From NCBI RefSeq assembly GCF_035918155.1, contig NZ_CP109328.1:1208729-1272728 (forward strand): a DNA stretch of 64,000 bases. Direction: 5' to 3'. This document shows positions 1 to 64,000 of the stretch, piece by piece; position 1 is the stretch's first letter, and every line of letters begins with the position of its first letter. Source of the DNA: Streptomyces sp. NBC_01591. Its GTDB lineage: Bacteria; Actinomycetota; Actinomycetes; Streptomycetales; Streptomycetaceae. Position numbers and translations under genes: made by a program. The notes beneath the pieces are model-generated. The model saw nothing but the letters and a program-made list of their open reading frames with translations. It was not told the origin of the DNA and made no database searches.

Positions 1-167
1 GCTACATGTGTTCGGCAACCGACGAATCAGTCCTCACGGAAATCATACAGGTTGTGCCCTATCTCGGCGCTGATCCGCTCTCGCGAGCGCTTACGGAAAG
101 CAGTCAAGCGTGATCGTTGAGTGGCCGCAGAATGTTCGATCCACGTCATCACGACTCCAGGCAGGCC

Positions 168-533
168 CTAGTGCTCGGCGTCGACGCGGGAGACGTGGTA
201 CTGGCGGATCTGCCAGCCGGCGTTGTCGAGGCGGAGGACCAGCGACAGATGTACATGGGCCTCCCAGTCGTGCGCGTCGCCGAACGTGACGTCCGCGAAG
301 CCTCCGGCGACCTGCTCGCCGATCGTGTATGTGTGCAGGATCGTTGCCTCGGCCCTTCGGTCGGCCGGTACGGCTGTGTAGTAGCCCCGCACCGCGTCCC
401 GGCCGGTGAGGACGGCGGGTCCGAAGCCCTGGAAGAGGGTGTCCGGGGTGAACAGATCGGCCATGGTGTCGGGCTGGTGGCCGTCGAAAGCGGCCTTCCA
501 GCGCCGAAGGACGTCATGCATCGGGTGGGTCAT
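168..533 (-). CDS. SnoaL-like / NTF2-fold small protein
   Basis: A 121-residue protein with the layout of the NTF2-like SnoaL/SgcJ superfamily. It opens with an N-terminal helix (VLRRWKAAFDGHQPD), a short DTLFQGFGPAVLTGRDAVRGYY segment typical of these cone-shaped folds, and ends on alternating beta strands (HVHLSLVLRLDNAGWQIRQYHVSRV). Members act as small isomerases, cyclases or ligand carriers, and the substrate cannot be read from sequence. The start at MTHPMHD was chosen; an in-frame ATG five codons upstream (548) is possible. It is divergent from the TetR gene and so may share the operator-bearing intergenic region. Family call is fairly firm, function unknown. Confidence 0.75.
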   Translation of the reverse strand: MTHPMHDVLRRWKAAFDGHQPDTMADLFTPDTLFQGFGPAVLTGRDAVRGYYTAVPADRRAEATILHTYTIGEQVAGGFADVTFGDAHDWEAHVHLSLVLRLDNAGWQIRQYHVSRVDAEH

Positions 534-624
534 TGCTTTAGCTCTCATCTGCGCGTGGGTGTGCGGGCAGCGGCTCCAGCTGCGGACGGTCGCGGATTGC
601 GACCGAGTGGTCCCGCGGAGTTGC

Positions 625-660
625 TAGCCGACCGGTCCAGTACAAAATAGTCGAGCGGTC
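625..660. promoter_or_regulatory. Paired TetR-type operator boxes upstream of the tetR gene
   Basis: Two copies of a 13-bp box lie between the divergent SnoaL-like and tetR genes: TAGCCGACCGGTC at 625-637 and TAGTCGAGCGGTC at 648-660, 23 bp apart. The second ends 14 bases before the tetR ATG. The same box recurs in pairs at 3400-3438 and 3925-3963, so this is probably an autoregulatory operator of the adjacent TetR protein. The assignment is inferred from recurrence and position. Confidence 0.65.
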
Positions 661-674
661 GTATACTTGCAACC

Positions 675-1295
675 ATGGGACGGACCAGTGACGCCAGGGA
701 AAAGATCATCAGCACCGCGCAGTCGCTCATCGAGCTGCGTGGCTACTCGGCGCTGGGCGTGGCCGAGATCTGCAAGACGGCCGGGGTGCCCAAGGGGAGC
801 TTCTACTACTTCTTCGAGTCCAAGGAGGCTCTGGCGCTGACTGTGCTCGACGAGCACTGGGCCGACCAGCGTCGCGAGTGGGCCCGTGTTCTGCGCGGCG
901 ACGCCGACCCTCTGCAGCGGCTGCGGCAGCTCTTCGAGGAGACCGAGGCGATCCAGCGCGCGGGGCAGAAGAGCTGTGGCACCGTCTCCGGCTGCTTGTT
1001 CGGGAACCTCACGTTGGAGCTGAGCAATCAGACCGAAGCGATCCGCCGACGCCTGCAGGAGATCTTCGACGCCCAGGTCGACATGGTGGAGTCGGTCGTC
1101 GCCGAGGCGCGTGAGCGTGGCGAGGTCACTGTCGCCGACACCCGTGAGGCGGCGCGATCGGTCGTCGCGCAGCTCGAAGGACAGGTGCTGTTCGCCAAGC
1201 TCTACAACAGCACGTCCCAGCTGAGCGTTCTCTGGGCGAACTGCCTGGCTCTGCTGGGCGCCCGGGCGCCGCAGGAGGCAGCGGCCGAGGCATGA
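675..1295 (+). CDS. TetR/AcrR family transcriptional regulator
   Basis: A 206-residue TetR-family repressor. Residues 8-54 form the helix-turn-helix domain (AREKIISTAQSLIELRGYSALGV...KGSFYYFFESKEAL), with the hallmark G-S-F-Y-Y-F-F recognition-helix segment. The rest is an all-helical ligand-binding domain, resembling the LmrA/YxaF type, with a cysteine-containing stretch (SCGTVSGCLFGNL) about a third of the way in. Paired palindromic boxes precede it and recur before the SDR/isomerase pair and wrbA. It therefore probably controls this whole redox cluster and responds to a small electrophile or quinone. The ligand is inference. Confidence 0.92.
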   Translation: MGRTSDAREKIISTAQSLIELRGYSALGVAEICKTAGVPKGSFYYFFESKEALALTVLDEHWADQRREWARVLRGDADPLQRLRQLFEETEAIQRAGQKSCGTVSGCLFGNLTLELSNQTEAIRRRLQEIFDAQVDMVESVVAEARERGEVTVADTREAARSVVAQLEGQVLFAKLYNSTSQLSVLWANCLALLGARAPQEAAAEA

Positions 1296-1400
1296 GCCCC
1301 GGTCCGCTGCCGGCGGGTCGGAGTGTCGGGCGCCAGAGTCCCGTTGGCCCGGAGGTCCCGGACTGCCGGTGCCTTGGTGTGCGTCGGGCGCCGAGGGCGT

Positions 1401-2432
1401 TCAGACGTGGGAGGCCAGTCTCCGCAGGATCTGGGCGGCGGGCTCGGCGGTGGCCTGGCGGTACCCGGTCCCGGCCCACAGATTGATCCGCTCGGGGTCG
1501 CCGGCCGCGGCGGCGGCCTGGCGCATCGGCCTGGTCAGATGGTGCAGGGCGGGGTAGCCAGAGGGGGCGAGGCCGCTGTAGTGGTCGGTGAACCGGTTGG
1601 CCAGAGCCCGTGCGGGCCGGCCTGTGAACGCCCTGGTCACCACGGTCCGGCGGCGCTTCGGGTCGGCCAGGGCCGCCTTGTGGGGGAGCGACGTACCGGC
1701 TTCGTCCGCCCGCAGCAGGACCGTACCGACCATTACCGCCTCGGCCCCGGCGCGTAGTGCCTCGGCCACGCCGGCCGGGGTGGCCAGCCCGCCCGCGGCG
1801 ACGAGCGGCAGCGACACCGCCTCCCGTATCTGCCCCAGCAGATCGGTCAGTGGGACGGAGGCCGGAACACGTTCTGGGGTGAGTGTGCCTGAGTGCCCTC
1901 CGGCGGCCGACGCCTGTACGGCCAGTACGTCGGCGCCCGCGTCCGCGGCCAGGCGGGCCTCCGCCGGTGACGTGACCGTCTGGACGACCAGGGTTCCGGC
2001 GGCGCGCAGTGAGGCGATGACGGCTGTGTCCGGGATGGCGAAGGTGAAGCTGACGACCGGTACCGGTGCGGACAGCAACAAGTCGATCTTGTCCGACCAG
2101 TGGTCGTTGTCCTCGACGATTTCCGCTGCCTGGATGTCGAGTTCGTAGACCCGGGCTTCGGGGGCGATCGCGGCGGCATAGCGTCGGAAGGCCTCCGGAT
2201 CGACCGGCAGGGGGTTGGGAGCGAAGAGGTTGACCCCGAAGGCGATGTCGTGGCGTCGGACCTCGGCGATCTGCTCGGCCAGTGCGTCGGCGGTCTTGTA
2301 TCCGCCGGCGAGGAACCCTAGTCCGTTCGCACGGGCCGCCGCCACGACCAGTGCGGGGGTGCTGGGACCGCCGGCCATCGGCGCGGCCAGAACCGGGTTG
2401 TCCACGGCGAGGCCGTCGAGTGGCGAGGTCAT
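1401..2432 (-). CDS. Nitronate monooxygenase (2-nitropropane dioxygenase family)
   Basis: A 343-residue FMN-dependent TIM-barrel enzyme of the nitronate monooxygenase class, which oxidises alkyl nitronates to carbonyl compounds and nitrite. Visible signatures are the N-terminal NPVLAAPMAGG strand, the central DVLAVQASAAGGHSG segment carrying the catalytic His and FMN phosphate contacts, and the PLVAAGGLATPAGVAEALRAGAEAVMVGT phosphate-binding region. Length is normal. It lies 217 bases downstream of the SDR gene on the same strand and may be co-transcribed with it. Together with WrbA and the SDR it suggests detoxification of nitro compounds or quinones. Confidence 0.92.
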   Translation of the reverse strand: MTSPLDGLAVDNPVLAAPMAGGPSTPALVVAAARANGLGFLAGGYKTADALAEQIAEVRRHDIAFGVNLFAPNPLPVDPEAFRRYAAAIAPEARVYELDIQAAEIVEDNDHWSDKIDLLLSAPVPVVSFTFAIPDTAVIASLRAAGTLVVQTVTSPAEARLAADAGADVLAVQASAAGGHSGTLTPERVPASVPLTDLLGQIREAVSLPLVAAGGLATPAGVAEALRAGAEAVMVGTVLLRADEAGTSLPHKAALADPKRRRTVVTRAFTGRPARALANRFTDHYSGLAPSGYPALHHLTRPMRQAAAAAGDPERINLWAGTGYRQATAEPAAQILRRLASHV

Positions 2433-2649
2433 GGAGTGTCTTCTCTCCTCGTGAGATGGGGACGGACTTGGTCCGGCAGGAGGCAGTGGCCCGCCCCGGG
2501 CCGGTCCCCGAGGGGGCCGGTGCCGGCCGGTTCGTCGTCGGCGCCGGGCCGTCGGCAGCCGGTTCCGGGGCGGCTGGCAAGGGCACGGGCACGGTGGCGC
2601 GCCCCGCCTCGGGCCCGCGCGGGCGAAGCCAGGCGTTGAGTGCCCGCGC

Positions 2650-3363
2650 TCAGTACCCGGCGCTCTGGCCGCCGTCGACGTGGAGGATCTCGCCTGTGAC
2701 GAACGGGGCGTTCTCGAGGTAGACGACCGCGTCGACGATGTCGCTCACCTCGCCCATACGGCCGACCGGATGCAGTGCCGCGAGTGCCGCGTGATGCTCC
2801 TCGGGGTGCATGGGTGTCTTGATGGTGCCCAGCGCCACGGCGTTGCTGCGGATGCCGCGGCCGGCGTACTCGATGGCCAGCGCCTTGGTGGCGGACTGCA
2901 GTCCGCCCTTGGTCAGAGAGGCGAGTACGGAGGTCACACTGGAGCTGGCCTGGTCGGCGAGCGTGCTCGTGATCTGCACGACGTGACCGCCGCCCTGCTC
3001 GAGCATGCGCTCCACCGCGAGCTGGGTGATGCGGAAGAAACCGTCCAGGTTCACGCCGAGCACCGCGTCGTAGTCGTCCTCGGTGTAGTCGGTGAAGGGC
3101 TTCGCGACGAAGATCCCCGCGTTGTTGACCAGCGTGTCGATACGGCCGAACTGCTCGACGCCGGCGGCGATGACGCGCTCTGCGGTCGCGCGGTCGGCGA
3201 TGTCGCCCTGGACGGTGACGACGTCGGGGTCGTCCGACGCGGGGATGCGGCGCGAGGTGGCGACGACGCCATAGCCCAGCTTGCGGTAGGCGGTGACAAT
3301 CCCGGCTCCGATGCCCTGCGACGCACCCGTGACGACCGCGACCTTCTGAACCTGCGTGCTCAT
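2650..3363 (-). CDS. Short-chain dehydrogenase/reductase
   Basis: A 237-residue classical SDR using NAD(P)H. It has the nucleotide-binding TGASQGIG motif near residue 12, the NNAG structural motif, a YAGRGIRSNAV region and the C-terminal VTGEILHVDGGQSAGY tail typical of 3-oxoacyl-reductase-like SDRs. At the usual catalytic Ser-Tyr-Lys positions I read SVLASLTKGGL, so the expected YxxxK appears as LTKGGL and the catalytic tyrosine may be missing; an alignment should confirm this. The start at MSTQVQK follows AGAAGG at a good distance. It is divergent from the isomerase-like gene, with two TetR-type boxes between them. Confidence 0.88.
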   Translation of the reverse strand: MSTQVQKVAVVTGASQGIGAGIVTAYRKLGYGVVATSRRIPASDDPDVVTVQGDIADRATAERVIAAGVEQFGRIDTLVNNAGIFVAKPFTDYTEDDYDAVLGVNLDGFFRITQLAVERMLEQGGGHVVQITSTLADQASSSVTSVLASLTKGGLQSATKALAIEYAGRGIRSNAVALGTIKTPMHPEEHHAALAALHPVGRMGEVSDIVDAVVYLENAPFVTGEILHVDGGQSAGY

Positions 3364-3399
3364 GATGACCTTCTTCCAGGGAGATGAGGATGAGATGAC

Positions 3400-3438
3400 T
3401 AGCCGACCGGTCACTTATGTCAAAGTAGACGACCGGTC
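3400..3438. promoter_or_regulatory. Paired TetR-type operator boxes between the SDR and isomerase genes
   Basis: TAGCCGACCGGTC (3400-3412) and TAGACGACCGGTC (3426-3438) start exactly 26 bp apart, in the leader between the divergent SDR and muconolactone-isomerase-like genes. Box sequence and pairing match those before tetR and wrbA, so the site may control both directions. Confidence 0.7.
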
Positions 3439-3565
3439 GAAATATTTCAAAAGGCGTGCGTACCGTCGTGGCGGCAGGGTGTGCGCCCGCGGAAGGGCGG
3501 CTGCGCCGCCTCGTGTGCGTCGTCACGAGGGGCCGGTAGGCCCCGCAGAGAGAAGGAGAAGTGCC

Positions 3566-3868
3566 ATGAAGGAGTTCCTGGTCGAGCTCACCACCACCGT
3601 TCCCGAGGGCACCGACCCGGCGGAGGTCGACCGCCGTCGCGCCGAGGAATCCGTAAGGGCTGGGGAGCTGGCCGCGGCCGGTCACCTCGTCAGGCTGTGG
3701 CGCCCGGTGGGCGAACTGCGCAGCATCGGTCTGTGGCGGGCCGCCGACGAGGGTGAGCTGTACGAGAAGGTGCTCGGCGCACTGCCGCTCTGGCCGTGGA
3801 TGACCTCGGTGGTGACGGTCCTGCAGTCCCACCCCAACGACCCGGGCAGGACTGCCGTCACCGCCTGA
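3566..3868 (+). CDS. Muconolactone delta-isomerase-like protein
   Basis: A 100-residue protein of the muconolactone isomerase (ferredoxin-like barrel) family. It begins MKEFLVELTTTVPEG, continues with a helix rich in charged residues (VDRRRAEESVRAGELAAAG), and carries the HLVRLWRPVGELRSIGLWRA core and PLWPWMTSVVTVL closing strands. The classical enzyme converts muconolactone to 3-oxoadipate enol-lactone. No catechol pathway is nearby, so here it is more likely a detoxification or cyclase-like member. AGAAGGAG sits six to ten bases upstream of the chosen ATG. Confidence 0.85.
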   Translation: MKEFLVELTTTVPEGTDPAEVDRRRAEESVRAGELAAAGHLVRLWRPVGELRSIGLWRAADEGELYEKVLGALPLWPWMTSVVTVLQSHPNDPGRTAVTA

Positions 3869-3924
3869 TCGCACGGGCCTCGTCGCTCCCGCCGTAACCG
3901 CGGCACCCGGCCTTGAATCATCTG

Positions 3925-3963
3925 GACCGGTCGTCTACCTTGAATTAGTGGACCGGTCGTCTA
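3925..3963. promoter_or_regulatory. Paired TetR-type operator boxes upstream of wrbA
   Basis: GACCGGTCGTCTA occurs twice, at 3925-3937 and 3951-3963, again starting 26 bp apart. This is the reverse complement of the TAGACGACCGGTC box upstream of the SDR. The spacer holds TTGAATTAGT, part of a plausible promoter. The second box ends 54 bases before the wrbA start. Confidence 0.7.
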
Positions 3964-4017
3964 GTTCGGTCTCGCGACAACCCCACCAGAATCCCCACAA
4001 GGAACGGAGCCGCTGCC

Positions 4018-4626
4018 GTGGCTACTCCCGTCAAGCTTTCGATCGTCTACTACTCCTCCACCGGCACCATCGCCGAGATAGCCGAGGAGCTCCGCGATGC
4101 CGGTGTGAAGGCCGGTGCCGAGGTCCGCCTGGTGAAGGCCGCCGAGCTGGCCCCGCGGGCGGCCATCGAGGCCAATCCGGCGTGGGCAGCCAACCACGCC
4201 GCCACCGCGGGCATCCCCGAGGCGACACCCGAGGACATCGAGTGGGCCGACGCCGTACTGTTCGGATCCGCCACCCGGTTCGGCAACCTCTCCTCGCAGC
4301 TCAAGCAGTTCATCGACACCCTCGGCGGGCTGTGGGCACAGGGGAAGCTGGCCGACAAGGTCTACAGCGGCTTCACCTCGTCCGCGACCCTCCACGCCGG
4401 ACAGGAGACGACGCTCCAGGCGCTCTACACCAGCGTCCACCACTTCGGCGGCATCGTGGTCGCCCCCGGCTTCACGGACCCGGTCAAGTTCGCCGACGGC
4501 AACCCTTACGGCACCTCGCACGTGGACGGGCAGGGCACGAACCCGGTGGACGACACCACCCGCGCCGCCGCCCGCCACCAGGCCGAACGCGTCGTGAGGA
4601 TAGCGGCCCAGCTCAAGGCAGCCTGA
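4018..4626 (+). CDS. wrbA: WrbA-type NAD(P)H:quinone oxidoreductase
   Basis: A 202-residue flavodoxin-like FMN enzyme that reduces quinones by two electrons and so avoids semiquinone radicals. Residues 7-20 (LSIVYYSSTGTIAE) are the FMN phosphate loop. The WrbA-specific GSATRFGNLSSQLKQFIDTLGGLW segment and the SSATLHAGQETTLQALYTSVHHFGG region with its isoalloxazine contacts are present, as is the C-terminal PYGTSHVDG motif. It starts at GTG after AAGGAACGGAGC. Two operator boxes precede it and a strong hairpin follows, suggesting a monocistronic, TetR-controlled unit. Confidence 0.93.
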   Translation: MATPVKLSIVYYSSTGTIAEIAEELRDAGVKAGAEVRLVKAAELAPRAAIEANPAWAANHAATAGIPEATPEDIEWADAVLFGSATRFGNLSSQLKQFIDTLGGLWAQGKLADKVYSGFTSSATLHAGQETTLQALYTSVHHFGGIVVAPGFTDPVKFADGNPYGTSHVDGQGTNPVDDTTRAAARHQAERVVRIAAQLKAA

Positions 4627-4650
4627 CCCGTCCACCAGCCGCGTCAGGCA

Positions 4651-4681
4651 GGCCGGCGCCGCCACACCGGCGGCGCCGGCC
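4651..4681 (+). terminator. Strong hairpin terminator after wrbA
   Basis: A perfect 13-bp GC stem (4651-4663 with 4669-4681) and a 5-nt ACACC loop, 25 bases after the wrbA stop. There is no U-tract, as is usual for Streptomyces terminators. Confidence 0.75.
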
Positions 4682-4769
4682 GACGCGTCACCGCGCCGGC
4701 GCAGGGCGCGGACCCGGCCGGGCCTACAGCGACTCCGGTCGCTCGCCGCCCGACGGCGGCAAAGCGGTG

Positions 4770-4875
4770 CTGTGGCCCCATCGCCGTGCGCGAGCCCGAG
4801 AATCTGCCCGCAGCAGGTGACCCGACGCCCACCCGTGGGCGACGGCCGGTGCACCAGGATCGGCGCGCTGCTCAT
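4770..4875 (-). pseudogene. N-terminal remnant of a small Streptomyces hypothetical family
   Basis: Reading leftward from the ATG at 4875, the first ~35 residues (MSSAPILVHRPSPTGGRRVT, then CCGQILGLAHGDG) match the opening of a short actinomycete hypothetical family I recall, with the pattern MxSAPIxVHxPxxTGGRRVT. Past residue 35 the frame turns into low-complexity arginine-rich sequence, so the rest of the gene appears lost. A second start of this kind lies at 23016. Function unknown. Confidence 0.35.
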
Positions 4876-4883
4876 GGCCCAGG

Positions 4884-5081
4884 GTGCGATGGGTGGCCGG
4901 TCACATCGTGCTCTACCGCAAGGAAGCCGGTATCGACCACAGCGAGCTGCGCGTGCTGACCAAGGGCAGGCACGCGATGACGTACTCCAATGACGCCGGC
5001 TCCACTTGGACGGACACTGGCGCGGGAGCCGCCCCGCTGCGCGCCGCCTTCCACGCCCTGTACTTCCACTCCCGCTGGTGA
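4884..5081 (+). CDS. Small hypothetical protein followed by a terminator
   Basis: A 65-codon frame starting at GTG (VRWVAGHIVLYRKEAGIDHSE) and ending AFHALYFHSRW. I do not recognise it. In support of it being real, it has mixed amino-acid composition with little arginine bias and a very strong hairpin follows 32 bases after its stop. It could also be the 3' part of a longer lost gene. Confidence 0.4.
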   Translation: MRWVAGHIVLYRKEAGIDHSELRVLTKGRHAMTYSNDAGSTWTDTGAGAAPLRAAFHALYFHSRW

Positions 5082-5112
5082 CCCCCATTCAGACCGAATG
5101 GTAGAGGGCCGC

Positions 5113-5154
5113 GGCTCAGGGTCTCGCACCTGGATGCGTGCGAGGCCCTGAGCC
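5113..5154 (+). terminator. 17-bp hairpin terminator
   Basis: Arms 5113-5129 and 5138-5154 pair over 17 positions with a single G-U wobble and an 8-nt loop. This is among the strongest hairpins in the window and probably ends the small gene at 4884-5081. Confidence 0.75.
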
Positions 5155-5802
5155 ATAAGATCGCCTCTCCTTCGAACGCCGCAGTTCGCGAGGCCTGGTG
5201 TGGTGGCACTACCACGTCCAGCGGAACCTCACATGAGGTCAGGCATCCGGTGCGCCTTGCGCCCGGCCGGGGGTAGAACCGTCACCGGCGAGGTCGGTGC
5301 ACTGCGCCAGCACGGCCCGGTGGACCGTGAGCGGGGCCGTCACCCGCGCCGAGCAGCCCTGTCGATCGTTCGGCTGGAGCCCCATGGAGCCCTCCGCCGA
5401 GAGGTGACCACCCTCCGCACCCACACACCTCACGGTCCCGGCCGGTCTTCCCCGGCCAGCCGGGGCTTTCCCGCGCTCAGGCACCGCTGCCGCTCGGACG
5501 GGGACTTCCTGGCCCGGTTGGTGGATCGGCTGCGGAAAGGGGGTGCTGCCCGTCGGGGGAGGGGGAGTTCGTTATGCCGTGGGTGAAGCCGTATGTGTGC
5601 AGGGACAGATTCCATGAACCGGTTGACTGCTTTGGCTTATGAGGGTGCGGAGGGTGGCCGCATCCGGTGAGGATGCGCCACCCTCTGGGGCGCCGCGCTG
5701 GAACGCGGTGATGCCCGGTCCCTGTTCCATGGTGCAGCCACGACGCCAGGGAGACCTCGGGTACGAGTACCCGAGACAGCGTTGCTAGGAGGGTGTCATC
5801 GC
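5155..5802. other. Region without a recognisable gene; two inverted repeats
   Basis: About 650 bases in which neither strand shows a credible protein. A stem with one bulged base occupies 5650-5685 and looks like a terminator. A second inverted repeat (CTCGGGTA, loop CGAG, TACCCGAG) at 5756-5775 sits just ahead of the ribosome-binding site of the next small frame and could be an operator. Confidence 0.5.
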
Positions 5803-5946
5803 GTGCGTGCCTTCGGCAACGCCGGATGGACGGAAACGAATGAAAAAATTGGTTTCATTCTCCTGACCTGCAGCCTCCTGGTAGCCGGCTGCCGGCTCGT
5901 CCACCCGTTCGCCCGCATCGCGGACCCGGGCTCTGGACGTTCATGA
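5803..5946 (+). CDS. Possible 47-residue membrane or lipoprotein-like peptide
   Basis: A short frame from GTG with a good AGGAGG at 5788-5793. It has a polar start, one hydrophobic stretch (IGFILLTCSLLVAGC) ending in a lipobox-like L-V-A-G-C, then a short tail. The lipobox lies unusually far in for a signal peptide. A palindrome precedes the ribosome-binding site. Whether it is made is uncertain. Confidence 0.35.
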   Translation: MRAFGNAGWTETNEKIGFILLTCSLLVAGCRLVHPFARIADPGSGRS

Positions 5947-6113
5947 ATCAACGCCCTTGCCCGAAGGGCCACGCATTGTGATGGTCGGGTTACTGGTGAG
6001 AGGATCGCCGAACGTTGACGGACCGGACCTGGAAGTCCCCGTCAGCTGTTCACGGTGCAGCCCAAGTCCGCGCCCTATTCAGGGTTCTGACGCGACGCCA
6101 GTTGGAGACACGC

Positions 6114-6341
6114 ATGCGTTCATCACTCTTCCCGCCGTCCTCGCCCAGCGCCTACCCGGGCGCGCTGACGCCCGGCGAGGTGGTCATCATCCTCGTCGTC
6201 ATCCTCGTGGCAGGAGCCCTCGCCCTGGCCGGCCTGCCGATGTTCGGCGCTCTTGAGTTCATCGCAGGCGCCCTCTACGTCGCCGTCAGCTCGCTGAGGG
6301 CGATGCGCACGACGACAGCGCCCTCGCCCGAGGCAGTCTGA
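6114..6341 (+). CDS. Small two-helix membrane protein
   Basis: A 75-residue protein. After a Pro/Ser-rich N-terminus it has two hydrophobic segments: GEVVIILVVILVAGALALAGL (about 21-41) and FGALEFIAGALYVAVSSL (about 43-60). It then has a short basic-polar tail. The ATG at 6114 follows GTTGGAGA. Not assigned to a family. It precedes the HTH gene on the same strand and could form a unit with it. Confidence 0.55.
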   Translation: MRSSLFPPSSPSAYPGALTPGEVVIILVVILVAGALALAGLPMFGALEFIAGALYVAVSSLRAMRTTTAPSPEAV

Positions 6342-6452
6342 CCCACCTATGGGACGGCGTGAGAACGCCGTCGCCGCAGAACCCGGCAGTCCGAAGCGCT
6401 CGCGCTGTGGCTACGTGCCCAGCGCGAGCGCCGAGGCGTCACCTACGCGGCG

Positions 6453-7082
6453 ATGGCCAAACTGATCGGATACCGGTTCACCGCGACCATGCTCTCGCGC
6501 GGCGCCAGCGGGAAAGTCCCCTCCCGTAAACTCGTCGAAGCCTACGCACAAGCCTGCGACGCCGATCCCGCAGACGCGATCCGCCTGTGGAAAGCCGCCC
6601 GCCGCTCCGAGGAAGAACTCCGGCGTCGAGAGGAGACCACCACAGAGTTCCAGGACCTGGCCACCTCGGTGCGCTCCGCACTCACTCACCCGGAACTGAT
6701 CGAGACCTTCGGTCAGTTACGCCGGGCGATGATCCAGGTCCGTGCCAGGGAGGGCCAGCCGTCTCTGGGCTACTTGCAATCCGAGGCCGGGCGGACCGCT
6801 GATGGCCGGCACTTCCGGCTCCCGAAGAGCAGTCTGAGCGCCGTTCTGCGGGGGGAAGCGGTCCCCTCCCGCGAGCACGTCACCGCGTTCATGGAAGCCC
6901 TCGGCGCTTCCCCCCGCAAAGTCAGACCGTGGGAACGAGCGTGGGACCGGATCGCGCAAACCCACGCCCGCCAGCCTCCGGCTGTCGTCGAGATCCGCGT
7001 CGCGGACGGCCGTGCCACCCCAACCCCCCGTCCTACTGATGACCGCAGCCGCGAACGGCCCCGACTACGACTACCTCCGTGA
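6453..7082 (+). CDS. XRE-like helix-turn-helix regulator, N-terminus apparently frameshifted
   Basis: About 209 residues are readable from the ATG at 6453. The first HTH domain clearly begins before this: the same frame upstream reads EALALWLRAQRERRGVTYAAMAKLIGY but has no ATG or GTG before a stop at 6360. Another frame offers a start at 6349 (MGRRENAVAAEPG), so one indel near 6383-6388 would restore a full N-terminus. A second HTH-like segment (LGYLQSEAGRTADGRHFRLPKSSLSAVLRGEAVPS) sits mid-protein, a duplication seen in Streptomyces XRE proteins with tandem domains. Probably a DNA-binding regulator; it may be inactive if the frameshift is real. Confidence 0.6.
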   Translation: MAKLIGYRFTATMLSRGASGKVPSRKLVEAYAQACDADPADAIRLWKAARRSEEELRRREETTTEFQDLATSVRSALTHPELIETFGQLRRAMIQVRAREGQPSLGYLQSEAGRTADGRHFRLPKSSLSAVLRGEAVPSREHVTAFMEALGASPRKVRPWERAWDRIAQTHARQPPAVVEIRVADGRATPTPRPTDDRSRERPRLRLPP

Positions 7083-7350
7083 CCAAGTGGTGAGCGACTA
7101 CATGAACACCGACATGCCCCGCATCTGGAAGGGCCCGCAGCGCCCCTACCCGCCAGCAGGCCAGACTCGCTCCGGCCTGCCCATCCGGATCCCGCGACGC
7201 TACGAACGCCCAGCCCACCGCCTTCAGCCTCACAAAAAACCCAGCCCAACCAGCGCCACACCCGTCCTTGCCGCATTTGGCCGCCCACGCCCGGCCGCTT
7301 CCCAAGCCCTGGAGAAGACCCTTCAACTACGCCTGCTCCGTGACGCGTAG
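7039..7350 (+). CDS. Small hypothetical protein after the HTH gene
   Basis: About 103 residues starting MTAAANGPDYDYLRDQVVSD, with a Pro/Arg-rich C-terminal half. The start overlaps the HTH gene's 3' end in another frame, which suggests translational coupling. Not recognised. It ends 27 bases before the left terminal repeat of the ISL3 element, so the C-terminus may have been altered. Confidence 0.4.
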   Translation: MTAAANGPDYDYLRDQVVSDYMNTDMPRIWKGPQRPYPPAGQTRSGLPIRIPRRYERPAHRLQPHKKPSPTSATPVLAAFGRPRPAASQALEKTLQLRLLRDA

Positions 7351-7377
7351 CCCGGGCGGTGCAGCCGTAAGCCCGGT

Positions 7378-7415
7378 GGCTTTATTCACCAGTAGTGGTT
7401 CTGGCTCAGGTTGTG
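7378..7415 (+). repeat. Left terminal inverted repeat of the ISL3 element
   Basis: Begins GGCTTTATTCACC and contains GGTTCTGGCTCA. It pairs with the end at 13326-13363. Confidence 0.75.
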
Positions 7416-7511
7416 TGGTCCGTGCACTGTGAGTAACGACTGAACTCCCTGGGGCGGCCAGGTAAGTTGCCTCAAAACGAGCAGTGGCATGCGTGGCTGG
7501 GCCGATAGTTC

Positions 7512-7715
7512 GTGGCTGTGAATGAGATCTTGTTCCGGCTGGAGGAGCTGTTGTTCCCGTCGATCGCGGATGTCGCGGTGCTGTCGGTAGACGTGAACAT
7601 CGCGATAGTGCGTGTTGATGTGCGGTGCACCGCAGCTGGTGCCTCGTGTCCGGGTTGTGGGGCATGGTCAGCCAAGGTGCACGGCTCCTACCTGCGATTT
7701 CCCGATGATGTTCCG
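7512..7715 (+). pseudogene. ISL3-family transposase, N-terminal part
   Basis: Reads MAVNEILFRLEELLFPSIADV from a GTG start and includes the zinc-finger-like CPGCGAWSAKVHGSYLRFPDDVP of ISL3 transposases. At VP (7710-7715, GTTCCG) the family sequence stops; it resumes in frame at the second GTTCCG, 9235-9240. Excision of the intervening IS3 would rebuild ...RFPDDVPSAGRSVV..., giving a protein of about 536 residues, the usual length. Confidence 0.88.
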
Positions 7716-7748
7716 GAAGATTTCAAGTCCAGTGAGACGGTCGTGACG

Positions 7749-8990
7749 CTATGAGGTTTGTGGTGCGGGTTCCCTGCGTTTGGCCGGGTCGTTGATCCAG
7801 GCCGTCTGGGGTATCTCGGGTGGTCTGGGGCGGCGGCCGAAGCGTTCGGGGTGGCGGGCGTATGCCTCGGCGAGGGTGACCGCGCGCTGGTCGCGGACTT
7901 CCTCGGCGGTCCCGAAGTGGACGGAGGCTGGTGTGTGCCAGCCGATACCCGAGTGCCGGTGCTCATGGTTGTAATACGCGATGAACGCGTCGAACCACTC
8001 GCGGGCGTGGGCCAGCGAATCGAACCGTTCAGGATAATCCGACATGTACTTCGTGGTCTTGAACTGGGCCTCGCTGTAAGGGTTGTCGTTGGAGACCTTC
8101 GGCCTCGAGTGCGACCGCGTCACGCCCAGATCGATCAGTAGTTGGGAGACCTTCTTCGACGTCATCGAGGTGCCGCGGTCCGCGTGCACGGTCTGGGGCA
8201 CGATGCCGTTGCGGGCGATGGTCTCGCGGATCAGCTCCTCGGCCCGCACAGCTGATTCGGCTCGCTCGACGGTGTGGCCGACGATATACCGGCTGAAGAT
8301 GTCGATGATCACGTAGGCGTGATACCAGACGCCCTTGGCCGGCCCGGCCGCCTTGGTGATGTCCCAGGTGAACACCTGCGAGGGCCCGGTGGCGACCAGC
8401 TCGGGCACCGCCTTGGCGGGATGGGTGGCCTGCCGTCGGCGCTCACCGGACTGATCCTGCTCGCGCAGGATCCGGTACATCGTCGAGACGGAGCAGTGAT
8501 AGCGCCCGGCATCCAGCTCGCGGGCCCAGATCTGCGCGGGCGCCAGCTCGGCGTACTCGTCGCCGTTCATCAACTCGAGTACCGCAGAACGCTCTTCGGC
8601 CGTCAGGGCCGACGGCTGCATCTGTGGGGCACGTGTTCTGCGTGGTGGTGGGGGCCGGAGCCGACGGTAATGCGTGGCGCGGGAGCGGCCGGTCAGCCGA
8701 CAGGCGGCCGTGATGCCCAGCTGAACCTCGACGCTGGTGAACGCCTCGTCCACGACAGGGTCGGCGGCAGGCTTCAGTCCGCGCTCTCGGAGATCATTTC
8801 CAAGAGCGCGGAAGCTTTTCCCATCACCTCGAGTGCGGCCTTGTTCCGTGCCAGGTCCCTCTGCAACCGCTCCACCTGCTGCCGCAGCTTTTCGTTCTCC
8901 ACCTCCGCGGCGGACTTCTTCGCACGGGCCGGGCTGGTCCGGCGGTCGACCAGGTTTTCCAGGGCCCCGGCATCCCGGGCGGCCCGCCAC
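7749..8990 (-). CDS. IS3-family transposase OrfB (DDE integrase domain)
   Basis: Contains an HTH_21-like region followed by an rve integrase core: FTWDIT (first Asp), VHADRG (second Asp) and NPYSEAQFKTTKYM (Glu), the DDE triad. The tail has the family's YYNHEHRHSGIGWHTPASVH motif. The opening ~60 residues are the OrfA reading in another frame, so the functional product is probably an OrfAB fusion made by -1 frameshifting at the GGGAAAAGC run near 8820. The stop lies within ~35 bases of the element end. Looks intact. Confidence 0.9.
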   Translation of the reverse strand: MAGRPGCRGPGKPGRPPDQPGPCEEVRRGGGERKAAAAGGAVAEGPGTEQGRTRGDGKSFRALGNDLRERGLKPAADPVVDEAFTSVEVQLGITAACRLTGRSRATHYRRLRPPPPRRTRAPQMQPSALTAEERSAVLELMNGDEYAELAPAQIWARELDAGRYHCSVSTMYRILREQDQSGERRRQATHPAKAVPELVATGPSQVFTWDITKAAGPAKGVWYHAYVIIDIFSRYIVGHTVERAESAVRAEELIRETIARNGIVPQTVHADRGTSMTSKKVSQLLIDLGVTRSHSRPKVSNDNPYSEAQFKTTKYMSDYPERFDSLAHAREWFDAFIAYYNHEHRHSGIGWHTPASVHFGTAEEVRDQRAVTLAEAYARHPERFGRRPRPPEIPQTAWINDPAKRREPAPQTS

Positions 8991-9157
8991 TCCTTGACAT
9001 GCGAGTGGTAGAGCCGTTCCCTGCGCAGGACCGCACCCTTCTCGTTCCTGGGCGCGGCGTCGTACTCGGCGACGATTCGCAGCTTGTACTCCGAGGTGAA
9101 AGTGCGGCGCTTCGGCCTCGGCGCCGGCTCGGACCCGACGGGCTCTGTACTGGGCAT
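8774..9157 (-). CDS. IS3-family transposase OrfA
   Basis: A 127-residue OrfA with an HTH_Tnp_1-type domain (KRRTFTSEYKLRIVAEYDAA) and a leucine-zipper-like coiled coil (VENEKLRQQVERLQRDLARNKAALEVM). It overlaps OrfB by more than 200 bases, as expected for programmed frameshifting. It binds the element ends and mediates multimerisation. Confidence 0.9.
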   Translation of the reverse strand: MPSTEPVGSEPAPRPKRRTFTSEYKLRIVAEYDAAPRNEKGAVLRRERLYHSHVKEWRAARDAGALENLVDRRTSPARAKKSAAEVENEKLRQQVERLQRDLARNKAALEVMGKASALLEMISESAD

Positions 9158-9234
9158 AAGGGACGGTTCTCCTGTCGTGCCCTCTCAGGCTAACCCCGCA
9201 GAACGGGATGTCTCACCCAAGGCTGACAGAGAGG

Positions 9235-10647
9235 GTTCCGAGCGCGGGACGAAGCGTGGTTCTCCAGTTGCGGGTCCGCCGGTTCACCTGCGGGAACGTT
9301 GAGTGCGGACGTCGCACGTTCGTCGAGCAGATACCCGGCCTGACCCGGAGAAACGGTCAGCGGACCGAGCGGCTCCGCTCGACCCTGGCCTCGATCGGTC
9401 TTGCCCTGGCCGGCCGGGCCGGTGCCCGGCTGGCTGCCATCGTGGGCGGGGCGGTCAGCCGCAGCACGGTCCTGCGGTTGGTCGACGCGCTTCCCGAGCC
9501 GGAGGTGCCCGCTCCGCGGGTGGTCGGCGTCGACGAGTACGCCACCCGCAAGGGCCGCCACTACGGGACCGTTCTTGTGGACGTCGAGACCCGCCGGCCC
9601 ATCGACCTGTTGCCTGACCGGGAGTCGTCGACCCTGGCTGCGTGGCTGGCCCAGCGGCCCGGAATCGAGGTGGTCTGCCGGGACCGCGCGCCGTTCTTCG
9701 CCGAAGGCGCCGCCGTCGGCGCCCCGCAGGCCGTGCAGGTCGCAGACCGGTGGCACCTCTGGCACAACCTCAGTGAGGCAGCCGAGCGGAGCATCGCCCA
9801 GCACCGGCGATGCCTGCGTGTCCTGGTGCCCGAGACACCTGAAACGCCCGAGGCGGAGCCAGGACCTGTGCAGGAGTCCTCCGACTCGCCTTGGCCGACC
9901 GGCCACCGGTTCGCCGACCGAACCCGGACCGTTCACGCCACGGTCCACGCCCTGGTGGAGGCGGGGCACAGCCGCCGCGCGATCCAGCGGCAGCTCGGCA
10001 TGACCAGCCGAACCGTCAAACGGTACGCGGACGCTGCCAGGCCAGAAGATCTTTTCACCGGTCAGTGGCAAGCACGGCGCTCGGTTCTCGACGAGTACAA
10101 GCCCTATCTCGACGACCGCTGGAACGAGGGCGGAACGAACGCCTGGAAGCTGTGGGAGGAGATCGTTCCGCTCGGCTACACGGGCAGCTACCAGCGGGTT
10201 CGCGCCTACCTCCGCCAGAAACGCACTTCACCAGGGCCGGTGACGGCCCGTGCGCCTTCGCCCCGGATCGTCGCCGGGTGGGTCCTCCGCCGACCGGAAA
10301 GCCTCTCCGAGACTGAACAACTCCGCTTGAAGCACGTCCGGGCCAACTGTCCCGAAATCGATGCACTCACCAGGCACGTCCGGTCCTTCGCGACCATGCT
10401 CACCGAGCGCCAGGGCGAGCTCCTGCCGGACTGGCTCACCGCCGTGAGACAAGACGATCTCCCCAGCCTCCACACCCTCGCCGCGGGCATCGGCCGCGAC
10501 CGTGACGCCGTCATCGCCGGCCTGACCCTCCCCTGGAGCTCTGGTGTCGTCGAAGGCCATGTCAACCGGATCAAGATGCTCAAGCGCCAGATGTTCGGCC
10601 GTGCCGGCTTCCGTCTCCTCCGGAAGCGGGTTCTCCTCGCCCAGTAG
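9235..10647 (+). pseudogene. ISL3-family transposase, C-terminal part
   Basis: Continues the split transposase: VPSAGRSVVLQLRVRRFTCGNVECGRRTF (second zinc-finger pair), then the DDE core with VVGVDEYATRKGRHYGTVLVD and QVADRWHLWHNLSEAAERSIAQHR, and the family terminus WSSGVVEGHVNRIKMLKRQMFGRAGFRLL. The coding sequence is otherwise uninterrupted, so the gene was probably functional before the IS3 landed in it. Confidence 0.9.
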
Positions 10648-10688
10648 TCGATGCGGACCAAGTACCTTCTCGGCACTAGGATCTGGAC

Positions 10689-11084
10689 GTGGCGATCAAG
10701 TATGAGTGGCAAGGCGACTTCGACAACGCATCCCTCAACAGATTGCACGCCGACGGTTTCGGATCCCCGGTCGCTCAGACCGACTGGCAAGCACGGCTTG
10801 AGCGCCACAGCCTTGGCTGGGTCTGCGCGAGGGAAAATGGCGATCTGATCGGATTCGTCAACGTTGTCTGGGACGGCGGAGCACACGCCTTCATTCTGGA
10901 CACGGTGGTCGCCCAGCATCTTCGGTCGATAGGGGTTGGCGCCGCGCTTGTCGCAGTCGCAGCCAAAGAAGCCCGTGCCGCGAAGTGCGAGTGGCTCCAC
11001 GTCGACTTCGAGGAACATCTGCGCTCGTTCTATTTCGACGCCTGTGGCTTCCGGGAGACAGCAGCAGGGCTGATCGCCCTGTAA
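10689..11084 (+). CDS. GNAT-family N-acetyltransferase carried by the ISL3 element
   Basis: A 131-residue acetyltransferase of the GNAT fold starting at GTG (VAIKYEWQGDFDNA). Motif A is visible as LDTVVAQHLRSIGVGAALVAVAAKEAR, where the usual R/Q-x-x-G-x-G/A acetyl-CoA loop appears as L-R-S-I-G-V-G, followed by CEWLHVDFEEHLRSFYFDACGFRETA, the motif B strand-helix. The family acetylates amines on small molecules, antibiotics or proteins. It lies 41 bases after the transposase inside the element ends, so it looks like passenger cargo. Substrate unknown. Confidence 0.82.
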   Translation: MAIKYEWQGDFDNASLNRLHADGFGSPVAQTDWQARLERHSLGWVCARENGDLIGFVNVVWDGGAHAFILDTVVAQHLRSIGVGAALVAVAAKEARAAKCEWLHVDFEEHLRSFYFDACGFRETAAGLIAL

Positions 11085-11223
11085 CACCACGGCCCGACCC
11101 CCTCAGCCCCGGTGCACACCGCCCCACTCATTCCCAGCTGTCACTCACCGTGTCGGCACCGCTGAGTAGGCCCGGAGCGCGGTGCCGGGATTGCTCCCGG
11201 TCCGTTTCTCCGGACCTCTCGCC

Positions 11224-11257
11224 GAACCCGCCGTGCGCCTCTCAGCGCAACGGGCTC
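11224..11257 (-). ncRNA. Group II intron domain V
   Basis: Exactly 34 nt: opens GAGCCCGTTGCGC, has a GAGA tetraloop, and closes GGCGGGTTC. It shows the AGC catalytic triad near the base and a two-nucleotide bulge on the 3' arm, the conserved catalytic hairpin of group II ribozymes. Confidence 0.85.
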
Positions 11258-11273
11258 TCCACGGTCTCTGCCG

Positions 11274-12728
11274 TCAGACGGGGTTCGCAGGGTGCCATGG
11301 GTTGGGGATCCTGCTGGCCCGGTATCGGTAACGGCTGACCGTGACCGATGCGATCTGGAACAGTTCGGCCCCGTCCGCCGCGATCGGTAGCCACCGCCCG
11401 GTGGGGGTGGTGAACCGGCGGCGGACTTCGCCCCAACTCCAGTGGTGACGTTCCCGCAGCATGCGGATCAGACGCCACCACACGAAGGCGTCAAGCTTCG
11501 TGAAGACATGCTTGGCGACAGCGTGCTTGAAGTAGTTGGCCCAACCGCGCATGATCTGAGTGAGTCTGATCAGCACGGTGGCGAGATCCTGCTGCGATGT
11601 CCTGCCTGTCACAGCACGGACCTTCGCCTTCAAGGACCGGATGGGCCGGTCCGCGATGAAGGTGTAGACGTGCCATCTGTCCGTGCCTCCTTTGCGTTTC
11701 CACTGGATGCGGAAGCCCAGGAAGTCGAACCCATCACTCATGTGCGCGATCCGGGTCTTCGCCTGCGACAGGCGCAATCCCAGAGGTTCGAGCACGTCAG
11801 CGACTTCTTCGCGCAGTGCCGCAGTGTCGGCCTCGGTGCCGTGCACCAGGACGACGAAGTCGTCCGCGTAGCGGACGACCCGCCACGTCGGCCGACCCTT
11901 GCGGCGCCGGTGGGCGCGTTTACCTTCGGTGGCCATCGTCCCGCCCGGCTCCCACGTCTCGTGCAGGTGCTCATCGAGCGCCGACAGAGCAATGTTCGCC
12001 AGCAGCGGGGAGAGGATGCCGCCTTGCGGGGTGCCGGTCAACGTCTCCTTGTTCTCACCGAGTTCAGTAAGAATCCCGGCCTTGAGGAAGGCTTTGACCA
12101 GCGACAGGACACGCTTGTCCTTCACCCGATGACGCACTCGGTCCATCAGGGCCGTGTGGTTGATCGAGTCGAAGCACGCCTCGATGTCCGCATCCAGCAC
12201 CCAGCGATATCCCCGGGTGCCGAAATAGTGGATCTCGGCGATGGCGTCCTGGGCCCGCCGTCGGGGCCGGAACCCGTAGGAGACCGGCTTGAAGTCGGCC
12301 TCGAAGATCGGTTCCAGCACCAGTTTCAGCGCTGCCTGAGCGACCCGGTCCGCGATCGTCGGAATCCCGAGTTTACGGACCTTTCCCGAGCCTCCCGGCT
12401 TGGGAATGCTGCGTTCCCGCACCGGCAGAGGACAGAACGCACCGCCCTTGACGGCGACCCGCAGGTCGTTCAGGAATCCGGGGACACCGATGGATTCCTC
12501 GACGTCGGTGGCGGTCAGGCCGTCGACGCCGGGAGTCCGGGCTCCCCGGTTGCCCGCGACCCGGTCGAACGCCACCAACAGCGTCGCCGGATCGTGCACG
12601 AAGTTGAACAGGTCATCGAACCGGCGGCCGGGATCGGCCACCGCCCAACGGTGAAGCTTGGCCTGCATCTCCAGTACCCGGGCCCGAGGGCCCGGGGCTC
12701 CGCCATTCGGCGGGGCATCTTCCGGCAT
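11274..12728 (-). CDS. ltrA: Group II intron reverse transcriptase/maturase
   Basis: A 484-residue intron-encoded protein. The RT palm motifs are clear: RKLGIPTIADRVAQAALKLVLEPIFE (RT2), DADIEACFDSINH (RT3), GTPQGGILSPLLANI (RT4) and the catalytic RYADDFVVLVHG (RT5). A maturase X domain follows (RLTQIMRGWANYFKHAVAK). I see no HNH endonuclease motif at the C-terminus, so it probably lacks the En domain. It aids intron splicing and reverse-transcribes the intron into DNA targets. The frame is intact. Confidence 0.95.
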   Translation of the reverse strand: MPEDAPPNGGAPGPRARVLEMQAKLHRWAVADPGRRFDDLFNFVHDPATLLVAFDRVAGNRGARTPGVDGLTATDVEESIGVPGFLNDLRVAVKGGAFCPLPVRERSIPKPGGSGKVRKLGIPTIADRVAQAALKLVLEPIFEADFKPVSYGFRPRRRAQDAIAEIHYFGTRGYRWVLDADIEACFDSINHTALMDRVRHRVKDKRVLSLVKAFLKAGILTELGENKETLTGTPQGGILSPLLANIALSALDEHLHETWEPGGTMATEGKRAHRRRKGRPTWRVVRYADDFVVLVHGTEADTAALREEVADVLEPLGLRLSQAKTRIAHMSDGFDFLGFRIQWKRKGGTDRWHVYTFIADRPIRSLKAKVRAVTGRTSQQDLATVLIRLTQIMRGWANYFKHAVAKHVFTKLDAFVWWRLIRMLRERHHWSWGEVRRRFTTPTGRWLPIAADGAELFQIASVTVSRYRYRASRIPNPWHPANPV

Positions 12729-13059
12729 TGCAGCGTCCTTCCCTTCTCGATACCGCTGCCGCCCTTCCCCATGCGGCCGGCTTTCCCGGCCTCGGAGTAC
12801 TACGGCGGCTCCGCCCCGTCCCGGACCGATCGGCGGTCGATGCGCCCAGCCCCGGCAGCCTGCTGGAGACAGGTAGCGGGGCGAGGTTCGGGACGGTTCC
12901 CGTGTTCACTGTGGTTCGCTCGACGGAGTAGGAGCCCGACTGTGTCCCTGCGGCATCGCCACGAGTACGCCGCAGGCTTTCCTCGTGGCCTCCCGGCCAG
13001 CTTTCGTAAACCGACCCAGGAGTTGTCAGACCACCCGAAAGGATGACCCGAGTACGCAC

Positions 13060-13325
13060 CGCTTCCGGCCCAGATCCACCAGGTTGGAGCCGGAGGCTCG
13101 TTAAGAGACGTAAAACGCCGGTTCCTCGCGTACTCCTCTCCATCACACTTGCCGGACCCGCCCCATCTGGCAGTACTGGTCACGTCCCGGCTTCGTCAGG
13201 GCCGCTCTCACCCTCCCCGGCATCACCCGGATCAGGCTGCCCTCAGCTTCAACCCAGCTGCTGCGACAGCGGGTTGGTGCAGGCCTTCCACCTCCACTCG
13301 AACCAACAGCGCCTCACGGCGCAAA
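13060..13325. other. Right interior of the ISL3 element, no gene seen
   Basis: Between the intron 5' end and the right terminal repeat. The reading frames here run into intron sequence or are short and arginine-rich, and I do not accept any of them as a gene. Confidence 0.45.
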
Positions 13326-13363
13326 CAGAAGTTGAGCCAGAACCCGTTTTCATGAACAAAGCC
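13326..13363 (-). repeat. Right terminal inverted repeat of the ISL3 element
   Basis: Read on the minus strand it starts GGCTTTGTTCATG and contains GGTTCTGGCTCA, matching the left end at 28 of 38 positions. Confidence 0.75.
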
Positions 13364-13640
13364 AGCTGGCCGCGCGGTGGCGGACCGGTCCGCAGAGGCA
13401 GCCGCCTGGCTGCGCGAGCTGGTGGCCGGCGGCGAACTCGCCGCGGACGAGGTTCTCGACGAGGCGGTCGACTCCGCGGTGCTGACCGGTCTGCTGGCGC
13501 TGCAGGAGGCGCGCACCGCGACCGATCCGAGCACGGCGGCGGAACTCTGCCTGAACGCCGTCCCTCACATCGCGCTCGTCACCCTGGCCAGCACCCATGG
13601 CCGAGGCCAAGGCGACCAGGGCGGTGCCACGTCCGGGTGA
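13364..13640 (+). pseudogene. Gene fragment truncated by the ISL3 element
   Basis: An open frame running out of the element end and reading ADRSAEAAAWLRELVAGG through ELCLNAVPHIALVTLAST before a Gly-rich end. The helical, acidic composition looks like real protein, but the N-terminus is missing. A GTG at 13377 could restart it. Not recognised. Confidence 0.4.
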
Positions 13641-13879
13641 CAGCGCCCGCTGGTGGGGCGGTACAACCTGGCGAGCCACGGTTCACGTGAACGAGGAGAA
13701 CGCCAAGGTCGACACCGACACCCGCAACAACATGATCAAGCATTATGACGACGGCCAGAGACAGATGTACGCCATGTTGCGCGGGATGGCGACGAAACGC
13801 GGGCTCACGGACTAGGAGCTGGACGCGAGCCCCGGCGAGTACGAGGACCAACTCCAGACGCTCGCTGAACTTCTGAGTC
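13597..13879 (+). pseudogene. Hypothetical protein with an in-frame stop, cut by IS6
   Basis: Frame MAEAKATRAVPRPGDSARWW through YAMLRGMATKRGLTD, then TAG at 13813-13815, then the same frame continues ELDASPGEYEDQLQTLAELL up to the IS6 end at 13880. The acidic, helical continuation after the stop suggests a nonsense mutation in a real gene rather than its natural end. Not recognised. Confidence 0.45.
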
Positions 13880-13908
13880 GGCACTGTCAAGTTGAGTGAG
13901 TGGTCTCC

Positions 13909-15712
13909 CAAGGCCACGAAGTTAAGGACGCAGGGGAAACTGCAACTCGCCTGACAGCTGGGGACCTTGGGACGAGGTGGGAGCGATCAACTCCGCAGCG
14001 AGTGTGTAGCGCCCGCGTCCGAGGCGTTGCAGTATCCCTTCTTTGGTCCATTGTCCCAACTGGGCACAGAAGCTGCGGTAGTGGCTGATTTCTAGAGCGG
14101 CGGCGAGTTCGATGGTCCGCCAGGACCGGTCTGGCTCGGTGCGCAGGAGCTGGAGGGCCCGGTCCCAGCGGCTCGTCCCGGAGCGGGCGTTCATGGTCTC
14201 TGGCAGCCGCGGGGAGGGTCGTGAGGCGGCACGGGCAAGGACGTCGACGGCGATGGACACGATGTTCTGGCTGCGTGCGGGGCGCTTTTCGTTCTGTTCG
14301 ACGGGGTAGCGCGAGACAGGGCACTTCACTTTCCGGGCGCTGAGGCGGGCGCGGCGAGGCGGCAGGAGGTTGTTCAGGATGGCTTTACCGATGGCTTCGG
14401 CCCGAGGGGTGGCGGTGGCCGGGATGATGCCGCTCGCGGTGATGACCTGGTCGCGGGTGGCCTGGAGGGCCACGGTGAAGCCAGCGCGGTCGGGGTCGGT
14501 CCCCGGTGCGGACTCCACGGCATCGACCATGGCGCGGCGCAACGTCTGGTAGAGGGCGAGCTGGGCCCAGAGTTCTTGCTCCAGGCCGAAGGGGTCGGCC
14601 GATCGCAGGACTCGGCCGGCGAACAGTGTGTGGCGCAGGGCCAGGAAGGATGACTCGACCTCCCAGCGTTCGTGGTACAGGTGCACGAGGCGCGCGGCCG
14701 GGTCGGCCCGGTGGTCCAGCAAGGTGGTGGCGAGCCGGTAACGGTCGCGGATGCGGTGCCCGTCGCCGCACATGACGGTCACGTCTGCGTCGATGATGCG
14801 GAAGGTCCGGCCGTCGATGCGAGTGAGGAAAGAGCCGTCGGGCAGCGCGGCCCAGATGGCGGATCAGCATCTGGGCTCCGGTGTCGCCCACCGCGGTGAG
14901 GAAGCCGCTGCCGTCGAAGGCCCGGTCGGCGAGCAGTAGCATGCTCGGGTTCAACAGCGGCAGCAACCGACGGGCGTAGATCGTCTCTCCGGTGTTGGTC
15001 GGGCCGAACACCGCACCGAGCAGTCCGCGGGTGCCCGTCTCGCACAGGGCCATCAGCCGCAGGTGTGGATAGCCCTCCAGGCCGCCACGGGTACGCCGGA
15101 TCTTGCCCAGAAGAGCGCGGATACGGGGCTGGTCAGGGGCTTCAATGGAGCTGCAGCCGTCGAAAGCGACCGTCCGCCATCGCCGATAGCACACCCCCGG
15201 CGTCGCGGGCTGAGCCAGGGGCCCGGCCATGACCTCGAACAGTGCCTTCAACGGAGCGGGCCCCAGCCGTCGGCGTAGATCGCGCAGGGCCTTCTCCGAC
15301 GGGGCCGGTAGTGGTAGTCCGTGCAGGCCAGCGACCAGCTTGTCCCACACCCGCGCGTACCCGAGACCGGGAAACAGCCCCAAGGCCAGCACGAAGTACA
15401 CACCCACCCGGGACGGCAGCTGTCGCAGCCGGTGCTGCACGGCTCGCGTCTGTTCCAGCACGTCATCGACGAGCTCGAAGGGTAGGTACTGGGTCAGCTC
15501 GCCCAGGTGGCCAGGAGCGAAGACACCATCCGCAACCGTGATGGTACGGGTGAGCGTCGTGGTGGCAGACTGGTCGGACAACGGGACCTCTCGCGGCAGG
15601 AAGACTTTGGTCGGTCTCCCGCTTCTACCAGAGGTCCCGTTCTCGCATCCCCAAGGTCCCCAACCGTCAGGCGAGTTGCAGTTTCCCCCACGCCCTTAAC
15701 TTCGTGGCCTTG
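13909..15712 (-). mobile_element. IS4-family insertion sequence with 10-bp target duplication
   Basis: An 1804-bp element. Its ends are near-perfect inverted repeats beginning CAAGGCCACGAAGTTAAGG and continuing through GGGGAAACTGCAACTCGCC. It is flanked by the direct repeat AGTGGTCTCC at 13899-13908 and 15713-15722, the target duplication size expected for IS4 elements. It sits in the leader of the IS6 element. Confidence 0.93.
13922..15581 (-). pseudogene. IS4-family transposase, frameshifted
   Basis: The N-terminal part (from 15581) reads MSDQSATTTLTRTITVADGV and includes the DUF4096-like domain, the first Asp in TVAFDGCSS and the second in LLLADRAFDGSG. Near 14855 the frame breaks. Another frame continues with DGSFLTRIDGRTFRIIDADVTVMCG, the YHERWEVESSF motif (catalytic Glu) and the tail to 13922. 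One indel separates the halves, so the transposase is probably inactive unless this is a sequence error. Confidence 0.85.
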
Positions 15713-15767
15713 AGTGGTCTCCGGGCCGGAATGGTAGCCGGGTTTGTTGATCGTTCGGGAGTAGCTG

Positions 15768-15990
15768 GTGGCGGAGGGCGCCGGGGAAGGGCCGTCGTAC
15801 AAGGGGTTCCGGTTTCCGGCGGAGGTCATCTCCCACGCAGTATGGCTGTACCACCGCTTCCCGCTCTCCTTCCGCGAAGTCGAGGAGCTGCTCCTGGCAC
15901 GCGCGATCACCGTCTCCCATGAGGCGATCCGCCGGTGGTGCGACCGGTTCGGCCCCCGCTACGCGGCCGCCCTGCGCCGCCGCACCCGCA
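15768..15990 (+). pseudogene. IS6-family transposase, N-terminal fragment
   Basis: Reads GPSYKGFRFPAEVISHAVWLYHRFPLSFREVEELLLARAITVSHEAIRRWCDRFGP, the IS6 N-terminal HTH region, closely similar to the complete copy at 37492. It stops matching after RRR near 15985, before the DDE core. Confidence 0.85.
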
Positions 15991-16050
15991 CGACCGCCTC
16001 ATGCACGACCAGAAAGACGCCCCGCCCACCAGGATCTTCGCGGTCCCTCT

Positions 16051-18411
16051 TTACAACGGAGGCTCCCCAAGACCATCCCCCGCCGACCGCCACCGGGACA
16101 GAGCATCACGAGCAGAACAAGTGTCGGGGTGTTCGTTGCCAAGCAACCGCTCGCGATCGGCGAGCACGCGCTCTTCGATTTCGATGGCGTCGTTGGTGCG
16201 CCCGGCCTGCCGGTAGGAGGCGGCGAGGTTGGCGCGGGCGCTCAGGGTGTCGGGGTGTTCGTTGCCGAGGAGTCGCTCGCATTGGGCGAGGACGGGCTCT
16301 TCGATTTCGATGGCGTCGTTGGTGCGCCCGGCCTGCCGGTAGGAGGCGGCGAGGTTGGCGCGGGCGCTCAGGGTGTGGGGGTGTTCGTTGCCGAGGAGTC
16401 GCTCGCATTGGGCGAGGACGGGCTCTTCGATTTCGATGGCGTCGTTGGTGCGCCCGGCCTGCCGGTAGGAGGCGGCGAGGCTGGCGCGGGCGGCCAGGGT
16501 GTCGAGGTGTTCGTTGCCGAGGAGTCGCTCGTACTCGGCGAGGACGTGTTCGAGCAGGTTGATGGCGTCGTTGGTGCGCCCGGCCTGCCGGTAGGAGGCG
16601 GCGAGGCTGGCGCGGGCGGCCAGGGTGTGGGGGTGTTCGTTGCCGAGGAGTCGCTCGTACTCGGCGAGGACGTGCTCTTCGATTTCGATGGCGTCGTTGG
16701 TGCGCCCGGCCTGCCAGTAGGAGGCGGCGAGGCTGGCGCGGGCGGCCAGGGTGTCGGGGTGTTCGTCGCCCAGCAGCCGCTCGCAGTCGGCGACCATGTG
16801 TTCCCAGTACGTCGAGGAGGCGCTGTGCAGGTGAGCATTGAGGAGGCTTGCTCCCGTGCGGTAGAGCACGGGGTGGGCGTCGGGCGTCCATAAGGACTCT
16901 CCGGCATGGGTGGTGAGGGAATCCGTGTTGGCGCGTAGCGTGCTGGCCAGTTCGCGCTGGGTGTGGTCGGGGTCTGGCCATATTTCGACGAGGGTGTCGG
17001 CGGCGGTGACGGCGGTCGTCGGCTGCTGGTCCTGAGGAGTGGTCTCGCGCACGGCGCGTGCGGTGAGCGCGTGGATACGCACCGCTCGGGGGTTGTCGGC
17101 GGAGTCGTACGTGATCAGTCCGTACCGGTCGAGGAGCCGCAGCGCTGCGGCTGCCTCGTCACCCGTGACGGTCCGCACCGCGCTCCTGCGCCGTCGGCGC
17201 AGGCCGAGGTTCCGCCGAGCCGGGACGGCGGCGCGCTGTTGCTGGATGAGGTAGGTGAGGAAGGCGTTGGTGGTCCATAGGGCGGCGGGTTGTCCGGCGG
17301 GGTCGAGGTAGGCGGTGATGCGGAGGGCGGTGCGGGCCAGGGGTCCGTGGGGGTCCTGGTCGGTGGCGTCGAGGGCGAGGAGCAGGGTGGTGGTGACCTG
17401 CCGGCCGTAGCGTTCGGCGTCGGCCCAGTGGGGCAGGAGTTTGTCCAGGTGCGTGGCGCGGTCGGTGAACTGTTCCAGGTAGGTGCTGCAGGAGGTGTTC
17501 TCGCGAAGCATGTAGGCGGCGGCGTGTCCCAGTGCCAGCGGCAGGTGTCCGAGTGCCTCGGCGAGGGCCGGGGCTCGGTGGTCGGCCAGGTGGGCTTTGT
17601 GGTCGTGGGTGAGGCGGGTGGTGAGGTAGTCGGTTGCTTCGGTTGGGGTGTAGACGTCGACGTCGATGCGGGTCCGGCCGCCGCCGGTCAGGCGCGGGTC
17701 TTTGAGGCGGGTGGTGGCAAGGGTCCAGCCGGTGCCGCGCTGGCTGTCTGGCCACCAGGGCTCGATCGCATCCGGGTTGGTGATGTCGTCCAGGATGACC
17801 AGCCATCGTCGGTCGGTGGCCGCCAGCCAGCTGAGGAAGGCTCGTGCGTCCGTTTCCAGGTCCGTGCCGGTATGGCCGGGCGCCTGCACGAGCGCAGCGG
17901 CCTGCGCATAGACGGTCAGAACCTGTTGGATATCGGTTGCCGGCGTCCACACCACCAGATCGGCGCCGTCCGTGACCGCTTCACGGGCGTAGGCGGCGGC
18001 CAGCTGCGACTTGCCCACCCCGCCGCCGCCCGACATCACCTGCACAGACGCACGCGTACCGGACCGCGACCGCTCACCGTGCGGGGTGTCACTCGCCAGC
18101 ACGACGCTCCGGCCGTGCCCGCGGGCCTCGTCGACCGCCTGACGCAGTACCTCGCGCGGCTGGAACGCGGACGCCAGCACCGGCACCGTCCCCACCACCA
18201 CCGGCCACCCCACCGGCACGCCGGCCTCTGCCACGTACTGCTTGTCCACATACGTGACCCGGCTGTTGTCACCCAGCGCGGAACCGGTGATCCCCCCGCC
18301 CGCCGCGACCCCACCTGCCCCAGCGGACACTCTGCGCGCCGCCCCCGCCCCTGGGGGAGTCGCACCGTCTCCAGACTTACGCCCGCGACGGGCCCGAGGG
18401 AAAAGGCTCAC
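16051..18411 (-). CDS. STAND (NB-ARC-like) NTPase with C-terminal TPR repeats
   Basis: A 786-residue signal-transduction ATPase. Residues 34-52 carry the glycine-rich motif GGVAAGGGITGSALGDNS. A P-loop follows (SGGGGVGKS, about 127-135), then Walker B-like WLVILDDIT and the GxP-type EALGHLPLALGHAAAYML of NB-ARC proteins. A winged-helix-like stretch comes next, then TPR units of 42 residues (LLGNEHPxTL...AGRTNDAI). Such proteins sense a ligand and oligomerise, and several act in anti-phage defence. The start overlaps the upstream membrane-protein stop by ATGA. The C-terminal end after the sixth repeat lies close to the broken IS6 and may be truncated. Confidence 0.85.
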   Translation of the reverse strand: MSLFPRARRGRKSGDGATPPGAGAARRVSAGAGGVAAGGGITGSALGDNSRVTYVDKQYVAEAGVPVGWPVVVGTVPVLASAFQPREVLRQAVDEARGHGRSVVLASDTPHGERSRSGTRASVQVMSGGGGVGKSQLAAAYAREAVTDGADLVVWTPATDIQQVLTVYAQAAALVQAPGHTGTDLETDARAFLSWLAATDRRWLVILDDITNPDAIEPWWPDSQRGTGWTLATTRLKDPRLTGGGRTRIDVDVYTPTEATDYLTTRLTHDHKAHLADHRAPALAEALGHLPLALGHAAAYMLRENTSCSTYLEQFTDRATHLDKLLPHWADAERYGRQVTTTLLLALDATDQDPHGPLARTALRITAYLDPAGQPAALWTTNAFLTYLIQQQRAAVPARRNLGLRRRRRSAVRTVTGDEAAAALRLLDRYGLITYDSADNPRAVRIHALTARAVRETTPQDQQPTTAVTAADTLVEIWPDPDHTQRELASTLRANTDSLTTHAGESLWTPDAHPVLYRTGASLLNAHLHSASSTYWEHMVADCERLLGDEHPDTLAARASLAASYWQAGRTNDAIEIEEHVLAEYERLLGNEHPHTLAARASLAASYRQAGRTNDAINLLEHVLAEYERLLGNEHLDTLAARASLAASYRQAGRTNDAIEIEEPVLAQCERLLGNEHPHTLSARANLAASYRQAGRTNDAIEIEEPVLAQCERLLGNEHPDTLSARANLAASYRQAGRTNDAIEIEERVLADRERLLGNEHPDTCSARDALSRWRSAGDGLGEPPL
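16119..16775 (-). repeat. Tandem 126-bp repeats encoding TPR units
   Basis: Five 126-bp units plus a partial one, highly similar at DNA level (for example GGCGTCGTTGGTGCGCCCGG recurs in each). They encode the 42-residue TPR modules of the STAND protein. Near-identity suggests recent duplication and scope for copy-number change. Confidence 0.9.
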
Positions 18412-18866
18412 CGCTCGCTTCCCTCACCCAGGGCACTGTCGGTGATGTCGCCACCAGCCGCGACCCCGTCCCGCCCGGCACGCACATCATCCCCATCCCG
18501 CCGCGAGGAGCCCATCCTCGGCGGGGTGCGGGGACCGGTCACCTTCGAGTCCTTTCCGAGAGCGGAGCCCGTGATGTCACCACCGGCCACGACCGCACCA
18601 CGACCACCACGCACACGGCGCCCGCTCGCGGATCCACCGCCGCGGAACAGCGCGACCACCGACACCAGCAACGCCACCAGCGCCACCATCGAACCCACCA
18701 CGCTCGCAGCCTGACCAGCCGTGTCCAGATCAGCCAGAACCGCCACCAAAACCAGCCCCACCGTTCCCAGGAACGCCACCACCGCCGTCACCCACACCCA
18801 CACCCGCGCCACCCCCGCCGAAGCCACAAAGCTCACCGACCTTCCCGCAACAGACCACATGAACAA
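18408..18866 (-). CDS. Two-helix membrane protein sharing a motif with the STAND protein
   Basis: A 152-residue protein with two transmembrane segments, VWVTAVVAFLGTVGLVLVAVLA (about 23-44) and SVVGSMVALVALLVSVVALF (about 55-74). A soluble tail follows with two copies of a motif: GAVVAGGDITGSALGKDSKV and DGVAAGGDITDSALGEGS. The downstream STAND protein has one copy of the same motif near its N-terminus. Genes overlap by ATGA, so they are co-translated. Paired motifs between a receptor and a partner encoded next door are a known design for amyloid-like signalling in actinobacterial NLR systems. That role here is inference; the membrane protein would be the effector. Confidence 0.7.
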   Translation of the reverse strand: MFMWSVAGRSVSFVASAGVARVWVWVTAVVAFLGTVGLVLVAVLADLDTAGQAASVVGSMVALVALLVSVVALFRGGGSASGRRVRGGRGAVVAGGDITGSALGKDSKVTGPRTPPRMGSSRRDGDDVRAGRDGVAAGGDITDSALGEGSER

Positions 18867-19201
18867 AGCAGTTCAAATCTCAAGAGCCGAGAATCCAATG
18901 TGCCGTCAGCTCTACTGAGACCGTAGCGGCCCAGCGCTCCCTCGCCCCAGCCAAACAGGAAAGCCCACCCCCCGCCGACGCATCCGTGCCAGCTGCCGTC
19001 CTCCCGCCGATGGCGCTGCGGCTACCAGCTCATCCCGAGGGCATCCAGGTCCGCACTCACTCCTGTGCGCCGTTCCATCCTGCGGAAATCTGTGCTTTGC
19101 CCCGAGCCGGGCGGTGCGGCCTCTTGTGAGGTCGTATTGCCGATACCGTGCGGTGTCTACGGCGTCAAATAGCGGGCGCCGAAAAATGGAGGCAGCACCC
19201 T
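18867..19201. other. Divergent intergenic region between the membrane/STAND operon and rpoA
   Basis: 335 bases with no gene; it should hold promoters for both directions. Toward rpoA, GGAGG at 19190-19194 and the following CAGCACCCT match the leader I recall for chromosomal Streptomyces rpoA, so homology includes the ribosome-binding site. I could not place -35/-10 elements with confidence. Confidence 0.5.
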
Positions 19202-20224
19202 ATGCTGATTGCTCAGCGTCCCGCGTTGACCGAAGAGGTTGTCGATGCGTTCCGCTCCCGGTTCGTGATCGAGCCGCTGGAGCCGGGCTTCGGCTACACC
19301 CTCGGCAACTCTCTCCGCCGTACGCTCCTCTCCTCGATCCCCGGCGCTGCTGTCACCAGCATCCGGATCGACGGTGTCCTGCACGAGTTCACCACCGTGC
19401 CGGGCGTCAAGGAGGACGTCACCGACCTCATCCTCAACATCAAGCAGCTGGTCGTCTCCTCGGAGCACGACGAGCCGGTCGTGATGTACCTGCGCAAGCA
19501 GGGCCCCGGCCTGGTCACCGCTGCTGACATCGCCCCGCCGGCCGGTGTCGAGGTCCACAACCCGGACCTGGTCCTGGCCACGCTGAACGGCAAGGGCCAG
19601 CTGGAGATGGAGCTGACCGTCGAGCGCGGTCGCGGCTACGTCTCCGCCGTCCAGAACAAGCAGGCGGGCCAGGAGATCGGCCGTATCCCGGTCGACTCCA
19701 TCTACTCGCCGGTGCTCAAGGTCACGTACAAGGTCGAGGCGACCCGCGTCGAGCAGCGCACCGACTTCGACAAGCTGATCGTCGACGTCGAGACCAAGCA
19801 GGCCATGCGTCCCCGTGACGCCATGGCTTCGGCCGGTAAGACCCTGGTCGAGCTGTTCGGTCTTGCCCGCGAACTCAACATCGACGCCGAAGGCATCGAC
19901 ATGGGCCCGTCCCCGACGGACGCCGCCCTCGCCTCTGACCTCGCGCTGCCGATCGAGGAGCTGGAGCTCACGGTCCGTTCGTACAACTGCCTCAAGCGCG
20001 AGGGCATCCACTCCGTGGGTGAGCTCGTGGGCCGCTCGGAGGCCGACCTGCTCGACATCCGTAACTTCGGTGCGAAGTCGATCGACGAGGTCAAGGCGAA
20101 GCTGGCCGGCATGGGCCTGACTTTCAAGGACAGCCCGCCCGGATTCGACCCGACGGCCGCGGCGGACGCGTTCGGCGCTGGCGACGACGCCGACGCCGGG
20201 TTCGTCGAGACCGAACAGTATTGA
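19202..20224 (+). CDS. rpoA: RNA polymerase alpha subunit, stand-alone copy
   Basis: A 340-residue full-length alpha subunit starting [20 protein letters not shown]. The N-terminal assembly domain is intact ([53 protein letters not shown]). So is the C-terminal DNA- and activator-binding domain ([21 protein letters not shown]...[15 protein letters not shown]), including the Arg equivalent to E. coli R265. In Streptomyces the chromosomal rpoA lies between rpsD and rplQ. Here neither is present, and neighbours are a STAND operon and an IS. From memory of the chromosomal protein it differs at scattered positions (for example [17 protein letters not shown]). It is therefore an extra, accessory alpha subunit. 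Confidence 0.95.
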
Positions 20225-20363
20225 CAGGGCGATTCACGAGGTTCGGCGCTGGCGCCCGTCCGCGCCGGATGCGCGCCACCGCTTGGGCGTCCGCCCCTTC
20301 CCCGCTGGGGCCTTCACGGCCAGGCAACCAACGACCCCGGTCCGTGCAACGCCGCTCCGCTCC

Positions 20364-20651
20364 TCAGTACCGGAGTGCCTGGTTGAGTTCGTCGATGGTG
20401 GTGGCCCGCAGTTCTGGCGTGTACGCGTTGGTCACCTCGTCCGGGGTGACGCCGAGACCGCGGGCGAGCTGCCCGGTCTGCGCGGGAGTGAGCCCGTTGG
20501 TTAGTGCGATCGACGCCCACACGAGGAAGAAGCGGCGCCGCGGGACGGTGACACCGTCCAGCTCGTCGACCGCGTCGAGGTCCCAGTTCATCAGCCGGGC
20601 GTGGTGAAGCAGCCACCGGTAGAACTCACTGTCTCCCGCACTGATCCGCAT
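20364..20651 (-). CDS. Hypothetical helical protein
   Basis: A 95-residue protein from MRISAGDSEFYRWLLHHARL to the C-terminal TIDELNQALRY. It contains an HTH-like stretch (LTPAQTGQLARGLGVTPDEVTNAY), which could bind DNA or protein. AGGGAGA precedes the ATG. It is convergent with rpoA. The ISAzo13 element sits 125 bases upstream and has probably separated it from its original promoter. Not assigned to a family. Confidence 0.55.
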   Translation of the reverse strand: MRISAGDSEFYRWLLHHARLMNWDLDAVDELDGVTVPRRRFFLVWASIALTNGLTPAQTGQLARGLGVTPDEVTNAYTPELRATTIDELNQALRY

Positions 20652-20776
20652 GAATTTCTCCCTGGTCGCCGTGGTGCCCTCAGGCCGCGACTCCGCGGCC
20701 GCGGGCATGTGTTCAGCCTGCATGGCACGCTCGTGGCCGCGGGCGCGGCTTACGGATGTTTCCTGTTTCGTATTTA

Positions 20777-22537
20777 GGGCTCGTAAAGAATCAACACGTT
20801 GCTTCACGGTCTCCCTGTCGTTGGTGTGGTATGCGCATACCGAGTGAGGTTCGTGACCAACTTGCCCTGAGATTCGGAGTGTTGTTCCCTCATCTGAATG
20901 AGCGGCAGCAGCGGCTGGCGCTGGCCGCCGAGGCCCGGCTGCTGGGGCACGGTGGGGTCCGGGCCGTCGCGCGTGCCGCAGGGGTGAGCGAGACGACGGT
21001 GCGGAAGGGTGTCTTCGAGTTGGAGGGCGGTGAGGACCCACTGCCCGATGGCCGGGTCCGCCGGGACGGCGGCGGTCGCAAGAGCGCCGAGAAGCTTGAC
21101 CGGCTGCTCGTTCCGGCGTTGCTGGCGCTGGTCGAGCCGGATGAGCGGGGGGATCCGATGTCGCCGCTGCGGTGGACGACCAAGTCGCTGCGGTCTCTGG
21201 CCGGGGAGCTGACGCGGCAGGGCCATACCGCGTCGGCGCCGACCGTGGGCAGGCTGCTGCGGGAGAACGGTTTCAGTCTGCAGGCCAATGCCAAGACCCT
21301 TGAGGGCGCTCAGCACCCCGACCGGGACGCGCAGTTCCGGTACATCAACGACCAGGTCAAGGACCATCAGGCGGAGGGCGAGCCGGTGGTCAGTGTGGAC
21401 ACGAAAAAGAAGGAAGTCGTCGGGGATTTCAAGAATGCGGGACGTCAATGGCGGCCGGCCGGTGAACCCGTGCGGGTTGACGTCCATGACTTCCCCAGCG
21501 ATGCACTGGGCAAGGCCCTGCCTTATGGCATCTACGATCTGGCGGCGGACACCGGCTGGGTGAATGTCGGTACGGATCACGACACCGCAGCCTTCGCGGT
21601 CGAATCGATCCGCCGTTGGTGGAACGGGCAAGGACGCCTCGACTACCCGCAGGCCAGACGTCTGTTGATCACTGCCGATGCCGAGCGGCTCCAACGGCTA
21701 CCGCACCCGGGCCTTCAAGACCGAGTTGGCCGCGTTCGCCGCCCGGACCGGCCTGGCCGTCACGGTCTGCCACATGCCGCCGGGCACATCGAAGTGGAAC
21801 AAGGTGGAGCATCGGCTGTTCTCCGCGATCACCATGAACTGGCGCGGCAGAGCGCTGAACAGCCACGAGGTCGTCGTGCAGTCCATCGCCGCGACCACCA
21901 CCCGCACCGGTCTCACCGTCCACGCCGAACTCGACACCGGCACCTATCCCACCGGTGTGAAGGTCAGCGACACCGAGCTGAACGCGGCGCCGGTCACCGG
22001 ACATGCCTTCCACGGCGAATGGAACTACACCGTGCACCCCCACCCCGCCAGCCCGGCAGACCCCACCAGGCCGACGCCCGGGCCGGCGGCGGTCTTCGAC
22101 CGCGGTGCCCTGTCACATCCCGCGCTGACCGGCATGACCTGCACCGCACTGGCCGAGCTGACCGAGACCCTGACCCCTGGCTGGCAGGCGCTGCAGAAAC
22201 AGGACCCGGCCACCCGACGCGACGGCGGCACCCGGCGCCGGGCCCCGGGCGGCGGCCGCAAAGCCAAACTCGACCTGGCCGACCGGGTCCTGGCCACCGT
22301 GCTGCAACAAAACCTCGCTCTGCCGCCTACCGTGCTGGCCCACCTCTTCGCCGTCAGCAAGGACACCATCCGCCACACCACCAGCGAGATCCGACGACTG
22401 ATGGACCAGCACGCGCACACACCCCAGCCCCCAGCAGCACACCTCAGCACCCTGGCAGGACTCCTCGTCCACGCCACCGCACACGGCGCGACCCTCACGA
22501 CAGAGACCAAACCAACGTGTTGATTCTTTACGAGCCC
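20777..22537 (+). mobile_element. ISAzo13-family insertion sequence
   Basis: A 1761-bp element. Perfect 25-bp terminal inverted repeats, beginning GGGCTCGTAAAGAATCAACA (20777-20801 and inverted 22513-22537), are flanked on both sides by TTA, the likely 3-bp target duplication. It carries one transposase gene. Confidence 0.9.
20831..22523 (+). pseudogene. ISAzo13-family transposase, frameshifted
   Basis: Starts MRIPSEVRDQLALRFGVLFP. It has the HTH GGVRAVARAAGVSETTVRKG and the DDE-type core (VVSVDTKKKEVVGDFKNAG; GWVNVGTDHDTAAFAVESIRRWW). At 21680 LLITADA is followed by ERLQRL instead of the family's GGSNGYR. The +1 frame gives GSNGYRTRAFKTELAAFAARTGLAVTVCHMPPGTSKWNKVEHRLFS and continues to 22523. 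One extra base (GCCGAGCGG for GCCGGCGG) explains it. Probably inactive unless a sequence error. Confidence 0.88.
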
Positions 22538-22558
22538 TTAGCCGCAGCCCAGGCAATG

Positions 22559-22587
22559 AACGGAGTATGCCCCTGGCATACTCCGTT
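22559..22587. terminator. Perfect 13-bp hairpin
   Basis: AACGGAGTATGCC pairs with GGCATACTCCGTT around a CCT loop. It lies just outside the ISAzo13 element and probably ended whatever gene the element displaced. Confidence 0.6.
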
Positions 22588-22656
22588 CGCTGGAAGTTGG
22601 TAGCTGTGCAGTGCCCGCGTGCGTAGCATCGGCGGTGTCGTCGTGAGACGCAGGAA

Positions 22657-22685
22657 CGGGGCCGTCCCCTGAAGGAACGGCCCCG
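22657..22685 (-). terminator. Hairpin after the 31-residue peptide gene
   Basis: CGGGGCCG (22657-22664) pairs with CGGCCCCG (22678-22685) and the stem extends imperfectly inward. It sits 17 bases past the small gene's stop on the minus strand. Confidence 0.6.
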
Positions 22686-22701
22686 CGGAGCGGTCGCCGG
22701 G

Positions 22702-22797
22702 CTACAGCGGGAGCCGACTGAGTAAGTCGAGCAGCAACTCGACTGCACTCAGGTAGAAGCTCCACGCGGCGTAGTCCGGCGCATCGTCCCACTTCAT
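22702..22797 (-). CDS. 31-residue peptide with its own RBS and terminator
   Basis: Begins MKWDDAPDYAAWSFYLSAVE and ends with a leucine-rich helix (LLLDLLSRLPL). A strong GGAGG precedes the ATG by six bases and a hairpin follows the stop, so it looks like a genuine small gene. The acidic-aromatic start and amphipathic leucine-rich end could be a secreted or membrane-active peptide, an antitoxin-like peptide or a RiPP precursor. No modifying enzyme is nearby. Function unknown. Confidence 0.45.
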   Translation of the reverse strand: MKWDDAPDYAAWSFYLSAVELLLDLLSRLPL

Positions 22798-23015
22798 GAT
22801 CTGCCTCCTCGACAAGGCCGGGAGAGGCACTTCCTCCCTCCAGCCAGCTGGTCCGGAGGGAAACCCGCGAAGAGGGACACCGCGCGATCGCACTCTAAGC
22901 GCCGGGGCACGGCCACCCTCCGCCATGAACGAAAGTGCACGCTCGGTGCCCCTTCCTGACCGAGTACGAAACCGCCGCGATGGCAGGACCGGAGCGCCGG
23001 GAGCACGCTGGAGTC

Positions 23016-23250
23016 ATGACCAGCGCGCCGATCACCGTGCACCAGCCCGCCGGCACGGGCGGCCGACGCGTCACCGTGCACACCCACGGCCGTGCCCTTG
23101 GCGCAGGCCCCCAGGCTCCCGCGCCCAGCATTCGCGCCGCCCAGGCCGACCTGCTCGATGTTCTTCCCGGAGAGCGTCTGTCCGACCTCGATGAACTGCG
23201 AGCCCGAGGCGTGCTCGGTTCTCGCCCGGCGGCGCCCCGTCCCCGCGGCG
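23016..23250 (+). pseudogene. Second remnant of the MxSAPIxVHxP family
   Basis: Starts MTSAPITVHQPAGTGGRRVT, the same signature as the fragment at 4875, then departs into Pro/Ala/Arg-rich sequence with no natural end. Probably a decayed member; the frame beyond about 23250 is not credible as protein. Confidence 0.35.
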
Positions 23251-23470
23251 GACCTTCGGAACCGGTGGCCGCACCGCCGAGGAACAGCCCTGCCATCCCG
23301 CCTGACACTCCCTCAGCGATGGTGCGGCACCTGAGTGCTGCCGCGCCCGCGAAACGCCCGGTGGGCGGCACTCCACCCCCTCCATTGGCTGACGCGCCGA
23401 ACGGGCTGATGACTCGTTCCGCCTGTCGTGAGGAGCGGGGAGCGGGGAGCTGCCAGCCCGAGTGCGAAGG

Positions 23471-23502
23471 AGCCCTGACGGCTCGTGTAGGCCGTCAGGG
23501 CT
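23471..23502 (-). terminator. Terminator of the trefoil-lectin-like gene
   Basis: AGCCCTGACGGC (23471-23482) pairs perfectly with GCCGTCAGGGCT (23491-23502) around an 8-nt loop, 44 bases after the stop of the minus-strand gene. Confidence 0.7.
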
Positions 23503-23546
23503 TCGTGTCGTTTGCCGCCGGGGTGAGGCTGGCTGGGGTGAGGGGG

Positions 23547-24125
23547 TCAGGGTTGCGGTCGCAGGACCTTCCAGAAGGCGACGTCGGCGTTGGCGCGGTT
23601 GGAGTAGGCGCTGGTGTCCACGTCGTACCGGGCGCCGGTCGCGGTGCTGACGTCGTTGGTGTCCAGGAAACCGCCCCTGTTGTGGTAGGTGCTCCACAGC
23701 TGGACGGTGTCGTTGAAGCGGACGAGGCCGTCCAGGGGCGCGGAGGTGGTGTCGAAGATCTGCCAGCGGCTGCTGTTCTCGTCGCGGTCCTTGCCCCAGG
23801 CGGTAGTGACGTCGTAGATGCCACCAGAGCTCTGCTGGCCAGCACTGGCTGCGCCGTTGACGTCCAGGTAGCCGCCGTTACCGTCCCAGAGATTGCGCAG
23901 GTAGACGATGTCGCCACTCCTCACCGGGGAGCCGGCGGCCTGGCAGGAACCGGAGACGATCTCCCAGGTACCGGTGCCCGGCGCGCGCGTGGCGGTGGGG
24001 GCCGTGGAAACTGCCAGCTTGGCCCCTGGCGCGCTGGAAGTGCCATTGGTGTCGAGGTAGCCCCCGTCGCCCTGATAGAGGTTCTGCAGGTGCAGCCGGT
24101 CGCCGTAACGCAACTCGTTCGCCAT
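23547..24125 (-). CDS. Beta-trefoil, lectin-like protein
   Basis: A 192-residue protein (MANELRYGDRLHLQNLYQGD...) with three internal repeats: LHLQNLYQGDGGYLDTNG, VYLRNLWDGNGGYLDVNG and VQLWSTYHNRGGFLDTND. Each is followed by a W-containing segment (TWEIVSGS, RWQIFDTT, FWKVLRPQ). Threefold repetition at about 60 residues with these hydrophobic anchors is the pattern of a beta-trefoil. Such folds often bind sugars. There is no signal peptide, so it would be cytosolic, released by lysis or exported unconventionally. The start was placed at ATG 24125. Sugar binding is inferred. Confidence 0.65.
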   Translation of the reverse strand: MANELRYGDRLHLQNLYQGDGGYLDTNGTSSAPGAKLAVSTAPTATRAPGTGTWEIVSGSCQAAGSPVRSGDIVYLRNLWDGNGGYLDVNGAASAGQQSSGGIYDVTTAWGKDRDENSSRWQIFDTTSAPLDGLVRFNDTVQLWSTYHNRGGFLDTNDVSTATGARYDVDTSAYSNRANADVAFWKVLRPQP

Positions 24126-24481
24126 CACTGGTTCCTCTCTTCGGTGGATCCGCGCTGAGCCGGTTCCCGCTCTGGACAGCAGGCGGGGCCCGACACTTCG
24201 GATGGTGTCGGCGGCGGCGACGACGCGCCCGGGCAATACATGCAAAGCACACCTTCAGATGAATTGAACTGATAGCGCGCGTACTGGGCGAACAGTCTTT
24301 TCAGGACAAAGGTGCGAGCGGGTGCATCCTCTTGCCGACCGCGTGCGGACACGAAAGAAGTGGCGGATACGGCCCGCCCTGCGCCCTTCGGTGTATGTGG
24401 AACTGGTCAGCCAGAGGTCTGGGACCGGGGTCCCGTGTGGGATAGCGCGAGTTCATAGGCCCAACCAGCTCGCCAACTGCG

Positions 24482-24652
24482 GTGCATAGCACCGCAAACA
24501 AGGCACTACGCGTTAACGGCGGCAATCAAATCTTCCGGTACGCCGGGGACCAGGGGGCTTCGAACCCGCGGGTGAACGTCTCCGGCAGCCTCAAGCGCAT
24601 CGCGGTGGGCTCCCGGACGAACGTGTGGGGCGTCGATCCCGCCAGCATGTGC
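24482..24652 (+). pseudogene. Tectonin-type lectin fragment
   Basis: The frame reads NKALRVNGGNQIFRYAGDQG...VNVSGSLKRIAVGSRTNVWGVDPAS, a tectonin beta-propeller repeat (pattern GxLKxIxVGSxTxVWGV). Only about one repeat remains; beyond 24652 the frame loses sense. It is the eroded end of a sugar-binding propeller gene. Confidence 0.6.
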
Positions 24653-24903
24653 TGGGAGTGGTGTGGGCTGGGGTGTTGCGGGTTGGTTGAGAACCAGTCG
24701 GGAACGGGCTGGTCGGGGTGGTGGGTGGTCTGGCCTGGGAGTGTCTCATCTGTGACCTGCTGTGGTCGGGGCCTGGGTCGTGCCGTGGGCGGCCGCCCCG
24801 TCGCTGTCGTGATCGTTTTTCATCTCAAATTCGTCCTTCTTCCTGCTCGGATTCAAGGGATTCTTTATGGGATTCCCGCAGGGTGGATTCTGAGTACGTT
24901 TCA

Positions 24904-24932
24904 GGGCCCGAGAGAGGGTTTCTCTCGGGCCC
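24904..24932. terminator. Perfect 12-bp hairpin
   Basis: GGGCCCGAGAGA and TCTCTCGGGCCC pair around GGGTT, with T-rich sequence close by on the plus strand. Probably a terminator left from a lost gene. Confidence 0.6.
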
Positions 24933-25130
24933 TTCGGGTGTTGATTGCGGGTCAGTTTTTGATGGTGGGTGAGTGGTGATTCTATGGGGTTGTCGGGATT
25001 GGTGCGCACGGCCCTGGGCTGTCGGTGCGGCGCATCCTGAAGGGTATGGGTGAGAACGACGAGGTCCAGGGCGGTGTCGCCGGACCGGTGTCGGCGCCGG
25101 CGGTGTTCGTCGTGGGGAGAAGTTGGACCG

Positions 25131-25165
25131 TGGCCGGTGGCCGGTGGCCGGTGGCCGGTGGCCGG
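25131..25165. repeat. Short tandem repeat, five TGGCCGG units
   Basis: Five consecutive copies of TGGCCGG. A slippage-prone microsatellite-like run, too short to be a CRISPR array. Confidence 0.85.
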
Positions 25166-25173
25166 TGGGCAGG

Positions 25174-25215
25174 CCGGTGCCCCGGTCCGGCTGGTGGGCC
25201 GGGCCGGGGCACCGG
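25174..25215 (-). terminator. Terminator of the gene ending at 25226
   Basis: CCGGTGCCCCGG (25174-25185) pairs perfectly with CCGGGGCACCGG (25204-25215), 11 bases beyond the stop codon on the minus strand. Confidence 0.65.
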
Positions 25216-25225
25216 TGGGGGTGTG

Positions 25226-25588
25226 TCAGGTTCCGAGGTATTCGAGGAGCCAGCTGATAGGCACGTCGTCTGCGGAGTCTCCGCCGTCCTTCTTCATGCG
25301 GCCGATGACGACTTTCTGGGTGCCGGCGGGGAGCCGTTCGCCGAGGCGGTTGCCGTTGTCGGGGACGGTCCGGGGCTGGACACCGCCCCAGGTGCTGCCG
25401 GTGTAGATGCTCACGCCGAGTTTGGTGTCCGCCCAGGCGCAGCCGAAGCTGAGCCAGCAGTCGCCCCACGGGCCGGCGTTGGGCGGCGGCACGGTCAGGA
25501 TGATGGTGTGCTTGTAGTGGATGAGACCGCCGGTCTCGGTGAACGCGAAACCGTGCGGGATCTCACCGAGTTGAAAGTTGTTGGCCAC
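25226..25588 (-). CDS. Hypothetical small beta-rich protein
   Basis: A 120-residue protein starting at GTG after AAGGAG (VANNFQLGEIPHGFAFTETG). It has alternating hydrophobic strands (IHYKHTIILTVPPP, CWLSFGCAWADTKLGVSIYTG) and two nearby cysteines, and ends VPISWLLEYLGT. I do not recognise the family. Its opening (MANN/VANN then LGxIPHG) and position beside two sugar-binding genes make a lectin or toxin-like domain possible, but that is context only. Confidence 0.55.
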   Translation of the reverse strand: MANNFQLGEIPHGFAFTETGGLIHYKHTIILTVPPPNAGPWGDCWLSFGCAWADTKLGVSIYTGSTWGGVQPRTVPDNGNRLGERLPAGTQKVVIGRMKKDGGDSADDVPISWLLEYLGT

Positions 25589-26005
25589 AGATACTCCTTG
25601 CTCAGCAGGGGTGCGGCACATCACACGGTATGAGCAGGACCGATCTCTTGATCTCCTGCCGGAGACAAACCCCCGGTTCGAGCGGACCTGAAGTACGCCC
25701 GGCGGCTTCCACCGCGCCCGTACGCCTCTCCCCACCAGCCAGGTTCGGCACCCGCGGACCAGGGCCACCCATCTGACTGGCGGCGGCGTTGAGCACCAGG
25801 CCCAGCCAACGGATCCTGGTTCTCGCCACACCCGCGCCGGACCGTCGACGACCTCGCCTCCCACGCCCACGCGATCGGCGAGCTGCTGCTCGAAGCCACC
25901 CCCGCAGTACCTCGCCAACACTGCGGCCACCGGCATCCTCACCCCCGGTCCTGCGACGACATCGACCCCGAACCTGACCACGGCCTCGCCGCTACGCCCG
26001 TCTGA
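25589..26005. other. No gene seen
   Basis: About 420 bases between two minus-strand genes. Open frames here are short and compositionally biased. It should contain the promoter of the gene at 25588. Confidence 0.5.
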
Positions 26006-26052
26006 AACGTCCGGTGGGCGGCACCCGCATGGGGTGCCGCCCACCGGACGTT
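26006..26052 (-). terminator. 21-bp perfect hairpin terminator after the lysin gene
   Basis: A 21-bp perfect stem (26006-26026 with 26032-26052), starting AACGTCCGGTGGGCGG, with a 5-nt loop. It is the longest simple hairpin in the window and lies 33 bases past the lysin stop. Confidence 0.8.
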
Positions 26053-26085
26053 GGTGGCGCAGGTGTCAGTCGACTTGGAGGGGGA

Positions 26086-27795
26086 TCAGATGAGGGTGAT
26101 GTCCCAGTGGATGCCGCCGCTGCGGGGGATTTCGTAGACGTACTCGGCGGAGATCCCGTTGAGGGTGCCGTGCCAGCGGGCGTCGTTGCCCCGCGGGGCG
26201 CCCTTGCGCTGGGTGGTCTTGATCCAGTTGGTCACGCAGCGGCCCTCGTCACGGGTACGCAGGTCGAGCTTGTAACCGTTGGCGTGGGAGTGGTTGCCCC
26301 GGGTGCTGTGGCCGGACTCGGTGCCGCCGGTGATGACGATGGTGCAGCCGCTGGCCTTCTTCAGAGCGATGACGCCCTGGATGGTCCGGGCACGGACACC
26401 TGCCAAAGAGGTCCGCCCGACCGGGGCCTTGATACCGGCCGCGGCGAGCTGCGTGAGGGCCTGGCGCTGGGTCAGCCTACCGTTCGCCGGAGCGGGCGTG
26501 GTCGGGGCAGGCGTGGTCGGGGTGCTCGTCTTGGTTCCGTTGACGAGCTTGTTCCACGTCTTCGGGCCGATGATCCCGTCGGCGGTCAGGCCGTGGGACC
26601 GCTGGAACGCGGCAGCCGCGGCCTGGGTGGCCGGGCCGAACGCCCCGTCGACCGCGATGCGGTTGCCATACCCGGCCAGCTGCGCCTGGGCCGCCTTCAC
26701 CGTGGATCCCTTCGAGCCCTGGCCAACGGTGCGGACCAGCTTGTTCCAGGTGTTCGGGCCGATGATGCCGTCGGCGGTCAGGCCGTGGGAGCGCTGGAAC
26801 GCGGCGGTGGCGTTCCGGGTGTTCGGGCCGTAGATCCCGTCGGCGGTGACGGACTGGCCGCCCGCGGCCAGCAGGTGCTGGGCGGTGGTGACGTTGACGC
26901 CGCGCGTCCCGTTCTTGAGCAGCGGCCAGACGGCCGTGGACGGAGCAGATGGCGTCGTGGACGGAGCAGGCGGCGTCGTGGGCGGAGCAGGCGGGGTTGT
27001 CGAACCTGTTCCCGGGCGGGTGGGGGTCTGGCCGGGGCTGAGGTGGGCGAGTGCGCGGAGCTGGGTCAGTGTGCCCTTGTAGACGTTGATGTCGGCTTTG
27101 CCCCGCAGGCCGGGTACCGTCCCGTTCTCGGTGTACTGCCAGATCGACCAGTACCTGCCGCCGACGGGAGCGGGCTCACGCGTTCCGCTCTCGTAGCGGG
27201 GCTGCCACAGCGGGCTGTTGGCCAGGGCGCCGGTGTTGCCGCGCAGGCAGGTGTCGGCGAAGTCCTTCGAGGTGTAGACGATGGGGTTCACCCCGAACGC
27301 CTGACGGGCCTTGGAGAGGAACGCGGCGACCTGGGTGTTGTTCACCCCGGCCGGGCACCGGCCGCGGATCTTCTCCAGGTCGACCACCGGGGGAAGTTGC
27401 CCGGGCCGCTTGCCGTCGTAGCCGGCGGCCCGGGCCGTACGGACGAAGTGGTCGGCCTGGGCCACGCCGGAACCGGAGTCGTAGAAGTGGTAGGGCGCGG
27501 CCATCAGCCCGGCCTGCGAGGCGCCTGCGAAGTCACCGGCGAACTGCGGGTCGCGGTAGCCGGTGCCCTGGGTCGCCTTCTGGAACACGAACGAGTACCC
27601 GGCCCTCGCGGCTGCCGACCACTGGATCGGGTGGGAGTTGTGGTGGCTGGTGTCGAAGCCCTTCACGCTGTACGCGGCCGGGCTGTTCGCCTGCGCCTGC
27701 TCGTTGCCGGAGTAGCTGATCAGGCCAAATCCGGCGGCCGCGACCGCCACCATGGCACCCGCCTGAAGACCCGTCTTCTTGCTGATGATGCACAC
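26086..27795 (-). CDS. GH25 muramidase with two peptidoglycan-binding domains and an M15-like peptidase domain
   Basis: A 569-residue secreted cell-wall hydrolase. The start chosen is GTG 27795 (VCIISKKTGLQAGAMVAVAAAGFGL) after GAGGGGTG, giving a short signal peptide or anchor. Residues ~46-250 are a GH25 lysozyme (GFDTSHH...PVVDLEKIRG...YWSIWQYTENG). A Pro/Thr linker leads to two PG_binding_1 domains (GGQSVTADGIYGPNTRNATAAFQ and VDGAFGPATQAAAAAFQ, each followed by LTADGIIGPxTWNKLV). The C-terminus resembles M15 peptidases (HSTRGNHSHANGYKLDLR...GGIHWDI). It would cut both glycan and peptide. It is divergent from an HTH-TM-PG-binding protein. Confidence 0.88.
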   Translation of the reverse strand: MCIISKKTGLQAGAMVAVAAAGFGLISYSGNEQAQANSPAAYSVKGFDTSHHNSHPIQWSAAARAGYSFVFQKATQGTGYRDPQFAGDFAGASQAGLMAAPYHFYDSGSGVAQADHFVRTARAAGYDGKRPGQLPPVVDLEKIRGRCPAGVNNTQVAAFLSKARQAFGVNPIVYTSKDFADTCLRGNTGALANSPLWQPRYESGTREPAPVGGRYWSIWQYTENGTVPGLRGKADINVYKGTLTQLRALAHLSPGQTPTRPGTGSTTPPAPPTTPPAPSTTPSAPSTAVWPLLKNGTRGVNVTTAQHLLAAGGQSVTADGIYGPNTRNATAAFQRSHGLTADGIIGPNTWNKLVRTVGQGSKGSTVKAAQAQLAGYGNRIAVDGAFGPATQAAAAAFQRSHGLTADGIIGPKTWNKLVNGTKTSTPTTPAPTTPAPANGRLTQRQALTQLAAAGIKAPVGRTSLAGVRARTIQGVIALKKASGCTIVITGGTESGHSTRGNHSHANGYKLDLRTRDEGRCVTNWIKTTQRKGAPRGNDARWHGTLNGISAEYVYEIPRSGGIHWDITLI

Positions 27796-28018
27796 GACTT
27801 CACCCCTCGTCAGACCCACCGGCACACATCCGGAGGGCGATTCACACGGCGCCTTTGCGGCGTCGACGAGATGAAGATTCGGGGTACCGCCGTCCCACCG
27901 GTAGCCTGATCGCCATTCCAGCCGTACTGCGCCGTCCCGGCCGTCCCACAAGGCCCCTGACCTGCGAAAAGGAACGGCTCTGGAACACGACGATCACATC
28001 GGCACCAGGGGGAGACCT

Positions 28019-29197
28019 GTGCAACCCAACCAAGGCGACAATTCACCCGCACAGCCACTGCCGGAAGTCACCGCACTGCTCCAGGCACTACGGCAGGTCA
28101 AGACATCCAAGAACCTCTCCCTGGACGCCTTCACCCACGACACCGGCTACTCACGCTCCTCGTGGAACCGGGTCCTCAAAGGCACCGCGTTCCCACCCCG
28201 GGCAGCCGTGGAACGACTCTGCTCCCGCCGCGGCCTGGACAAGAACACCCTGCTCGGCCTCTGGGACACCGCCGACCAGGCCCGCCGCGCCGCAGACACC
28301 CAGGACGAAGCACCGTCCGAAGCAGCGCACGTTCCGGCACCGGCGGACTCCGCACCAGGCGTACCGGACCCCACACCGCCGACAGCCCTTGCACCGGACC
28401 CCACACCACCGACAGCAGCCCCAGACCCCACACCGTCGGCAGCCGCGGACCCCGTGCCGCCGACAGTCCCGGACACCGTTCCTGGCACCGCAGCTCCGAA
28501 ACCCGCAGCGGCCACCCCGGCTCCCGCACCATCCACGCCCGGCCCGGCCGAACCGGCAAGGCCGGCCGCTGCTCCCCGAAGCAGGATCAAAATCCTCGCG
28601 CTGATCGCCGCTGCCCTCGCCGCGCTGCTGCTGGTCGGACGCTGGTACTCGGTCCACGAGACGAAGGACTCCGCCGTCTCCCAGCCCGAGACCGGCGGCG
28701 ACAACCGCCCCGGCGACGACCAACCAGTGGCCGACGAAACCCCCGTGCCCCCGAAGAGCAGCACCGCACCGACCAAGACTCCGCCGGACGACGAGAAGAA
28801 GGACAAGGACCAGGACTCCACGGGCGAGGAGGACACGAACACGAAGCCACCGCGCCCCAGCAGTTCAGCCAAGGACCAGGCCTCTTCCCCGGCCTCTGCT
28901 TCTGCCTCTCCCAGTACGGCCGCCTCGCCCGGCGCCGCCGGCCGCGCCAGCTGCCGCTACAACTGGGACCGCACCCAGGTCATGGCTAAGGGCATGGTCG
29001 GCTCGAAGGTGAAGCAGATCCAGTGCCTGCTGAACTCCAACTACGACTACACACTCACCGTCGACGGCAAGTTCGGAGAAAGTACCGACGTCGCCGTACG
29101 TGCCGTGCAGAGCTGTAGCGGTCTCAATCCCGACGGCCAGGTCGGACCCCAGACCTGGAAGTACCTCGACACCCCCATGTCCGGCTGCGGCCACTGA
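28019..29197 (+). CDS. HTH protein with a membrane anchor and extracellular peptidoglycan-binding domain
   Basis: A 392-residue one-pass membrane regulator, GTG start. Residues ~15-85 are an XRE-like HTH (LRQVKTSKNLSLDAFTHDTGYSRSSWNRVLKG). A Pro/Ala-rich cytoplasmic linker contains several PDPTPPTA-like repeats. One transmembrane helix (ILALIAAALAALLLVGRWY, about 190-208) leads to an acidic outside linker and a C-terminal PG_binding_1 domain (GSKVKQIQCLLNSNYDYTLTVDGKFGESTDVAV) with cysteines that may form disulfides. The layout suggests a sensor of cell-wall state linked to DNA binding. Its divergent neighbour is a cell-wall hydrolase, a plausible target. Confidence 0.8.
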   Translation: MQPNQGDNSPAQPLPEVTALLQALRQVKTSKNLSLDAFTHDTGYSRSSWNRVLKGTAFPPRAAVERLCSRRGLDKNTLLGLWDTADQARRAADTQDEAPSEAAHVPAPADSAPGVPDPTPPTALAPDPTPPTAAPDPTPSAAADPVPPTVPDTVPGTAAPKPAAATPAPAPSTPGPAEPARPAAAPRSRIKILALIAAALAALLLVGRWYSVHETKDSAVSQPETGGDNRPGDDQPVADETPVPPKSSTAPTKTPPDDEKKDKDQDSTGEEDTNTKPPRPSSSAKDQASSPASASASPSTAASPGAAGRASCRYNWDRTQVMAKGMVGSKVKQIQCLLNSNYDYTLTVDGKFGESTDVAVRAVQSCSGLNPDGQVGPQTWKYLDTPMSGCGH

Positions 29198-29291
29198 GCC
29201 AGGTGCTGTTCGGTCCAGGCGCAATGGCTTGACGTGATGTGAGACTTGCAGCATGGATATGGGGCGTGAGTCGCGGTGGGAAAAGGACGCA

Positions 29292-29507
29292 ATGACGGTG
29301 GAGATCGTTTTTGCTCTGGTGACTGCCGTCGTGCTGGCTGCGGCGGTCTTTGCCGTCGCTCTGGCTCTCGCACTGGCTTTTGGCGTCTCTGGTCCAGCGG
29401 GGAAGGGCGCGTTGGTGGGGGGTGCGCTGCTCGGAGCGGCGGCCGGAGTGTGGCGTCTGGTCCGGGTGCTGCGCCGGTTCGACGCACAGCGCCGTAAAGG
29501 TCACTGA
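29292..29507 (+). CDS. Small two-helix membrane protein
   Basis: A 71-residue protein starting MTVEIVFALVTAVVLAAAVF after AAAAGGA. It has two hydrophobic stretches (residues 3-31 and about 36-50) and a basic tail (RLVRVLRRFDAQRRKGH). It lies 94 bases after the HTH-TM-PG-binding gene on the same strand. Function unknown. Confidence 0.6.
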   Translation: MTVEIVFALVTAVVLAAAVFAVALALALAFGVSGPAGKGALVGGALLGAAAGVWRLVRVLRRFDAQRRKGH

Positions 29508-29867
29508 CCGCAGGCCTCCTCCTTGAGGTCGGTAGCCCACCGGCGGTTGTTCCAGCATGTGGTGCCGGAGGCACCCCCCGCGGCCTCAGGGTGGCGGTCG
29601 GCGTCGGCATGGCGACCGTGCCCTGGGCCCGCCGATGTCCCGGAGCCGGAATCTCCTGCGGCACCTGTTGCGTCATGCCCCGCGGGTTCTCCTGCGGTAT
29701 CTGTTGCGCCCTCTCACCAAGGCGTCGGGTGTTTGTGCAGGTCACCATGCCTGTAGGGGCGTGGTCGGGGTGCTGGCATCCCCTCTGCGCACCCCCTGCT
29801 GCCCGAACTGCCGAAAGAGAAAGGGGTGGGGGTGGGGCGGGCGGGAGCGCCTCGGGGATCGGCGGCC

Positions 29868-30225
29868 GGCCAGTCTGTTCGGCCGCGAGGGGCACCCCAC
29901 ACCGCTGGGGGCGGCGTTCGCCGAGTACGGGCGCATCGACAAGACCATGCACCTGCTCGCCCTGGTCGACCCGGTGGACGACACCTACCGGCGCCTGATG
30001 AACCGGCAGCTCACCGTCCAGGAGTCACGCCACCGCCTGGCCCGCGCGATCTGCCACGGTGGCCGCGGGCAGATCCGCCAGGCGTACCGGGACGGCCAGG
30101 AGGACCAGCTCGCCCTCGGACTCGTCCTCAACGCCGTCGTGCTGTGGAACACCCGCTACCTGGACGCCGCCGTCGCCCAGCTCCGCGCGGAGGGCCACGA
30201 CATCAAGGACGAGGACATGGCCTGG
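29868..30225 (+). pseudogene. Tn3-family transposase, C-terminal fragment
   Basis: The frame reads TPLGAAFAEYGRIDKTMHLLALVDPVDDTYRRLMNRQLTVQESRHRLARAICHGGRGQIRQAYRDGQEDQLALGLVLNAVVLWNTRYLDAAVAQLRAEGHDIKDEDMA, the conserved end of Tn3 transposases. The family tail (SPLxxxHIN...GRY) is missing and both flanks lose sense. It is a remnant of a larger transposon; I see no Tn3 terminal repeats. Confidence 0.85.
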
Positions 30226-30753
30226 GAGTCTTCGCTTCTTTGTCTGGGGTGGTTCTCGGTTCGGTGTCCGGTCTTGGGTGCTGTGGGCCGGGCTGATTCG
30301 GTTTGTTTCATTGGGGTGTTGAGCGCTGATGACCGGGCGATGATGTTGGACAAGTCGTGAGGATTAGCTGGTCACTGGGTGAGGATTACCTGGTCAGGGG
30401 AGTGAGAGCTCCCACTGGGCACCTGCTGTGACCCGGGCTTCGCTTCCCTTCGCGGACGACACCTCCACCTCATGGGAGACGGCGTTCGCCAAGATCGAGG
30501 ACCGTCTGCAGGGCACCGAACTGGCCGCCCAGGCCATCGGGCTGGTAACCACGCCCGGAGCCGGGCGTTTCGCGCCGCCTTGCCCGATCGACTGCTGGAG
30601 TCCGGCTGTCGGGAACCGACGGCTGTTCGAGCCGGCCGATTATCCCGAGCCCTCACAGGGCGCTTTCTGGTCATACAGCTTGTTGATCACGACGGAGGCG
30701 GGGCAGTGATCGTTATGCCGGTGGTCGAATTGATCACTGAACGAGGAGAACTC
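30226..30753. other. No confident gene
   Basis: A stretch near 30445-30550 reads DTSTSWETAFAKIEDRLQGTELAAQAIGLVTTPG in one frame, protein-like but too short to name. The rest is non-coding in appearance. An AGGAG before the next gene lies at 30743-30747. Confidence 0.4.
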
Positions 30754-31176
30754 ATGGCCGTTTTCACTGCCGCTCTGGTGGCCCGTCACAGCGACAAGCT
30801 CGTGTCCGTCACCGCCTCGGGGACCGAGGACGGCGCCGAGGTCGTCCAGTGGACCGACAAGAACAAGCCCAACCAGCACTGGAACCTGGTGGCGACGACG
30901 GGTGGCTACTACAACGTGATTGCCGTGCACAGCGGAAAGGCCCTGTCGGTCACCGCCTCGGACACCGAGGACGGCGGGACCGTCGTCCAGTGGACCAACA
31001 AGGGCAAGCCCAACCAGGAGTGGAAGCTCGTCCAGAAGGACGACGGGTACTTCTCCCTGGAGGCACGCCACAGCGGCAAGCTCCTGTCCGTCGTCGGCGA
31101 GGACACCGCGGACGGTGCCAAGCTCGTCCAGTGGACCGACAAGAACAAGCCCAACCAGCATTTCCGCCTCGGCTGA
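30754..31176 (+). CDS. Ricin-B-type beta-trefoil lectin
   Basis: A 140-residue single-domain protein made of three ~45-residue repeats, each with HSxKxxSV, an acidic turn (ASGTEDGAEVVQW, ASDTEDGGTVVQW, GEDTADGAKLVQW) and the (Q)xW-type close (NQHWNLV, NQEWKLV, NQHFRLG). This is the ricin B-like trefoil of small actinomycete lectins such as actinohivin, with up to three sugar sites. It has no signal peptide. CGAGGAG precedes the ATG. It is one of several sugar-binding genes in 23-31 kb. Confidence 0.85.
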   Translation: MAVFTAALVARHSDKLVSVTASGTEDGAEVVQWTDKNKPNQHWNLVATTGGYYNVIAVHSGKALSVTASDTEDGGTVVQWTNKGKPNQEWKLVQKDDGYFSLEARHSGKLLSVVGEDTADGAKLVQWTDKNKPNQHFRLG

Positions 31177-31397
31177 GCCACGCCTTCGGAGCCCCTGCCG
31201 GAAAGCACCCCGGCGGGGGCCCCGCTGCGAAATGGGCTCTTGGACGGAGTGGTCGCCGCGACTACGAGTGGGGCGGGAGTGAACGAAGCCACCGCGTCAC
31301 GCCCACCGGCTGCGGCCAGCGCTTTCAGGTGAACCTGGCATTCGTGAAAACGGGCTCGACAGGAGCGATGCGGGCCACCCAATCCCGTCTCGGGTCA
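31177..31397. other. Convergent intergenic region
   Basis: 221 bases between convergent genes. CCCCTGCCGG and CCGGCGGGG near 31193-31219 can form a hairpin that may end the lectin transcript. Confidence 0.4.
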
Positions 31398-32528
31398 CTA
31401 GCTGCTGACCGGTGACCAGGTGGGTACGTTGTTGGCGGCCCCGAGGAGATGGTGGTCGAGCCAGGCGAAGGCTTCGTCGAGTGTCGGGGCGGTGTCGCTG
31501 AGCGGGACGGTCAGCCCGGCGTGTTCAGGTGCGGGCCGGCTGCCGTTCTGCAGGCTCAGTCGCTTGGGCACGGTGAGCTGCTCGAAGTGCTTGGTGATCT
31601 GCCTGAGCGGGAACAGCGCATCGCTCCCGGCGTGGGAGATGAACGTCGCGGTGCCACGGGCATTGGTTTGCCCGACGTAGGAGAACGCAGCCCGCTGCAT
31701 CGCCCACGAGGCGACATCGTCGGGGTTTTCTCCGGCCTGGAGGTCCGCGAGGATCTGCTGCGTGTCCTCATCGAACTTGTGCTTCACCGGTCCGCCGGTG
31801 AAGTTGGTCAGGTCGGCGACCGCGGCGAGGTGTCCGCGGTCGTTCTGGTGGCCGGCGACCAGGTCCTCCCACGTGCTCAGCGCGACGACGGCGTCCACAC
31901 GGGCGCCAGGATCGTGCGCCGCGACGAGCTGGCTGATGAGCCCGCCGTAGGCCCTGCCGAAGAAGGCGATACGGCTCGGGTTGAAGTGCTGTTGAGCGTA
32001 GTCGATCACGGTCGAGCCGTCGGCCCAGTCCAGGGGGCCGGCCACGTCGATCGTCCCTCCGGAGGTGCACGGGCCGTCCATGTACCCGCCGCCGTGCACG
32101 TCTGCCGTAAGCCCGAGCCCGCGGGGGGTGTAGGCCAGCACGTGGTAGCCGCGCAGCGCCAGCTTGAGATACGTGTGCTCGAACAGGGGCCAGCCGGCAG
32201 GCGTCCAGTCGGACGGCACGATCACCACCGGCCGGGGCTCTGGGGCATTGAGCTTGATGGTGTGTGCCGACAACCGGATCCCGTCGGCGGAGGTGATGCG
32301 GGGGAAGCCGATGGTGGCCTTCTGCCGCACCTGCTCCGTGAGCCGCTGGAGGTCATCGGTCAGCAGCGGCTTTTCCGCCGCGCCTTGCAGCGTGGCGATC
32401 AGCGCATGGCCCACATTGACGGCTTTCGGGTCGAGCGAAGTCGGTGTCGCGAAGACACCCTGCTTCGCGATCCGGGCCACGTCTGCCGCGGTGACCGTGG
32501 TGGTCGCCTCGTCCTGTTCAACGCTCAT
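31398..32528 (-). CDS. Alpha/beta hydrolase (X-Pro peptidase/CocE-like) with Ser-to-Ala at the nucleophile
   Basis: A 376-residue alpha/beta hydrolase. It has the VVIVPSDWTPAGWPLFEHTYLKLALRGYHVLAYTPRGLGLT strand-helix region and WADGSTVIDYAQQHFNPSRIAFFG leading to the nucleophile elbow. It ends FLISHAGSDALFP-like (acid) and PAPEHAGLTVP (His region). In S15/CocE-type enzymes the elbow is GxSYxG. Here it reads G-R-A-Y-G-G (residues 191-196), so the catalytic serine is alanine. The rest is well kept, suggesting a binding or scaffold protein, or loss of activity. The start was placed at MSVEQDEATTT; an upstream ATG at 32564 also exists. Confidence 0.8.
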   Translation of the reverse strand: MSVEQDEATTTVTAADVARIAKQGVFATPTSLDPKAVNVGHALIATLQGAAEKPLLTDDLQRLTEQVRQKATIGFPRITSADGIRLSAHTIKLNAPEPRPVVIVPSDWTPAGWPLFEHTYLKLALRGYHVLAYTPRGLGLTADVHGGGYMDGPCTSGGTIDVAGPLDWADGSTVIDYAQQHFNPSRIAFFGRAYGGLISQLVAAHDPGARVDAVVALSTWEDLVAGHQNDRGHLAAVADLTNFTGGPVKHKFDEDTQQILADLQAGENPDDVASWAMQRAAFSYVGQTNARGTATFISHAGSDALFPLRQITKHFEQLTVPKRLSLQNGSRPAPEHAGLTVPLSDTAPTLDEAFAWLDHHLLGAANNVPTWSPVSS

Positions 32529-32734
32529 GGAACATGCCCTCTCGATTCCGTCGACCGGATGCACTGAGCAGGCCGACGGGGCTTTCCGCCGGACAGCCCG
32601 ACGTCTTCCAGATCATTTCTCGCTCTGCAAGAGCCTGACCAGGGCGTGCAGGGGGACACGACAGCGCACCCACGTCCACCGCGCGCCCCCACCCAGGACC
32701 AATGGGCAAGCGCTCCCCACCGCGGCTTCTGCGA
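32529..32734. other. No gene seen
   Basis: Upstream region of the hydrolase; open frames are Pro/Arg-biased and not credible as protein. Confidence 0.4.
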
Positions 32735-32834
32735 AGTCGCGGGGATCGGCGGCGGCCCGGCGCTCCTGACCGACTGGATGGCCGCACGCCGCATGGACGT
32801 GGTGATCCTCTCCGAGGACGGCCCCGACTGGTGA
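32735..32834 (+). pseudogene. C-terminal scrap of an unknown gene
   Basis: The frame ends VAGIGGGPALLTDWMAARRMDVVILSEDGPDW, then TGA overlapping the GTG of the next HTH gene. That GTGA overlap suggests it was the upstream member of a coupled pair. The 5' part is not recognisable. Confidence 0.4.
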
Positions 32835-33056
32835 CCGACCGCTTCCACTGGCCCCGCGCTACCAGCCCCGGGGCTGGGGCGATGAACTGCGCCGCCGCCT
32901 GCACAACGCGGGCCTCTCCGTATGGGAACTCGCCGACCTCCTCGGCGTCCACGAGCACGACGTCACCATGGACGCCCTGCCTAACCAGCCGCTGCACGTC
33001 GTCCTCGAACTCGCCCGGCGCCTGGACCTCCACCCCGCCGACCTCACGCCGTACGC
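32831..33056 (+). pseudogene. HTH protein, first part, interrupted by the ISAs1 transposon
   Basis: After a GTG at 32831 one missing base near 32841 shifts the frame. The HTH frame then reads PLAPRYQPRGWGDELRRRLHNAGLSVWELADLLGVHEHDVTMDALPNQPLHVVLELARRLDLHPADLTPYA, a Cro/CI-like domain. The transposon interrupts it within the TSD CGCCGTACGC (33047-33056). The reading continues at 36656 as EAVYRLPRYRDAEHPPEDPGADDRYL. Confidence 0.75.
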
Positions 33057-33187
33057 CAGGGGCATTGCATAGTCGCGATCGGTCCGGTTCGTCTGCCTCA
33101 TGCGTGACGTGGCGTCATGTCCCGGCCTGGTCTGAGATGCCCCCGGGAAGCAGAGCAGGCACGGTGCCGGTGATCATGTGGTTGTCG
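33057..33187 (+). repeat. Left 131-bp inverted repeat of the transposon
   Basis: Identical to the reverse complement of 36515-36645. It includes the ISAs1 left end and leader up to just before the transposase. Confidence 0.93.
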
Positions 33188-33213
33188 AAGACCCATGAGA
33201 ACCGAGCGAGACC

Positions 33214-34410
33214 GTGCCTGCCCGGACATCATCGCCCATGCCCGCCGGGCTGGGGAATCTGGCCCTCCCGAACCTCTGCGCCACTACGCAGGACGCCGCT
33301 GACCTGCGACGCTTCCTAGTCTGGGTGCCCGATCCGCGTGGCCTGCGAGGACGACGGTATCCGCTGCTCCCCCTGTTGTGCGCGGCCGCGGCAGCCGTCC
33401 TGACCGGTGCCCGGTCTCTCATCGCGATCGGTGAATGGATCGGCGATGCCCCGCAGCCCGTCCTGGGTGTGCTCGGCTTCCCGGCCGACCGTTCACCGGC
33501 ATCCGGCCGGCGCCGCACGCCGCCACCGTCCGTCGCCTGCTCCAACGCGTCGACGGCGACGCGCTGGATGCGGCCATCGGTGCTTACCTCCAGGCCAGAA
33601 CGCCACGGCCGGAAGAGTCCGAGCCGCCGCCGAAGCCGGCTCTGCGGGCGATCGCGGTCGACGGCAAGACAGTCCGCGGCTCCCGCACCGCCACGACCAC
33701 TGCGGTCCAGCTGCTGGCCGCGATGGACCACCACGGCGTGGTCCTGGCCCAGCGTCAGGTCGCCTCCAAGAGCAACGAGATTCCATCTTTCCAGCCACTT
33801 TTGGACACCATCAACGTGGAGAACACCGTGCTGACCGGCGACGCCCTGCACACCCAACACAGCCATGGTGCGTACCTCCGCCGACGACTACCTGGCCATC
33901 GTGAAGAAGAACCACCCCGGACTGTATGCGCAGGTCACCAAGCTGCCCTGGGCCGAGATCCCGCTGGACCACCGCACCCGGGACCGGGCCCACCACCGCG
34001 ACGAGATCCGTCGGATCAAGGTCGTCGCCTTCCACCACCTCGGCTATCCCGGCGCCCGCCAGGCCATCCAGATCGTCCGGTGGCGGCGCGAGCTGAGCAC
34101 CGGGAAACTGACCACCGAGCGCGTCTACGTGATCACCAGCCTCGACGTCTTCGACGCGACACCGGCCCAACTCGCCACCTGGATCAGAGGCCACTGGGGC
34201 ATCGAGAACCGCCTGCACCACGTCCGCGACCGCACCTTTTGCGAGGACGACTCCAAGGTCCGCACCGGCCACCTGCCCCGCACCATGGCCGGCCTGCGCA
34301 ACCTCGCCATCAGCGTCTTCCGCCAGAACGGCGAGACCAACATCGCCGCCGCCCTCCGCCGCACCAGCCGCGACTACCACCGGCCGCTGTCGACCCTCGG
34401 CCTCACGTGA
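33214..34410 (+). pseudogene. ISAs1-family transposase with two frameshifts
   Basis: From GTG 33214: the PAGLGNLALPNLCATTQDAAD DUF4338-like start and YPLLPLLCAAAAAVLTGARSLIAIGEW. A one-base loss near 33490 changes frame to DPFTGIRPAPHAATVRRLLQRV and LRAIAVDGKTVRGSRT (first Asp), then [12 protein letters not shown] (second Asp). A second shift near 33870, consistent with collapse of an 8-bp repeat (GCGTACCT), leads to [16 protein letters not shown] and [26 protein letters not shown] (Glu). Probably inactive. Confidence 0.88.
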
Positions 34411-34504
34411 TCAACCCGGACAGATCGCGATCAGGCAACGGCCCTGGCTAACTACCCTCTAGCCTATTGGAGTTGACAAGCGAACCGAACAAGGACGAAA
34501 TGTC

Positions 34505-35143
34505 ATGATGCCACAGGAACGTCAAGAGCAGGAGATCCCCCGCGTCTCGATGACTGACGAGGAGATCGAAGCGGCGAACCTGAAGACGCCCCCCCTACTC
34601 AACAGCAACATCAAGCTGATGGAGTACACGCCGGAATGGGCCGCCGCGTTCGCGGAGGAGGCCCGCCGGATGAGCGACGAGCTGGGCGCGCTGCCACACC
34701 GGATCGAACACACAGGGTCCACCTCGGTACCCGGGTTGCCCGCCAAACCGGTCATCGACATCCTGCTGATCGTTCCCGACTCCGCCGACGAATCCGCCTA
34801 CGTGCCCAGCCTGGCTCCCCTCGGTTACGCGCTCGCGGTCCGGGAGCCCGATTGGTATGAGCACCGCGTCCTGCGCAAGCCCGACCTCGCGCCCAGTGCC
34901 GAATCAGCCAATCTGCACGTGCTCTCCACCGGCTGCCCCGAGATTCAGCGCATGATCCTTTTCCGCGACTGGCTGCGCGCCCACACGAACGATCGCGACC
35001 TCTACGCCCGAACCAAAAGGGACCTCGCACAGCGGACATGGACGTACATGCAGCACTACGCCGACGCGAAGAGCGAAGTCATCGCGGACATCCTCGAACG
35101 TGCCATGAGAGCTGAACCTCCCAGCGCCCATGGCAGCTCATGA
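34505..35143 (+). CDS. GrpB/UPF0157-family nucleotidyltransferase-like protein (transposon cargo)
   Basis: A 212-residue GrpB-family protein. Its hallmark is RIEHTGSTSVPGLPAKPVIDILLIV, the G-S/T-S plus D-x-D-like core of the nucleotidyltransferase fold; here the second acidic position is D-I-L. NLHVLSTGCPEIQRMILFRDWLRAH follows and is also typical. Often associated with dephospho-CoA kinase; activity unproven. It is coupled to the MFS gene by an ATGA overlap and lies inside the transposon, so the pair moves together. Confidence 0.85.
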   Translation: MMPQERQEQEIPRVSMTDEEIEAANLKTPPLLNSNIKLMEYTPEWAAAFAEEARRMSDELGALPHRIEHTGSTSVPGLPAKPVIDILLIVPDSADESAYVPSLAPLGYALAVREPDWYEHRVLRKPDLAPSAESANLHVLSTGCPEIQRMILFRDWLRAHTNDRDLYARTKRDLAQRTWTYMQHYADAKSEVIADILERAMRAEPPSAHGSS

Positions 35144-36390
35144 AAGGTGATCTCAGCCTGCTGCGGGAGCGGAATTTCCTCCTGTTCTTCCTCGCCCGCA
35201 CATCGTCCCTGACGGGCAACGTCATCGCACCGCTGGGCCTCGCCTTCGCCGTGCTGGCCTTGCCTGACGGCTCCCCGTCCCAACTCGGACTACTGCTGGG
35301 GACCCGCACAGTCGCTCAGCTCGGTCTGATTCTGCTGGGCGGAGTCCTCGCGGACCGGTTCCCCCGCCAGCGTCTGATCATCGTGGGGGAGACCGCCGCC
35401 GGATGCTCCCAAGCGCTCACCGCCGCCCTGTTTCTGCACGGCAGCGTGCCGATGAACCTTCTGATCGTCCTCGCCGCCGTCAACGGCGCGTCCTCCGCTG
35501 TCAGCCAACCAGCCGCCACCGCGCTCGTACCCCAGCTCGTCGACGCCGAACGCATTCAGCCTGCGAATGCGTTGCTGCGCCTAGCGGCCAACCTCTCGCG
35601 TATCGGAGGCGTGTTCGCCGGCGGAGTACTCGTCGCGGCCGTCGCGCCTGGCTGGGCCTTGGCGGCCGACGCCGCCACCTACTTCCTGTCCGCCGTGCTG
35701 CTGATGTTCAGCCGCCCTCGTACGGCATCGCGGGCACTCACCGCGACAGAGGCGCCGACCAGTCTCCTCAGCGAACTGCGCAGCGGCTGGACAGAGTTCT
35801 CCTCCCTGCGCTGGATGTGGCCGGTCGTAGGCCAGTTCGCCATCGTCAACGCCTCCTTCGGAGGAGCCATCATGGTGTTGGGCCCGGCGGTGGCCAAGCA
35901 GGAGCTGGGCGGGGCGGTCGCCTGGTCGGTCGTTCTCGGCGCCCACTCGGCCGGTTTCGTCCTCGGCAGCCTGATCGCGATCCGCATCCGTCCCCGTTAC
36001 CCCCTGCGTACGGGCGTTTTCGTCACCTTCGGCTTCTTCCCGGCCTACCTGTTCCTCGCCGGGGGCTCCCCAACCTGGCTGATCGCCACCAGCATGCTGG
36101 TGGCTGGCATCTGCATTGATGTGTTCGAGGTCCTGTGGAGAACCACGGTCCACACTCATGTTCCCGAGCAGTCCATGTCCCGGATCAGCTCATATGACTC
36201 GCTGGTCTCCTTTATCTGCACGCCCCTGGGCCTCGCCGTGGCAGGCCCGGTGGCTGCTCACATCGGCATAGCCGAAACACTCCTGCTCAGCGGTGTACTC
36301 GTCCTCCTGGCCAGCACCATCCCTCTCCTCCTCTCGGCCGTCCGCAACCTCCCGGCTCGTTGCACTGTCCCGGAGCATGTACCCGAATAA
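35140..36390 (+). CDS. MFS transporter (EntS-like MFS_3), transposon cargo
   Basis: A 416-residue transporter with about 12 hydrophobic segments. It starts MKGDLSLLRERNFLLFFLAR, typical of the MFS_3 group that exports siderophores or macrolide-type drugs. The loop 2-3 motif GGVLADRFPRQRLI matches the MFS signature GxLaDRxxRrr. ATG overlaps the GrpB stop. Because it is transposon cargo, drug or metabolite efflux is a likely benefit; substrate unknown. Confidence 0.88.
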   Translation: MKGDLSLLRERNFLLFFLARTSSLTGNVIAPLGLAFAVLALPDGSPSQLGLLLGTRTVAQLGLILLGGVLADRFPRQRLIIVGETAAGCSQALTAALFLHGSVPMNLLIVLAAVNGASSAVSQPAATALVPQLVDAERIQPANALLRLAANLSRIGGVFAGGVLVAAVAPGWALAADAATYFLSAVLLMFSRPRTASRALTATEAPTSLLSELRSGWTEFSSLRWMWPVVGQFAIVNASFGGAIMVLGPAVAKQELGGAVAWSVVLGAHSAGFVLGSLIAIRIRPRYPLRTGVFVTFGFFPAYLFLAGGSPTWLIATSMLVAGICIDVFEVLWRTTVHTHVPEQSMSRISSYDSLVSFICTPLGLAVAGPVAAHIGIAETLLLSGVLVLLASTIPLLLSAVRNLPARCTVPEHVPE

Positions 36391-36488
36391 GAGCTCGCAG
36401 AGGATCAATATGCCTTGACCACCCCACAGCTGGTCATCAGCGACGCCGCTTCAGCCCACCCGAAACGGCGAGGTTAGCTGTGGTCGGC

Positions 36489-36645
36489 CAGGGCCCAGGT
36501 CGTTGCCTGATCGCCGACAACCACATGATCACCGGCACCGTGCCTGCTCTGCTTCCCGGGGGCATCTCAGACCAGGCCGGGACATGACGCCACGTCACGC
36601 ATGAGGCAGACGAACCGGACCGATCGCGACTATGCAATGCCCCTG
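36489..36645 (-). mobile_element. Inverted, internally deleted ISAs1 copy forming the right arm
   Basis: Read on the minus strand from 36645 it begins with the 131-bp ISAs1 left end. It then jumps to a right-end-like sequence (CAGGGCCC ... GTTGCCTGATCGCC on the plus strand from 36489). It is about 157 bp in total and lacks the transposase, like a MITE. Confidence 0.75.
36515..36645 (-). repeat. Right 131-bp inverted repeat of the transposon
   Basis: Reverse complement of 33057-33187, no mismatch seen. Confidence 0.93.
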
Positions 36646-36655
36646 CGCCGTACGC

Positions 36656-36782
36656 CGAGGCCGTCTACCGCCTGCCCCGCTACCGAGACGCCGAGCACCC
36701 GCCCGAGGACCCCGGCGCCGACGATCGTTATCTAGGTCTGTCAACTATCCCTAGAAGTCAGGTCGTTGCTTGCTTGTCAGGC
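36656..36782 (+). pseudogene. HTH protein, second part after the transposon
   Basis: Continues the interrupted gene in frame: EAVYRLPRYRDAEHPPEDPGADDRYL, then GLSTIPRSQVVACLSGK and a stop. The tail after RYL looks foreign, so the gene may have been truncated a second time near 36732. Confidence 0.6.
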
Positions 36783-36893
36783 AAGTAAGGCAAGTTAGGT
36801 GTCCTCCCCGGCTAACTCGAAGGACATGGGGGTGAGCCCAACTGACGGACTGCGGCCCCGTAACCGTCTGCCAGCCTCGTAGTTACATCCGCT

Positions 36894-37064
36894 ATGAACA
36901 CCACACACCGCATCATCGGGGCCGTGGCCCTGTCCCTCGGCGCACTGGCCGCCACCGCACCCGCGCACGCTGACGACGGCTCCAACGGCCCTGCCTACCT
37001 GCGGATCGACGCGTCCGATGTAGCGGGCTACTGGGACGCCATCGTCGATTCGCCGCCGGAGTAG
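36894..37064 (+). CDS. Small secreted protein
   Basis: A 56-residue product: MNTTHRIIGAVALSLGALAA, then TAPAHA and a short mature part DDGSNGPAYLRIDASDVAGYWDAIVDSPPE. This is a textbook Sec signal peptide with an A-H-A cleavage site, leaving a ~30-residue acidic peptide. No strong Shine-Dalgarno is visible before the ATG. Too short to classify. Confidence 0.5.
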   Translation: MNTTHRIIGAVALSLGALAATAPAHADDGSNGPAYLRIDASDVAGYWDAIVDSPPE

Positions 37065-37237
37065 CAGAAAGGAATCTCCCGCACGATGGTCAACGACAAC
37101 CCCCGCTGACTATCAACCGGTCAAAACCGTTCAGGCCCCCGCGCGAATCCGCCGGGGCCTGAGCCCTGTGCGCCGGGCGAGTAGCGTGGTTCCCATGCGA
37201 CTGACGTTGCCCTTGCCGAAAACGTCATCCATTGAGG

Positions 37238-37424
37238 TCATGCGGCATGTCGGTACTCGTGGAGAATGCCGCCGAGGCGATCGCGGCGGCGTATGTCGAG
37301 GCGGGCGATCTCGTCCGGAACAGTGATCGGCGTGGGCAATGGATACAGCGGGCGGGCATTCGCGATGCCCTGATGCGGCCGATGGGAGTTGTAGAACTGT
37401 TCGATCGCGCGCAAGGCGTGGAGC
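37238..37424 (-). pseudogene. Integrase-core transposase, C-terminal fragment
   Basis: The minus-strand frame contains IEQFYNSHRPHQGIANARPL, the conserved C-terminal motif of rve-type (IS3/IS481-like) transposases, then a short tail to 37238. It is cut at its upstream side by the IS6 end at 37425. Confidence 0.75.
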
Positions 37425-38288
37425 GGCACTGTCACGTTGACTGACCGGCCTGGGATGATCTTCTGGTTGGTCGTGCTGGGAGGGGGCGTCCGTGGACAGC
37501 GCGCCGCCGTCGTACAGGGGGCACCGGTACCCGGTGGAGATCATTGCGCACTGCGTGTGGCTGTGCTTCCGTTTCCTGCTGTCGTTCCGCGAGGTCGAGG
37601 AGCTGATGCTCGAGCGCGGCGTGATCGTCTCCCACGAGACGGTCCGCCGCTGGTGTACGAAGTTCGGGCAGGCCTACGCCAACGGCCTGGGCCGCCGGCG
37701 TGTGCAGCCGGGCGACAAGTGGCACCTGGACGAGGTCTTCCTCAGGATCAACGGTGAGCTGAAGTACCTGTGGCGGGCCGTCGACGCCGATGGCAACGTG
37801 CTCGACATTTTGGTCCAGAACCGGCGGGACACCGCTGCGGCCAGGCGGTTCTTCCGCAAACTGCTCAAGAAGACCTGCTCGGTGCCGAGGGTGGTTGTCA
37901 CCGACAAGCTGCGCTCCTACGGCGCGGCCCACCGCGAGGTCATGCCCTCCGTCGAGCATCGCTCCCACAAGGGTCTGAACAACCGGGCCGAGAACAGTCA
38001 TCAGCCGACGAGGCAGCGCGAACGCGCGATGAAGGGCTTCCGCAGTACCGGCGGGGCCCAGCGGTTCCTGTCCGCGTTCAGCGGCATCTCACCGCACTTC
38101 CGACCACGCCGCCACCTGATGACCGCCACCGAATACCACACCGAGACGACCACCCGCTTCGCCATCTGGGACGAGATCACCGGCGCCACCGACCAGCCCA
38201 TCGCAGCGTAAGCCAAGCCCCCCCACCCGACCCCTACACACCCTGACACGCCCTCAATCGATCAACACCGCACCAACGTGACAACGCC
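37425..38288 (+). mobile_element. IS6-family insertion sequence
   Basis: An 864-bp element. The left end GGCACTGTCACGTTG (37425-37439) and right end, read inverted, GGCGTTGTCACGTTG (38288-38274), match at 13 of 15. Flanking octamers differ, so no target duplication is seen, consistent with replicon fusion or deletion events common for IS6. Confidence 0.85.
37492..38211 (+). CDS. IS6-family transposase
   Basis: A 239-residue intact transposase starting at GTG. N-terminal HTH VEIIAHCVWLCFRFLLSFREVEELMLERGVIVSHETVRRWC, then the DDE core: WHLDEVFLRING (Asp), VVVTDKLRSYGAA (Asp) and NNRAENSHQPTRQRERAMKGF (Glu). Length is typical. It probably mobilises by replicative cointegration. Confidence 0.93.
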   Translation: MDSAPPSYRGHRYPVEIIAHCVWLCFRFLLSFREVEELMLERGVIVSHETVRRWCTKFGQAYANGLGRRRVQPGDKWHLDEVFLRINGELKYLWRAVDADGNVLDILVQNRRDTAAARRFFRKLLKKTCSVPRVVVTDKLRSYGAAHREVMPSVEHRSHKGLNNRAENSHQPTRQRERAMKGFRSTGGAQRFLSAFSGISPHFRPRRHLMTATEYHTETTTRFAIWDEITGATDQPIAA

Positions 38289-38379
38289 GGCGTCAATACC
38301 CGAACCAAGAAGATCATGCGGCAGATGCGCGGCCGAGCAGGATTCGACCTCCTCCGTCACCGCATCCTCCTGCAATAAG
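38289..38379 (+). pseudogene. ISL3-family transposase, last 29 codons
   Basis: Reads VNTRTKKIMRQMRGRAGFDLLRHRILLQ and stop, the conserved ISL3 C-terminus (compare the one at 10560-10647). The rest has been removed by the IS6 at its left. Confidence 0.75.
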
Positions 38380-38556
38380 GAGAACGCACCGTCACCACCG
38401 ACGAACAGAGCCGCTCGTTTGACAGACCCCTACCAAGCACGAAACTCGCGCGCCCTCTCACGAGGCCAGGGCAGGCTCGTCACCGCTGGCCGACTATCTG
38501 CTCAGCCTCTATCTGCACGACATCGGCGTGGTCCTGGACGAGGCTGTGCGAACACC

Positions 38557-41472
38557 TCAACTGCTTGCTGTCCGCGGTCGCGGGTACAGCCTGACTGCGT
38601 CTGGGGCGAATTTTCCGAGACCGACGACATTGCTTGCGTAGCTGATGGAGATCTGGATTCCCTCGATATGGCTCAGTGGAGTGATGTCAATCATGGAAGT
38701 TCGTGCCGAGCGACAGTTAATGAAGAAGCTTTCGAGATTTGGGAAGAGGTCCGGGACTAGATCCAGCTGTATTTCTGAATTTGGGAGAAGGCGGAGATAG
38801 GTGATGCTGGGCATTGGGGCGGCGTGGTTGAGGTCGTATTCTGAAATGCACAGCTCAGTCAGGCGGGGGAGCGTGGAAAGTTCTTGCCACTCTCCGCTGC
38901 TGGGTGCGGCGTTAATTACTAACTCCTGCAGTTGCTGCCACCTGGAGATGCCGGCCAAGCGTGTGCCGACCCAGCCGCCAAGCTCTAGCCGCGTCAGACC
39001 TTTGGGTGCTGGCAGTTCCGCCAGGGTTTCCCAGGGCAGACGCGTGTAGAGGGTAAGATTGGTTATTTTGGGCAGGGAATCCAATGCGTCAAAGGAGAAT
39101 TCGTCCGGTAAGTGAAGGAGGCTCAAATTGAGCAACGGAAGTCCTGCAAGTTCTTCTATCTCTGTGATTTGGGTGCATTCGGAGATGGTTAGTTCCTTTA
39201 GGGCTGGCAATCCGCGAGCGAAATTTAAGTCTTGGAGTAATTGGCCGGAGTAGATCCGCAGAGTTTCGGTGTGTTCAGGTGAGAGGTGTTCGACGATCTC
39301 GCCTGCGGTGAACTTCCCTCGGAAGGCGACGTTGGTGATGGGTTTCAGGAGTCGCAGCGCGTTCAGCTGATCAGCGGTGTGTACTTCCAGAAACAGACGT
39401 TCCTGATCCGGAAGGGGGAGCAGTAAGTCGCGGGCGTATTGATCAGCCTCGAAGTGCTCCCAGCGCCGGAATAGCGCGGAGGGCGTTGCGTCAGAAGGCA
39501 TGGACTGTACGAAGCGGTAGAGGAAGGCGTAGGCCTGGTCGCCGCCGATGGCGGCTGCAGTTTCGATGACGGGACCCACTTCATCGTCTTCCAGGCCTTG
39601 GGGCCCCGGCAGCAGCTCCAAGACGCCCGGCCCCAGCGCGGCAAGCGCCTCCGCCTCCTCCGCGGAGCGGGGAGGCATCAGGACACGCGCACGCTGTTCG
39701 ACCAGTCTGCGAGTGTCGGGCTCGATTTCGGTCGCGTAGTACAGGCTGGCTGCCGCCAGGAGGTGGAGCCTGGGACGGTGCTGGTTCTCAGCATCACCGC
39801 GTTCGACGAGGCGCCGTAGCAGATCGGCGCTTTCGACTGGCCTGGCGTGGGTGGCAGCCATGCGTACGACGTCCTCCCACTGGTCATCGTGGGCGTTGTT
39901 GACCAGGAGTGGGAAGTCGTGGGCTTCGATGGCGGCCTTGGCCCCGAGGTAGTCCTGGAAAGTGCGGTGCACGAAGTCGATGGTGTCCATGGTGGGCTGG
40001 CGCAGGAGCCCGCTGCGTCCAACCAGGTGAGTCAGAACCTGGTCGGCAGTGCCTTGCTCGGCCACGGCCTGCATGGCCGGCAGCGCGTCACTGACTAGGG
40101 CCAGCGCGGTTGCCCGGCCCATCTCTGTCTGGCGGTTGCGGATGAGCCAGTAGGCCAGACGCTGAAGAAGCTGGACGTTCTGGTGCTCGGTGAGCTGAAT
40201 GCCCTCTGGGACGTCGATGCTGCGCTCAAGGTCACGGCGCACGAGGAGCATCGACAGTGCTGCCTCGTAGAGCTCCATACGACTATGAGGCAGATGACCG
40301 CGGCGGTCCCGGTGCAGCGCACAGATAAGCGCACACATCAGGGGAGTGCTGGACAACTGTGCCAGGTCACGCTGAGCACGTACCGTCACCAGGAGCACTG
40401 CTTCGAGATCACGCAGCTGCGAGCGTTCGGTGTCGGTCGCCGCACTGTGCCGGGCAGCGGTATGCCACCGACCGACGAACATGCCCGTGTCAGCGGCACT
40501 CATGGGCCGTACGGACAATTCGGTGAAGCGCGACGAAGCCAGCCAACCTTCGGGAACCGCTGACGGCCGGGTGGTGACCACAAAGTATGCGTCCTTGTAG
40601 GCCGCCAAGAGCTGTTCAAGCCAGTCCCGTGTGGCAGCCCGATCCTCCTGGGGGACTTCGTCGATGCCGTCGACCAGGACCAGGGCCTCACCTCTGGCGA
40701 GCACGCCATCGGCCCATCCCTCAGGCTGGGAGCTGGCCAGAGGTGTTCCGACCGCAGAGAGGAACTCATGTGGCTCCGGAAGGGGCCCACGCCGCACCAG
40801 TGTGCGCAGCGGCAGGACGAACGGAATCTTCCCCCGCCAGTCCGCCAGTTCATCCGGCAGCTCATCGCGCGCTGTGGCGACAGCCAACCACTGCAGCAGC
40901 GTTGTCTTTCCGCTGCCGGCGAGCCCTCGCAGAAGTACCCGTCGACAGCTGGCCAACGCGTTCTCTGCACGCTTCACCACAACGGATGGCCGGTCCGCCT
41001 CCTCGCTACTCGAAGGCCAACTCTCTGGCTGCTCCGCCAGTTCCAAGCTCAAGTACGCCGCGTCCAGCGGCCAGTGTGCACGTTCTGGCCGGCTCAGGTC
41101 CAGCCCTACGACAGTCAGCCGGGAATGCCGCTCCGCGACGTAGCTGAGGTACCGCTCCTCGAACGAAGGCTGCACCGTCGGCCGCACCGACCTACGAAGC
41201 ACTCTTCTCGGAGAGCCCTCCCCCACCTGCGGCATGCACGCGGCGGCGCGGCGTAAGGCCAGCAACGGGACTACCTCCGTACCCAGCGCCTTAGCCAAGA
41301 TCACCAGCGTGGCCTCGGATGGCACCTTATGACCGCTCAGCGCTTGGCTGACCGTTGTTCGCCCTAGCCCTGTCCGCTGCTGCAGCCCAGCCATCTGCAG
41401 GCCTCGCTGTGTCTTAAGGGTGCGCAGCCGCAGCGCGAGCTCCGCCAACGGATCCTCGTGCACCTCCTCCAT
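38557..41472 (-). CDS. HTH-NACHT protein with leucine-rich C-terminus (NLR-like)
   Basis: About 971 residues from MEEVHEDPLAEL; AGGAG upstream favours this start over 41511. An XRE-type HTH fills residues ~8-70 (LKTQRGLQMAGLQQRTGLGRTTVSQALSGHKVPS). A NACHT NTPase follows with Walker A GLAGSGKTTLLQ (about 183) and Walker B EALVLVDGIDEVP. It continues with SSTPLMCALICALH and FVHRTFQDYLGAKAA, the winged-helix and arm typical of NACHT proteins. The C-terminal ~300 residues hold leucine-rich repeats (LTISECTQITEIEELAGLPLLNLSLLHLPDEF...). Bacterial NACHT proteins include anti-phage effectors. No C-terminal nuclease is visible, so the effector is unclear. Confidence 0.9.
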   Translation of the reverse strand: MEEVHEDPLAELALRLRTLKTQRGLQMAGLQQRTGLGRTTVSQALSGHKVPSEATLVILAKALGTEVVPLLALRRAAACMPQVGEGSPRRVLRRSVRPTVQPSFEERYLSYVAERHSRLTVVGLDLSRPERAHWPLDAAYLSLELAEQPESWPSSSEEADRPSVVVKRAENALASCRRVLLRGLAGSGKTTLLQWLAVATARDELPDELADWRGKIPFVLPLRTLVRRGPLPEPHEFLSAVGTPLASSQPEGWADGVLARGEALVLVDGIDEVPQEDRAATRDWLEQLLAAYKDAYFVVTTRPSAVPEGWLASSRFTELSVRPMSAADTGMFVGRWHTAARHSAATDTERSQLRDLEAVLLVTVRAQRDLAQLSSTPLMCALICALHRDRRGHLPHSRMELYEAALSMLLVRRDLERSIDVPEGIQLTEHQNVQLLQRLAYWLIRNRQTEMGRATALALVSDALPAMQAVAEQGTADQVLTHLVGRSGLLRQPTMDTIDFVHRTFQDYLGAKAAIEAHDFPLLVNNAHDDQWEDVVRMAATHARPVESADLLRRLVERGDAENQHRPRLHLLAAASLYYATEIEPDTRRLVEQRARVLMPPRSAEEAEALAALGPGVLELLPGPQGLEDDEVGPVIETAAAIGGDQAYAFLYRFVQSMPSDATPSALFRRWEHFEADQYARDLLLPLPDQERLFLEVHTADQLNALRLLKPITNVAFRGKFTAGEIVEHLSPEHTETLRIYSGQLLQDLNFARGLPALKELTISECTQITEIEELAGLPLLNLSLLHLPDEFSFDALDSLPKITNLTLYTRLPWETLAELPAPKGLTRLELGGWVGTRLAGISRWQQLQELVINAAPSSGEWQELSTLPRLTELCISEYDLNHAAPMPSITYLRLLPNSEIQLDLVPDLFPNLESFFINCRSARTSMIDITPLSHIEGIQISISYASNVVGLGKFAPDAVRLYPRPRTASS

Positions 41473-41594
41473 GTCCTGCTTCTCCTCTCTTGGGCGACCG
41501 TCTTCATTCATCTTTGTTCGGCCTGAACCCCTGTGAACACCAAAACCGCGAAGTTCATCGAAGTCGCCGTCGTCAACCACCTCGGGAAGAAGGC

Positions 41595-41804
41595 ATGAAC
41601 ACCTCCACCAACCACCTGATGCTCCTGGTCCTCCTCCTCTCGGTCGTCGCGCTTTTCTGCACGCTCGTCGGAGCCGCAGCCGGCCTGCTCGCTCGCATCG
41701 ACGGAGCCACCTACGCCACCGCCCTGTTGCGTGGTGCCGTGGCCTTCGCAGGCAGCGCCACCCTGTCCCTGGCGCTGCTGACCTTCGTCCTCACGGCGTT
41801 GTGA
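41595..41804 (+). CDS. Small two-helix membrane protein divergent from the NACHT gene
   Basis: A 69-residue protein (MNTSTNHLMLLVLLLSVVAL...) with two transmembrane segments, about residues 8-32 and 44-68. GGGAAGAAGG precedes the ATG. It starts 122 bases from the NACHT gene in the opposite direction, so the two share a promoter region. It may be a membrane partner or an unrelated small gene. Confidence 0.6.
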   Translation: MNTSTNHLMLLVLLLSVVALFCTLVGAAAGLLARIDGATYATALLRGAVAFAGSATLSLALLTFVLTAL

Positions 41805-41837
41805 ACCGAGTGCCAGGTTGACCGCCCACTTTGCATC

Positions 41838-42169
41838 TTGCGTCCGTTTCACAGGCCGCTCGTTCTCCTCGGCTGGTGTGATCTTGATGGTGTTTTCCAG
41901 GATCCGGTCCGTAAGGGCCGCCCGTGGTCTCTTCCCCTGGAGGACCGGGTGCTGCTCGTGGCGGCCCACTGCCGCACGAACTTGACGTTGCGTCAACTTG
42001 CTTCGCCTTTCGGCGTTCCGAAGTCCGCAGCCGACCGCATCAGCGACGACCTCGGCCCGTCACTCGCGCTGCATCCCCGCAAGCGGTTCGCGAAGGACAC
42101 CGTGCTCATCGTGGACGGCACCCTGGTGCCCACCCGCGACCACGCGATCGCCGAGCAGTCCAAGACTCC
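41838..42169 (+). pseudogene. IS5-family (HTH_Tnp_4/DDE_4) transposase, N-terminal fragment
   Basis: Reads GRPWSLPLEDRVLLVAAHCRTNLTLRQLASPFGVPKSAADRISDDLGPSLAL...FAKDTVLIVDGTLVPTRDHAIAEQSK, the N-terminal HTH and first Asp of an IS5-group transposase, then stops abruptly at 42170. The remaining two thirds are missing. Confidence 0.85.
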
Positions 42170-42264
42170 TTGGTGAGGATCCGGTCGAGCGCCTCCACCG
42201 CCAGGGGCCGCAGATCCGCCGAGAGCGCGGGCAGGGGCTCCTTCGGGGCGTACGAGGTGGTCAC
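42170..42264 (-). pseudogene. N-terminal stub of a divergent gene cut by the IS5 fragment
   Basis: From GTG 42264 leftward: VTTSYAPKEPLPALSADLRP and LAVEALDRILTK, a plausible protein start interrupted exactly where the IS5 fragment ends. Divergent from the gene at 42343. Not recognised. Confidence 0.45.
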
Positions 42265-42342
42265 CGGGTCACCCCCCGGGCGCTGCGCCGCGAGCAGCGC
42301 ACTGACAACGGCCTGTCGGTGCCGTGTGCTTGGATCGCCGCC

Positions 42343-42891
42343 ATGACGAAGGACGACGACATCCAGCAGGCCCCGGAGGGCTCCGCCGAGCTGTGGATCG
42401 GGGCGGTGCCCTCCCTCGGGCCCGGTGGGCGTGATGTGCTTCTGGGGCTCGGTTCGCACGCCGACGAGCCCGGAGCCCGGCTGGCGCGGCTTCTTCTCGA
42501 CCGGGGGCACGAGGGTGAGGAGGGCGTTTTCTATCTGCTGCCGGAGGATCTGGCCGCCCGCTACGAGCGGACCGGTGACCGGCTCGCGGTGACGCTCCTC
42601 GCCCGCCGGGACGTCCTCGCTCACAGCCTCCGGGCGCGCCCGGAGGAGGGGCGCGTACTGTCCGGAGCACTGCCCTCCGATCCGCTCGACGCCGACCGGG
42701 TCGTCCTGCTCCGCCGCGAGCTGACCACCGGCTTCGTCCCCGTCGAGCAGGGCGGGGAGTTCCAGCCGGTCCTCCTCGTCGACCACACCGCCGGTCCGGA
42801 TGCCGGGCCCGAGGAGCTGATCGCCTTGTTCGAGGAGGGCGAGGCGGGCATCGCCGTACTCAACGCGGAACTGCTGCCGGACCGGGCCTGA
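42343..42891 (+). CDS. Hypothetical acidic protein
   Basis: A 182-residue protein (MTKDDDIQQAPEGSAELWIGAVPS... to AVLNAELLPDRA), rich in Asp/Glu, Leu and Gly and with strong third-position GC, so clearly coding. No family recognised and no signal peptide or membrane segment. It appears to be an original resident of this locus, together with the truncated divergent gene and the AraC remnant downstream. Confidence 0.65.
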   Translation: MTKDDDIQQAPEGSAELWIGAVPSLGPGGRDVLLGLGSHADEPGARLARLLLDRGHEGEEGVFYLLPEDLAARYERTGDRLAVTLLARRDVLAHSLRARPEEGRVLSGALPSDPLDADRVVLLRRELTTGFVPVEQGGEFQPVLLVDHTAGPDAGPEELIALFEEGEAGIAVLNAELLPDRA

Positions 42892-43056
42892 CGTTCCAGT
42901 GCAGGACGGTTCGGTCGGGGCCGAAATGTCCCGTCGGTAGCGTGCCGAACGCAGCCCGCCGGCGGCGAACCGGCCCCGCCGGGAGCGGTCACCGGAGGAT
43001 GTCGTGGCGGTCCCGGCGGAAAGTCGCACCGGACCGTCGACGGGCCCACGACGGCT

Positions 43057-43413
43057 TCAATGATCGAAGACATTGGCCAGCCGTCCTTCGATAGGAGCCC
43101 TGCCTCGGGAAACGGCACGGTCGGTGAGAAGGCATAGCTGTGCCGGGGTGAGTCCGGCAAGGTCGCGGAAGTCGCGGTTCATGTGTGCCTGGTCGTAGTA
43201 GCCACACACAGCCGCCCGGTCAGCCAGCGACCTGCAGGCACCAGTCGGTAAGGTGAGCGCCCGTTGAAACCGCAGTATTCGGCTGGCGGTTCGCGACGGC
43301 AGTCCGATCTGCTCGCGGAGCAGCACCTGGAGCCGCCGACTGCCGCGGCCCGTGGCAGCGGCCAATTCTTTGGCGGATACCTGTCCGTGGCCGGCGCGCA
43401 GCCGACTCCACAC
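43057..43413 (-). pseudogene. AraC-family regulator, C-terminal DNA-binding part only
   Basis: About 118 residues of HTH_18: KELAAATGRGSRRLQVLLREQIGLPSRTASRILRFQRAL and SLADRAAVCGYYDQAHMNRDFRDLAGLTPAQL, the two HTH units of AraC proteins. Full members have an additional ~150-residue sensor domain before this, absent here. An in-frame start at 43413 could still make a free DNA-binding domain, but truncation is more likely. Confidence 0.8.
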
Positions 43414-43679
43414 CTCGGCAACTGTGACGGAGCAGTGATGTTCAGGGGGTTGGGCTGCTTTGGTCTGGTGTTCCGTCTTTGGAGTGGGACTCGGGACGGC
43501 TGAAGTGGCTGTGTTCGGGTGTGATGGGTGTGGCCTGGGATCGCGTTCGGTTTGGTTGTTCGGGCGTTTGGCCTGCGGTCCGGTGGCTGTGTGGGAATGA
43601 TCTTGGGTTTCCCGTTGATGTAGTGGTGCGTCTATAGGCGGCTGCGTTCTATCCGGGCTTCAAAGCGCGGTTTGGCTGG

Positions 43680-44636
43680 TCAGTGGTGTGTGTGGGTGAG
43701 GAAGATACGGAGGGGGTCGTTCGCGCTGGGGGTCAGGTGGGTGAGGTTCAACCGGTGAGCGATGAGGCCGAGGGCGTCGTTGGTGGTGCGGTGTGGCCGG
43801 TTCGGCAGGGTGGCGAGTGCGCGGGTGAGGGCGACGGTTTCCGGGTAGATCACCAGGTCGCGCGCGAGGAGTGCGGGGGAGGCGCTGCCCGTGGTGGCCA
43901 GGTGGGGGTTGCCCGCGCAGAGTCGGGTCAGGCGGGTGTGCCAGCGGTGGGTGAGATGTTGCTGGTGGTCGTACCAGCGGGTGGTGATGGCGCGTGCCGC
44001 GGTCCAGGCGGTAGCGGCGCCGGGATGTCGTAGCAGGCGCTGGTGGGCGTGGCGCGCGGCCGCGAGTTGGGGCACGGCCCACGTGTGGATGGGGGAGGCA
44101 AGCCGTGGGTCGGGGGCGGCTTGGTGGTGACGCGGGCACACCAGCCGGTGCGGCGGTGGGTGAACCCAGGCGGTGTCGGTGGTGCCGTGGCTGCGGTGGT
44201 GGGTGCACAGGGTGCAGGCGCGGACGGGCTGCTGTGCGGCGTTGAGCCGCTTCCAGCGTGCGGCGGCCTCGGCGCTGGGGGCGGTGTCGTTGAGGGCGGG
44301 GCGGGGCAAGGCACGCAGGAGGTTGGGGAGTGGGACCCGGGCGAGGGCAGCGAGGTGCCGGGCCGCGTTGTGGTTGAGGTGGAGTTCGGCTGCCGGCAGT
44401 GTGCCGTGGCCGTGGAGGGCGATACCAGCCCCGTCGAGGAGCTGGGGCAGAGTCAGCTGATAGGACATAGCGATACGTTGGGCGTACGAGGCGGTCGCTT
44501 CGCCGGGCAGCGGCCGTACTCGGAACACGCCCGGCGCGGCTGCCGGGACCTGCAGCCATGCCCTTGCGGTGACGGCGCTGCACTGTGGGGCGCCGGCCTC
44601 TGCTACGGCACGGTCCGTAACGTCTGTCCGGCTCAC
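43680..44636 (-). CDS. tniQ: TniQ-family protein (first copy)
   Basis: A 318-residue TniQ/TnsD-like protein. The N-terminal domain reads FRVRPLPGEATASYAQRIAMSYQLTLPQLLDGAG. A zinc-binding region follows, CTLCTHHRSH ... HRLVCPRHHQAA, as in target-selection proteins of Tn5053/Tn7-type transposons. It overlaps the tniB stop by ATGA, so the two are coupled. The protein should link the AAA+ regulator to a target site. Codon use is normal and the frame intact. Confidence 0.85.
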   Translation of the reverse strand: MSRTDVTDRAVAEAGAPQCSAVTARAWLQVPAAAPGVFRVRPLPGEATASYAQRIAMSYQLTLPQLLDGAGIALHGHGTLPAAELHLNHNAARHLAALARVPLPNLLRALPRPALNDTAPSAEAAARWKRLNAAQQPVRACTLCTHHRSHGTTDTAWVHPPPHRLVCPRHHQAAPDPRLASPIHTWAVPQLAAARHAHQRLLRHPGAATAWTAARAITTRWYDHQQHLTHRWHTRLTRLCAGNPHLATTGSASPALLARDLVIYPETVALTRALATLPNRPHRTTNDALGLIAHRLNLTHLTPSANDPLRIFLTHTHH

Positions 44637-45520
44637 AGGGTGCTGGCGCTGCGGCTTCGGGGCCGGGTGTGGGGTCGGTAGTGCTGTTCGGCGAGGTGGT
44701 CCAGGCGGATGGCTTCGAGGCTGGTTCTGGTGATGCGTTCGGTGCCGTCGAGTAGGGCAGCGATGGCGGCCTGGCGGATGAGGCGGGCGAGGCTGCTGAT
44801 ACGGCCGGCGGTGCGTTCGTGCAGGTACGGGGCCAGTTGGGGGAGAGTTCCGGGCCGGTGGTGGCGCAGGTCGAGCGCGCCTTCCATGGCGGTAATGAGG
44901 TCGCGGAAGGGTTCGCTCTCACCGAGGCGGGCGGGAAAGGCGGCGCAGTCGATGAGGGAAGCGCGTCCGGCGAGCTGCGCACCGCGCACCCCGGTGAACA
45001 GAGGTGTGGTGGTGACGTCGATTCCGGCGTAGACGAAGGTGGCGCCGATGCGTTCGGTGAGGTCTTTGATCAGGTCGGCGCTCTGGGCGCCGGTGGTGGT
45101 GCGGGGGTTGAGCCGGTGGACCTCGTCGATCATCACCAGCTGGACGCCGGCAGCGGTGTAGGTGTGGCAGACCGCGTTGGTGATCTGGACCTGGGACATG
45201 CCGGCGGCGACGGGGATGCCGAGGTAGCGGGCGAACTCGGTGGCCAGGGTCTTGGCGCTGGCGGCGGGCGGGACCAGGACGTAGGCGACAGGCACCTGCC
45301 CGGCTGTGGCTGTGGGGCCGTGGCGTCGGGTGTGGGCGAGGTGGCAGGCACGACCGACCTGGAGCAGCGCGGTGGTCTTCCCGGCGCCGGCGGGGCCGGT
45401 GACGATCAGGGACGGCCGTGCGGTGACTGCCTGGTGTGAGTTCTCATTTTTGTTGTAGCGGAGGTATGCCTCTGACCTGGGGTGTTGCAGGCGGATGAGA
45501 CATGTCGTGGTCCTGTTCTG
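44633..45520 (-). pseudogene. tniB: TniB-like AAA+ ATPase (first copy), 5'-truncated
   Basis: The frame contains PSLIVTGPAGAGKTTALLQVGRACHLAH (Walker A), AGVQLVMIDEVHRLNPRT (Walker B) and ATFVYAGIDVTTTPLFTGVRGAQLAGR, matching TniB/TnsC. Upstream of Walker A no ATG or GTG occurs before a stop at 45521-45523, and the usual ~70-residue leader is missing. Starts inside the gene would lose Walker A. It is therefore probably truncated, though the rest is intact and coupled to tniQ. Confidence 0.8.
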
Positions 45521-45523
45521 TCA

Positions 45524-45827
45524 CGTCGTAAGGGTGTTTGACCTGTACTGCTGCAAGTTGAGTGAGAAGCCTGCAGATATGTTGAGAAATCTGATGCACG
45601 ACCACCCCTTTCCTCTGCTCGCTTGCACGTGCCGGTGCGGCTGGGTTGGTTCGAGGCGGATGATGCACGCCCGCCGCCCACCCGGTTCCGGCTTCGCTGT
45701 GGAGCCGCGGGTGTGCGTCCTCGTGATCGGCAGGGAGCGGTGTCTGGCAGGGGTCTTGCTGGAGGGCGTGACGGAAGCCACGGGAACGCTGCGGACGCGG
45801 GGCCCGGGGCGGCGTTCTGGCCGTCTG
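45524..45827. other. No gene seen between tniB and the STAND gene
   Basis: About 300 bases. Several overlapping short frames occur, none protein-like. A deletion that removed the tniB 5' end may have its edge here. Confidence 0.45.
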
Positions 45828-48188
45828 TCAGTGGTCGATGTCGTCGAAAAGACTGCGCTGTTCTGGGATCGGTTGGCTGTTCTGTGGGGTCTCTCGTCGG
45901 TAGGGAAGAGGATCGGGAGCCCAGTCGCGGTGTGCTTCGTCCGGATCCTCGCGGATCTGTTGGTAGATGTCTTGTGCGCGGTCGAACTCACCGGCGGTGT
46001 CATCGTCCAGCCGTCGCTCGAAGGCTTGGCTGTACCAGAACAGCGCGTCGTCGACGGGGTCGTTGTCTGGGTCGCCGTTGAACTCCGAGGCCCAGTCGTA
46101 TACCCGTTGTTCGAGGCGGGGAACGAGTTCACGGCATACGTGCTCGAACAGGTTCTCGCGTTCCTCTTCCGTGAGGAGGACGTGCCAGGCATGGTGCAAG
46201 TCGTTGTCTTCAATCCACGAGGCGTCGGGTGCCATGACGGCTAGGTCCGTCATACGTGCGATCGCCTGCTGCCGGATGTCTTCGGGGAGCAAACCGGCGC
46301 GGTGGAGGCGGGCCAGTACCCGCGAGCGGATGTCGTCGTTGGCCGGCGTGCCGAAGTCCATGAGCACCGAGTGGAGATCGGGATCTTCCATGAGGTAGGC
46401 GCGTAGGAAGCCGTCGCTGCTGTCCCGCGACAAGTAGGAGAAGACGCTCTGTCGACGCTCGTACTCCTCCTGCCAATCCCTCAGAGGACTGCGGCGATGT
46501 CGGCGCAACGCGGAGATCCGTTTGGCCGTCGCCTGGTACAGAGGCGGCGGGATACGCAGGAGAGTGCCCTGGCGCTGTTCGCTGCCGGTGGGCAGGCAGT
46601 CCGTGCGGGAGAGCAGGGCCCGGTCGGTCATGCCGGTGAGGACGATGGGCAGCAAGTGGGCCTGGGTGGTCAGCCAGGTGGCGAAGCCCTCCCGGAGAGT
46701 GGGGTGGTGGAATGACCAGTACGCCTGCCCGTCAAGGGCGGTCGCCTCGGTGAGGAAGGTGCCGGTCAGCGTGGTCATGGCCCGGCTGGCGGCGCCGGGG
46801 GCGGCGCCAGCCCGATCGATGATGTCGCGCTGGGCCGGATCGAGGGCGAGGGGGCTGGGCAGCCCCTTGTCCTGACCTGTGGCGTACACGAGGGCGAGGG
46901 CTGCGTGGGCGTGTACGTCCAGTTGGTCGTAGACATCGATCAGGAGCTGCCGGGGCCGGGCCATGAAGGACGTAATGCTCTCGCGGGTCAGGGACAGCCC
47001 CGTGGTGAATGCCTGGAGTCCGAGGCGCCGTGCGGCTTCGGGGCGGAACGGCTCGGCGTCGGCTGCGGCTTCGAGGTGCGGTTTCATCCGGCTGAGCACG
47101 TCCGCCGGCTGATCGCCCGCAGCGAGATGGTTGTAGAGGATCTGCTGCCGCTCCGTGCGGGCGAGGTCGGCGACATCGACGGTGACCTGCTGTTCGTGCA
47201 GCAGGGGGTAGGCATACGGTTTCAGCAGGGGCCGGGCCTCGTTGTAGATGTAGTTGCGGGAGGTCAGCACGACCCGGGCCCCGTTCTTCACGGCGCTCAT
47301 CACGTGCGGCAGGTCCCGTGCCCAGGCGTGGGTGAGGATCTCCTCATGGCGGACGGCGCCGAAGGCGTCATCGAGCCAGAAGAACTGGTCCTTCTCGTGC
47401 GGGTTCCAGCGCTGTACCAGTTCGTCGGAGGTGCGCGGCTTGATGGCCACGCAGCTCCAGTTGTCGGCGGCGCTGATGGCCAGCATCAGGGCGATGACGG
47501 ATTTGCCCACGGCCGGGTCGCCGAGCAGCAGTACGAAGCCGTGGTCGCGCAGTGCGCGGGCGGCCTTGCGGTAGGCGCTGGTGACGACGAACGTGGAGAC
47601 CTGTTCCGGCGCGGACTTCATCAGCACTGAGGCCTGGGTGTAGGCGCGTTCGTCGAGAATCTGTGACAGGTCACCGAGTCCATAGACACGGGGGACGAAC
47701 ATCCGCAGCTCTCGATGTGAGGCGATCATGTCGCTCAGCCACTGCCCGTCGAGGACCAGGGGGTGTGCCACCCCGCAGGCGCGTAGTCGCCGCTGGATCT
47801 TTTCCTCGGACAGGCCGCTGACCCGGGCGTTGGTCAGCAGCACATAGGTCGCGCATACCCCGCGCTTAACCAAGGCACGGACCTTGGCGAATTCGTCCTC
47901 GAGTTCCGACGGGGCGAGTGTGGCATCCGCCTTCTTGGTGTGCTTGCACTGCAGCGCAAAGGGGCCCGGCGGCACATCCTGCACGCCTCCGGGCTCGTCG
48001 GGCGGTTGCCAGGTGCCGTAGAAGGCGCCGTCTCTGCCCCCGTCGTTGGAGTCCGCGAACGCCTGTACGGACTGTCCCCACACCTCCCGCAGCACAGCTG
48101 CGCACAGGTCCTGAAAGGCGCGCCAGCCCAGGGTGTGCAGGGCGAAGCGAGGCGACCCGGGGGCGATGGTTTCGCTCGTCCCCGTCAT
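45828..48188 (-). CDS. Mrr-like nuclease fused to a STAND NTPase (Avs-like)
   Basis: A 786-residue protein. Residues ~15-150 form a PD-(D/E)xK restriction-type domain: FQDLCAAVL, the acidic motif GGRDG (about 50-54) and QCK (about 80-82). A STAND NTPase (nSTAND3-like) follows with Walker A GDPAVGKS (about 223-230) and Walker B FFWLDD (about 269-274). A long helical sensor-like C-terminus has no clear repeats. Nuclease-STAND proteins are anti-phage Avs-type receptors that cut DNA when a phage protein binds. The ATG overlaps the PLD-like gene's stop (ATGA). Inside a Tn7-like remnant it is probably transposon cargo. Confidence 0.85.
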   Translation of the reverse strand: MTGTSETIAPGSPRFALHTLGWRAFQDLCAAVLREVWGQSVQAFADSNDGGRDGAFYGTWQPPDEPGGVQDVPPGPFALQCKHTKKADATLAPSELEDEFAKVRALVKRGVCATYVLLTNARVSGLSEEKIQRRLRACGVAHPLVLDGQWLSDMIASHRELRMFVPRVYGLGDLSQILDERAYTQASVLMKSAPEQVSTFVVTSAYRKAARALRDHGFVLLLGDPAVGKSVIALMLAISAADNWSCVAIKPRTSDELVQRWNPHEKDQFFWLDDAFGAVRHEEILTHAWARDLPHVMSAVKNGARVVLTSRNYIYNEARPLLKPYAYPLLHEQQVTVDVADLARTERQQILYNHLAAGDQPADVLSRMKPHLEAAADAEPFRPEAARRLGLQAFTTGLSLTRESITSFMARPRQLLIDVYDQLDVHAHAALALVYATGQDKGLPSPLALDPAQRDIIDRAGAAPGAASRAMTTLTGTFLTEATALDGQAYWSFHHPTLREGFATWLTTQAHLLPIVLTGMTDRALLSRTDCLPTGSEQRQGTLLRIPPPLYQATAKRISALRRHRRSPLRDWQEEYERRQSVFSYLSRDSSDGFLRAYLMEDPDLHSVLMDFGTPANDDIRSRVLARLHRAGLLPEDIRQQAIARMTDLAVMAPDASWIEDNDLHHAWHVLLTEEERENLFEHVCRELVPRLEQRVYDWASEFNGDPDNDPVDDALFWYSQAFERRLDDDTAGEFDRAQDIYQQIREDPDEAHRDWAPDPLPYRRETPQNSQPIPEQRSLFDDIDH

Positions 48189-49054
48189 ACGTCGTCCTTG
48201 TGGCCGTCATCGGTTGAGCCGTCGCTGAGCGTGGTGAGCGCCTCCCACATCTCCTCGTCGTCGTAGTCCGGTTCAACCAGGTCTGGGGTCAGGATGTTGC
48301 TGTCGGGATCCAGCTCCTCGGACTGGGCAACGACCTCGACCAGGAACTTCTGCGCGGCCTTCATGAGACCGGGGTCCCGTGTCCACAGCCCGAACTCCAG
48401 GCTGCGGCGGGAGCTTTCCGTGCCGTTGGCACTTCCCAGCCACAGCCGGCTGGGCCGGAAGCCGATGACATCGGCCACCCCGCCCAACCCGTCTTCGTCG
48501 TGCCGCCACAGCTCACCCAGCAGCAACATTTTGGTGTGCAGGATCGGAACGAGATGATCACCGGCCTTGCGGTAACCGAGGCTGCGTAGCGCAGGCAGCT
48601 GGATGTCCGGTGACGCAGAGCCGGGACCGAGTACAGGCGCCGCGCCGTCCTCATGGAGGCTCAGTCCCTCCAGATTGGGCAGCGCCCGAGCGGGGAAGCC
48701 GGCCGCGCCCTTCACCGCGTTGGCCACCTTGCGCAGTCTCTCCAGGGACCGTGGGCCCCTTGACTGTTTACTGACCACCACGCATGCGGACGGGAACCCG
48801 GCTATCCGGCGCAGCAGTTCAGTGTCGTCCACCCACAAGAACGCCCCGAGCATCCCGGCCCCAAGGCTGCGTGAGCGCCGCTGTTGCTCCAACTCGTTCC
48901 GGAACGTGTCGATCCCGTCGACGAGGCCGGCCAGCACATTCGTCCCGAACCGGGCGGGACCACCTTCCGCTGCGACCGCCTGCACGTTGAACTGGTGAGA
49001 AAACGACAGACTCACGACCCCTCCTATAACAGGAGCATTATGGCGTGCCGTCAC
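48185..49054 (-). CDS. Phospholipase D-like (HKD) protein, partner of the STAND nuclease
   Basis: A 289-residue protein. The C-terminal half carries an HKD-type motif, ILHTKMLLLGELW (HxK), followed by the companion pattern LWLGSANGTESSRRSLEFGLW (GSxNxTxxS...E). The N-terminal half lacks a second clear HKD, so a dimer may be needed. PLD-type enzymes include nucleases such as those in restriction systems. It is the first gene of the pair and the overlap with the STAND gene implies a joint function. A two-part defence module is inferred. Confidence 0.75.
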   Translation of the reverse strand: MTARHNAPVIGGVVSLSFSHQFNVQAVAAEGGPARFGTNVLAGLVDGIDTFRNELEQQRRSRSLGAGMLGAFLWVDDTELLRRIAGFPSACVVVSKQSRGPRSLERLRKVANAVKGAAGFPARALPNLEGLSLHEDGAAPVLGPGSASPDIQLPALRSLGYRKAGDHLVPILHTKMLLLGELWRHDEDGLGGVADVIGFRPSRLWLGSANGTESSRRSLEFGLWTRDPGLMKAAQKFLVEVVAQSEELDPDSNILTPDLVEPDYDDEEMWEALTTLSDGSTDDGHKDDV

Positions 49055-49144
49055 AGACGGGTCGTACGGTCACCCCCACCCTCCCGTCGAGGCGCCCGGC
49101 CAGGCGGCAGCATGCCGTCGTCGCAGCTGCAGGGACAGACGTGA

Positions 49145-49390
49145 ATGGCCACGGGAGGCACCCTGCTCGTCGACGAGGCCAGCGGCGTGATCTTCGTCGG
49201 CGAGGCGACCAGCCCGCCCCCGGACTCTCCGCTGACCGAGGCCTACTTCCAGCACGGTGTCAGCGTCCACCTCGCCGCCGGACGGAAGACACCGGCAGCA
49301 TCAGCCACTTCCTGGGCATGTGGCACACGCACCCGCACTCCCCGGCACAGCCCAGCGCCACCGGCCGCGCCGGTGCTGCGATGTCACGCC
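49145..49390 (+). pseudogene. JAB/JAMM metalloprotease fragment, frameshifted
   Basis: One frame reads GTLLVDEASGVIFVGEATSPPPDSPLTEAYFQHGVS. A shift near 49285 gives SISHFLGMWHTHPHSPAQPSAT, the HxHP...S zinc motif of JAB-domain proteases. Prokaryotic JAB proteins often belong to CBASS or ubiquitin-like modules. Only this central piece survives, so it is a scrap of another, possibly defence-related, gene. Confidence 0.65.
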
Positions 49391-49460
49391 GATGAACCTC
49401 GCCACGCCTGCTGAACAGGACCTGCGTGCGGGGCTGTCGCCACGGATGGCGCCGACGCCG

Positions 49461-50158
49461 TCAGCCGAGAGGCAGGTCGAGGTAGCGGGCGGCGTCGTGC
49501 AGGACATCGCGGGTGAGGGTTTCGGTGCGGTCGAGGATGGAGAGTTGGGCGGCCATACCGATCAGCGGGGTGAGGTGTTCCATGAGTCCGTCGGTGATGC
49601 GGTAGAGCTCTTCCTCGTGGTCCAGGAGGCTGCCGAGTTTGTGGTGCCGTAGCCGCAGCAGGCTGTCGAGGGTGGCCAGGGTGCCGGCCCATTCGTCGGG
49701 GTGTTCCGTGCAGCGAGGCGGGAGCCGGTTGACCCAGAGTGTGGGGACTGAGCGTGGCCGGATGGGGGCGGTAGCCTCGGTGAGGCGTCTGAGGGCGGGG
49801 AAGCGGGCGGCGCGGGCCTCACGCAGGATGTCGCTGGAGCCGATGCCGCTCCAGAAGACGGTCAGGCCCAGTTCGTCGGCGAGGTAGTCGAACGTCGGCT
49901 GCAGGTCCTCGGGCCGCAGCCGGTCGATTCCGTCGATCAGGCAGACCTCCGTACGGGCATGGCGCATCACGTGGACCGCAGGCCCGGTGAAGTCCTTCAT
50001 GCGCTGTACGGGCCGTTGCTCGGTGTCCGGGCGGTACAGATCCCAGCCGAGGAAGACGGCCAGGGCCGCGGACCAGTCGGCGGATGTGCCGGGTTCGGGC
50101 GGGGCGTTGACGCAGACGACGGGGATGCGGCTGTCGTCGATGCCGTGGCCGCCGTCCC
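49461..50158 (-). pseudogene. tniB: TniB (second copy), C-terminal part
   Basis: Minus-strand frame: HGIDDSRIPVVCVNAPPEPGTSADWSAALAVFLGWD, TEVCLIDGIDRLRPEDLQ (Walker B region), LTVFWSGIGSSDILREARAARFPAL and a helical end at 49461. It is the continuation of the N-terminal part at 51011-51386 after an ~850-bp insertion. Confidence 0.8.
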
Positions 50159-51010
50159 CACCATCTGGCAGGGGCTGCTCGCCGAGGTCACCGCCAACCC
50201 GCGCGACCTCGCAAGAAGTACGGCGCCGAGGTGGTCGGCCGGGCGCAGGGATACGACGTCGCCGTTCTGAAGCTGAAGAACCCGCCGTCGGGGCTCGCTC
50301 CGCTGGCCCTCGGCAATTCGGACGAGGTCGCGGTCGGCGATTCCACGATTGCCATCGGCGCCCCGTTCGGCCTGTCCAACACGGTCACCACGGGCATCAT
50401 CAGCGCGAAGAACCGCCCGGTCGCCTCCGGTGACGGCTCCGGCGGCAGCAACTCGTACATGAGCGCCCTGCAGACCGACGCCTCGATCAACCCGGGCAAC
50501 TCCGGCGGCCCGTTGCTCGATGCGCGCGGTGCGGTCATCGGCATCAACTCGGCCATCCAGTCGACCGGCAGCAGCGTCGGCCAGACCCAGGCGGGCTCCA
50601 TCGGCCTCGGCTTCGCGATTCCGATCAACCAGGCGACGAACGTCGCCCAGCAGTTGATCAAGACCGGCAAGCCGGTCTACCCGGTGATCGGAGCCACGGT
50701 CAGCATGGACGAGAAGACCGGCGGCGCGGTCATCTCCGACCAGGGGGCGGACGGTACGGCAGCCGTGTCGAAGGACGGCCCCGCGGACCGGGCCGGCCTC
50801 AGGGCGGGCGATGTCATCACGAAGTTCAACGACACCGTGATCGACAGCGGCCCGACCCTGATCGGCGAGATCTGGACCCACAAGCCCGGCGACCGGGTGA
50901 CGCTGACCTACCAGCGCGACGGCCGGACGGCAACGGCCGAGGTCACCCTCGGGGACCCCGGTCCCGAGTACGCGGCGAACCGGCACAATGTCGGCTTCAT
51001 GGTGGCCGAT
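50159..51010 (+). mobile_element. Insert splitting tniB: mosaic of host gene fragments
   Basis: A segment in the opposite coding orientation. About 50159-50212 reads PTIWQGLLAEVTANPRDLA (unidentified source). 50213-50965 encodes an HtrA-type protease piece. From about 50965 the frame reads PGPEYAANRHNVGFMVAD, the N-terminal signature of peptidyl-tRNA hydrolase. No terminal repeats or transposase are visible, so how it was inserted is unknown; an assembly chimera is possible. Confidence 0.6.
50213..50965 (+). pseudogene. HtrA/DegP-type serine protease fragment (protease + PDZ)
   Basis: Reads KYGAEVVGRAQGYDVAVLKLKNPP (catalytic Asp region), TDASINPGNSGGPLLDARGAVIGIN (catalytic Ser in GNSGG) and a PDZ domain (SKDGPADRAGLRAGDVITKFND). 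The N-terminal part with the membrane anchor and catalytic His is missing, so it cannot be a working protease. Its C-terminal end runs straight into peptidyl-tRNA hydrolase sequence. Confidence 0.85.
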
Positions 51011-51386
51011 TCTCGCGGCGTCCCTGGTGGGCCAGCCCGATGTGGTGCAGCAGGGTGCGTTTGCCAGTACCGCGGCAGTCGCTGTCGATGGCGACGTGCT
51101 GGCAGGGGTGGCGGCGTTCGCCGTTGAGGCGCAGCATCCGCCGTGCGGTCTTCATGCCTGTGGCGATGTCGGTGGTTTCGACGAGGCTGAGCTGGGCGTG
51201 GTAACGCACCCGGGGGTCGTCCTCGTCGACGGGCACGGGGCCGTCGACCGGCGGGATCGGGGGAGGGGCCGGCTGGTGCCGTACGCGGGCGCGCCAGCCG
51301 TGCAGAGTGGTCGGTGACCCAGGAGACAGGGCCGGCGCCGACGCGGGCGGCGGGACACTTTGAGCGTCACGTACGGGGGGTTTCAC
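51011..51386 (-). pseudogene. tniB: TniB (second copy), N-terminal part
   Basis: Starts by ATGA overlap with the tniA stop. It reads MKPPVRDAQSVPPPASAPAL, DDPRVRYHAQLSLVETTDIATGM (the conserved TniB leader) and DSDCRGTGKRTLLHHIGLAHQ (Walker A, atypical CRGTGKRT). It breaks off at the HtrA/Pth insert near 51010. Confidence 0.85.
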
Positions 51387-53767
51387 CGGTCATCTCCCTG
51401 TCGCCCGTTGCCCGGTGGGGGAGGGCCGGTGCTGCTGTCACCTTGGGTGGTGTCTGGGGTGGGCCTGCAGTTGTTGTCGCCCACGGGCCCGGGATCGGTG
51501 GGGCCGGGCGGGTGGAGGCCGGGCAGGGAGGCCAGGAAGTCGTCCAGGCTCAGGCCCGCGCCACGGACGGGCTCGGGCGTGTCGAACAGCTCTCCGGAGG
51601 GACGGTCGAGGGAGCGGAAGGGGCGGACGGAGTCCGGGTCCAGGGGCGGCAGGCCGTCGGCGTAGGGCTTGGTGGTGGGCGTCGGCCGCGCGGGGCGGGG
51701 CACCGCGGCAGCCGCGCGGGGACCCGGCCTGGCCGCGGTAGGCGAGGGCCCGGCGGCCGCGGTGCGCAGCAGCTGAGCGGTGGCCCGGGTGACGGCGGCC
51801 TCGTCACGGCGGCTGCCGCCGGCGGCGAGGTGGATACGCAGGGCCTGGTCCCAGGTTTCCTCGGTCCACCGGTCCTTGAGCAGTCGGCGGTGGATGAAGG
51901 GCACCTCGACCCACGGGTCGGTGCCCGGCTCGGCCCGGTGGTTGAACAGCCAGGCGACTTCCGGGTGGTCGGGGGAGTAGTGGACCTCCCAGCGCCCCTG
52001 CTGCGCTGCGATGCCGGAGGGCCCACGGAAGAGGTCCAGCTTTCCCCGGTCGAGGTTGTAGGTGCGGTTGTTGATCTGGAAGCCCTTGCGGCTGACCCGG
52101 ACCCACACCGTCGGCAGCAGCTTGCGGTTCTCCTGCGCGGTCAGCGTGGTGGACCGGTAGCCGCGCAGGGACACCAGGGCTGCGTACATCTGGTTGGGAG
52201 TCAGGCACAGCCCAGGAGTGAACGGACTACGAAGTGCTGCGTGAGGGGTCTGCTGCCAGCGGAGAACCACCCACTGCTCGAACAGTTCCTGGAGCTGGGG
52301 GATTGTCCACAGAGGCTGCTTGCGGACGCGTTTGCCACGCAGGTCCAGACGGTGATGGGTGTAGGAGGCCAGGTACTGGCTGAAGCCGGTTTTCACCGCC
52401 AGCATGGCGCGCTCCACGATGGCCTTGTCGACGGCGGTGCGCAGCCGTGCCTCGCGTACTTCGATGCCCATGCAGTGGCAGGCGCGGGTGAAGTCCGCGG
52501 AGATGAACGGCGAGCCGTGGTCGATGACGAGTGTTTCGGGTTTGATGACGGGCCTGGCGGCGGCGCCGGCGAAGCGGGGGTCGGCCGCCAGGAGGTCCTC
52601 GAAGGGGAGGTCGGATCCTTCCATGAAGGTTTCCGGTGCCCAGCCCGGGCGCGCGGGTAGCGGGGCCGTGGTCTGGGCGACGACCTGCATGGTGTCGAAC
52701 GAGCGGGTGGCCCGCCCGGCGGTCCACCGTCCCGTCCCGCCTGTGCGGCCGGTGCGCTTGGGCACGAGCAGAGAGCCCACGATGCTGCGGGTGGCCACGT
52801 CGATGGCGATGGTGAGCTCCACAGAGATGCCCCGTCCGTCGTCGCCGAGGACGAGGACGTCCAGTCCGGTGGTGTCGATCTGCACCAGTTCCCCGGGCCA
52901 GCGGGCCCAGGTCGCCCGCCGGGCGACCGGCCGCTCTGCGGATGTGGCAGGTCCGGCCGCGTGGCGGGCCGCCGCGTCGTGCGCGTTCTGCGCGGTGATC
53001 CCGAGGCGCTCCAGTAGCCGGTAGAACGTCGCCGGACTGATCACCAGGCCCCGGGCGGTCTTCGGATCGGCCAGCAGCTGCGCGTAGCGGGTCCGGACCG
53101 TCTGCTGCACCCGGTCGATCAGCCGGGACAGGGTTCCCGGAGACAGGCCCTTGTCGCGTTCGTCGTCCAGGATCTCCCACACGAGGTCGACCACCCGCGC
53201 ATCGACGCGCCCGTGCGGGGCCGTACTGCGCAGGCTGCGTTTGTCGACCAGGCCCATCAGGCCTTCTTTGCGCCAGGCCGCGCACTTCCGTTCGACAGTG
53301 GCCGCGGACACCGGTGTTCCTGCCTGCGACAACTGGCCGGCCTTGGCCTGGTAGCGCTAACGCAGGGTGCGCCGCTGCGGGTCGAAGGCCGGTCGGGGCT
53401 CGGTGGTGGCGGGAACGTTCGGGGCCTGCTGGTGCAGTACTTCCTTGACATGCCGCTCCCACGCGAGGGCGGCCTTGCGTACATCCTTCGGCAGCGCACG
53501 GAACTCGCCGAGGCGGCCGGGCAGCGAACTGCGCGGCGCCGCCCGGTTCAGCACGGCGAAGTCGGAGGCCGAGGTCACGGCCGTCTGCAGGATGATCAGC
53601 GGCTCCACAGGCTCTGCCGACTCTGCGGCGTCGAGGAAGAGACGCGGTCCGTGGAAGGCGGTCACGACCCAGGCCACGCCGCGGAAGCGGATAGTGTCCC
53701 CCACAGCCAGGGTGTCAGCAGCGGCGAGCGCCCCCGCACCTGCGGTGTGCCGCGAAGCCGAGGTCAC
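51383..53767 (-). pseudogene. tniA: TniA/TnsB-type transposase with an internal amber stop
   Basis: GTG start at 53767, overlapping the TnsA-like gene's stop. The N-terminal domain reads DTIRFRGVAWVVTAFHGPRLFL. At 53357-53359 a TAG interrupts ...RRTLR-stop-RYQAKAGQLSQAG..., with the same frame continuing. An HTH follows, then the Mu/retroviral-type integrase core: LVQIDTTGLDVLVL (Asp), TLVIDHGSPFIS (Asp), KAIVERAMLAVKTGF (Glu), a Mu-C beta domain and a Pro-rich tail. The family usually has Gln (CAG) at such a spot, so a single CAG-to-TAG change is the simplest explanation. The 3' part alone could restart at 53332. Confidence 0.88.
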
Positions 53768-54498
53768 ACGGCCTCCCCTGAGCGGGCCCATGCCGTCGAC
53801 GACGGGGTGAGCGGGACACCCATGTCGGTATGCAGCCGCTGCGCCCAGATCAGGTGATAGGCAAGGTCCACCCCCGCGTACGGGGGCAGGGCGGCGGCTC
53901 GTAGCCCAGAGCGGATGGTTCGAGGCGAGGTGAACTGCTGTGCCAGCAACTGGTCCTGCCCTGCCGTGAGCCATCGTGGGCTGCGGGCGGCGTAGAGAAG
54001 CTGGAGGTTGTCCAGTTCCACCCCGGTGGGAGGTTCCATCACCCGGATCTGCCAGCCTGCTGCTGCCGCAGCCACCGCCAGCACCGCCTGCTCGGATTGC
54101 CACCGGTCGGTGAACTGCTCCGGCTGCACGCAGATCACCTCGCGCCAGCCCGCCCGTAAGGCGACGAACGCTGGCCGCAGGCGGTGGCGGCGCCCCTGCT
54201 GGCTCCAGCGCAGCTCCATCGGCCCCGCGCTGCGCAGCCCGACCGCCAAGTCGCGGTCCAGGACCATGCCGCAGCGCTGCTGCCGCAGCGAGCCGCAGGC
54301 CAGCAACTGGTCGGTGGCCGAGGCCCACGCGTTGGTGACGAACGACTGCCGTCCCGGGTAGGGCACGGGCCGCTCCAGCGGTGCCAGTTCCTCGAACGGC
54401 ACCTCGCCGGCCTCTGACACCGGGCACTCGCGCTGTCGTCCGAACCGGTCGAGGTAGCAGACGGTGATGTCGCATGCGCTGACCGGGGCCCCTGGCAT
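53764..54498 (-). CDS. TnsA-like endonuclease homologue lacking catalytic residues
   Basis: About 244 residues from MPGAPVSACDITVCYLDRFG; AAGGGGG upstream decided this start. Position before tniA and general layout match the actinobacterial TnsA-like family, which cuts transposon 5' ends with a PD-(D/E)xK site. At the expected places this protein reads CGSLRQQR instead of an E-containing FESxxER, RLRPAFV instead of HVPDF, and ICVQP instead of a DVR/K-type strand. All three acidic/basic catalytic elements seem absent. It may be a structural subunit or decayed. Identification rests partly on context. Confidence 0.65.
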   Translation of the reverse strand: MPGAPVSACDITVCYLDRFGRQRECPVSEAGEVPFEELAPLERPVPYPGRQSFVTNAWASATDQLLACGSLRQQRCGMVLDRDLAVGLRSAGPMELRWSQQGRRHRLRPAFVALRAGWREVICVQPEQFTDRWQSEQAVLAVAAAAAGWQIRVMEPPTGVELDNLQLLYAARSPRWLTAGQDQLLAQQFTSPRTIRSGLRAAALPPYAGVDLAYHLIWAQRLHTDMGVPLTPSSTAWARSGEAV

Positions 54499-54667
54499 GT
54501 CCGCCGCCCCCTTGGCTGTTGTCGTGGGCCGCACCGTGCGTGCCCCTGCTCCAGCATCCACGTACGGATGGGGCATGCGCAGCCGCACCCGGCTCCACCC
54601 CACGATCGAGGGAACAGGGCAGATACGTGTGCGAAACCAGACGGGGCGTGCCGCTGTGGGCGGGAGC

Positions 54668-55696
54668 TCATACGACGGTGAACGAGTCACTCCAGTCCCA
54701 GGGCAGGCAGCAGAGGTTCTCCAGCGGCGCCCGGTGCTCGTCGTCGCGGTGGATCAGCGCTGTGACCGGCCTCCGGCCACGGCGGCGCCCGCCGCACTCG
54801 TCATCCCTGGTGGCCGGCGCGCACCGCTGATGCCGGGCGAGCCACTCCGCCACCGGGACCTGCCACCTGCCCGGCGGCAGTTCGAGCGCATCCGCCAGCT
54901 GGGACAGCTCGGCCACCAGACGGGACTCGGCCGCAGCCCAGGGCCCGCCGGGCAGAGCGGCGCGTTGCTGCTCGTAGCGCAGCAGCGCCCGGGCTACCTG
55001 CAGCACCTCCGGATACACCAACAGCCATGCCGTCTCGACGACTTCGGGCTGCAGTCCCGCCCGCCCGGCCCGCCCGGTCCACCGCCGGGTGAGAGGGGCG
55101 CGGCGCCACCACCACCCAGTAAGGGCGAAGGCGTCCGAGACCAGGAACCCTCCGGCCGGCCCGAACCGCCGCTCAAGCCGGCCCCGCCGACGGTGGGCGT
55201 CGACCGACTCCGGCAGCGGCGCCAGATCCACTCCCGCCCCATTCCTCTGACGCACGTGCGTGAACCGGCCGTGCCGCTCGCAGATCCGCCACCGCTCCGG
55301 CCAGACGAGCCACACCCCACCAAGGCCGGCGCCCCGTGCCGCCGTACACAGTCCGCAAGCCGGCACGAGATAGTGCGCCAGCGGCTGCCACGGCCACTCC
55401 CACCGCGCCTGCCCACCCGGCAGAAGATGTGCCTCGCGCAGATGCGGCAGGGCCCACCGAAGCCGCGCGGACGGCACCCCGAGCATCTCCGCGAGCCGGT
55501 CTGCCGCCGCACCGCTGAGGAACACCTCGGCCAGATATGGCTGAAGGGCCTCCTGGCCCGGCGGCCCGTCGCCGAGTTCGGCGAGCAGGAAGCCGACCTC
55601 CACCCCCTGTGCCCCGGCCACCCGCCACAAGAACGAACAGTTCGACTCGTTGGCCACGAAGCGGACCGGCCGCCGCGGCAGACTTCTGCTCCACAC
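54668..55696 (-). CDS. tniQ: TniQ-family protein (second copy, TnsD-like)
   Basis: A 342-residue protein from GTG 55696 (VWSRSLPRRPVRFVANESNC) after GGGG-rich RBS sequence; a longer TTG start at 55741 is possible. It carries a TniQ-type N-terminal region, the zinc-ligand sets CGLCTAAR and RICERHGRF, and a long Arg-rich C-terminus that ends CLPWDWSDSFTVV. It lies 169 bases upstream of the TnsA-like gene in the same direction, so it heads the operon. Probably selects the insertion site. Confidence 0.75.
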   Translation of the reverse strand: MWSRSLPRRPVRFVANESNCSFLWRVAGAQGVEVGFLLAELGDGPPGQEALQPYLAEVFLSGAAADRLAEMLGVPSARLRWALPHLREAHLLPGGQARWEWPWQPLAHYLVPACGLCTAARGAGLGGVWLVWPERWRICERHGRFTHVRQRNGAGVDLAPLPESVDAHRRRGRLERRFGPAGGFLVSDAFALTGWWWRRAPLTRRWTGRAGRAGLQPEVVETAWLLVYPEVLQVARALLRYEQQRAALPGGPWAAAESRLVAELSQLADALELPPGRWQVPVAEWLARHQRCAPATRDDECGGRRRGRRPVTALIHRDDEHRAPLENLCCLPWDWSDSFTVV

Positions 55697-55983
55697 CGTA
55701 TTCCCCAACCCCTTTGCCCAGGCGGCCCGGCAACCGTCCAATCACGATGCTTGCCGCCCGCCGTACATCGCGCCTCCCGCACCGGCTGTCCTGCCCAGGA
55801 CGCCACGCCCGCAATGAACCGGATCTCCACCGCACTCCGCTCCCTACCACGGTGAGGACCCAGAGGGCCCGGGGCGTTCACCCCAACGGGTGAGACAGGC
55901 CGGGGTGAGTGCCCTGCGCCGCGGGCTCGTCCGCATCCTGCCCCTTAGAAACCCGTCACCTGCCCTTGCGCCGGAGCCGTCTT

Positions 55984-58404
55984 GTGCTGCACGACCAGCC
56001 CGCCAAACGCCTGCCCAGCGAACTGTGGACACGCCAGCGCGCCGCGGCCGACTGCGTCCTCAACGCCTTCGCTATGGGATACGAACGCCAGCAGGTGATC
56101 ATGCCGTGCGGCACCGGAAAGACCCACCTCGCCGTCCACATCGCCCACGAGCTCACCTCCGACAGCCGCAGCCTGACCGTGATGCCGACCCTGGAACTGC
56201 TCAACCAGACCGCCCGCGTCTGGCACACCTCCGGCCGGCCGGGCCACTTCCTGGGCCTGTGCTCCGACACACAGACCAGTGAGCCCATCCTGAGCGGCGT
56301 GCTCACCATGACCAGCGACCCCGCCCGGCTGGCTGCCGTCGTACGCGGTGCAGACGGTCCCGTCAGTGCCTTCGCCACCTACGCCTCGCTGCCCAAGCTC
56401 GTCGAAGCTCACCAGCGCCATCTGCTGCCGCGCTGGGACATCGCGGTCGTGGACGAAGCCCACCGTACCGCCGGCGCCCGCGGCAAACCGTGGGCCGTCA
56501 TCCACGACAACGACGCCATCCCCGCCCGCCACCGCCTCTACCTCACCGCCACGCCCCGCATCTGGGACGTCAACCGAGACATCGTCACCGAACCGATCGC
56601 CTCCATGGACGACGTCTCCCTCTACGGACCTGTCGCCTACCGCTACTCGCTGGCCGAGGCCATCCATGAGGGACGCCTGGCCGACTACCGCATCGCCGCC
56701 CCCGAGATCCACGACCCGCACCTGCGCACCCTCTTGACCGCCGGCAAGGGGGCCAGCCGCACGCCCCAGACCGATGCCATGCGGGTAGCGGCGGCCCAGC
56801 TGGCCCTGCTCAGAGCGCGCGAGGAACACAGCATCCGCCGCACGGTCGTCTTCAGCCGCAGCATCGCGCAAAGCGATGCCTTCGCCGAAACCCTGCCCGA
56901 GACCGCCGCAGCCATCCCCGGCGGCCACGCCCACGGCCTATGGGTCGCCAGCATCCATTCCCGTAACAGCCGTTCAGAGCGGCGAGAGCACCTGACCCGG
57001 TTTGCCCAGCCTCCGCAAGACCAGCACGCCAGCACTCTCGCGGAGCTGAGCGTGCTGTGCAACGTCCGCCTATGTGTCGAAGGTGTCGACTTCCCGCTGG
57101 CCGACTCCGTGCTCTTCGCCGACCCCAAACAGTCCACCATCGACATCGTCCAGGCGATCGGCCGCGCTCTGCGCATCGGCCCTGGTATGAACAAGATCTC
57201 CACACTGGTCATCCCGGTGCTCTTCGGCCCCGGGCAGCGCCCCGAGGCAGCAACGTTCGGGACCCCGTACCACCTCCTGCACCAGGTCATGATCGCGCTC
57301 AAGGCGTACGACGAGCACTACTTCCACCGCCTGCCGATCAACGGCGCCCGGCTGCTACCGCCCGCACCGGCCCTCGCCATTCACCCGGCACGCGCAACGG
57401 AGATCGCCCCGCACCTGATGCTGCGGATCATGGAGCCCGAACCCGATGTCTGGGAGAACGGGATGGCCTGCGCGCAGGCATTCTTCGACACCCACGGCCA
57501 TCTGAACGTGCCCAGCAACCACATCACCGATGACGGGTTCCACCTCGGCTGCTGGCTGGGGTACCAGCGCGCTCTCAAGGCCGCCGGACACCTCTCCGCA
57601 GCCCGAGTCGCCGCCCTGGTCACCTGCACCATGCCCTGGGCCCACACCGAAGACAGCACCGAAAACCTCCTCCCCGTTGCCCAGGACTACGCCCGTGCCC
57701 ACGGCCATCTGCTCCCGGAACCGGATGAGACCTATCAGGGTCGACCACTGGGCGCCTGGCTTGCCGAGCAGCGCCGCCTGGCCGCCGACAGCACCCTGCC
57801 CGCCCCCTACGCCCGCGCCCTGAAGGACATCGACCGCTGGTGGAACCCCGCCTGGCACGCGGCGTGGCAGCGCATGTACACGCGTGCCCGCGAGGCCGAC
57901 ACGGACCTGTCTCTCTACCCGGGCCCGCTCCCCGCCGACGCGGACGACCTCACTCGCTGGCTAGACGAGCAGATCGATGCCTTCCCTACTCTCGCCAAAG
58001 CACAGCAGACACTCCTGGCCGCTCTGCCGCTGCAGCGCGGCCCCCTCACCCTTGCCCTGTGCCGTCCCCTCGGCAGCCAGAGCGCCACGCACGCCCACGG
58101 ACTGCGCGCCGCCCGGCGCTTCTTCCGCCGCTACCAGCATCTGCGCGTCCCCGTTGACTACACCGACACCCACGGCAGTTCCTGCTTCCCGCTGGGTCAG
58201 TGGATCACCGACTTGCGCGACTTGGCCGGCGCGGCCCGCCTCAGCCGTGAAGAGACCGAATCCGTTGAGGCGCTCGGCATGGAATGGCTTCCTGGACTCC
58301 GGTGCGACGATGCCCCAGCCGCCCTGCCCAGGCCCCGCATTCCGTCGGCGGGGCAACATCGGAACCGACGCACCCACGGCGGAGCCGCCGGACGAGCACA
58401 CTGA
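55984..58404 (+). CDS. SF2 helicase with helicase-associated (HA) domains
   Basis: About 806 residues; GTG 55984 was chosen because GGAG lies seven bases upstream. SF2 motifs: VIMPCGTGKTHLAVHIAHEL (I), IAVVDEAHRTAGA (II, DEAH), LYLTATPRIW (III), RTVVFSRSIAQSD (IV) and DIVQAIGRALRIG (VI). The C-terminal third contains HA-type repeats (FFDTHGHLNVPSNHI...LGCWLGYQRAL; FFRRYQHLRVPVDYTD...LGQWITDLR). Helicases of this build, including TtrA, cluster near Streptomyces telomeres and are linked to conjugative or end functions. The frame is intact. Confidence 0.88.
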   Translation: MLHDQPAKRLPSELWTRQRAAADCVLNAFAMGYERQQVIMPCGTGKTHLAVHIAHELTSDSRSLTVMPTLELLNQTARVWHTSGRPGHFLGLCSDTQTSEPILSGVLTMTSDPARLAAVVRGADGPVSAFATYASLPKLVEAHQRHLLPRWDIAVVDEAHRTAGARGKPWAVIHDNDAIPARHRLYLTATPRIWDVNRDIVTEPIASMDDVSLYGPVAYRYSLAEAIHEGRLADYRIAAPEIHDPHLRTLLTAGKGASRTPQTDAMRVAAAQLALLRAREEHSIRRTVVFSRSIAQSDAFAETLPETAAAIPGGHAHGLWVASIHSRNSRSERREHLTRFAQPPQDQHASTLAELSVLCNVRLCVEGVDFPLADSVLFADPKQSTIDIVQAIGRALRIGPGMNKISTLVIPVLFGPGQRPEAATFGTPYHLLHQVMIALKAYDEHYFHRLPINGARLLPPAPALAIHPARATEIAPHLMLRIMEPEPDVWENGMACAQAFFDTHGHLNVPSNHITDDGFHLGCWLGYQRALKAAGHLSAARVAALVTCTMPWAHTEDSTENLLPVAQDYARAHGHLLPEPDETYQGRPLGAWLAEQRRLAADSTLPAPYARALKDIDRWWNPAWHAAWQRMYTRAREADTDLSLYPGPLPADADDLTRWLDEQIDAFPTLAKAQQTLLAALPLQRGPLTLALCRPLGSQSATHAHGLRAARRFFRRYQHLRVPVDYTDTHGSSCFPLGQWITDLRDLAGAARLSREETESVEALGMEWLPGLRCDDAPAALPRPRIPSAGQHRNRRTHGGAAGRAH

Positions 58405-58577
58405 TCCCATACACCCGGCCCGGTCCTGTGGATCGCCGGCAGTGACCAGCCGGCCAGCTTCTCTTCCGGCGCGGTGTGTTCGAGCAGTCGCAGCACCCGC
58501 CCGTGTGCAGCGCCCTCGACGACCTCGAACGTCTCGGTCCACCGCGGATCGATCTCGGGTTCCTCGTAGGCGATCAT
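58405..58577 (-). pseudogene. Possible N-terminal fragment of a small gene
   Basis: From ATG 58577: MIAYEEPEIDPRWTETFEVVEG then AHGRVLRLLEHTAPEEKLAGWSLPAIH. This is plausible protein sequence that runs into the end of the helicase gene without its own terminus. Not recognised; may be a stub. Confidence 0.35.
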
Positions 58578-58724
58578 CAGATGCTCACTGGCACGAGAGG
58601 GGAACCACGGTGTCCGGGTTAGCTCACCATGCCCGCTGACCAGCGCCTCGATCTTCCCGGGTGTCCCTCGCCCGCCGCTCGTGCTGGGGTGACCGATCCC
58701 TCGATCACCCCAGCCTCATCGAGG

Positions 58725-59501
58725 TCAGGCGGCGATGTCCAGTTCCTCGAATCCATTGACGAAGCGGCGGCCGACGAGCTCCACCAGAACGTCGGGTCTG
58801 TCGGCGATCGCTCCAGGATGCAGGCGTGCCATCAGGCTGGGGCTGCGCAGAAGGCCACGGACCCACTGATCGAAGACTGACTCGAAGCGGGTGTGCGGCC
58901 TACCGAGCACCTTCTGCTCGAGCACCCCGGCTCCCCAGCCCACAACCCTGACCCAGGCCTTGATCCAGGGATGCAGTTCGGCCTCCTGCACACCGATGCC
59001 GTGCAGGAACGCCAGGTACGTGCGCACATCCCGGGGCACGTTGCGGGCTTTGACGATGAGGTGGGCCGTGCTGCGGGGAAGGGCCAGGCCCGCACGGTCC
59101 ACCATTTCGTCCAGCGTCGGTCGTGCCGCCGCGTTGTACGCATCGCGCATCGCCTGCCCCAGTTCGGCCCGGGTGCACGCGAGGCCAGGCTTCGGCAGAA
59201 CCGTGGAGCGCCTCGCCTCGCGCCTCGCCTCGGCCGCGGCCTTCTCGGCCCCGGCGAGAAGCTTCAGGGCGTGGCCGAGATCGCCGTCAGTGACCTCGAC
59301 GAGCTCGATGACCACGACCTGCTTGGGAGGACGCGAGCCGCCCTTCACGGCCCGCTTCAGTGCCGACTCCGACGAGGTGGGGGTGATGCCGGCCAGGTCA
59401 CGGAAGGTCATCCCGGACTGGCTGCGCAGGTCCCGGAGGTACTTGGCCAGCATGCCCACCTCCGGAACCGTGTAGTCGATCGGGTTCTCAGGTCGCGCCA
59501 T
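58725..59501 (-). CDS. XRE-like helix-turn-helix protein
   Basis: A 258-residue regulator. The N-terminal HTH (LAKYLRDLRSQSGMTFRDLAGITPTSSESALKRAVKGG) and a mid-protein second HTH-like region (LDEMVDRAGLALPRSTAHLIVKARNVPRDVRTYLAFLHGIG) are separated by an Ala/Arg-rich helix. The second half is unassigned and ends FVNGFEELDIAA. It begins six bases after the stop of a small membrane protein gene, so the pair is one operon, as seen for other HTH-membrane combinations in Streptomyces. Confidence 0.75.
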   Translation of the reverse strand: MARPENPIDYTVPEVGMLAKYLRDLRSQSGMTFRDLAGITPTSSESALKRAVKGGSRPPKQVVVIELVEVTDGDLGHALKLLAGAEKAAAEARREARRSTVLPKPGLACTRAELGQAMRDAYNAAARPTLDEMVDRAGLALPRSTAHLIVKARNVPRDVRTYLAFLHGIGVQEAELHPWIKAWVRVVGWGAGVLEQKVLGRPHTRFESVFDQWVRGLLRSPSLMARLHPGAIADRPDVLVELVGRRFVNGFEELDIAA

Positions 59502-59507
59502 GCCGCC

Positions 59508-59834
59508 TCAGCTCCCCGACCCGTTGTTCAGGACCGCGGTGACGATCCGGCGCAGGAAGTTCCCGCTTCGCCGCCGGTCACTGACACCTGCGGCGAGGAG
59601 AACAGCGACACCGATGGAACCGGCACCGCCGAGAAGTAGAAGGACGTCGTAGACGGTGTTCACGGGCATGTGCGCGGCCAGGCAGAGGACAACTGCCGCG
59701 GTCACAAAGGCGACCAGCACGATCGCCTGGGCCATCCCGAAACGGGAAGGCGTGATCACTGCGGGCGCGGACTGCGTCCGGCCGGACAGTACGACGGACG
59801 ACATGGCCGCCTCGTCGGTACGCGGGGGCTTCAC
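59508..59834 (-). CDS. Small membrane protein, operon partner of the HTH gene
   Basis: A 108-residue protein with two transmembrane segments, AQAIVLVAFVTAAVVLCLAAH (about 35-55) and YDVLLLLGGAGSIGVAVLLAAG (about 62-83), and a basic tail. The start could be MKPPRTD (59834) or MSSVVLS (59804). Function unknown. Confidence 0.65.
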   Translation of the reverse strand: MKPPRTDEAAMSSVVLSGRTQSAPAVITPSRFGMAQAIVLVAFVTAAVVLCLAAHMPVNTVYDVLLLLGGAGSIGVAVLLAAGVSDRRRSGNFLRRIVTAVLNNGSGS

Positions 59835-59858
59835 CGGGTGGGCTCCTCATGAGCTCGC

Positions 59859-59886
59859 GTACGGCGGCGGCGTACCGCCGCCGTAC
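59859..59886. promoter_or_regulatory. Perfect 12-bp inverted repeat upstream of the membrane-HTH operon
   Basis: GTACGGCGGCGG and CCGCCGCCGTAC flank CGTA, 25 bases before the membrane-protein start. It could be an operator for the HTH protein or a terminator from the other side. Confidence 0.5.
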
Positions 59887-60743
59887 TTGCTGATGTCGGC
59901 TCACTGGGCCTTCGGTCCGAAGGCGTTGGCGACACCCCACGCGGACTTCAGGCTCAGCCGGATCGAGCCCCACCGGGAGTTGGCGCTCCCGCCTGCGCAG
60001 GACTCGATTCCACGCCCTACTCTGACAGGCGCAACGCCACCCACGCGGGCCCCAACTACATTGGTCCACCGCGTATCCAAGCCCGAGTTGACTCCTGTCC
60101 GGCCACTGGCCAGCAGGAATCCGGGGCGAGTCGACGTTGGGTCAGCTCCCGTCTCAGTTCAAGGCGTGCAAGGAGTCACCCAGACCTTCATGCTCGGGGT
60201 TGTTCGCAGGATCCTTACAGGACCAGGACCCTGCGTTTCACCGCATGAGTTTTGTCGGCTCACTGGTGAAGAAGACTGGCTAGTCATGCTTGGCGGCAGA
60301 CTGGCCACTAGATAAATCAGGACTGGTGTGCCCTTTTCCTCTGGCAGGGACGAGGGCAACCGTCCGAAGCAGGCCGGCCAGAGGCCGAGCTGCAGGCCTG
60401 ATGGCTCAGGCAGCGGCTGGCTCTGGTCCGACCTGCTGGAGCACCGGGAAAGCGTCCATGGACGACACCCTCTGATCCGAGAAGGCGCCTCCTCCCTTAC
60501 GGGACGGAGGCGCCTGTCGTGGACGAAGACGCGACGGCTGACACCCTCTTCTGCCCCTCGGCCACATGTACACCGCCCGCGAACCAGCGCAGCGCCGAGA
60601 GGCAGCGGACACCGCCGTCGCCCTTGTCGCCGGACTTGAGCGCTACCGGACGGACTCTCTACCAGTTACCTGCCCCCCTGCCAGACCGCGCCCAGCGCCA
60701 AGAAACGATGTGCCAGGATCACCGTGTAAGGAGGTGCGGCCTG
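59887..60743. other. No confident gene; one terminator-like hairpin
   Basis: About 850 bases with only biased short frames. A hairpin (AGGCGCCTCC at 60483-60492 with GGAGGCGCCT at 60506-60515) stands alone. AAGGAGG at 60728-60734 serves the next gene. Confidence 0.5.
60483..60515. terminator. 10-bp hairpin, likely terminator
   Basis: Perfect AGGCGCCTCC/GGAGGCGCCT stem with a 13-nt loop, in an otherwise gene-free stretch. Confidence 0.5.
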
Positions 60744-61163
60744 GTGAGTTCGCTGCAGGTAGACGTGCTGGCATACGAGGCGCCGTGCGAGCGGTGCTCC
60801 TTCTCCCTGTGGTGGGTGTTCGGGCTGCTGCCGTCATACAGCCCGCGCGGCGAGGAGTTCACCACCACGGACTTCCCCGAGGCCGTCGCCATGGCACGCC
60901 GCATCCTGGCGGCACCGGACGGCGACACGGCAGACATCGCGGCGCAACTGCACGACCGCCCCGCCTGGCAGCGGGGCCGCAGCTTCAACCCCAACCGGTG
61001 CAGTGCCTGCGGGCATCACGCCGACTGGCACGTCCTCGACACGCTCCTCAACCGCGTCTACCACCAAAAGGGCTGGATCTATGCCGCGGCCGGCCGGGTC
61101 CCCGTCCCTGAATGGCGTGCGATCAGAGGCCGCGGACAAGGAATCCACTGGCCGTACTGCTGA
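60744..61163 (+). CDS. Hypothetical protein with two cysteine pairs
   Basis: A 139-residue protein from GTG 60744; AAGGAGG nine bases upstream decided the start. It has two zinc-type pairs, CERCSF near the N-terminus and CSACGHHADWH near the middle, around a helical segment (FPEAVAMARRILAAPDGDTADIAAQLHDRPAWQ). The end is aromatic and basic (GRGQGIHWPYC). It precedes the terminal helicase by 53 bases on the same strand and may be co-transcribed. Family unknown. Confidence 0.65.
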   Translation: MSSLQVDVLAYEAPCERCSFSLWWVFGLLPSYSPRGEEFTTTDFPEAVAMARRILAAPDGDTADIAAQLHDRPAWQRGRSFNPNRCSACGHHADWHVLDTLLNRVYHQKGWIYAAAGRVPVPEWRAIRGRGQGIHWPYC

Positions 61164-61216
61164 CCACCGCCGCTCCAGCCTCAACGTCTCCTCCCGTGTC
61201 CTTGAGGAACCACTTG

Positions 61217-63702
61217 ATGACCACCGACCCCAACTACGACGGCCCGCCCATCTCGGTTCGCCCCGAACGTCGTGTGCTGCGCCCAGATCAGCAGCAGGCG
61301 GTGGACAGCGCAGCCCGGCATCTGAAGCGCCCGGGTTCGCGTGGGCATATTGTCTCGGCGTGTGGGACGGGGAAGACCCTGACCGCGCTGCGCACTGCGG
61401 AAGCTCTCGATGTCTGGTATCTCCTGGTGGCGGTGCCGGGCCTGGATTTGATTGGTCAGTGGGCGGCCGCGGCCCGCGCGGAGGGGCGCCGTGAGCCGTT
61501 GATGGCGGTCTCTTCCTCCGATGCCCGTAAGCATCCTGTGCTGGCGGGTGCGGGGGCGGTGAGTACGGGTTCGGGGGAGTACCTGGCGTACTGGCTTGCT
61601 CAGTGCAGGAAACGGCGTGAGCGGGCGACGGTGTTCGTCACGTTCGATTCCCTCTCCAGGATCGAGGAGTCCCAGCACAGCGTCTTCGCTGCCCCTGTCT
61701 TCGACCTCCTGGTCGTGGACGAGGCGCACCGCACGGCGGGGAGCTGGGACAAGCAGTGGACGATGATCCACGACCACCAGCGTGTCCTGGCCGACCGCCG
61801 CCTCTACATGACCGCAACCCCGTACGAGTGGGAGGCTCCGCGCCTGACCGAGGCCCCCGATACACGGCCCCAGCCGAAGCGGACCGCGGCCACCGTCCCG
61901 GCCTGGGAGGCTCCCTCTCTGATCGCGTCGATGGACGATCCGAAGGTCTTCGGCCCGCGCCTGCACACCTACTCCCACGCGGACGCGATCGAGGACGGCG
62001 TCCTGGCCGACTACCAGCTCCTCGTGCCCACGATCACCAGCACCGACCTGCGCACCGTCCTCACCAACTCCGGCGACGCCCACACCGGGTTCGCGCCGAG
62101 TGCCCGTCGCACGACGGCGCTGCACCTGGCCGTCCTCAGGGCCATGACGGAGCACCACCTCAAGCATGTGATCGTGTACTTCCAGCAGGTCGCGGACGCC
62201 GCCGACTTCGCCCGCCAGTTTCCCCATACGCTGCGTGCCCTCCCTGGGAATCAACGCCCCGTATGGGCCGACGACCTTCTCGTGCAGTCGATCAACGGCA
62301 CCCACACCCCCGACCAGCGCCACGCCATCCTCACCGGCTTCGCCGATGCCGACCGCGGCGTGCTGACCAATGCCCAGGTCCTGGGCGAGGGAGTGGACCT
62401 GCCGGCCGTGGACGCGGTCGTGTTCGCGGACCGTACGGCGAGCGTGCGCCGCATCGTCCAGGCGGCCTCGGCCGCGCTCTGCGTAAGCCCCCGACCATCG
62501 AGCGCAAGACGGCGAGCCTGGTCATCCCCGCCTACACCCCACCCGACGCCGACCCCACCGACCTCCTCTCCACCCCCTACGAGGCACTGTGGCTGGTCAC
62601 CGCTGCGCTCCGGCATCATGACCAGTCGATTGCCGCCCGGGCCCCGCGCAAGAACGCCAAGCGCCGCCTGGACGCCAACACCCACACCCTGATCACACGC
62701 CGGTTCCGGTTCGACTTCACGCTCGACCCCGGGCATATCGCCCGGGCCATGGACCTGTTGGCCTGGCCCGCTGCTGGTGCGGTTCTGTCCGCACCCCGCC
62801 GCGCGGGACTCGCGGCCGCCGTCCGCTATCACACCGAGCACGGTCACCTGCGTGTCCCGGCCGACTACGAGGATGCCTACGGCTACCGGCTCGGCCAGTT
62901 CATCACCGGGCAACGCACCGCCTATCACCAGGGTTCTCTCGCCGAGGACTGGATTGCCGAGCTCGAAGACCTGGGCATGGTCTGGGACGACAGCGAAGCC
63001 GCCTGGCAGGGGCATATGGCCACCGTTGAGGCCTTCCACACCGAACACGGCCACCTCGCCATCCCTTCCCAGGAACCGGGCGGTCAGTTCCTCGTCGATC
63101 AGCGGTCCCTGGCCCGCAAAGGCCGTCTCGCCCCCAGCCGCGAAGCCCAGCTCACCGCCCTCGACCCGCACTGGACGCTCCCGCACGGCCCCGACTGGCA
63201 CCGCAAATACCACCTGATCAAGCGCCATATCGAAGCCGGCCACGACCCGGCCACGCTGCGCCGCGACACGGTGATCGACGGCGTGAAGGCCGGCAGCTGG
63301 CTGCACCGTCAGTTCACCACCTGGCACGATCTCAACTCCGGCCAGCGCGACCTTCTCACCAGCCTCGGCCTGACCGCCGATCAAGTCCCGCTGAAGAAAA
63401 CGCCGAGAACAACTGTCACATCCGGTACCAGGAAACGCCGTTCCTTCGAGCAGACAGCGCTGCTGCTGCGCGCCTTCGTAGAGCGTCACGGCCGCCCGCC
63501 AGGGGCCAGAGAATGGATCGAGGCCGACGGCGAAAGCGTCATGATCGGCCCGTGGCTGTGCAAGACCCGCACCAAACAGAAAGCAGGTCAACTACCCGAA
63601 GATCAAGGCAAGTTGATGGACGAGATCCTCCGAGAGGACCGGTCCGGAACCGCCCGCGACGTCTCCGAAGAGGGGCCCGCAGACATCTCGAAGATTCCAT
63701 AG
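61217..63702 (+). pseudogene. Terminal SF2 helicase with HA domains, frameshifted at motif VI
   Basis: Starts MTTDPNYDGPPISVRPERRV after GAGGAA. Motifs: HIVSACGTGKTLTALRTAE (I), LLVVDEAHRTAGSW (II), LYMTATPYEWEAP (III), GVLTNAQVLGEGVDLPAVDAVVFAD. At about 62480 the frame breaks inside motif VI (RRIVQAAS...). The +1 frame supplies GRALRKPPTIERKTASLVIPAY and the C-terminal HA repeats (YHTEHGHLRVPADYEDAYGYRLGQFITGQR; FHTEHGHLAIPSQEPGGQFLVDQR) to 63702. Restored length would be about 828 residues. A TtrA-like telomere-linked helicase, either decayed or carrying a one-base sequence error. Confidence 0.85.
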
Positions 63703-63827
63703 TTTTTCTGCTTCCATAAGACGGACTGATCTCTTCCCGAAACCGACCACGAGTCAGCGGAAAAGAGATGCCCCATCAAGCAGCCGAGCACACCCAGGCC
63801 CTGACGCCCGCACATGCAGCCAGCCCA

Positions 63828-63983
63828 GGGCCGTGCGGAGCACGGCCCGTCGCCCTGATCGCGGAGCGAACAGGGCCAGAGTCCAGCGGAGTTGGACTCA
63901 AGGGCCACGGAGTGGCCCGGATCCCCGGGACGAAGTCCCGGACCACACGGAGTGCGTGGTCGTCTTCCGTCGCGTAGCGACGG
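63828..63983. repeat. Telomere-like cluster of palindromes with GNA triloops
   Basis: Seven consecutive palindromes: 63828-63848 (9-bp arms, GGA loop), 63852-63876 (11-bp arms, one mismatch, GGA), 63879-63899 (9-bp, one wobble, GGA), 63902-63918 (7-bp, GGA), 63925-63941 (7-bp, GAA), 63941-63961 (imperfect, GGA), 63967-63983 (7-bp, GTA). Streptomyces telomeres are built of such closely spaced palindromes with 3-nt G-N-A loops. The outermost palindrome is probably just beyond the window. Confidence 0.85.
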
Positions 63984-64000
63984 CGCGTCGTGTTCGCGGA

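Follow-up and report, generated by a model that had tools for sequence, protein, structure and literature searches.

The 64,000-nucleotide stretch of Streptomyces sp. NBC_01591 DNA analysed here (the window) carries on its minus strand two overlapping genes that, on an evenly balanced judgement, form a two-gene immune cassette, with a predicted Avs/NLR-like sensor nuclease and an exchangeable auxiliary effector; the pair probably serves in phage defence. The downstream gene (45828..48188, minus strand) encodes a protein of 786 residues, here the STAND protein, laid out as a Mrr-like nuclease, an nSTAND3 NTPase, a helical C-terminal region, a disordered linker and a conserved tail. The upstream gene (48185..49015, minus strand) encodes a 276-residue protein of Nuc/NucT-like PLD fold with a single HxK...N motif; it starts at a GTG behind AGGAGGGG, with an alternative start at 49054. 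The two genes share an ATGA stop/start overlap (48185..48188, minus strand), an arrangement suited to translational coupling. An earlier note on this DNA had described such a PLD plus Mrr/STAND operon and had proposed a check on the overlap. Its coordinates and motifs were confirmed, the pairing is conserved, and a stop/start overlap is present in all ten coupled loci compared, window included (five ATGA and five GTGA). Both genes are under purifying selection, with dN/dS of 0.18-0.30 against the two nearest relatives, L021 and L022. Just 5' of the PLD start, at 49034..49042 (minus strand), lies CATAATGCT, a possible -10 box by eye, which is common to the four loci compared (window, L021, L022 and L026).

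The motifs GGRDG...QCK, GDPAVGKS and FFWLDD are all present in the STAND protein. Pfam nSTAND3 (PF20720) matches it with 135 bits against a gathering cut-off of 27.2, while Mrr_cat reaches 19.2 bits, below its 21-bit cut-off, with the catalytic motif conserved; PF04471 appears in the precomputed annotation of 5 among the 120 STAND homologues listed (3026 counted). Read from the sequence, the protein is a putative N-terminal Mrr-like nuclease fused to a STAND NTPase. The STAND core fold was found in its predicted structure, and by this modelled fold it belongs to the STAND superfamily; VIA matches to the model span residues 175-603, the nuclease domain is without a fold match of its own, and the model is poor at residues 44-52. 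The last codons (45831..45857, minus strand) encode RSLFDDIDH, which in an alignment of 103 homologues follows a consensus, RS-x-FDD[IV]D, kept across phyla (of the 103 sequences, 100 have the R, 101 the F and 101 the second D). Only model confidence suggests that this tail, carried on the disordered linker, may dock on the STAND protein. Searching 150 genomes for the tail by pattern gave matches in two, each where the STAND gene lies, and says little because the pattern missed the window's own copy.

The predicted structure of the upstream protein contains a PLD fold, to which the protein is assigned on the strength of that model. The active-site H, K and N are invariant in 22 of 22 sequences, and the aspartate of HxKx4D is replaced by an invariant glycine; PLD activity is not assured, because the HKD aspartate is absent. 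This glycine, together with an acidic C-terminus and the lack of any Pfam family match, sets the protein apart from the Nuc/NucT endonucleases. Profile searches of Pfam, PADLOC and NCBIfam returned no DNA-binding or inhibitor-like domain in it. Two other identities were considered and rejected: DISARM DrmC, as no PADLOC or NCBIfam family matched at E ≤ 0.1, and a common phage gene, as there were 0 matches among 50,697 phage records and none confirmed in a pattern-based scan of IMG/VR. The STAND alignment run against IMG/VR likewise gave nothing confirmed. Searches of solved-structure sequences yielded no credible relative for the PLD protein, the STAND protein or P0248, a ribosomal S20 match and single chance matches being discarded.

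The case for an exchangeable partner comes from comparison of loci. We counted 16 intact PLD loci and left out 15 that were broken or truncated (L013, L015, L028, L033, L035, L036-L040, L041, L042, L043, L051 and L064). Ten of the 16 are at least 72% identical to the window's PLD, and each directly precedes a Mrr-STAND gene, which encodes the nSTAND3 protein at six loci and a Mrr-NACHT protein at four. Between the two cassette types DNA homology ends 14 bases into the second gene, just behind the overlap. Descent of the two second-gene proteins as diverged copies of one protein was rejected at a best BLASTP E of 0.44, and they are therefore treated as unrelated in sequence; their domains may share a remote common origin. 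The nSTAND3 protein in turn follows other genes, namely XRE-ImmA/IrrE, AbiEi/AbiEii, an HTH gene plus an NTase-like gene, an OLD-like ATPase, or none; among proteobacterial members the slot holds AbiE, an NTase-like gene or an OLD-like ATPase, or the coupled gene is absent. The XRE-ImmA/IrrE partner, scanned for L006 only, is related to PD-Lambda-2_B (E 1.3e-29). Since some STAND members (L007, L056, L058 and L061) have no coupled upstream gene, the partner cannot be essential everywhere. Of the earlier picture of the PLD as a tightly coupled partner, the conserved pairing stands, but the pairing is not obligatory. We tentatively draw a broader proposal, in which we place clearly less than even confidence: that Mrr-STAND sensor-nucleases and enzymatic partners make up interchangeable two-gene cassettes recombined at the stop/start overlap, with one PLD effector fitting different sensors and one sensor family different effectors, and that the phylum-spanning tail docks as a latch or oligomerisation switch.

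In the mechanism proposed here, the STAND protein would recognise a component of the invader through its helical C-terminal region and would oligomerise on binding of NTP by nSTAND3, after which its N-terminal Mrr-like domain would cut DNA. The PLD-fold protein, presumed to be a Nuc-like phosphodiesterase acting as a dimer, would be co-produced with the sensor and work alongside it as an auxiliary effector that cuts nucleic acid. Its slot is exchangeable, being filled in other members by enzymes of toxic potential (an ImmA/IrrE protease, an AbiEii-type NTase or an OLD-like ATPase), and one PLD would also serve a second, unrelated Mrr-STAND sensor. Several observations detailed elsewhere in this text count against the reading: intact PLD genes lacking a sensor, STAND members lacking a coupled upstream gene, the missing HKD aspartate, damaged copies in relatives, the nuclease domain's lack of a fold match, the partial match to PDC-S73 and the selective choice of defence neighbours.

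The two genes might instead be independent, the STAND protein being a self-sufficient single-gene Avs-like system and the PLD, a small gene for defence or housekeeping in its own right, simply sharing the promoter. The STAND members lacking a coupled upstream gene would fit this, as would the six of 16 intact PLD genes with neither sensor beside them (32-52% identity to the window's PLD; one follows a prophage-like terminase gene), and Avs4 and Avs5 are themselves single-gene systems. Such independence is hard to square, however, with an overlap kept at every coupled locus compared and with the position of the PLD, which at an identical junction lies ahead of either of two unrelated Mrr-STAND proteins, and we consider it rather unlikely.

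A toxin-antitoxin-like arrangement, in which the upstream gene restrains or resets the Mrr-STAND nuclease and its loss in infection frees the nuclease, appears less plausible again and is judged improbable. It draws on the TA-type character of other upstream partners, AbiEi/AbiEii and the PD-Lambda-2_B-related XRE-ImmA/IrrE, but in AbiE the toxic component is the enzymatic partner and not the restrainer. The study of PD-lambda-2 (PMC9519451) cuts both ways: PD-lambda-2B was reported as toxic by itself and rescued by PD-lambda-2A, as a toxin-antitoxin-like reading would have it, but there too toxicity lies with the enzymatic partner. Furthermore, partnerless STAND members would be toxic under this arrangement, and the PLD, as noted above, shows no detected domain of a DNA-binding or inhibitor-like kind. 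A PLD acting on protein-DNA or end structures and not as a general nuclease is highly improbable: HTKMLLLG...N without the HKD aspartate recalls the HKN motif of Tdp1, and the cassette recurs 16-43 kb from contig ends on linear replicons, which bear terminal proteins on their 5' ends, but Tdp1 appears in Foldseek only at E 4e-3 and is absent among the 50 VIA matches listed for the PLD, one STAND gene lies mid-chromosome (G303), and many loci are on short contigs of unplaced position.

Comparison with described systems also bears on the preferred reading of a sensor with an exchangeable effector. Avs4 (AVAST type 4) is a Mrr-STAND sensor of the phage portal, which the window's protein resembles in its Mrr-like nuclease (by motif), STAND NTPase and helical C-terminus. 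The Avs4 chain 8dgf ranks first in a Foldseek search of the PDB (E 2e-7, probability 1.00, TM-score 0.20, rmsd 26) and is absent among the 50 VIA matches listed. At 786 residues against 1534 in 8dgf, however, the window's protein is about half as long, and it differs in having a conserved C-terminal tail and, in place of the single gene of AVAST type 4, a conserved overlapping PLD partner. Of the earlier assignment to the Avs family the STAND core fold survives, but no PADLOC Avs model was matched by window proteins at E ≤ 0.1. Avs5, described in PMC12931631 as Sir2-nSTAND3, differs in having Sir2 where the window has a Mrr-like nuclease in a two-gene operon. The PADLOC model PDC-S73, an uncharacterised candidate, is similar in length and in its N-terminal part (E 7.4e-30), with profile positions 7-337 of 752 matched by the window's protein and positions 4-690 covered by a Piscirickettsia relative of about 35% identity; this model lists no partner gene and is not named in the openly available full-text literature searched. 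Components related to those of PD-lambda-2 and AbiE fill the upstream slot in other STAND members, but the window's STAND gene is coupled to neither. A description of the PLD-STAND pair was not recognised among the titles and abstract openings that searches of openly available full-text journal papers listed.

The usual description of a STAND sensor is of one protein to which its effector is fused. If this sensor family swaps its second enzyme as a separate, translationally coupled gene, it would show how bacteria recombine sensing and killing modules; the PLD beside two unrelated sensors would be a ready test set, and the conserved C-terminal tail gives direct access to the question of what keeps such sensors inactive and what activates them.

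Tn7-like genes flank the pair on both sides. On one side lie a TniQ gene and a frameshifted TniB/TnsC remnant (43683..45295, minus strand; TniB and TniQ matches above cut-off). On the other are Tn7-like remains (49464..55741, minus strand; family searches and inspection by eye), comprising a truncated TnsC-like ORF (49464-50000, family match absent, called by eye) and, within 51386-55741, an rve/transposase-like TnsB candidate, a TnsA-like protein (NF033179, 95.2 bits, below the cut-off of 110) and TniQ (Pfam, 24.4 bits, below the cut-off of 27). Carriage by a Tn7-like element, as claimed earlier, has such genes either side in its favour, but finds no support as a general rule, because both TnsC-like pieces here are broken and four relatives (L024, L025, L026 and L029) adjoin tyrosine recombinases (by Pfam for the L026 pair, otherwise by resemblance). 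The JAB fragment reported beside the pair is indeed there, as a frameshifted JAB-domain remnant (about 49144..49400, plus strand; HTHPHS motif by eye). Hand-picked examples, taken without a control, have defence genes (CBASS, LmuA, TIR-NB-ARC-TPR) flanking some relatives.

Eleven of 392 sampled genomes of the window's genus, own genome counted, encode the STAND protein, whole or in part. The gene directly upstream is a PLD or its remnant in six, XRE-ImmA/IrrE in four and neither in one; the outcome that the earlier note named as refuting, a STAND gene never found with the PLD gene, therefore does not hold. Three of the six PLD-associated genomes hold damaged copies. In the family and phylum samples (all three samples overlap, and the phylum one is thin), STAND was found in 3 of 297 and 1 of 396 genomes, and the PLD or pieces of it in 6 of the 297 family genomes, own genome counted each time. 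In a soil bacterium the cassette sits close to the termini of both the linear chromosome and the linear plasmid; the end distances given above are from G000, G550 (a cut STAND gene with an ImmA partner), G313 and G121 (a solo PLD). Many loci are short contigs, from which replicon position is not readable. Several are duplicates (L044 of L021, L048 of L028, L049 and L054 of L033, L012 of L035, and L014, L017 and L019 of L041) or nested in others (L045 in L074, L011 in L075, L050 in L077 and L053 in L076). Eighteen plasmid records cover 80% or more of the STAND protein, and the regions of eight were inspected; near-copies among the 18 comprise nine from Piscirickettsia, two from Methylocella and two from R. 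beringeri.

The 786-codon STAND gene occupies positions 45828-48188 of the minus strand, and the PLD gene directly upstream of it on the same strand ends at 48185; the ATGA overlap claimed for the pair in the earlier note is present in the window sequence at the start of the STAND gene. The boundary of 49054 given there is probably not the start of the PLD gene, which is most likely translated from a GTG at 49015 that follows AGGAGGGG, because homologues begin at this position. Comparison with the nearest relatives, loci L021 and L022, indicates purifying selection on both genes alike, with dN/dS values of 0.059/0.273 and 0.059/0.286 for the STAND gene and 0.068/0.375 and 0.072/0.243 for the PLD gene.

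A PLD alignment was scanned against GTDB contigs, giving 23 loci, with a few more from genome and plasmid searches; 16 different loci whose PLD is intact were retained and 15 broken loci were set aside. The nSTAND3 gene lies directly behind the PLD gene in six of the 16 (the window, L021, L022, L026, L029 and genome G313). In four others (L023, L024, L025 and L027) the place is taken by another gene, roughly 1100 codons long and truncated after 513 codons in L024; the last six have neither sensor gene (L030, L031, L032, L034, L011 and L063). Identity to the window PLD is at least 72% for every one of the ten coupled PLDs and 32-52% for the six solo ones. The 120 PLD and 120 STAND database matches listed have 14 contig sizes in common, equal size not being proof of adjacency; among the matches listed, nine of these size-matched contigs carry PLDs of only 54-59% identity, and coupling therefore probably extends beyond the close PLD clade.

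The protein encoded by the alternative downstream gene, P0242, shows no significant similarity to the STAND protein by BLASTP (E 0.44) and no strong match of its own to Pfam. Among nine scanned relatives, three (P0271, P0275 and P0276) score above the Mrr_cat cut-off and five match NACHT below threshold (E 0.0002 to 0.015), for which reason we call this putative second sensor Mrr-NACHT. The nSTAND3 locus L026 and the Mrr-NACHT locus L024 share 91.9% DNA identity over 5326 bp, spanning two tyrosine recombinase genes and the PLD gene, and this homology stops 14 nt inside the second gene. L029 and L025 (82.9% over 4646 bp) have the same breakpoint; in the same-type pairs L029/L026 (7536 bp) and L074/L026 (3279 bp) the homology continues through the second gene. 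The partner types are interleaved in the PLD tree, with modest support (86/94 for L026 with L024) and a long-branch warning.

Conversely, the STAND protein is found with other partners. It is present, whole or in pieces, in 11 of 392 sampled Streptomyces genomes, with a PLD or PLD remnant upstream in six (intact in G469, G313 and the window's own genome, G000; damaged in G337, G584 and G405) and an XRE-ImmA/IrrE gene overlapping the STAND start in four (G228, G303, G506, where this gene is only partly visible, and G550, where the STAND gene is cut). The remaining genome, G456, has a distant member with neither gene upstream. The locus of G469 is identical in DNA to a contig of Streptomyces sp. 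F001. The XRE-ImmA protein of locus L006 matches the models PD-Lambda-2_B (E 1.3e-29), capP and RmrA. On proteobacterial plasmids, AbiEi and AbiEii genes lie 4 bp upstream of the STAND gene in Bradyrhizobium; overlapping it are, in Methylocella, an HTH gene plus the gene of a small protein in which an NTase-like motif is visible by eye (without Pfam match) and, in Roseibium, an OLD-like ATPase gene. The plasmid regions of Piscirickettsia, R. rhizogenes and Mesorhizobium showed no gene coupled to the STAND gene on its upstream side; R. beringeri has a split gene, and the Neorhizobium record carries no annotation.

Residues 748-776 of the STAND protein are predicted to be disordered and 741-780 form the most variable stretch of the alignment, though the extreme end is conserved: among 103 sequences R778 is kept in 100, S779 in 98, F781 in 101 and the second D (783) in 101. 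In the structural model pLDDT climbs to 84 in the final block, 781-786, suggesting docking of the tail on the protein. Of 17 members in a broader set for which the genomic context is known, 13 finish with RS-x-FDD-[IVL]-D, among them those of Bradyrhizobium, Piscirickettsia, Methylocella and Roseibium; L007 and L058 have variants, and the tail is absent from L059 and L061. Since members lacking PLD carry it too, the tail is not specific for PLD binding.

Taken together, the constancy of the PLD while the sensor changes argues that it is an effector with no part in recognition, and the constancy of the sensor family while partners vary argues for a STAND protein that has no need of this particular partner; these two observations give a modular picture. 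A weaker explanation, that the two genes merely have a promoter in common, is compatible with both. Most economically, the pair is read as an Avs/NLR-like sensor nuclease with an exchangeable auxiliary enzyme, here a putative PLD nuclease; from folds and neighbours we infer that the pair may protect against phage. The STAND family is already known as the computational candidate PDC-S73 and as a Pfam domain. In the open-access literature searched we found no description of the PLD partner, the Mrr-NACHT second sensor with the same PLD, the start-codon breakpoint, the list of alternative partners or the conserved tail.

The window forms the right-hand end of a 1,272,728-bp contig, and its positions 4000-64000 belong to terminal inverted repeats, 60 kb or longer, common to this plasmid-size replicon and the chromosome-size contig of 8,806,301 bp. 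The same 60 kb stands at all four ends (99.99% identity over the 60 kb examined), and the cassette is therefore present in four copies, although the sharing of repeats between replicons may be an assembly effect. Related pieces are found 17 kb from each end of G550, 26 kb from one contig end of G313 and, as a solo PLD, 43 kb inward of an end of G121; unlike these, the STAND gene of G303 is mid-chromosome. Nine of 17 distinct cassette loci, damaged ones included, have a truncated HA-domain helicase gene behind the cassette (L006, L023-L027, L029, L046 and L047), several stretches being too short to judge. These truncated genes are of the same family as the HA-domain helicases near the window's replicon end (55909-58404 and 61289-63636), and such genes may thus serve as a landing site.

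Flanking genes were picked by eye for scanning, and are illustrative rather than a controlled enrichment. They include LmuA (L024), TIR-NB-ARC-TPR (L027), Csd1 (L034) and, at L021, a CBASS cyclase (E 5e-114), an E2 and a JetD-like gene; the cyclase and E2-type genes (L021:866-2441) are upstream of the PLD gene and divergent from it. The JAB remnant beside the window PLD could be the leftover of a similar CBASS locus. At L011, close to a G121 contig end, a separate, stand-alone Mrr_cat gene (3-548; E 3.7e-25) lies about 0.9 kb ahead of the solo PLD (1516-2298; 46% identical). At L031:6269-8810 another solo PLD (48% identical) is directly behind a terminase large-subunit-like gene, as if prophage-borne. 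In Mycolicibacterium (L063:5148-6789) a distant PLD relative (32% identical) lies 49 bp behind an annotated AbiEii-family gene, so that two alternative partner types adjoin each other. Within the window, 4 kb from the pair, a minus-strand gene (38557-41580) encodes a 1007-residue protein with an XRE-type HTH, NACHT and leucine-rich repeats, another NLR-like candidate, and a piece of a serine-protease/PDZ-like gene (50231-51124, plus strand; HtrA-type by eye) lies between the TnsC-like and the TnsB-like remains.
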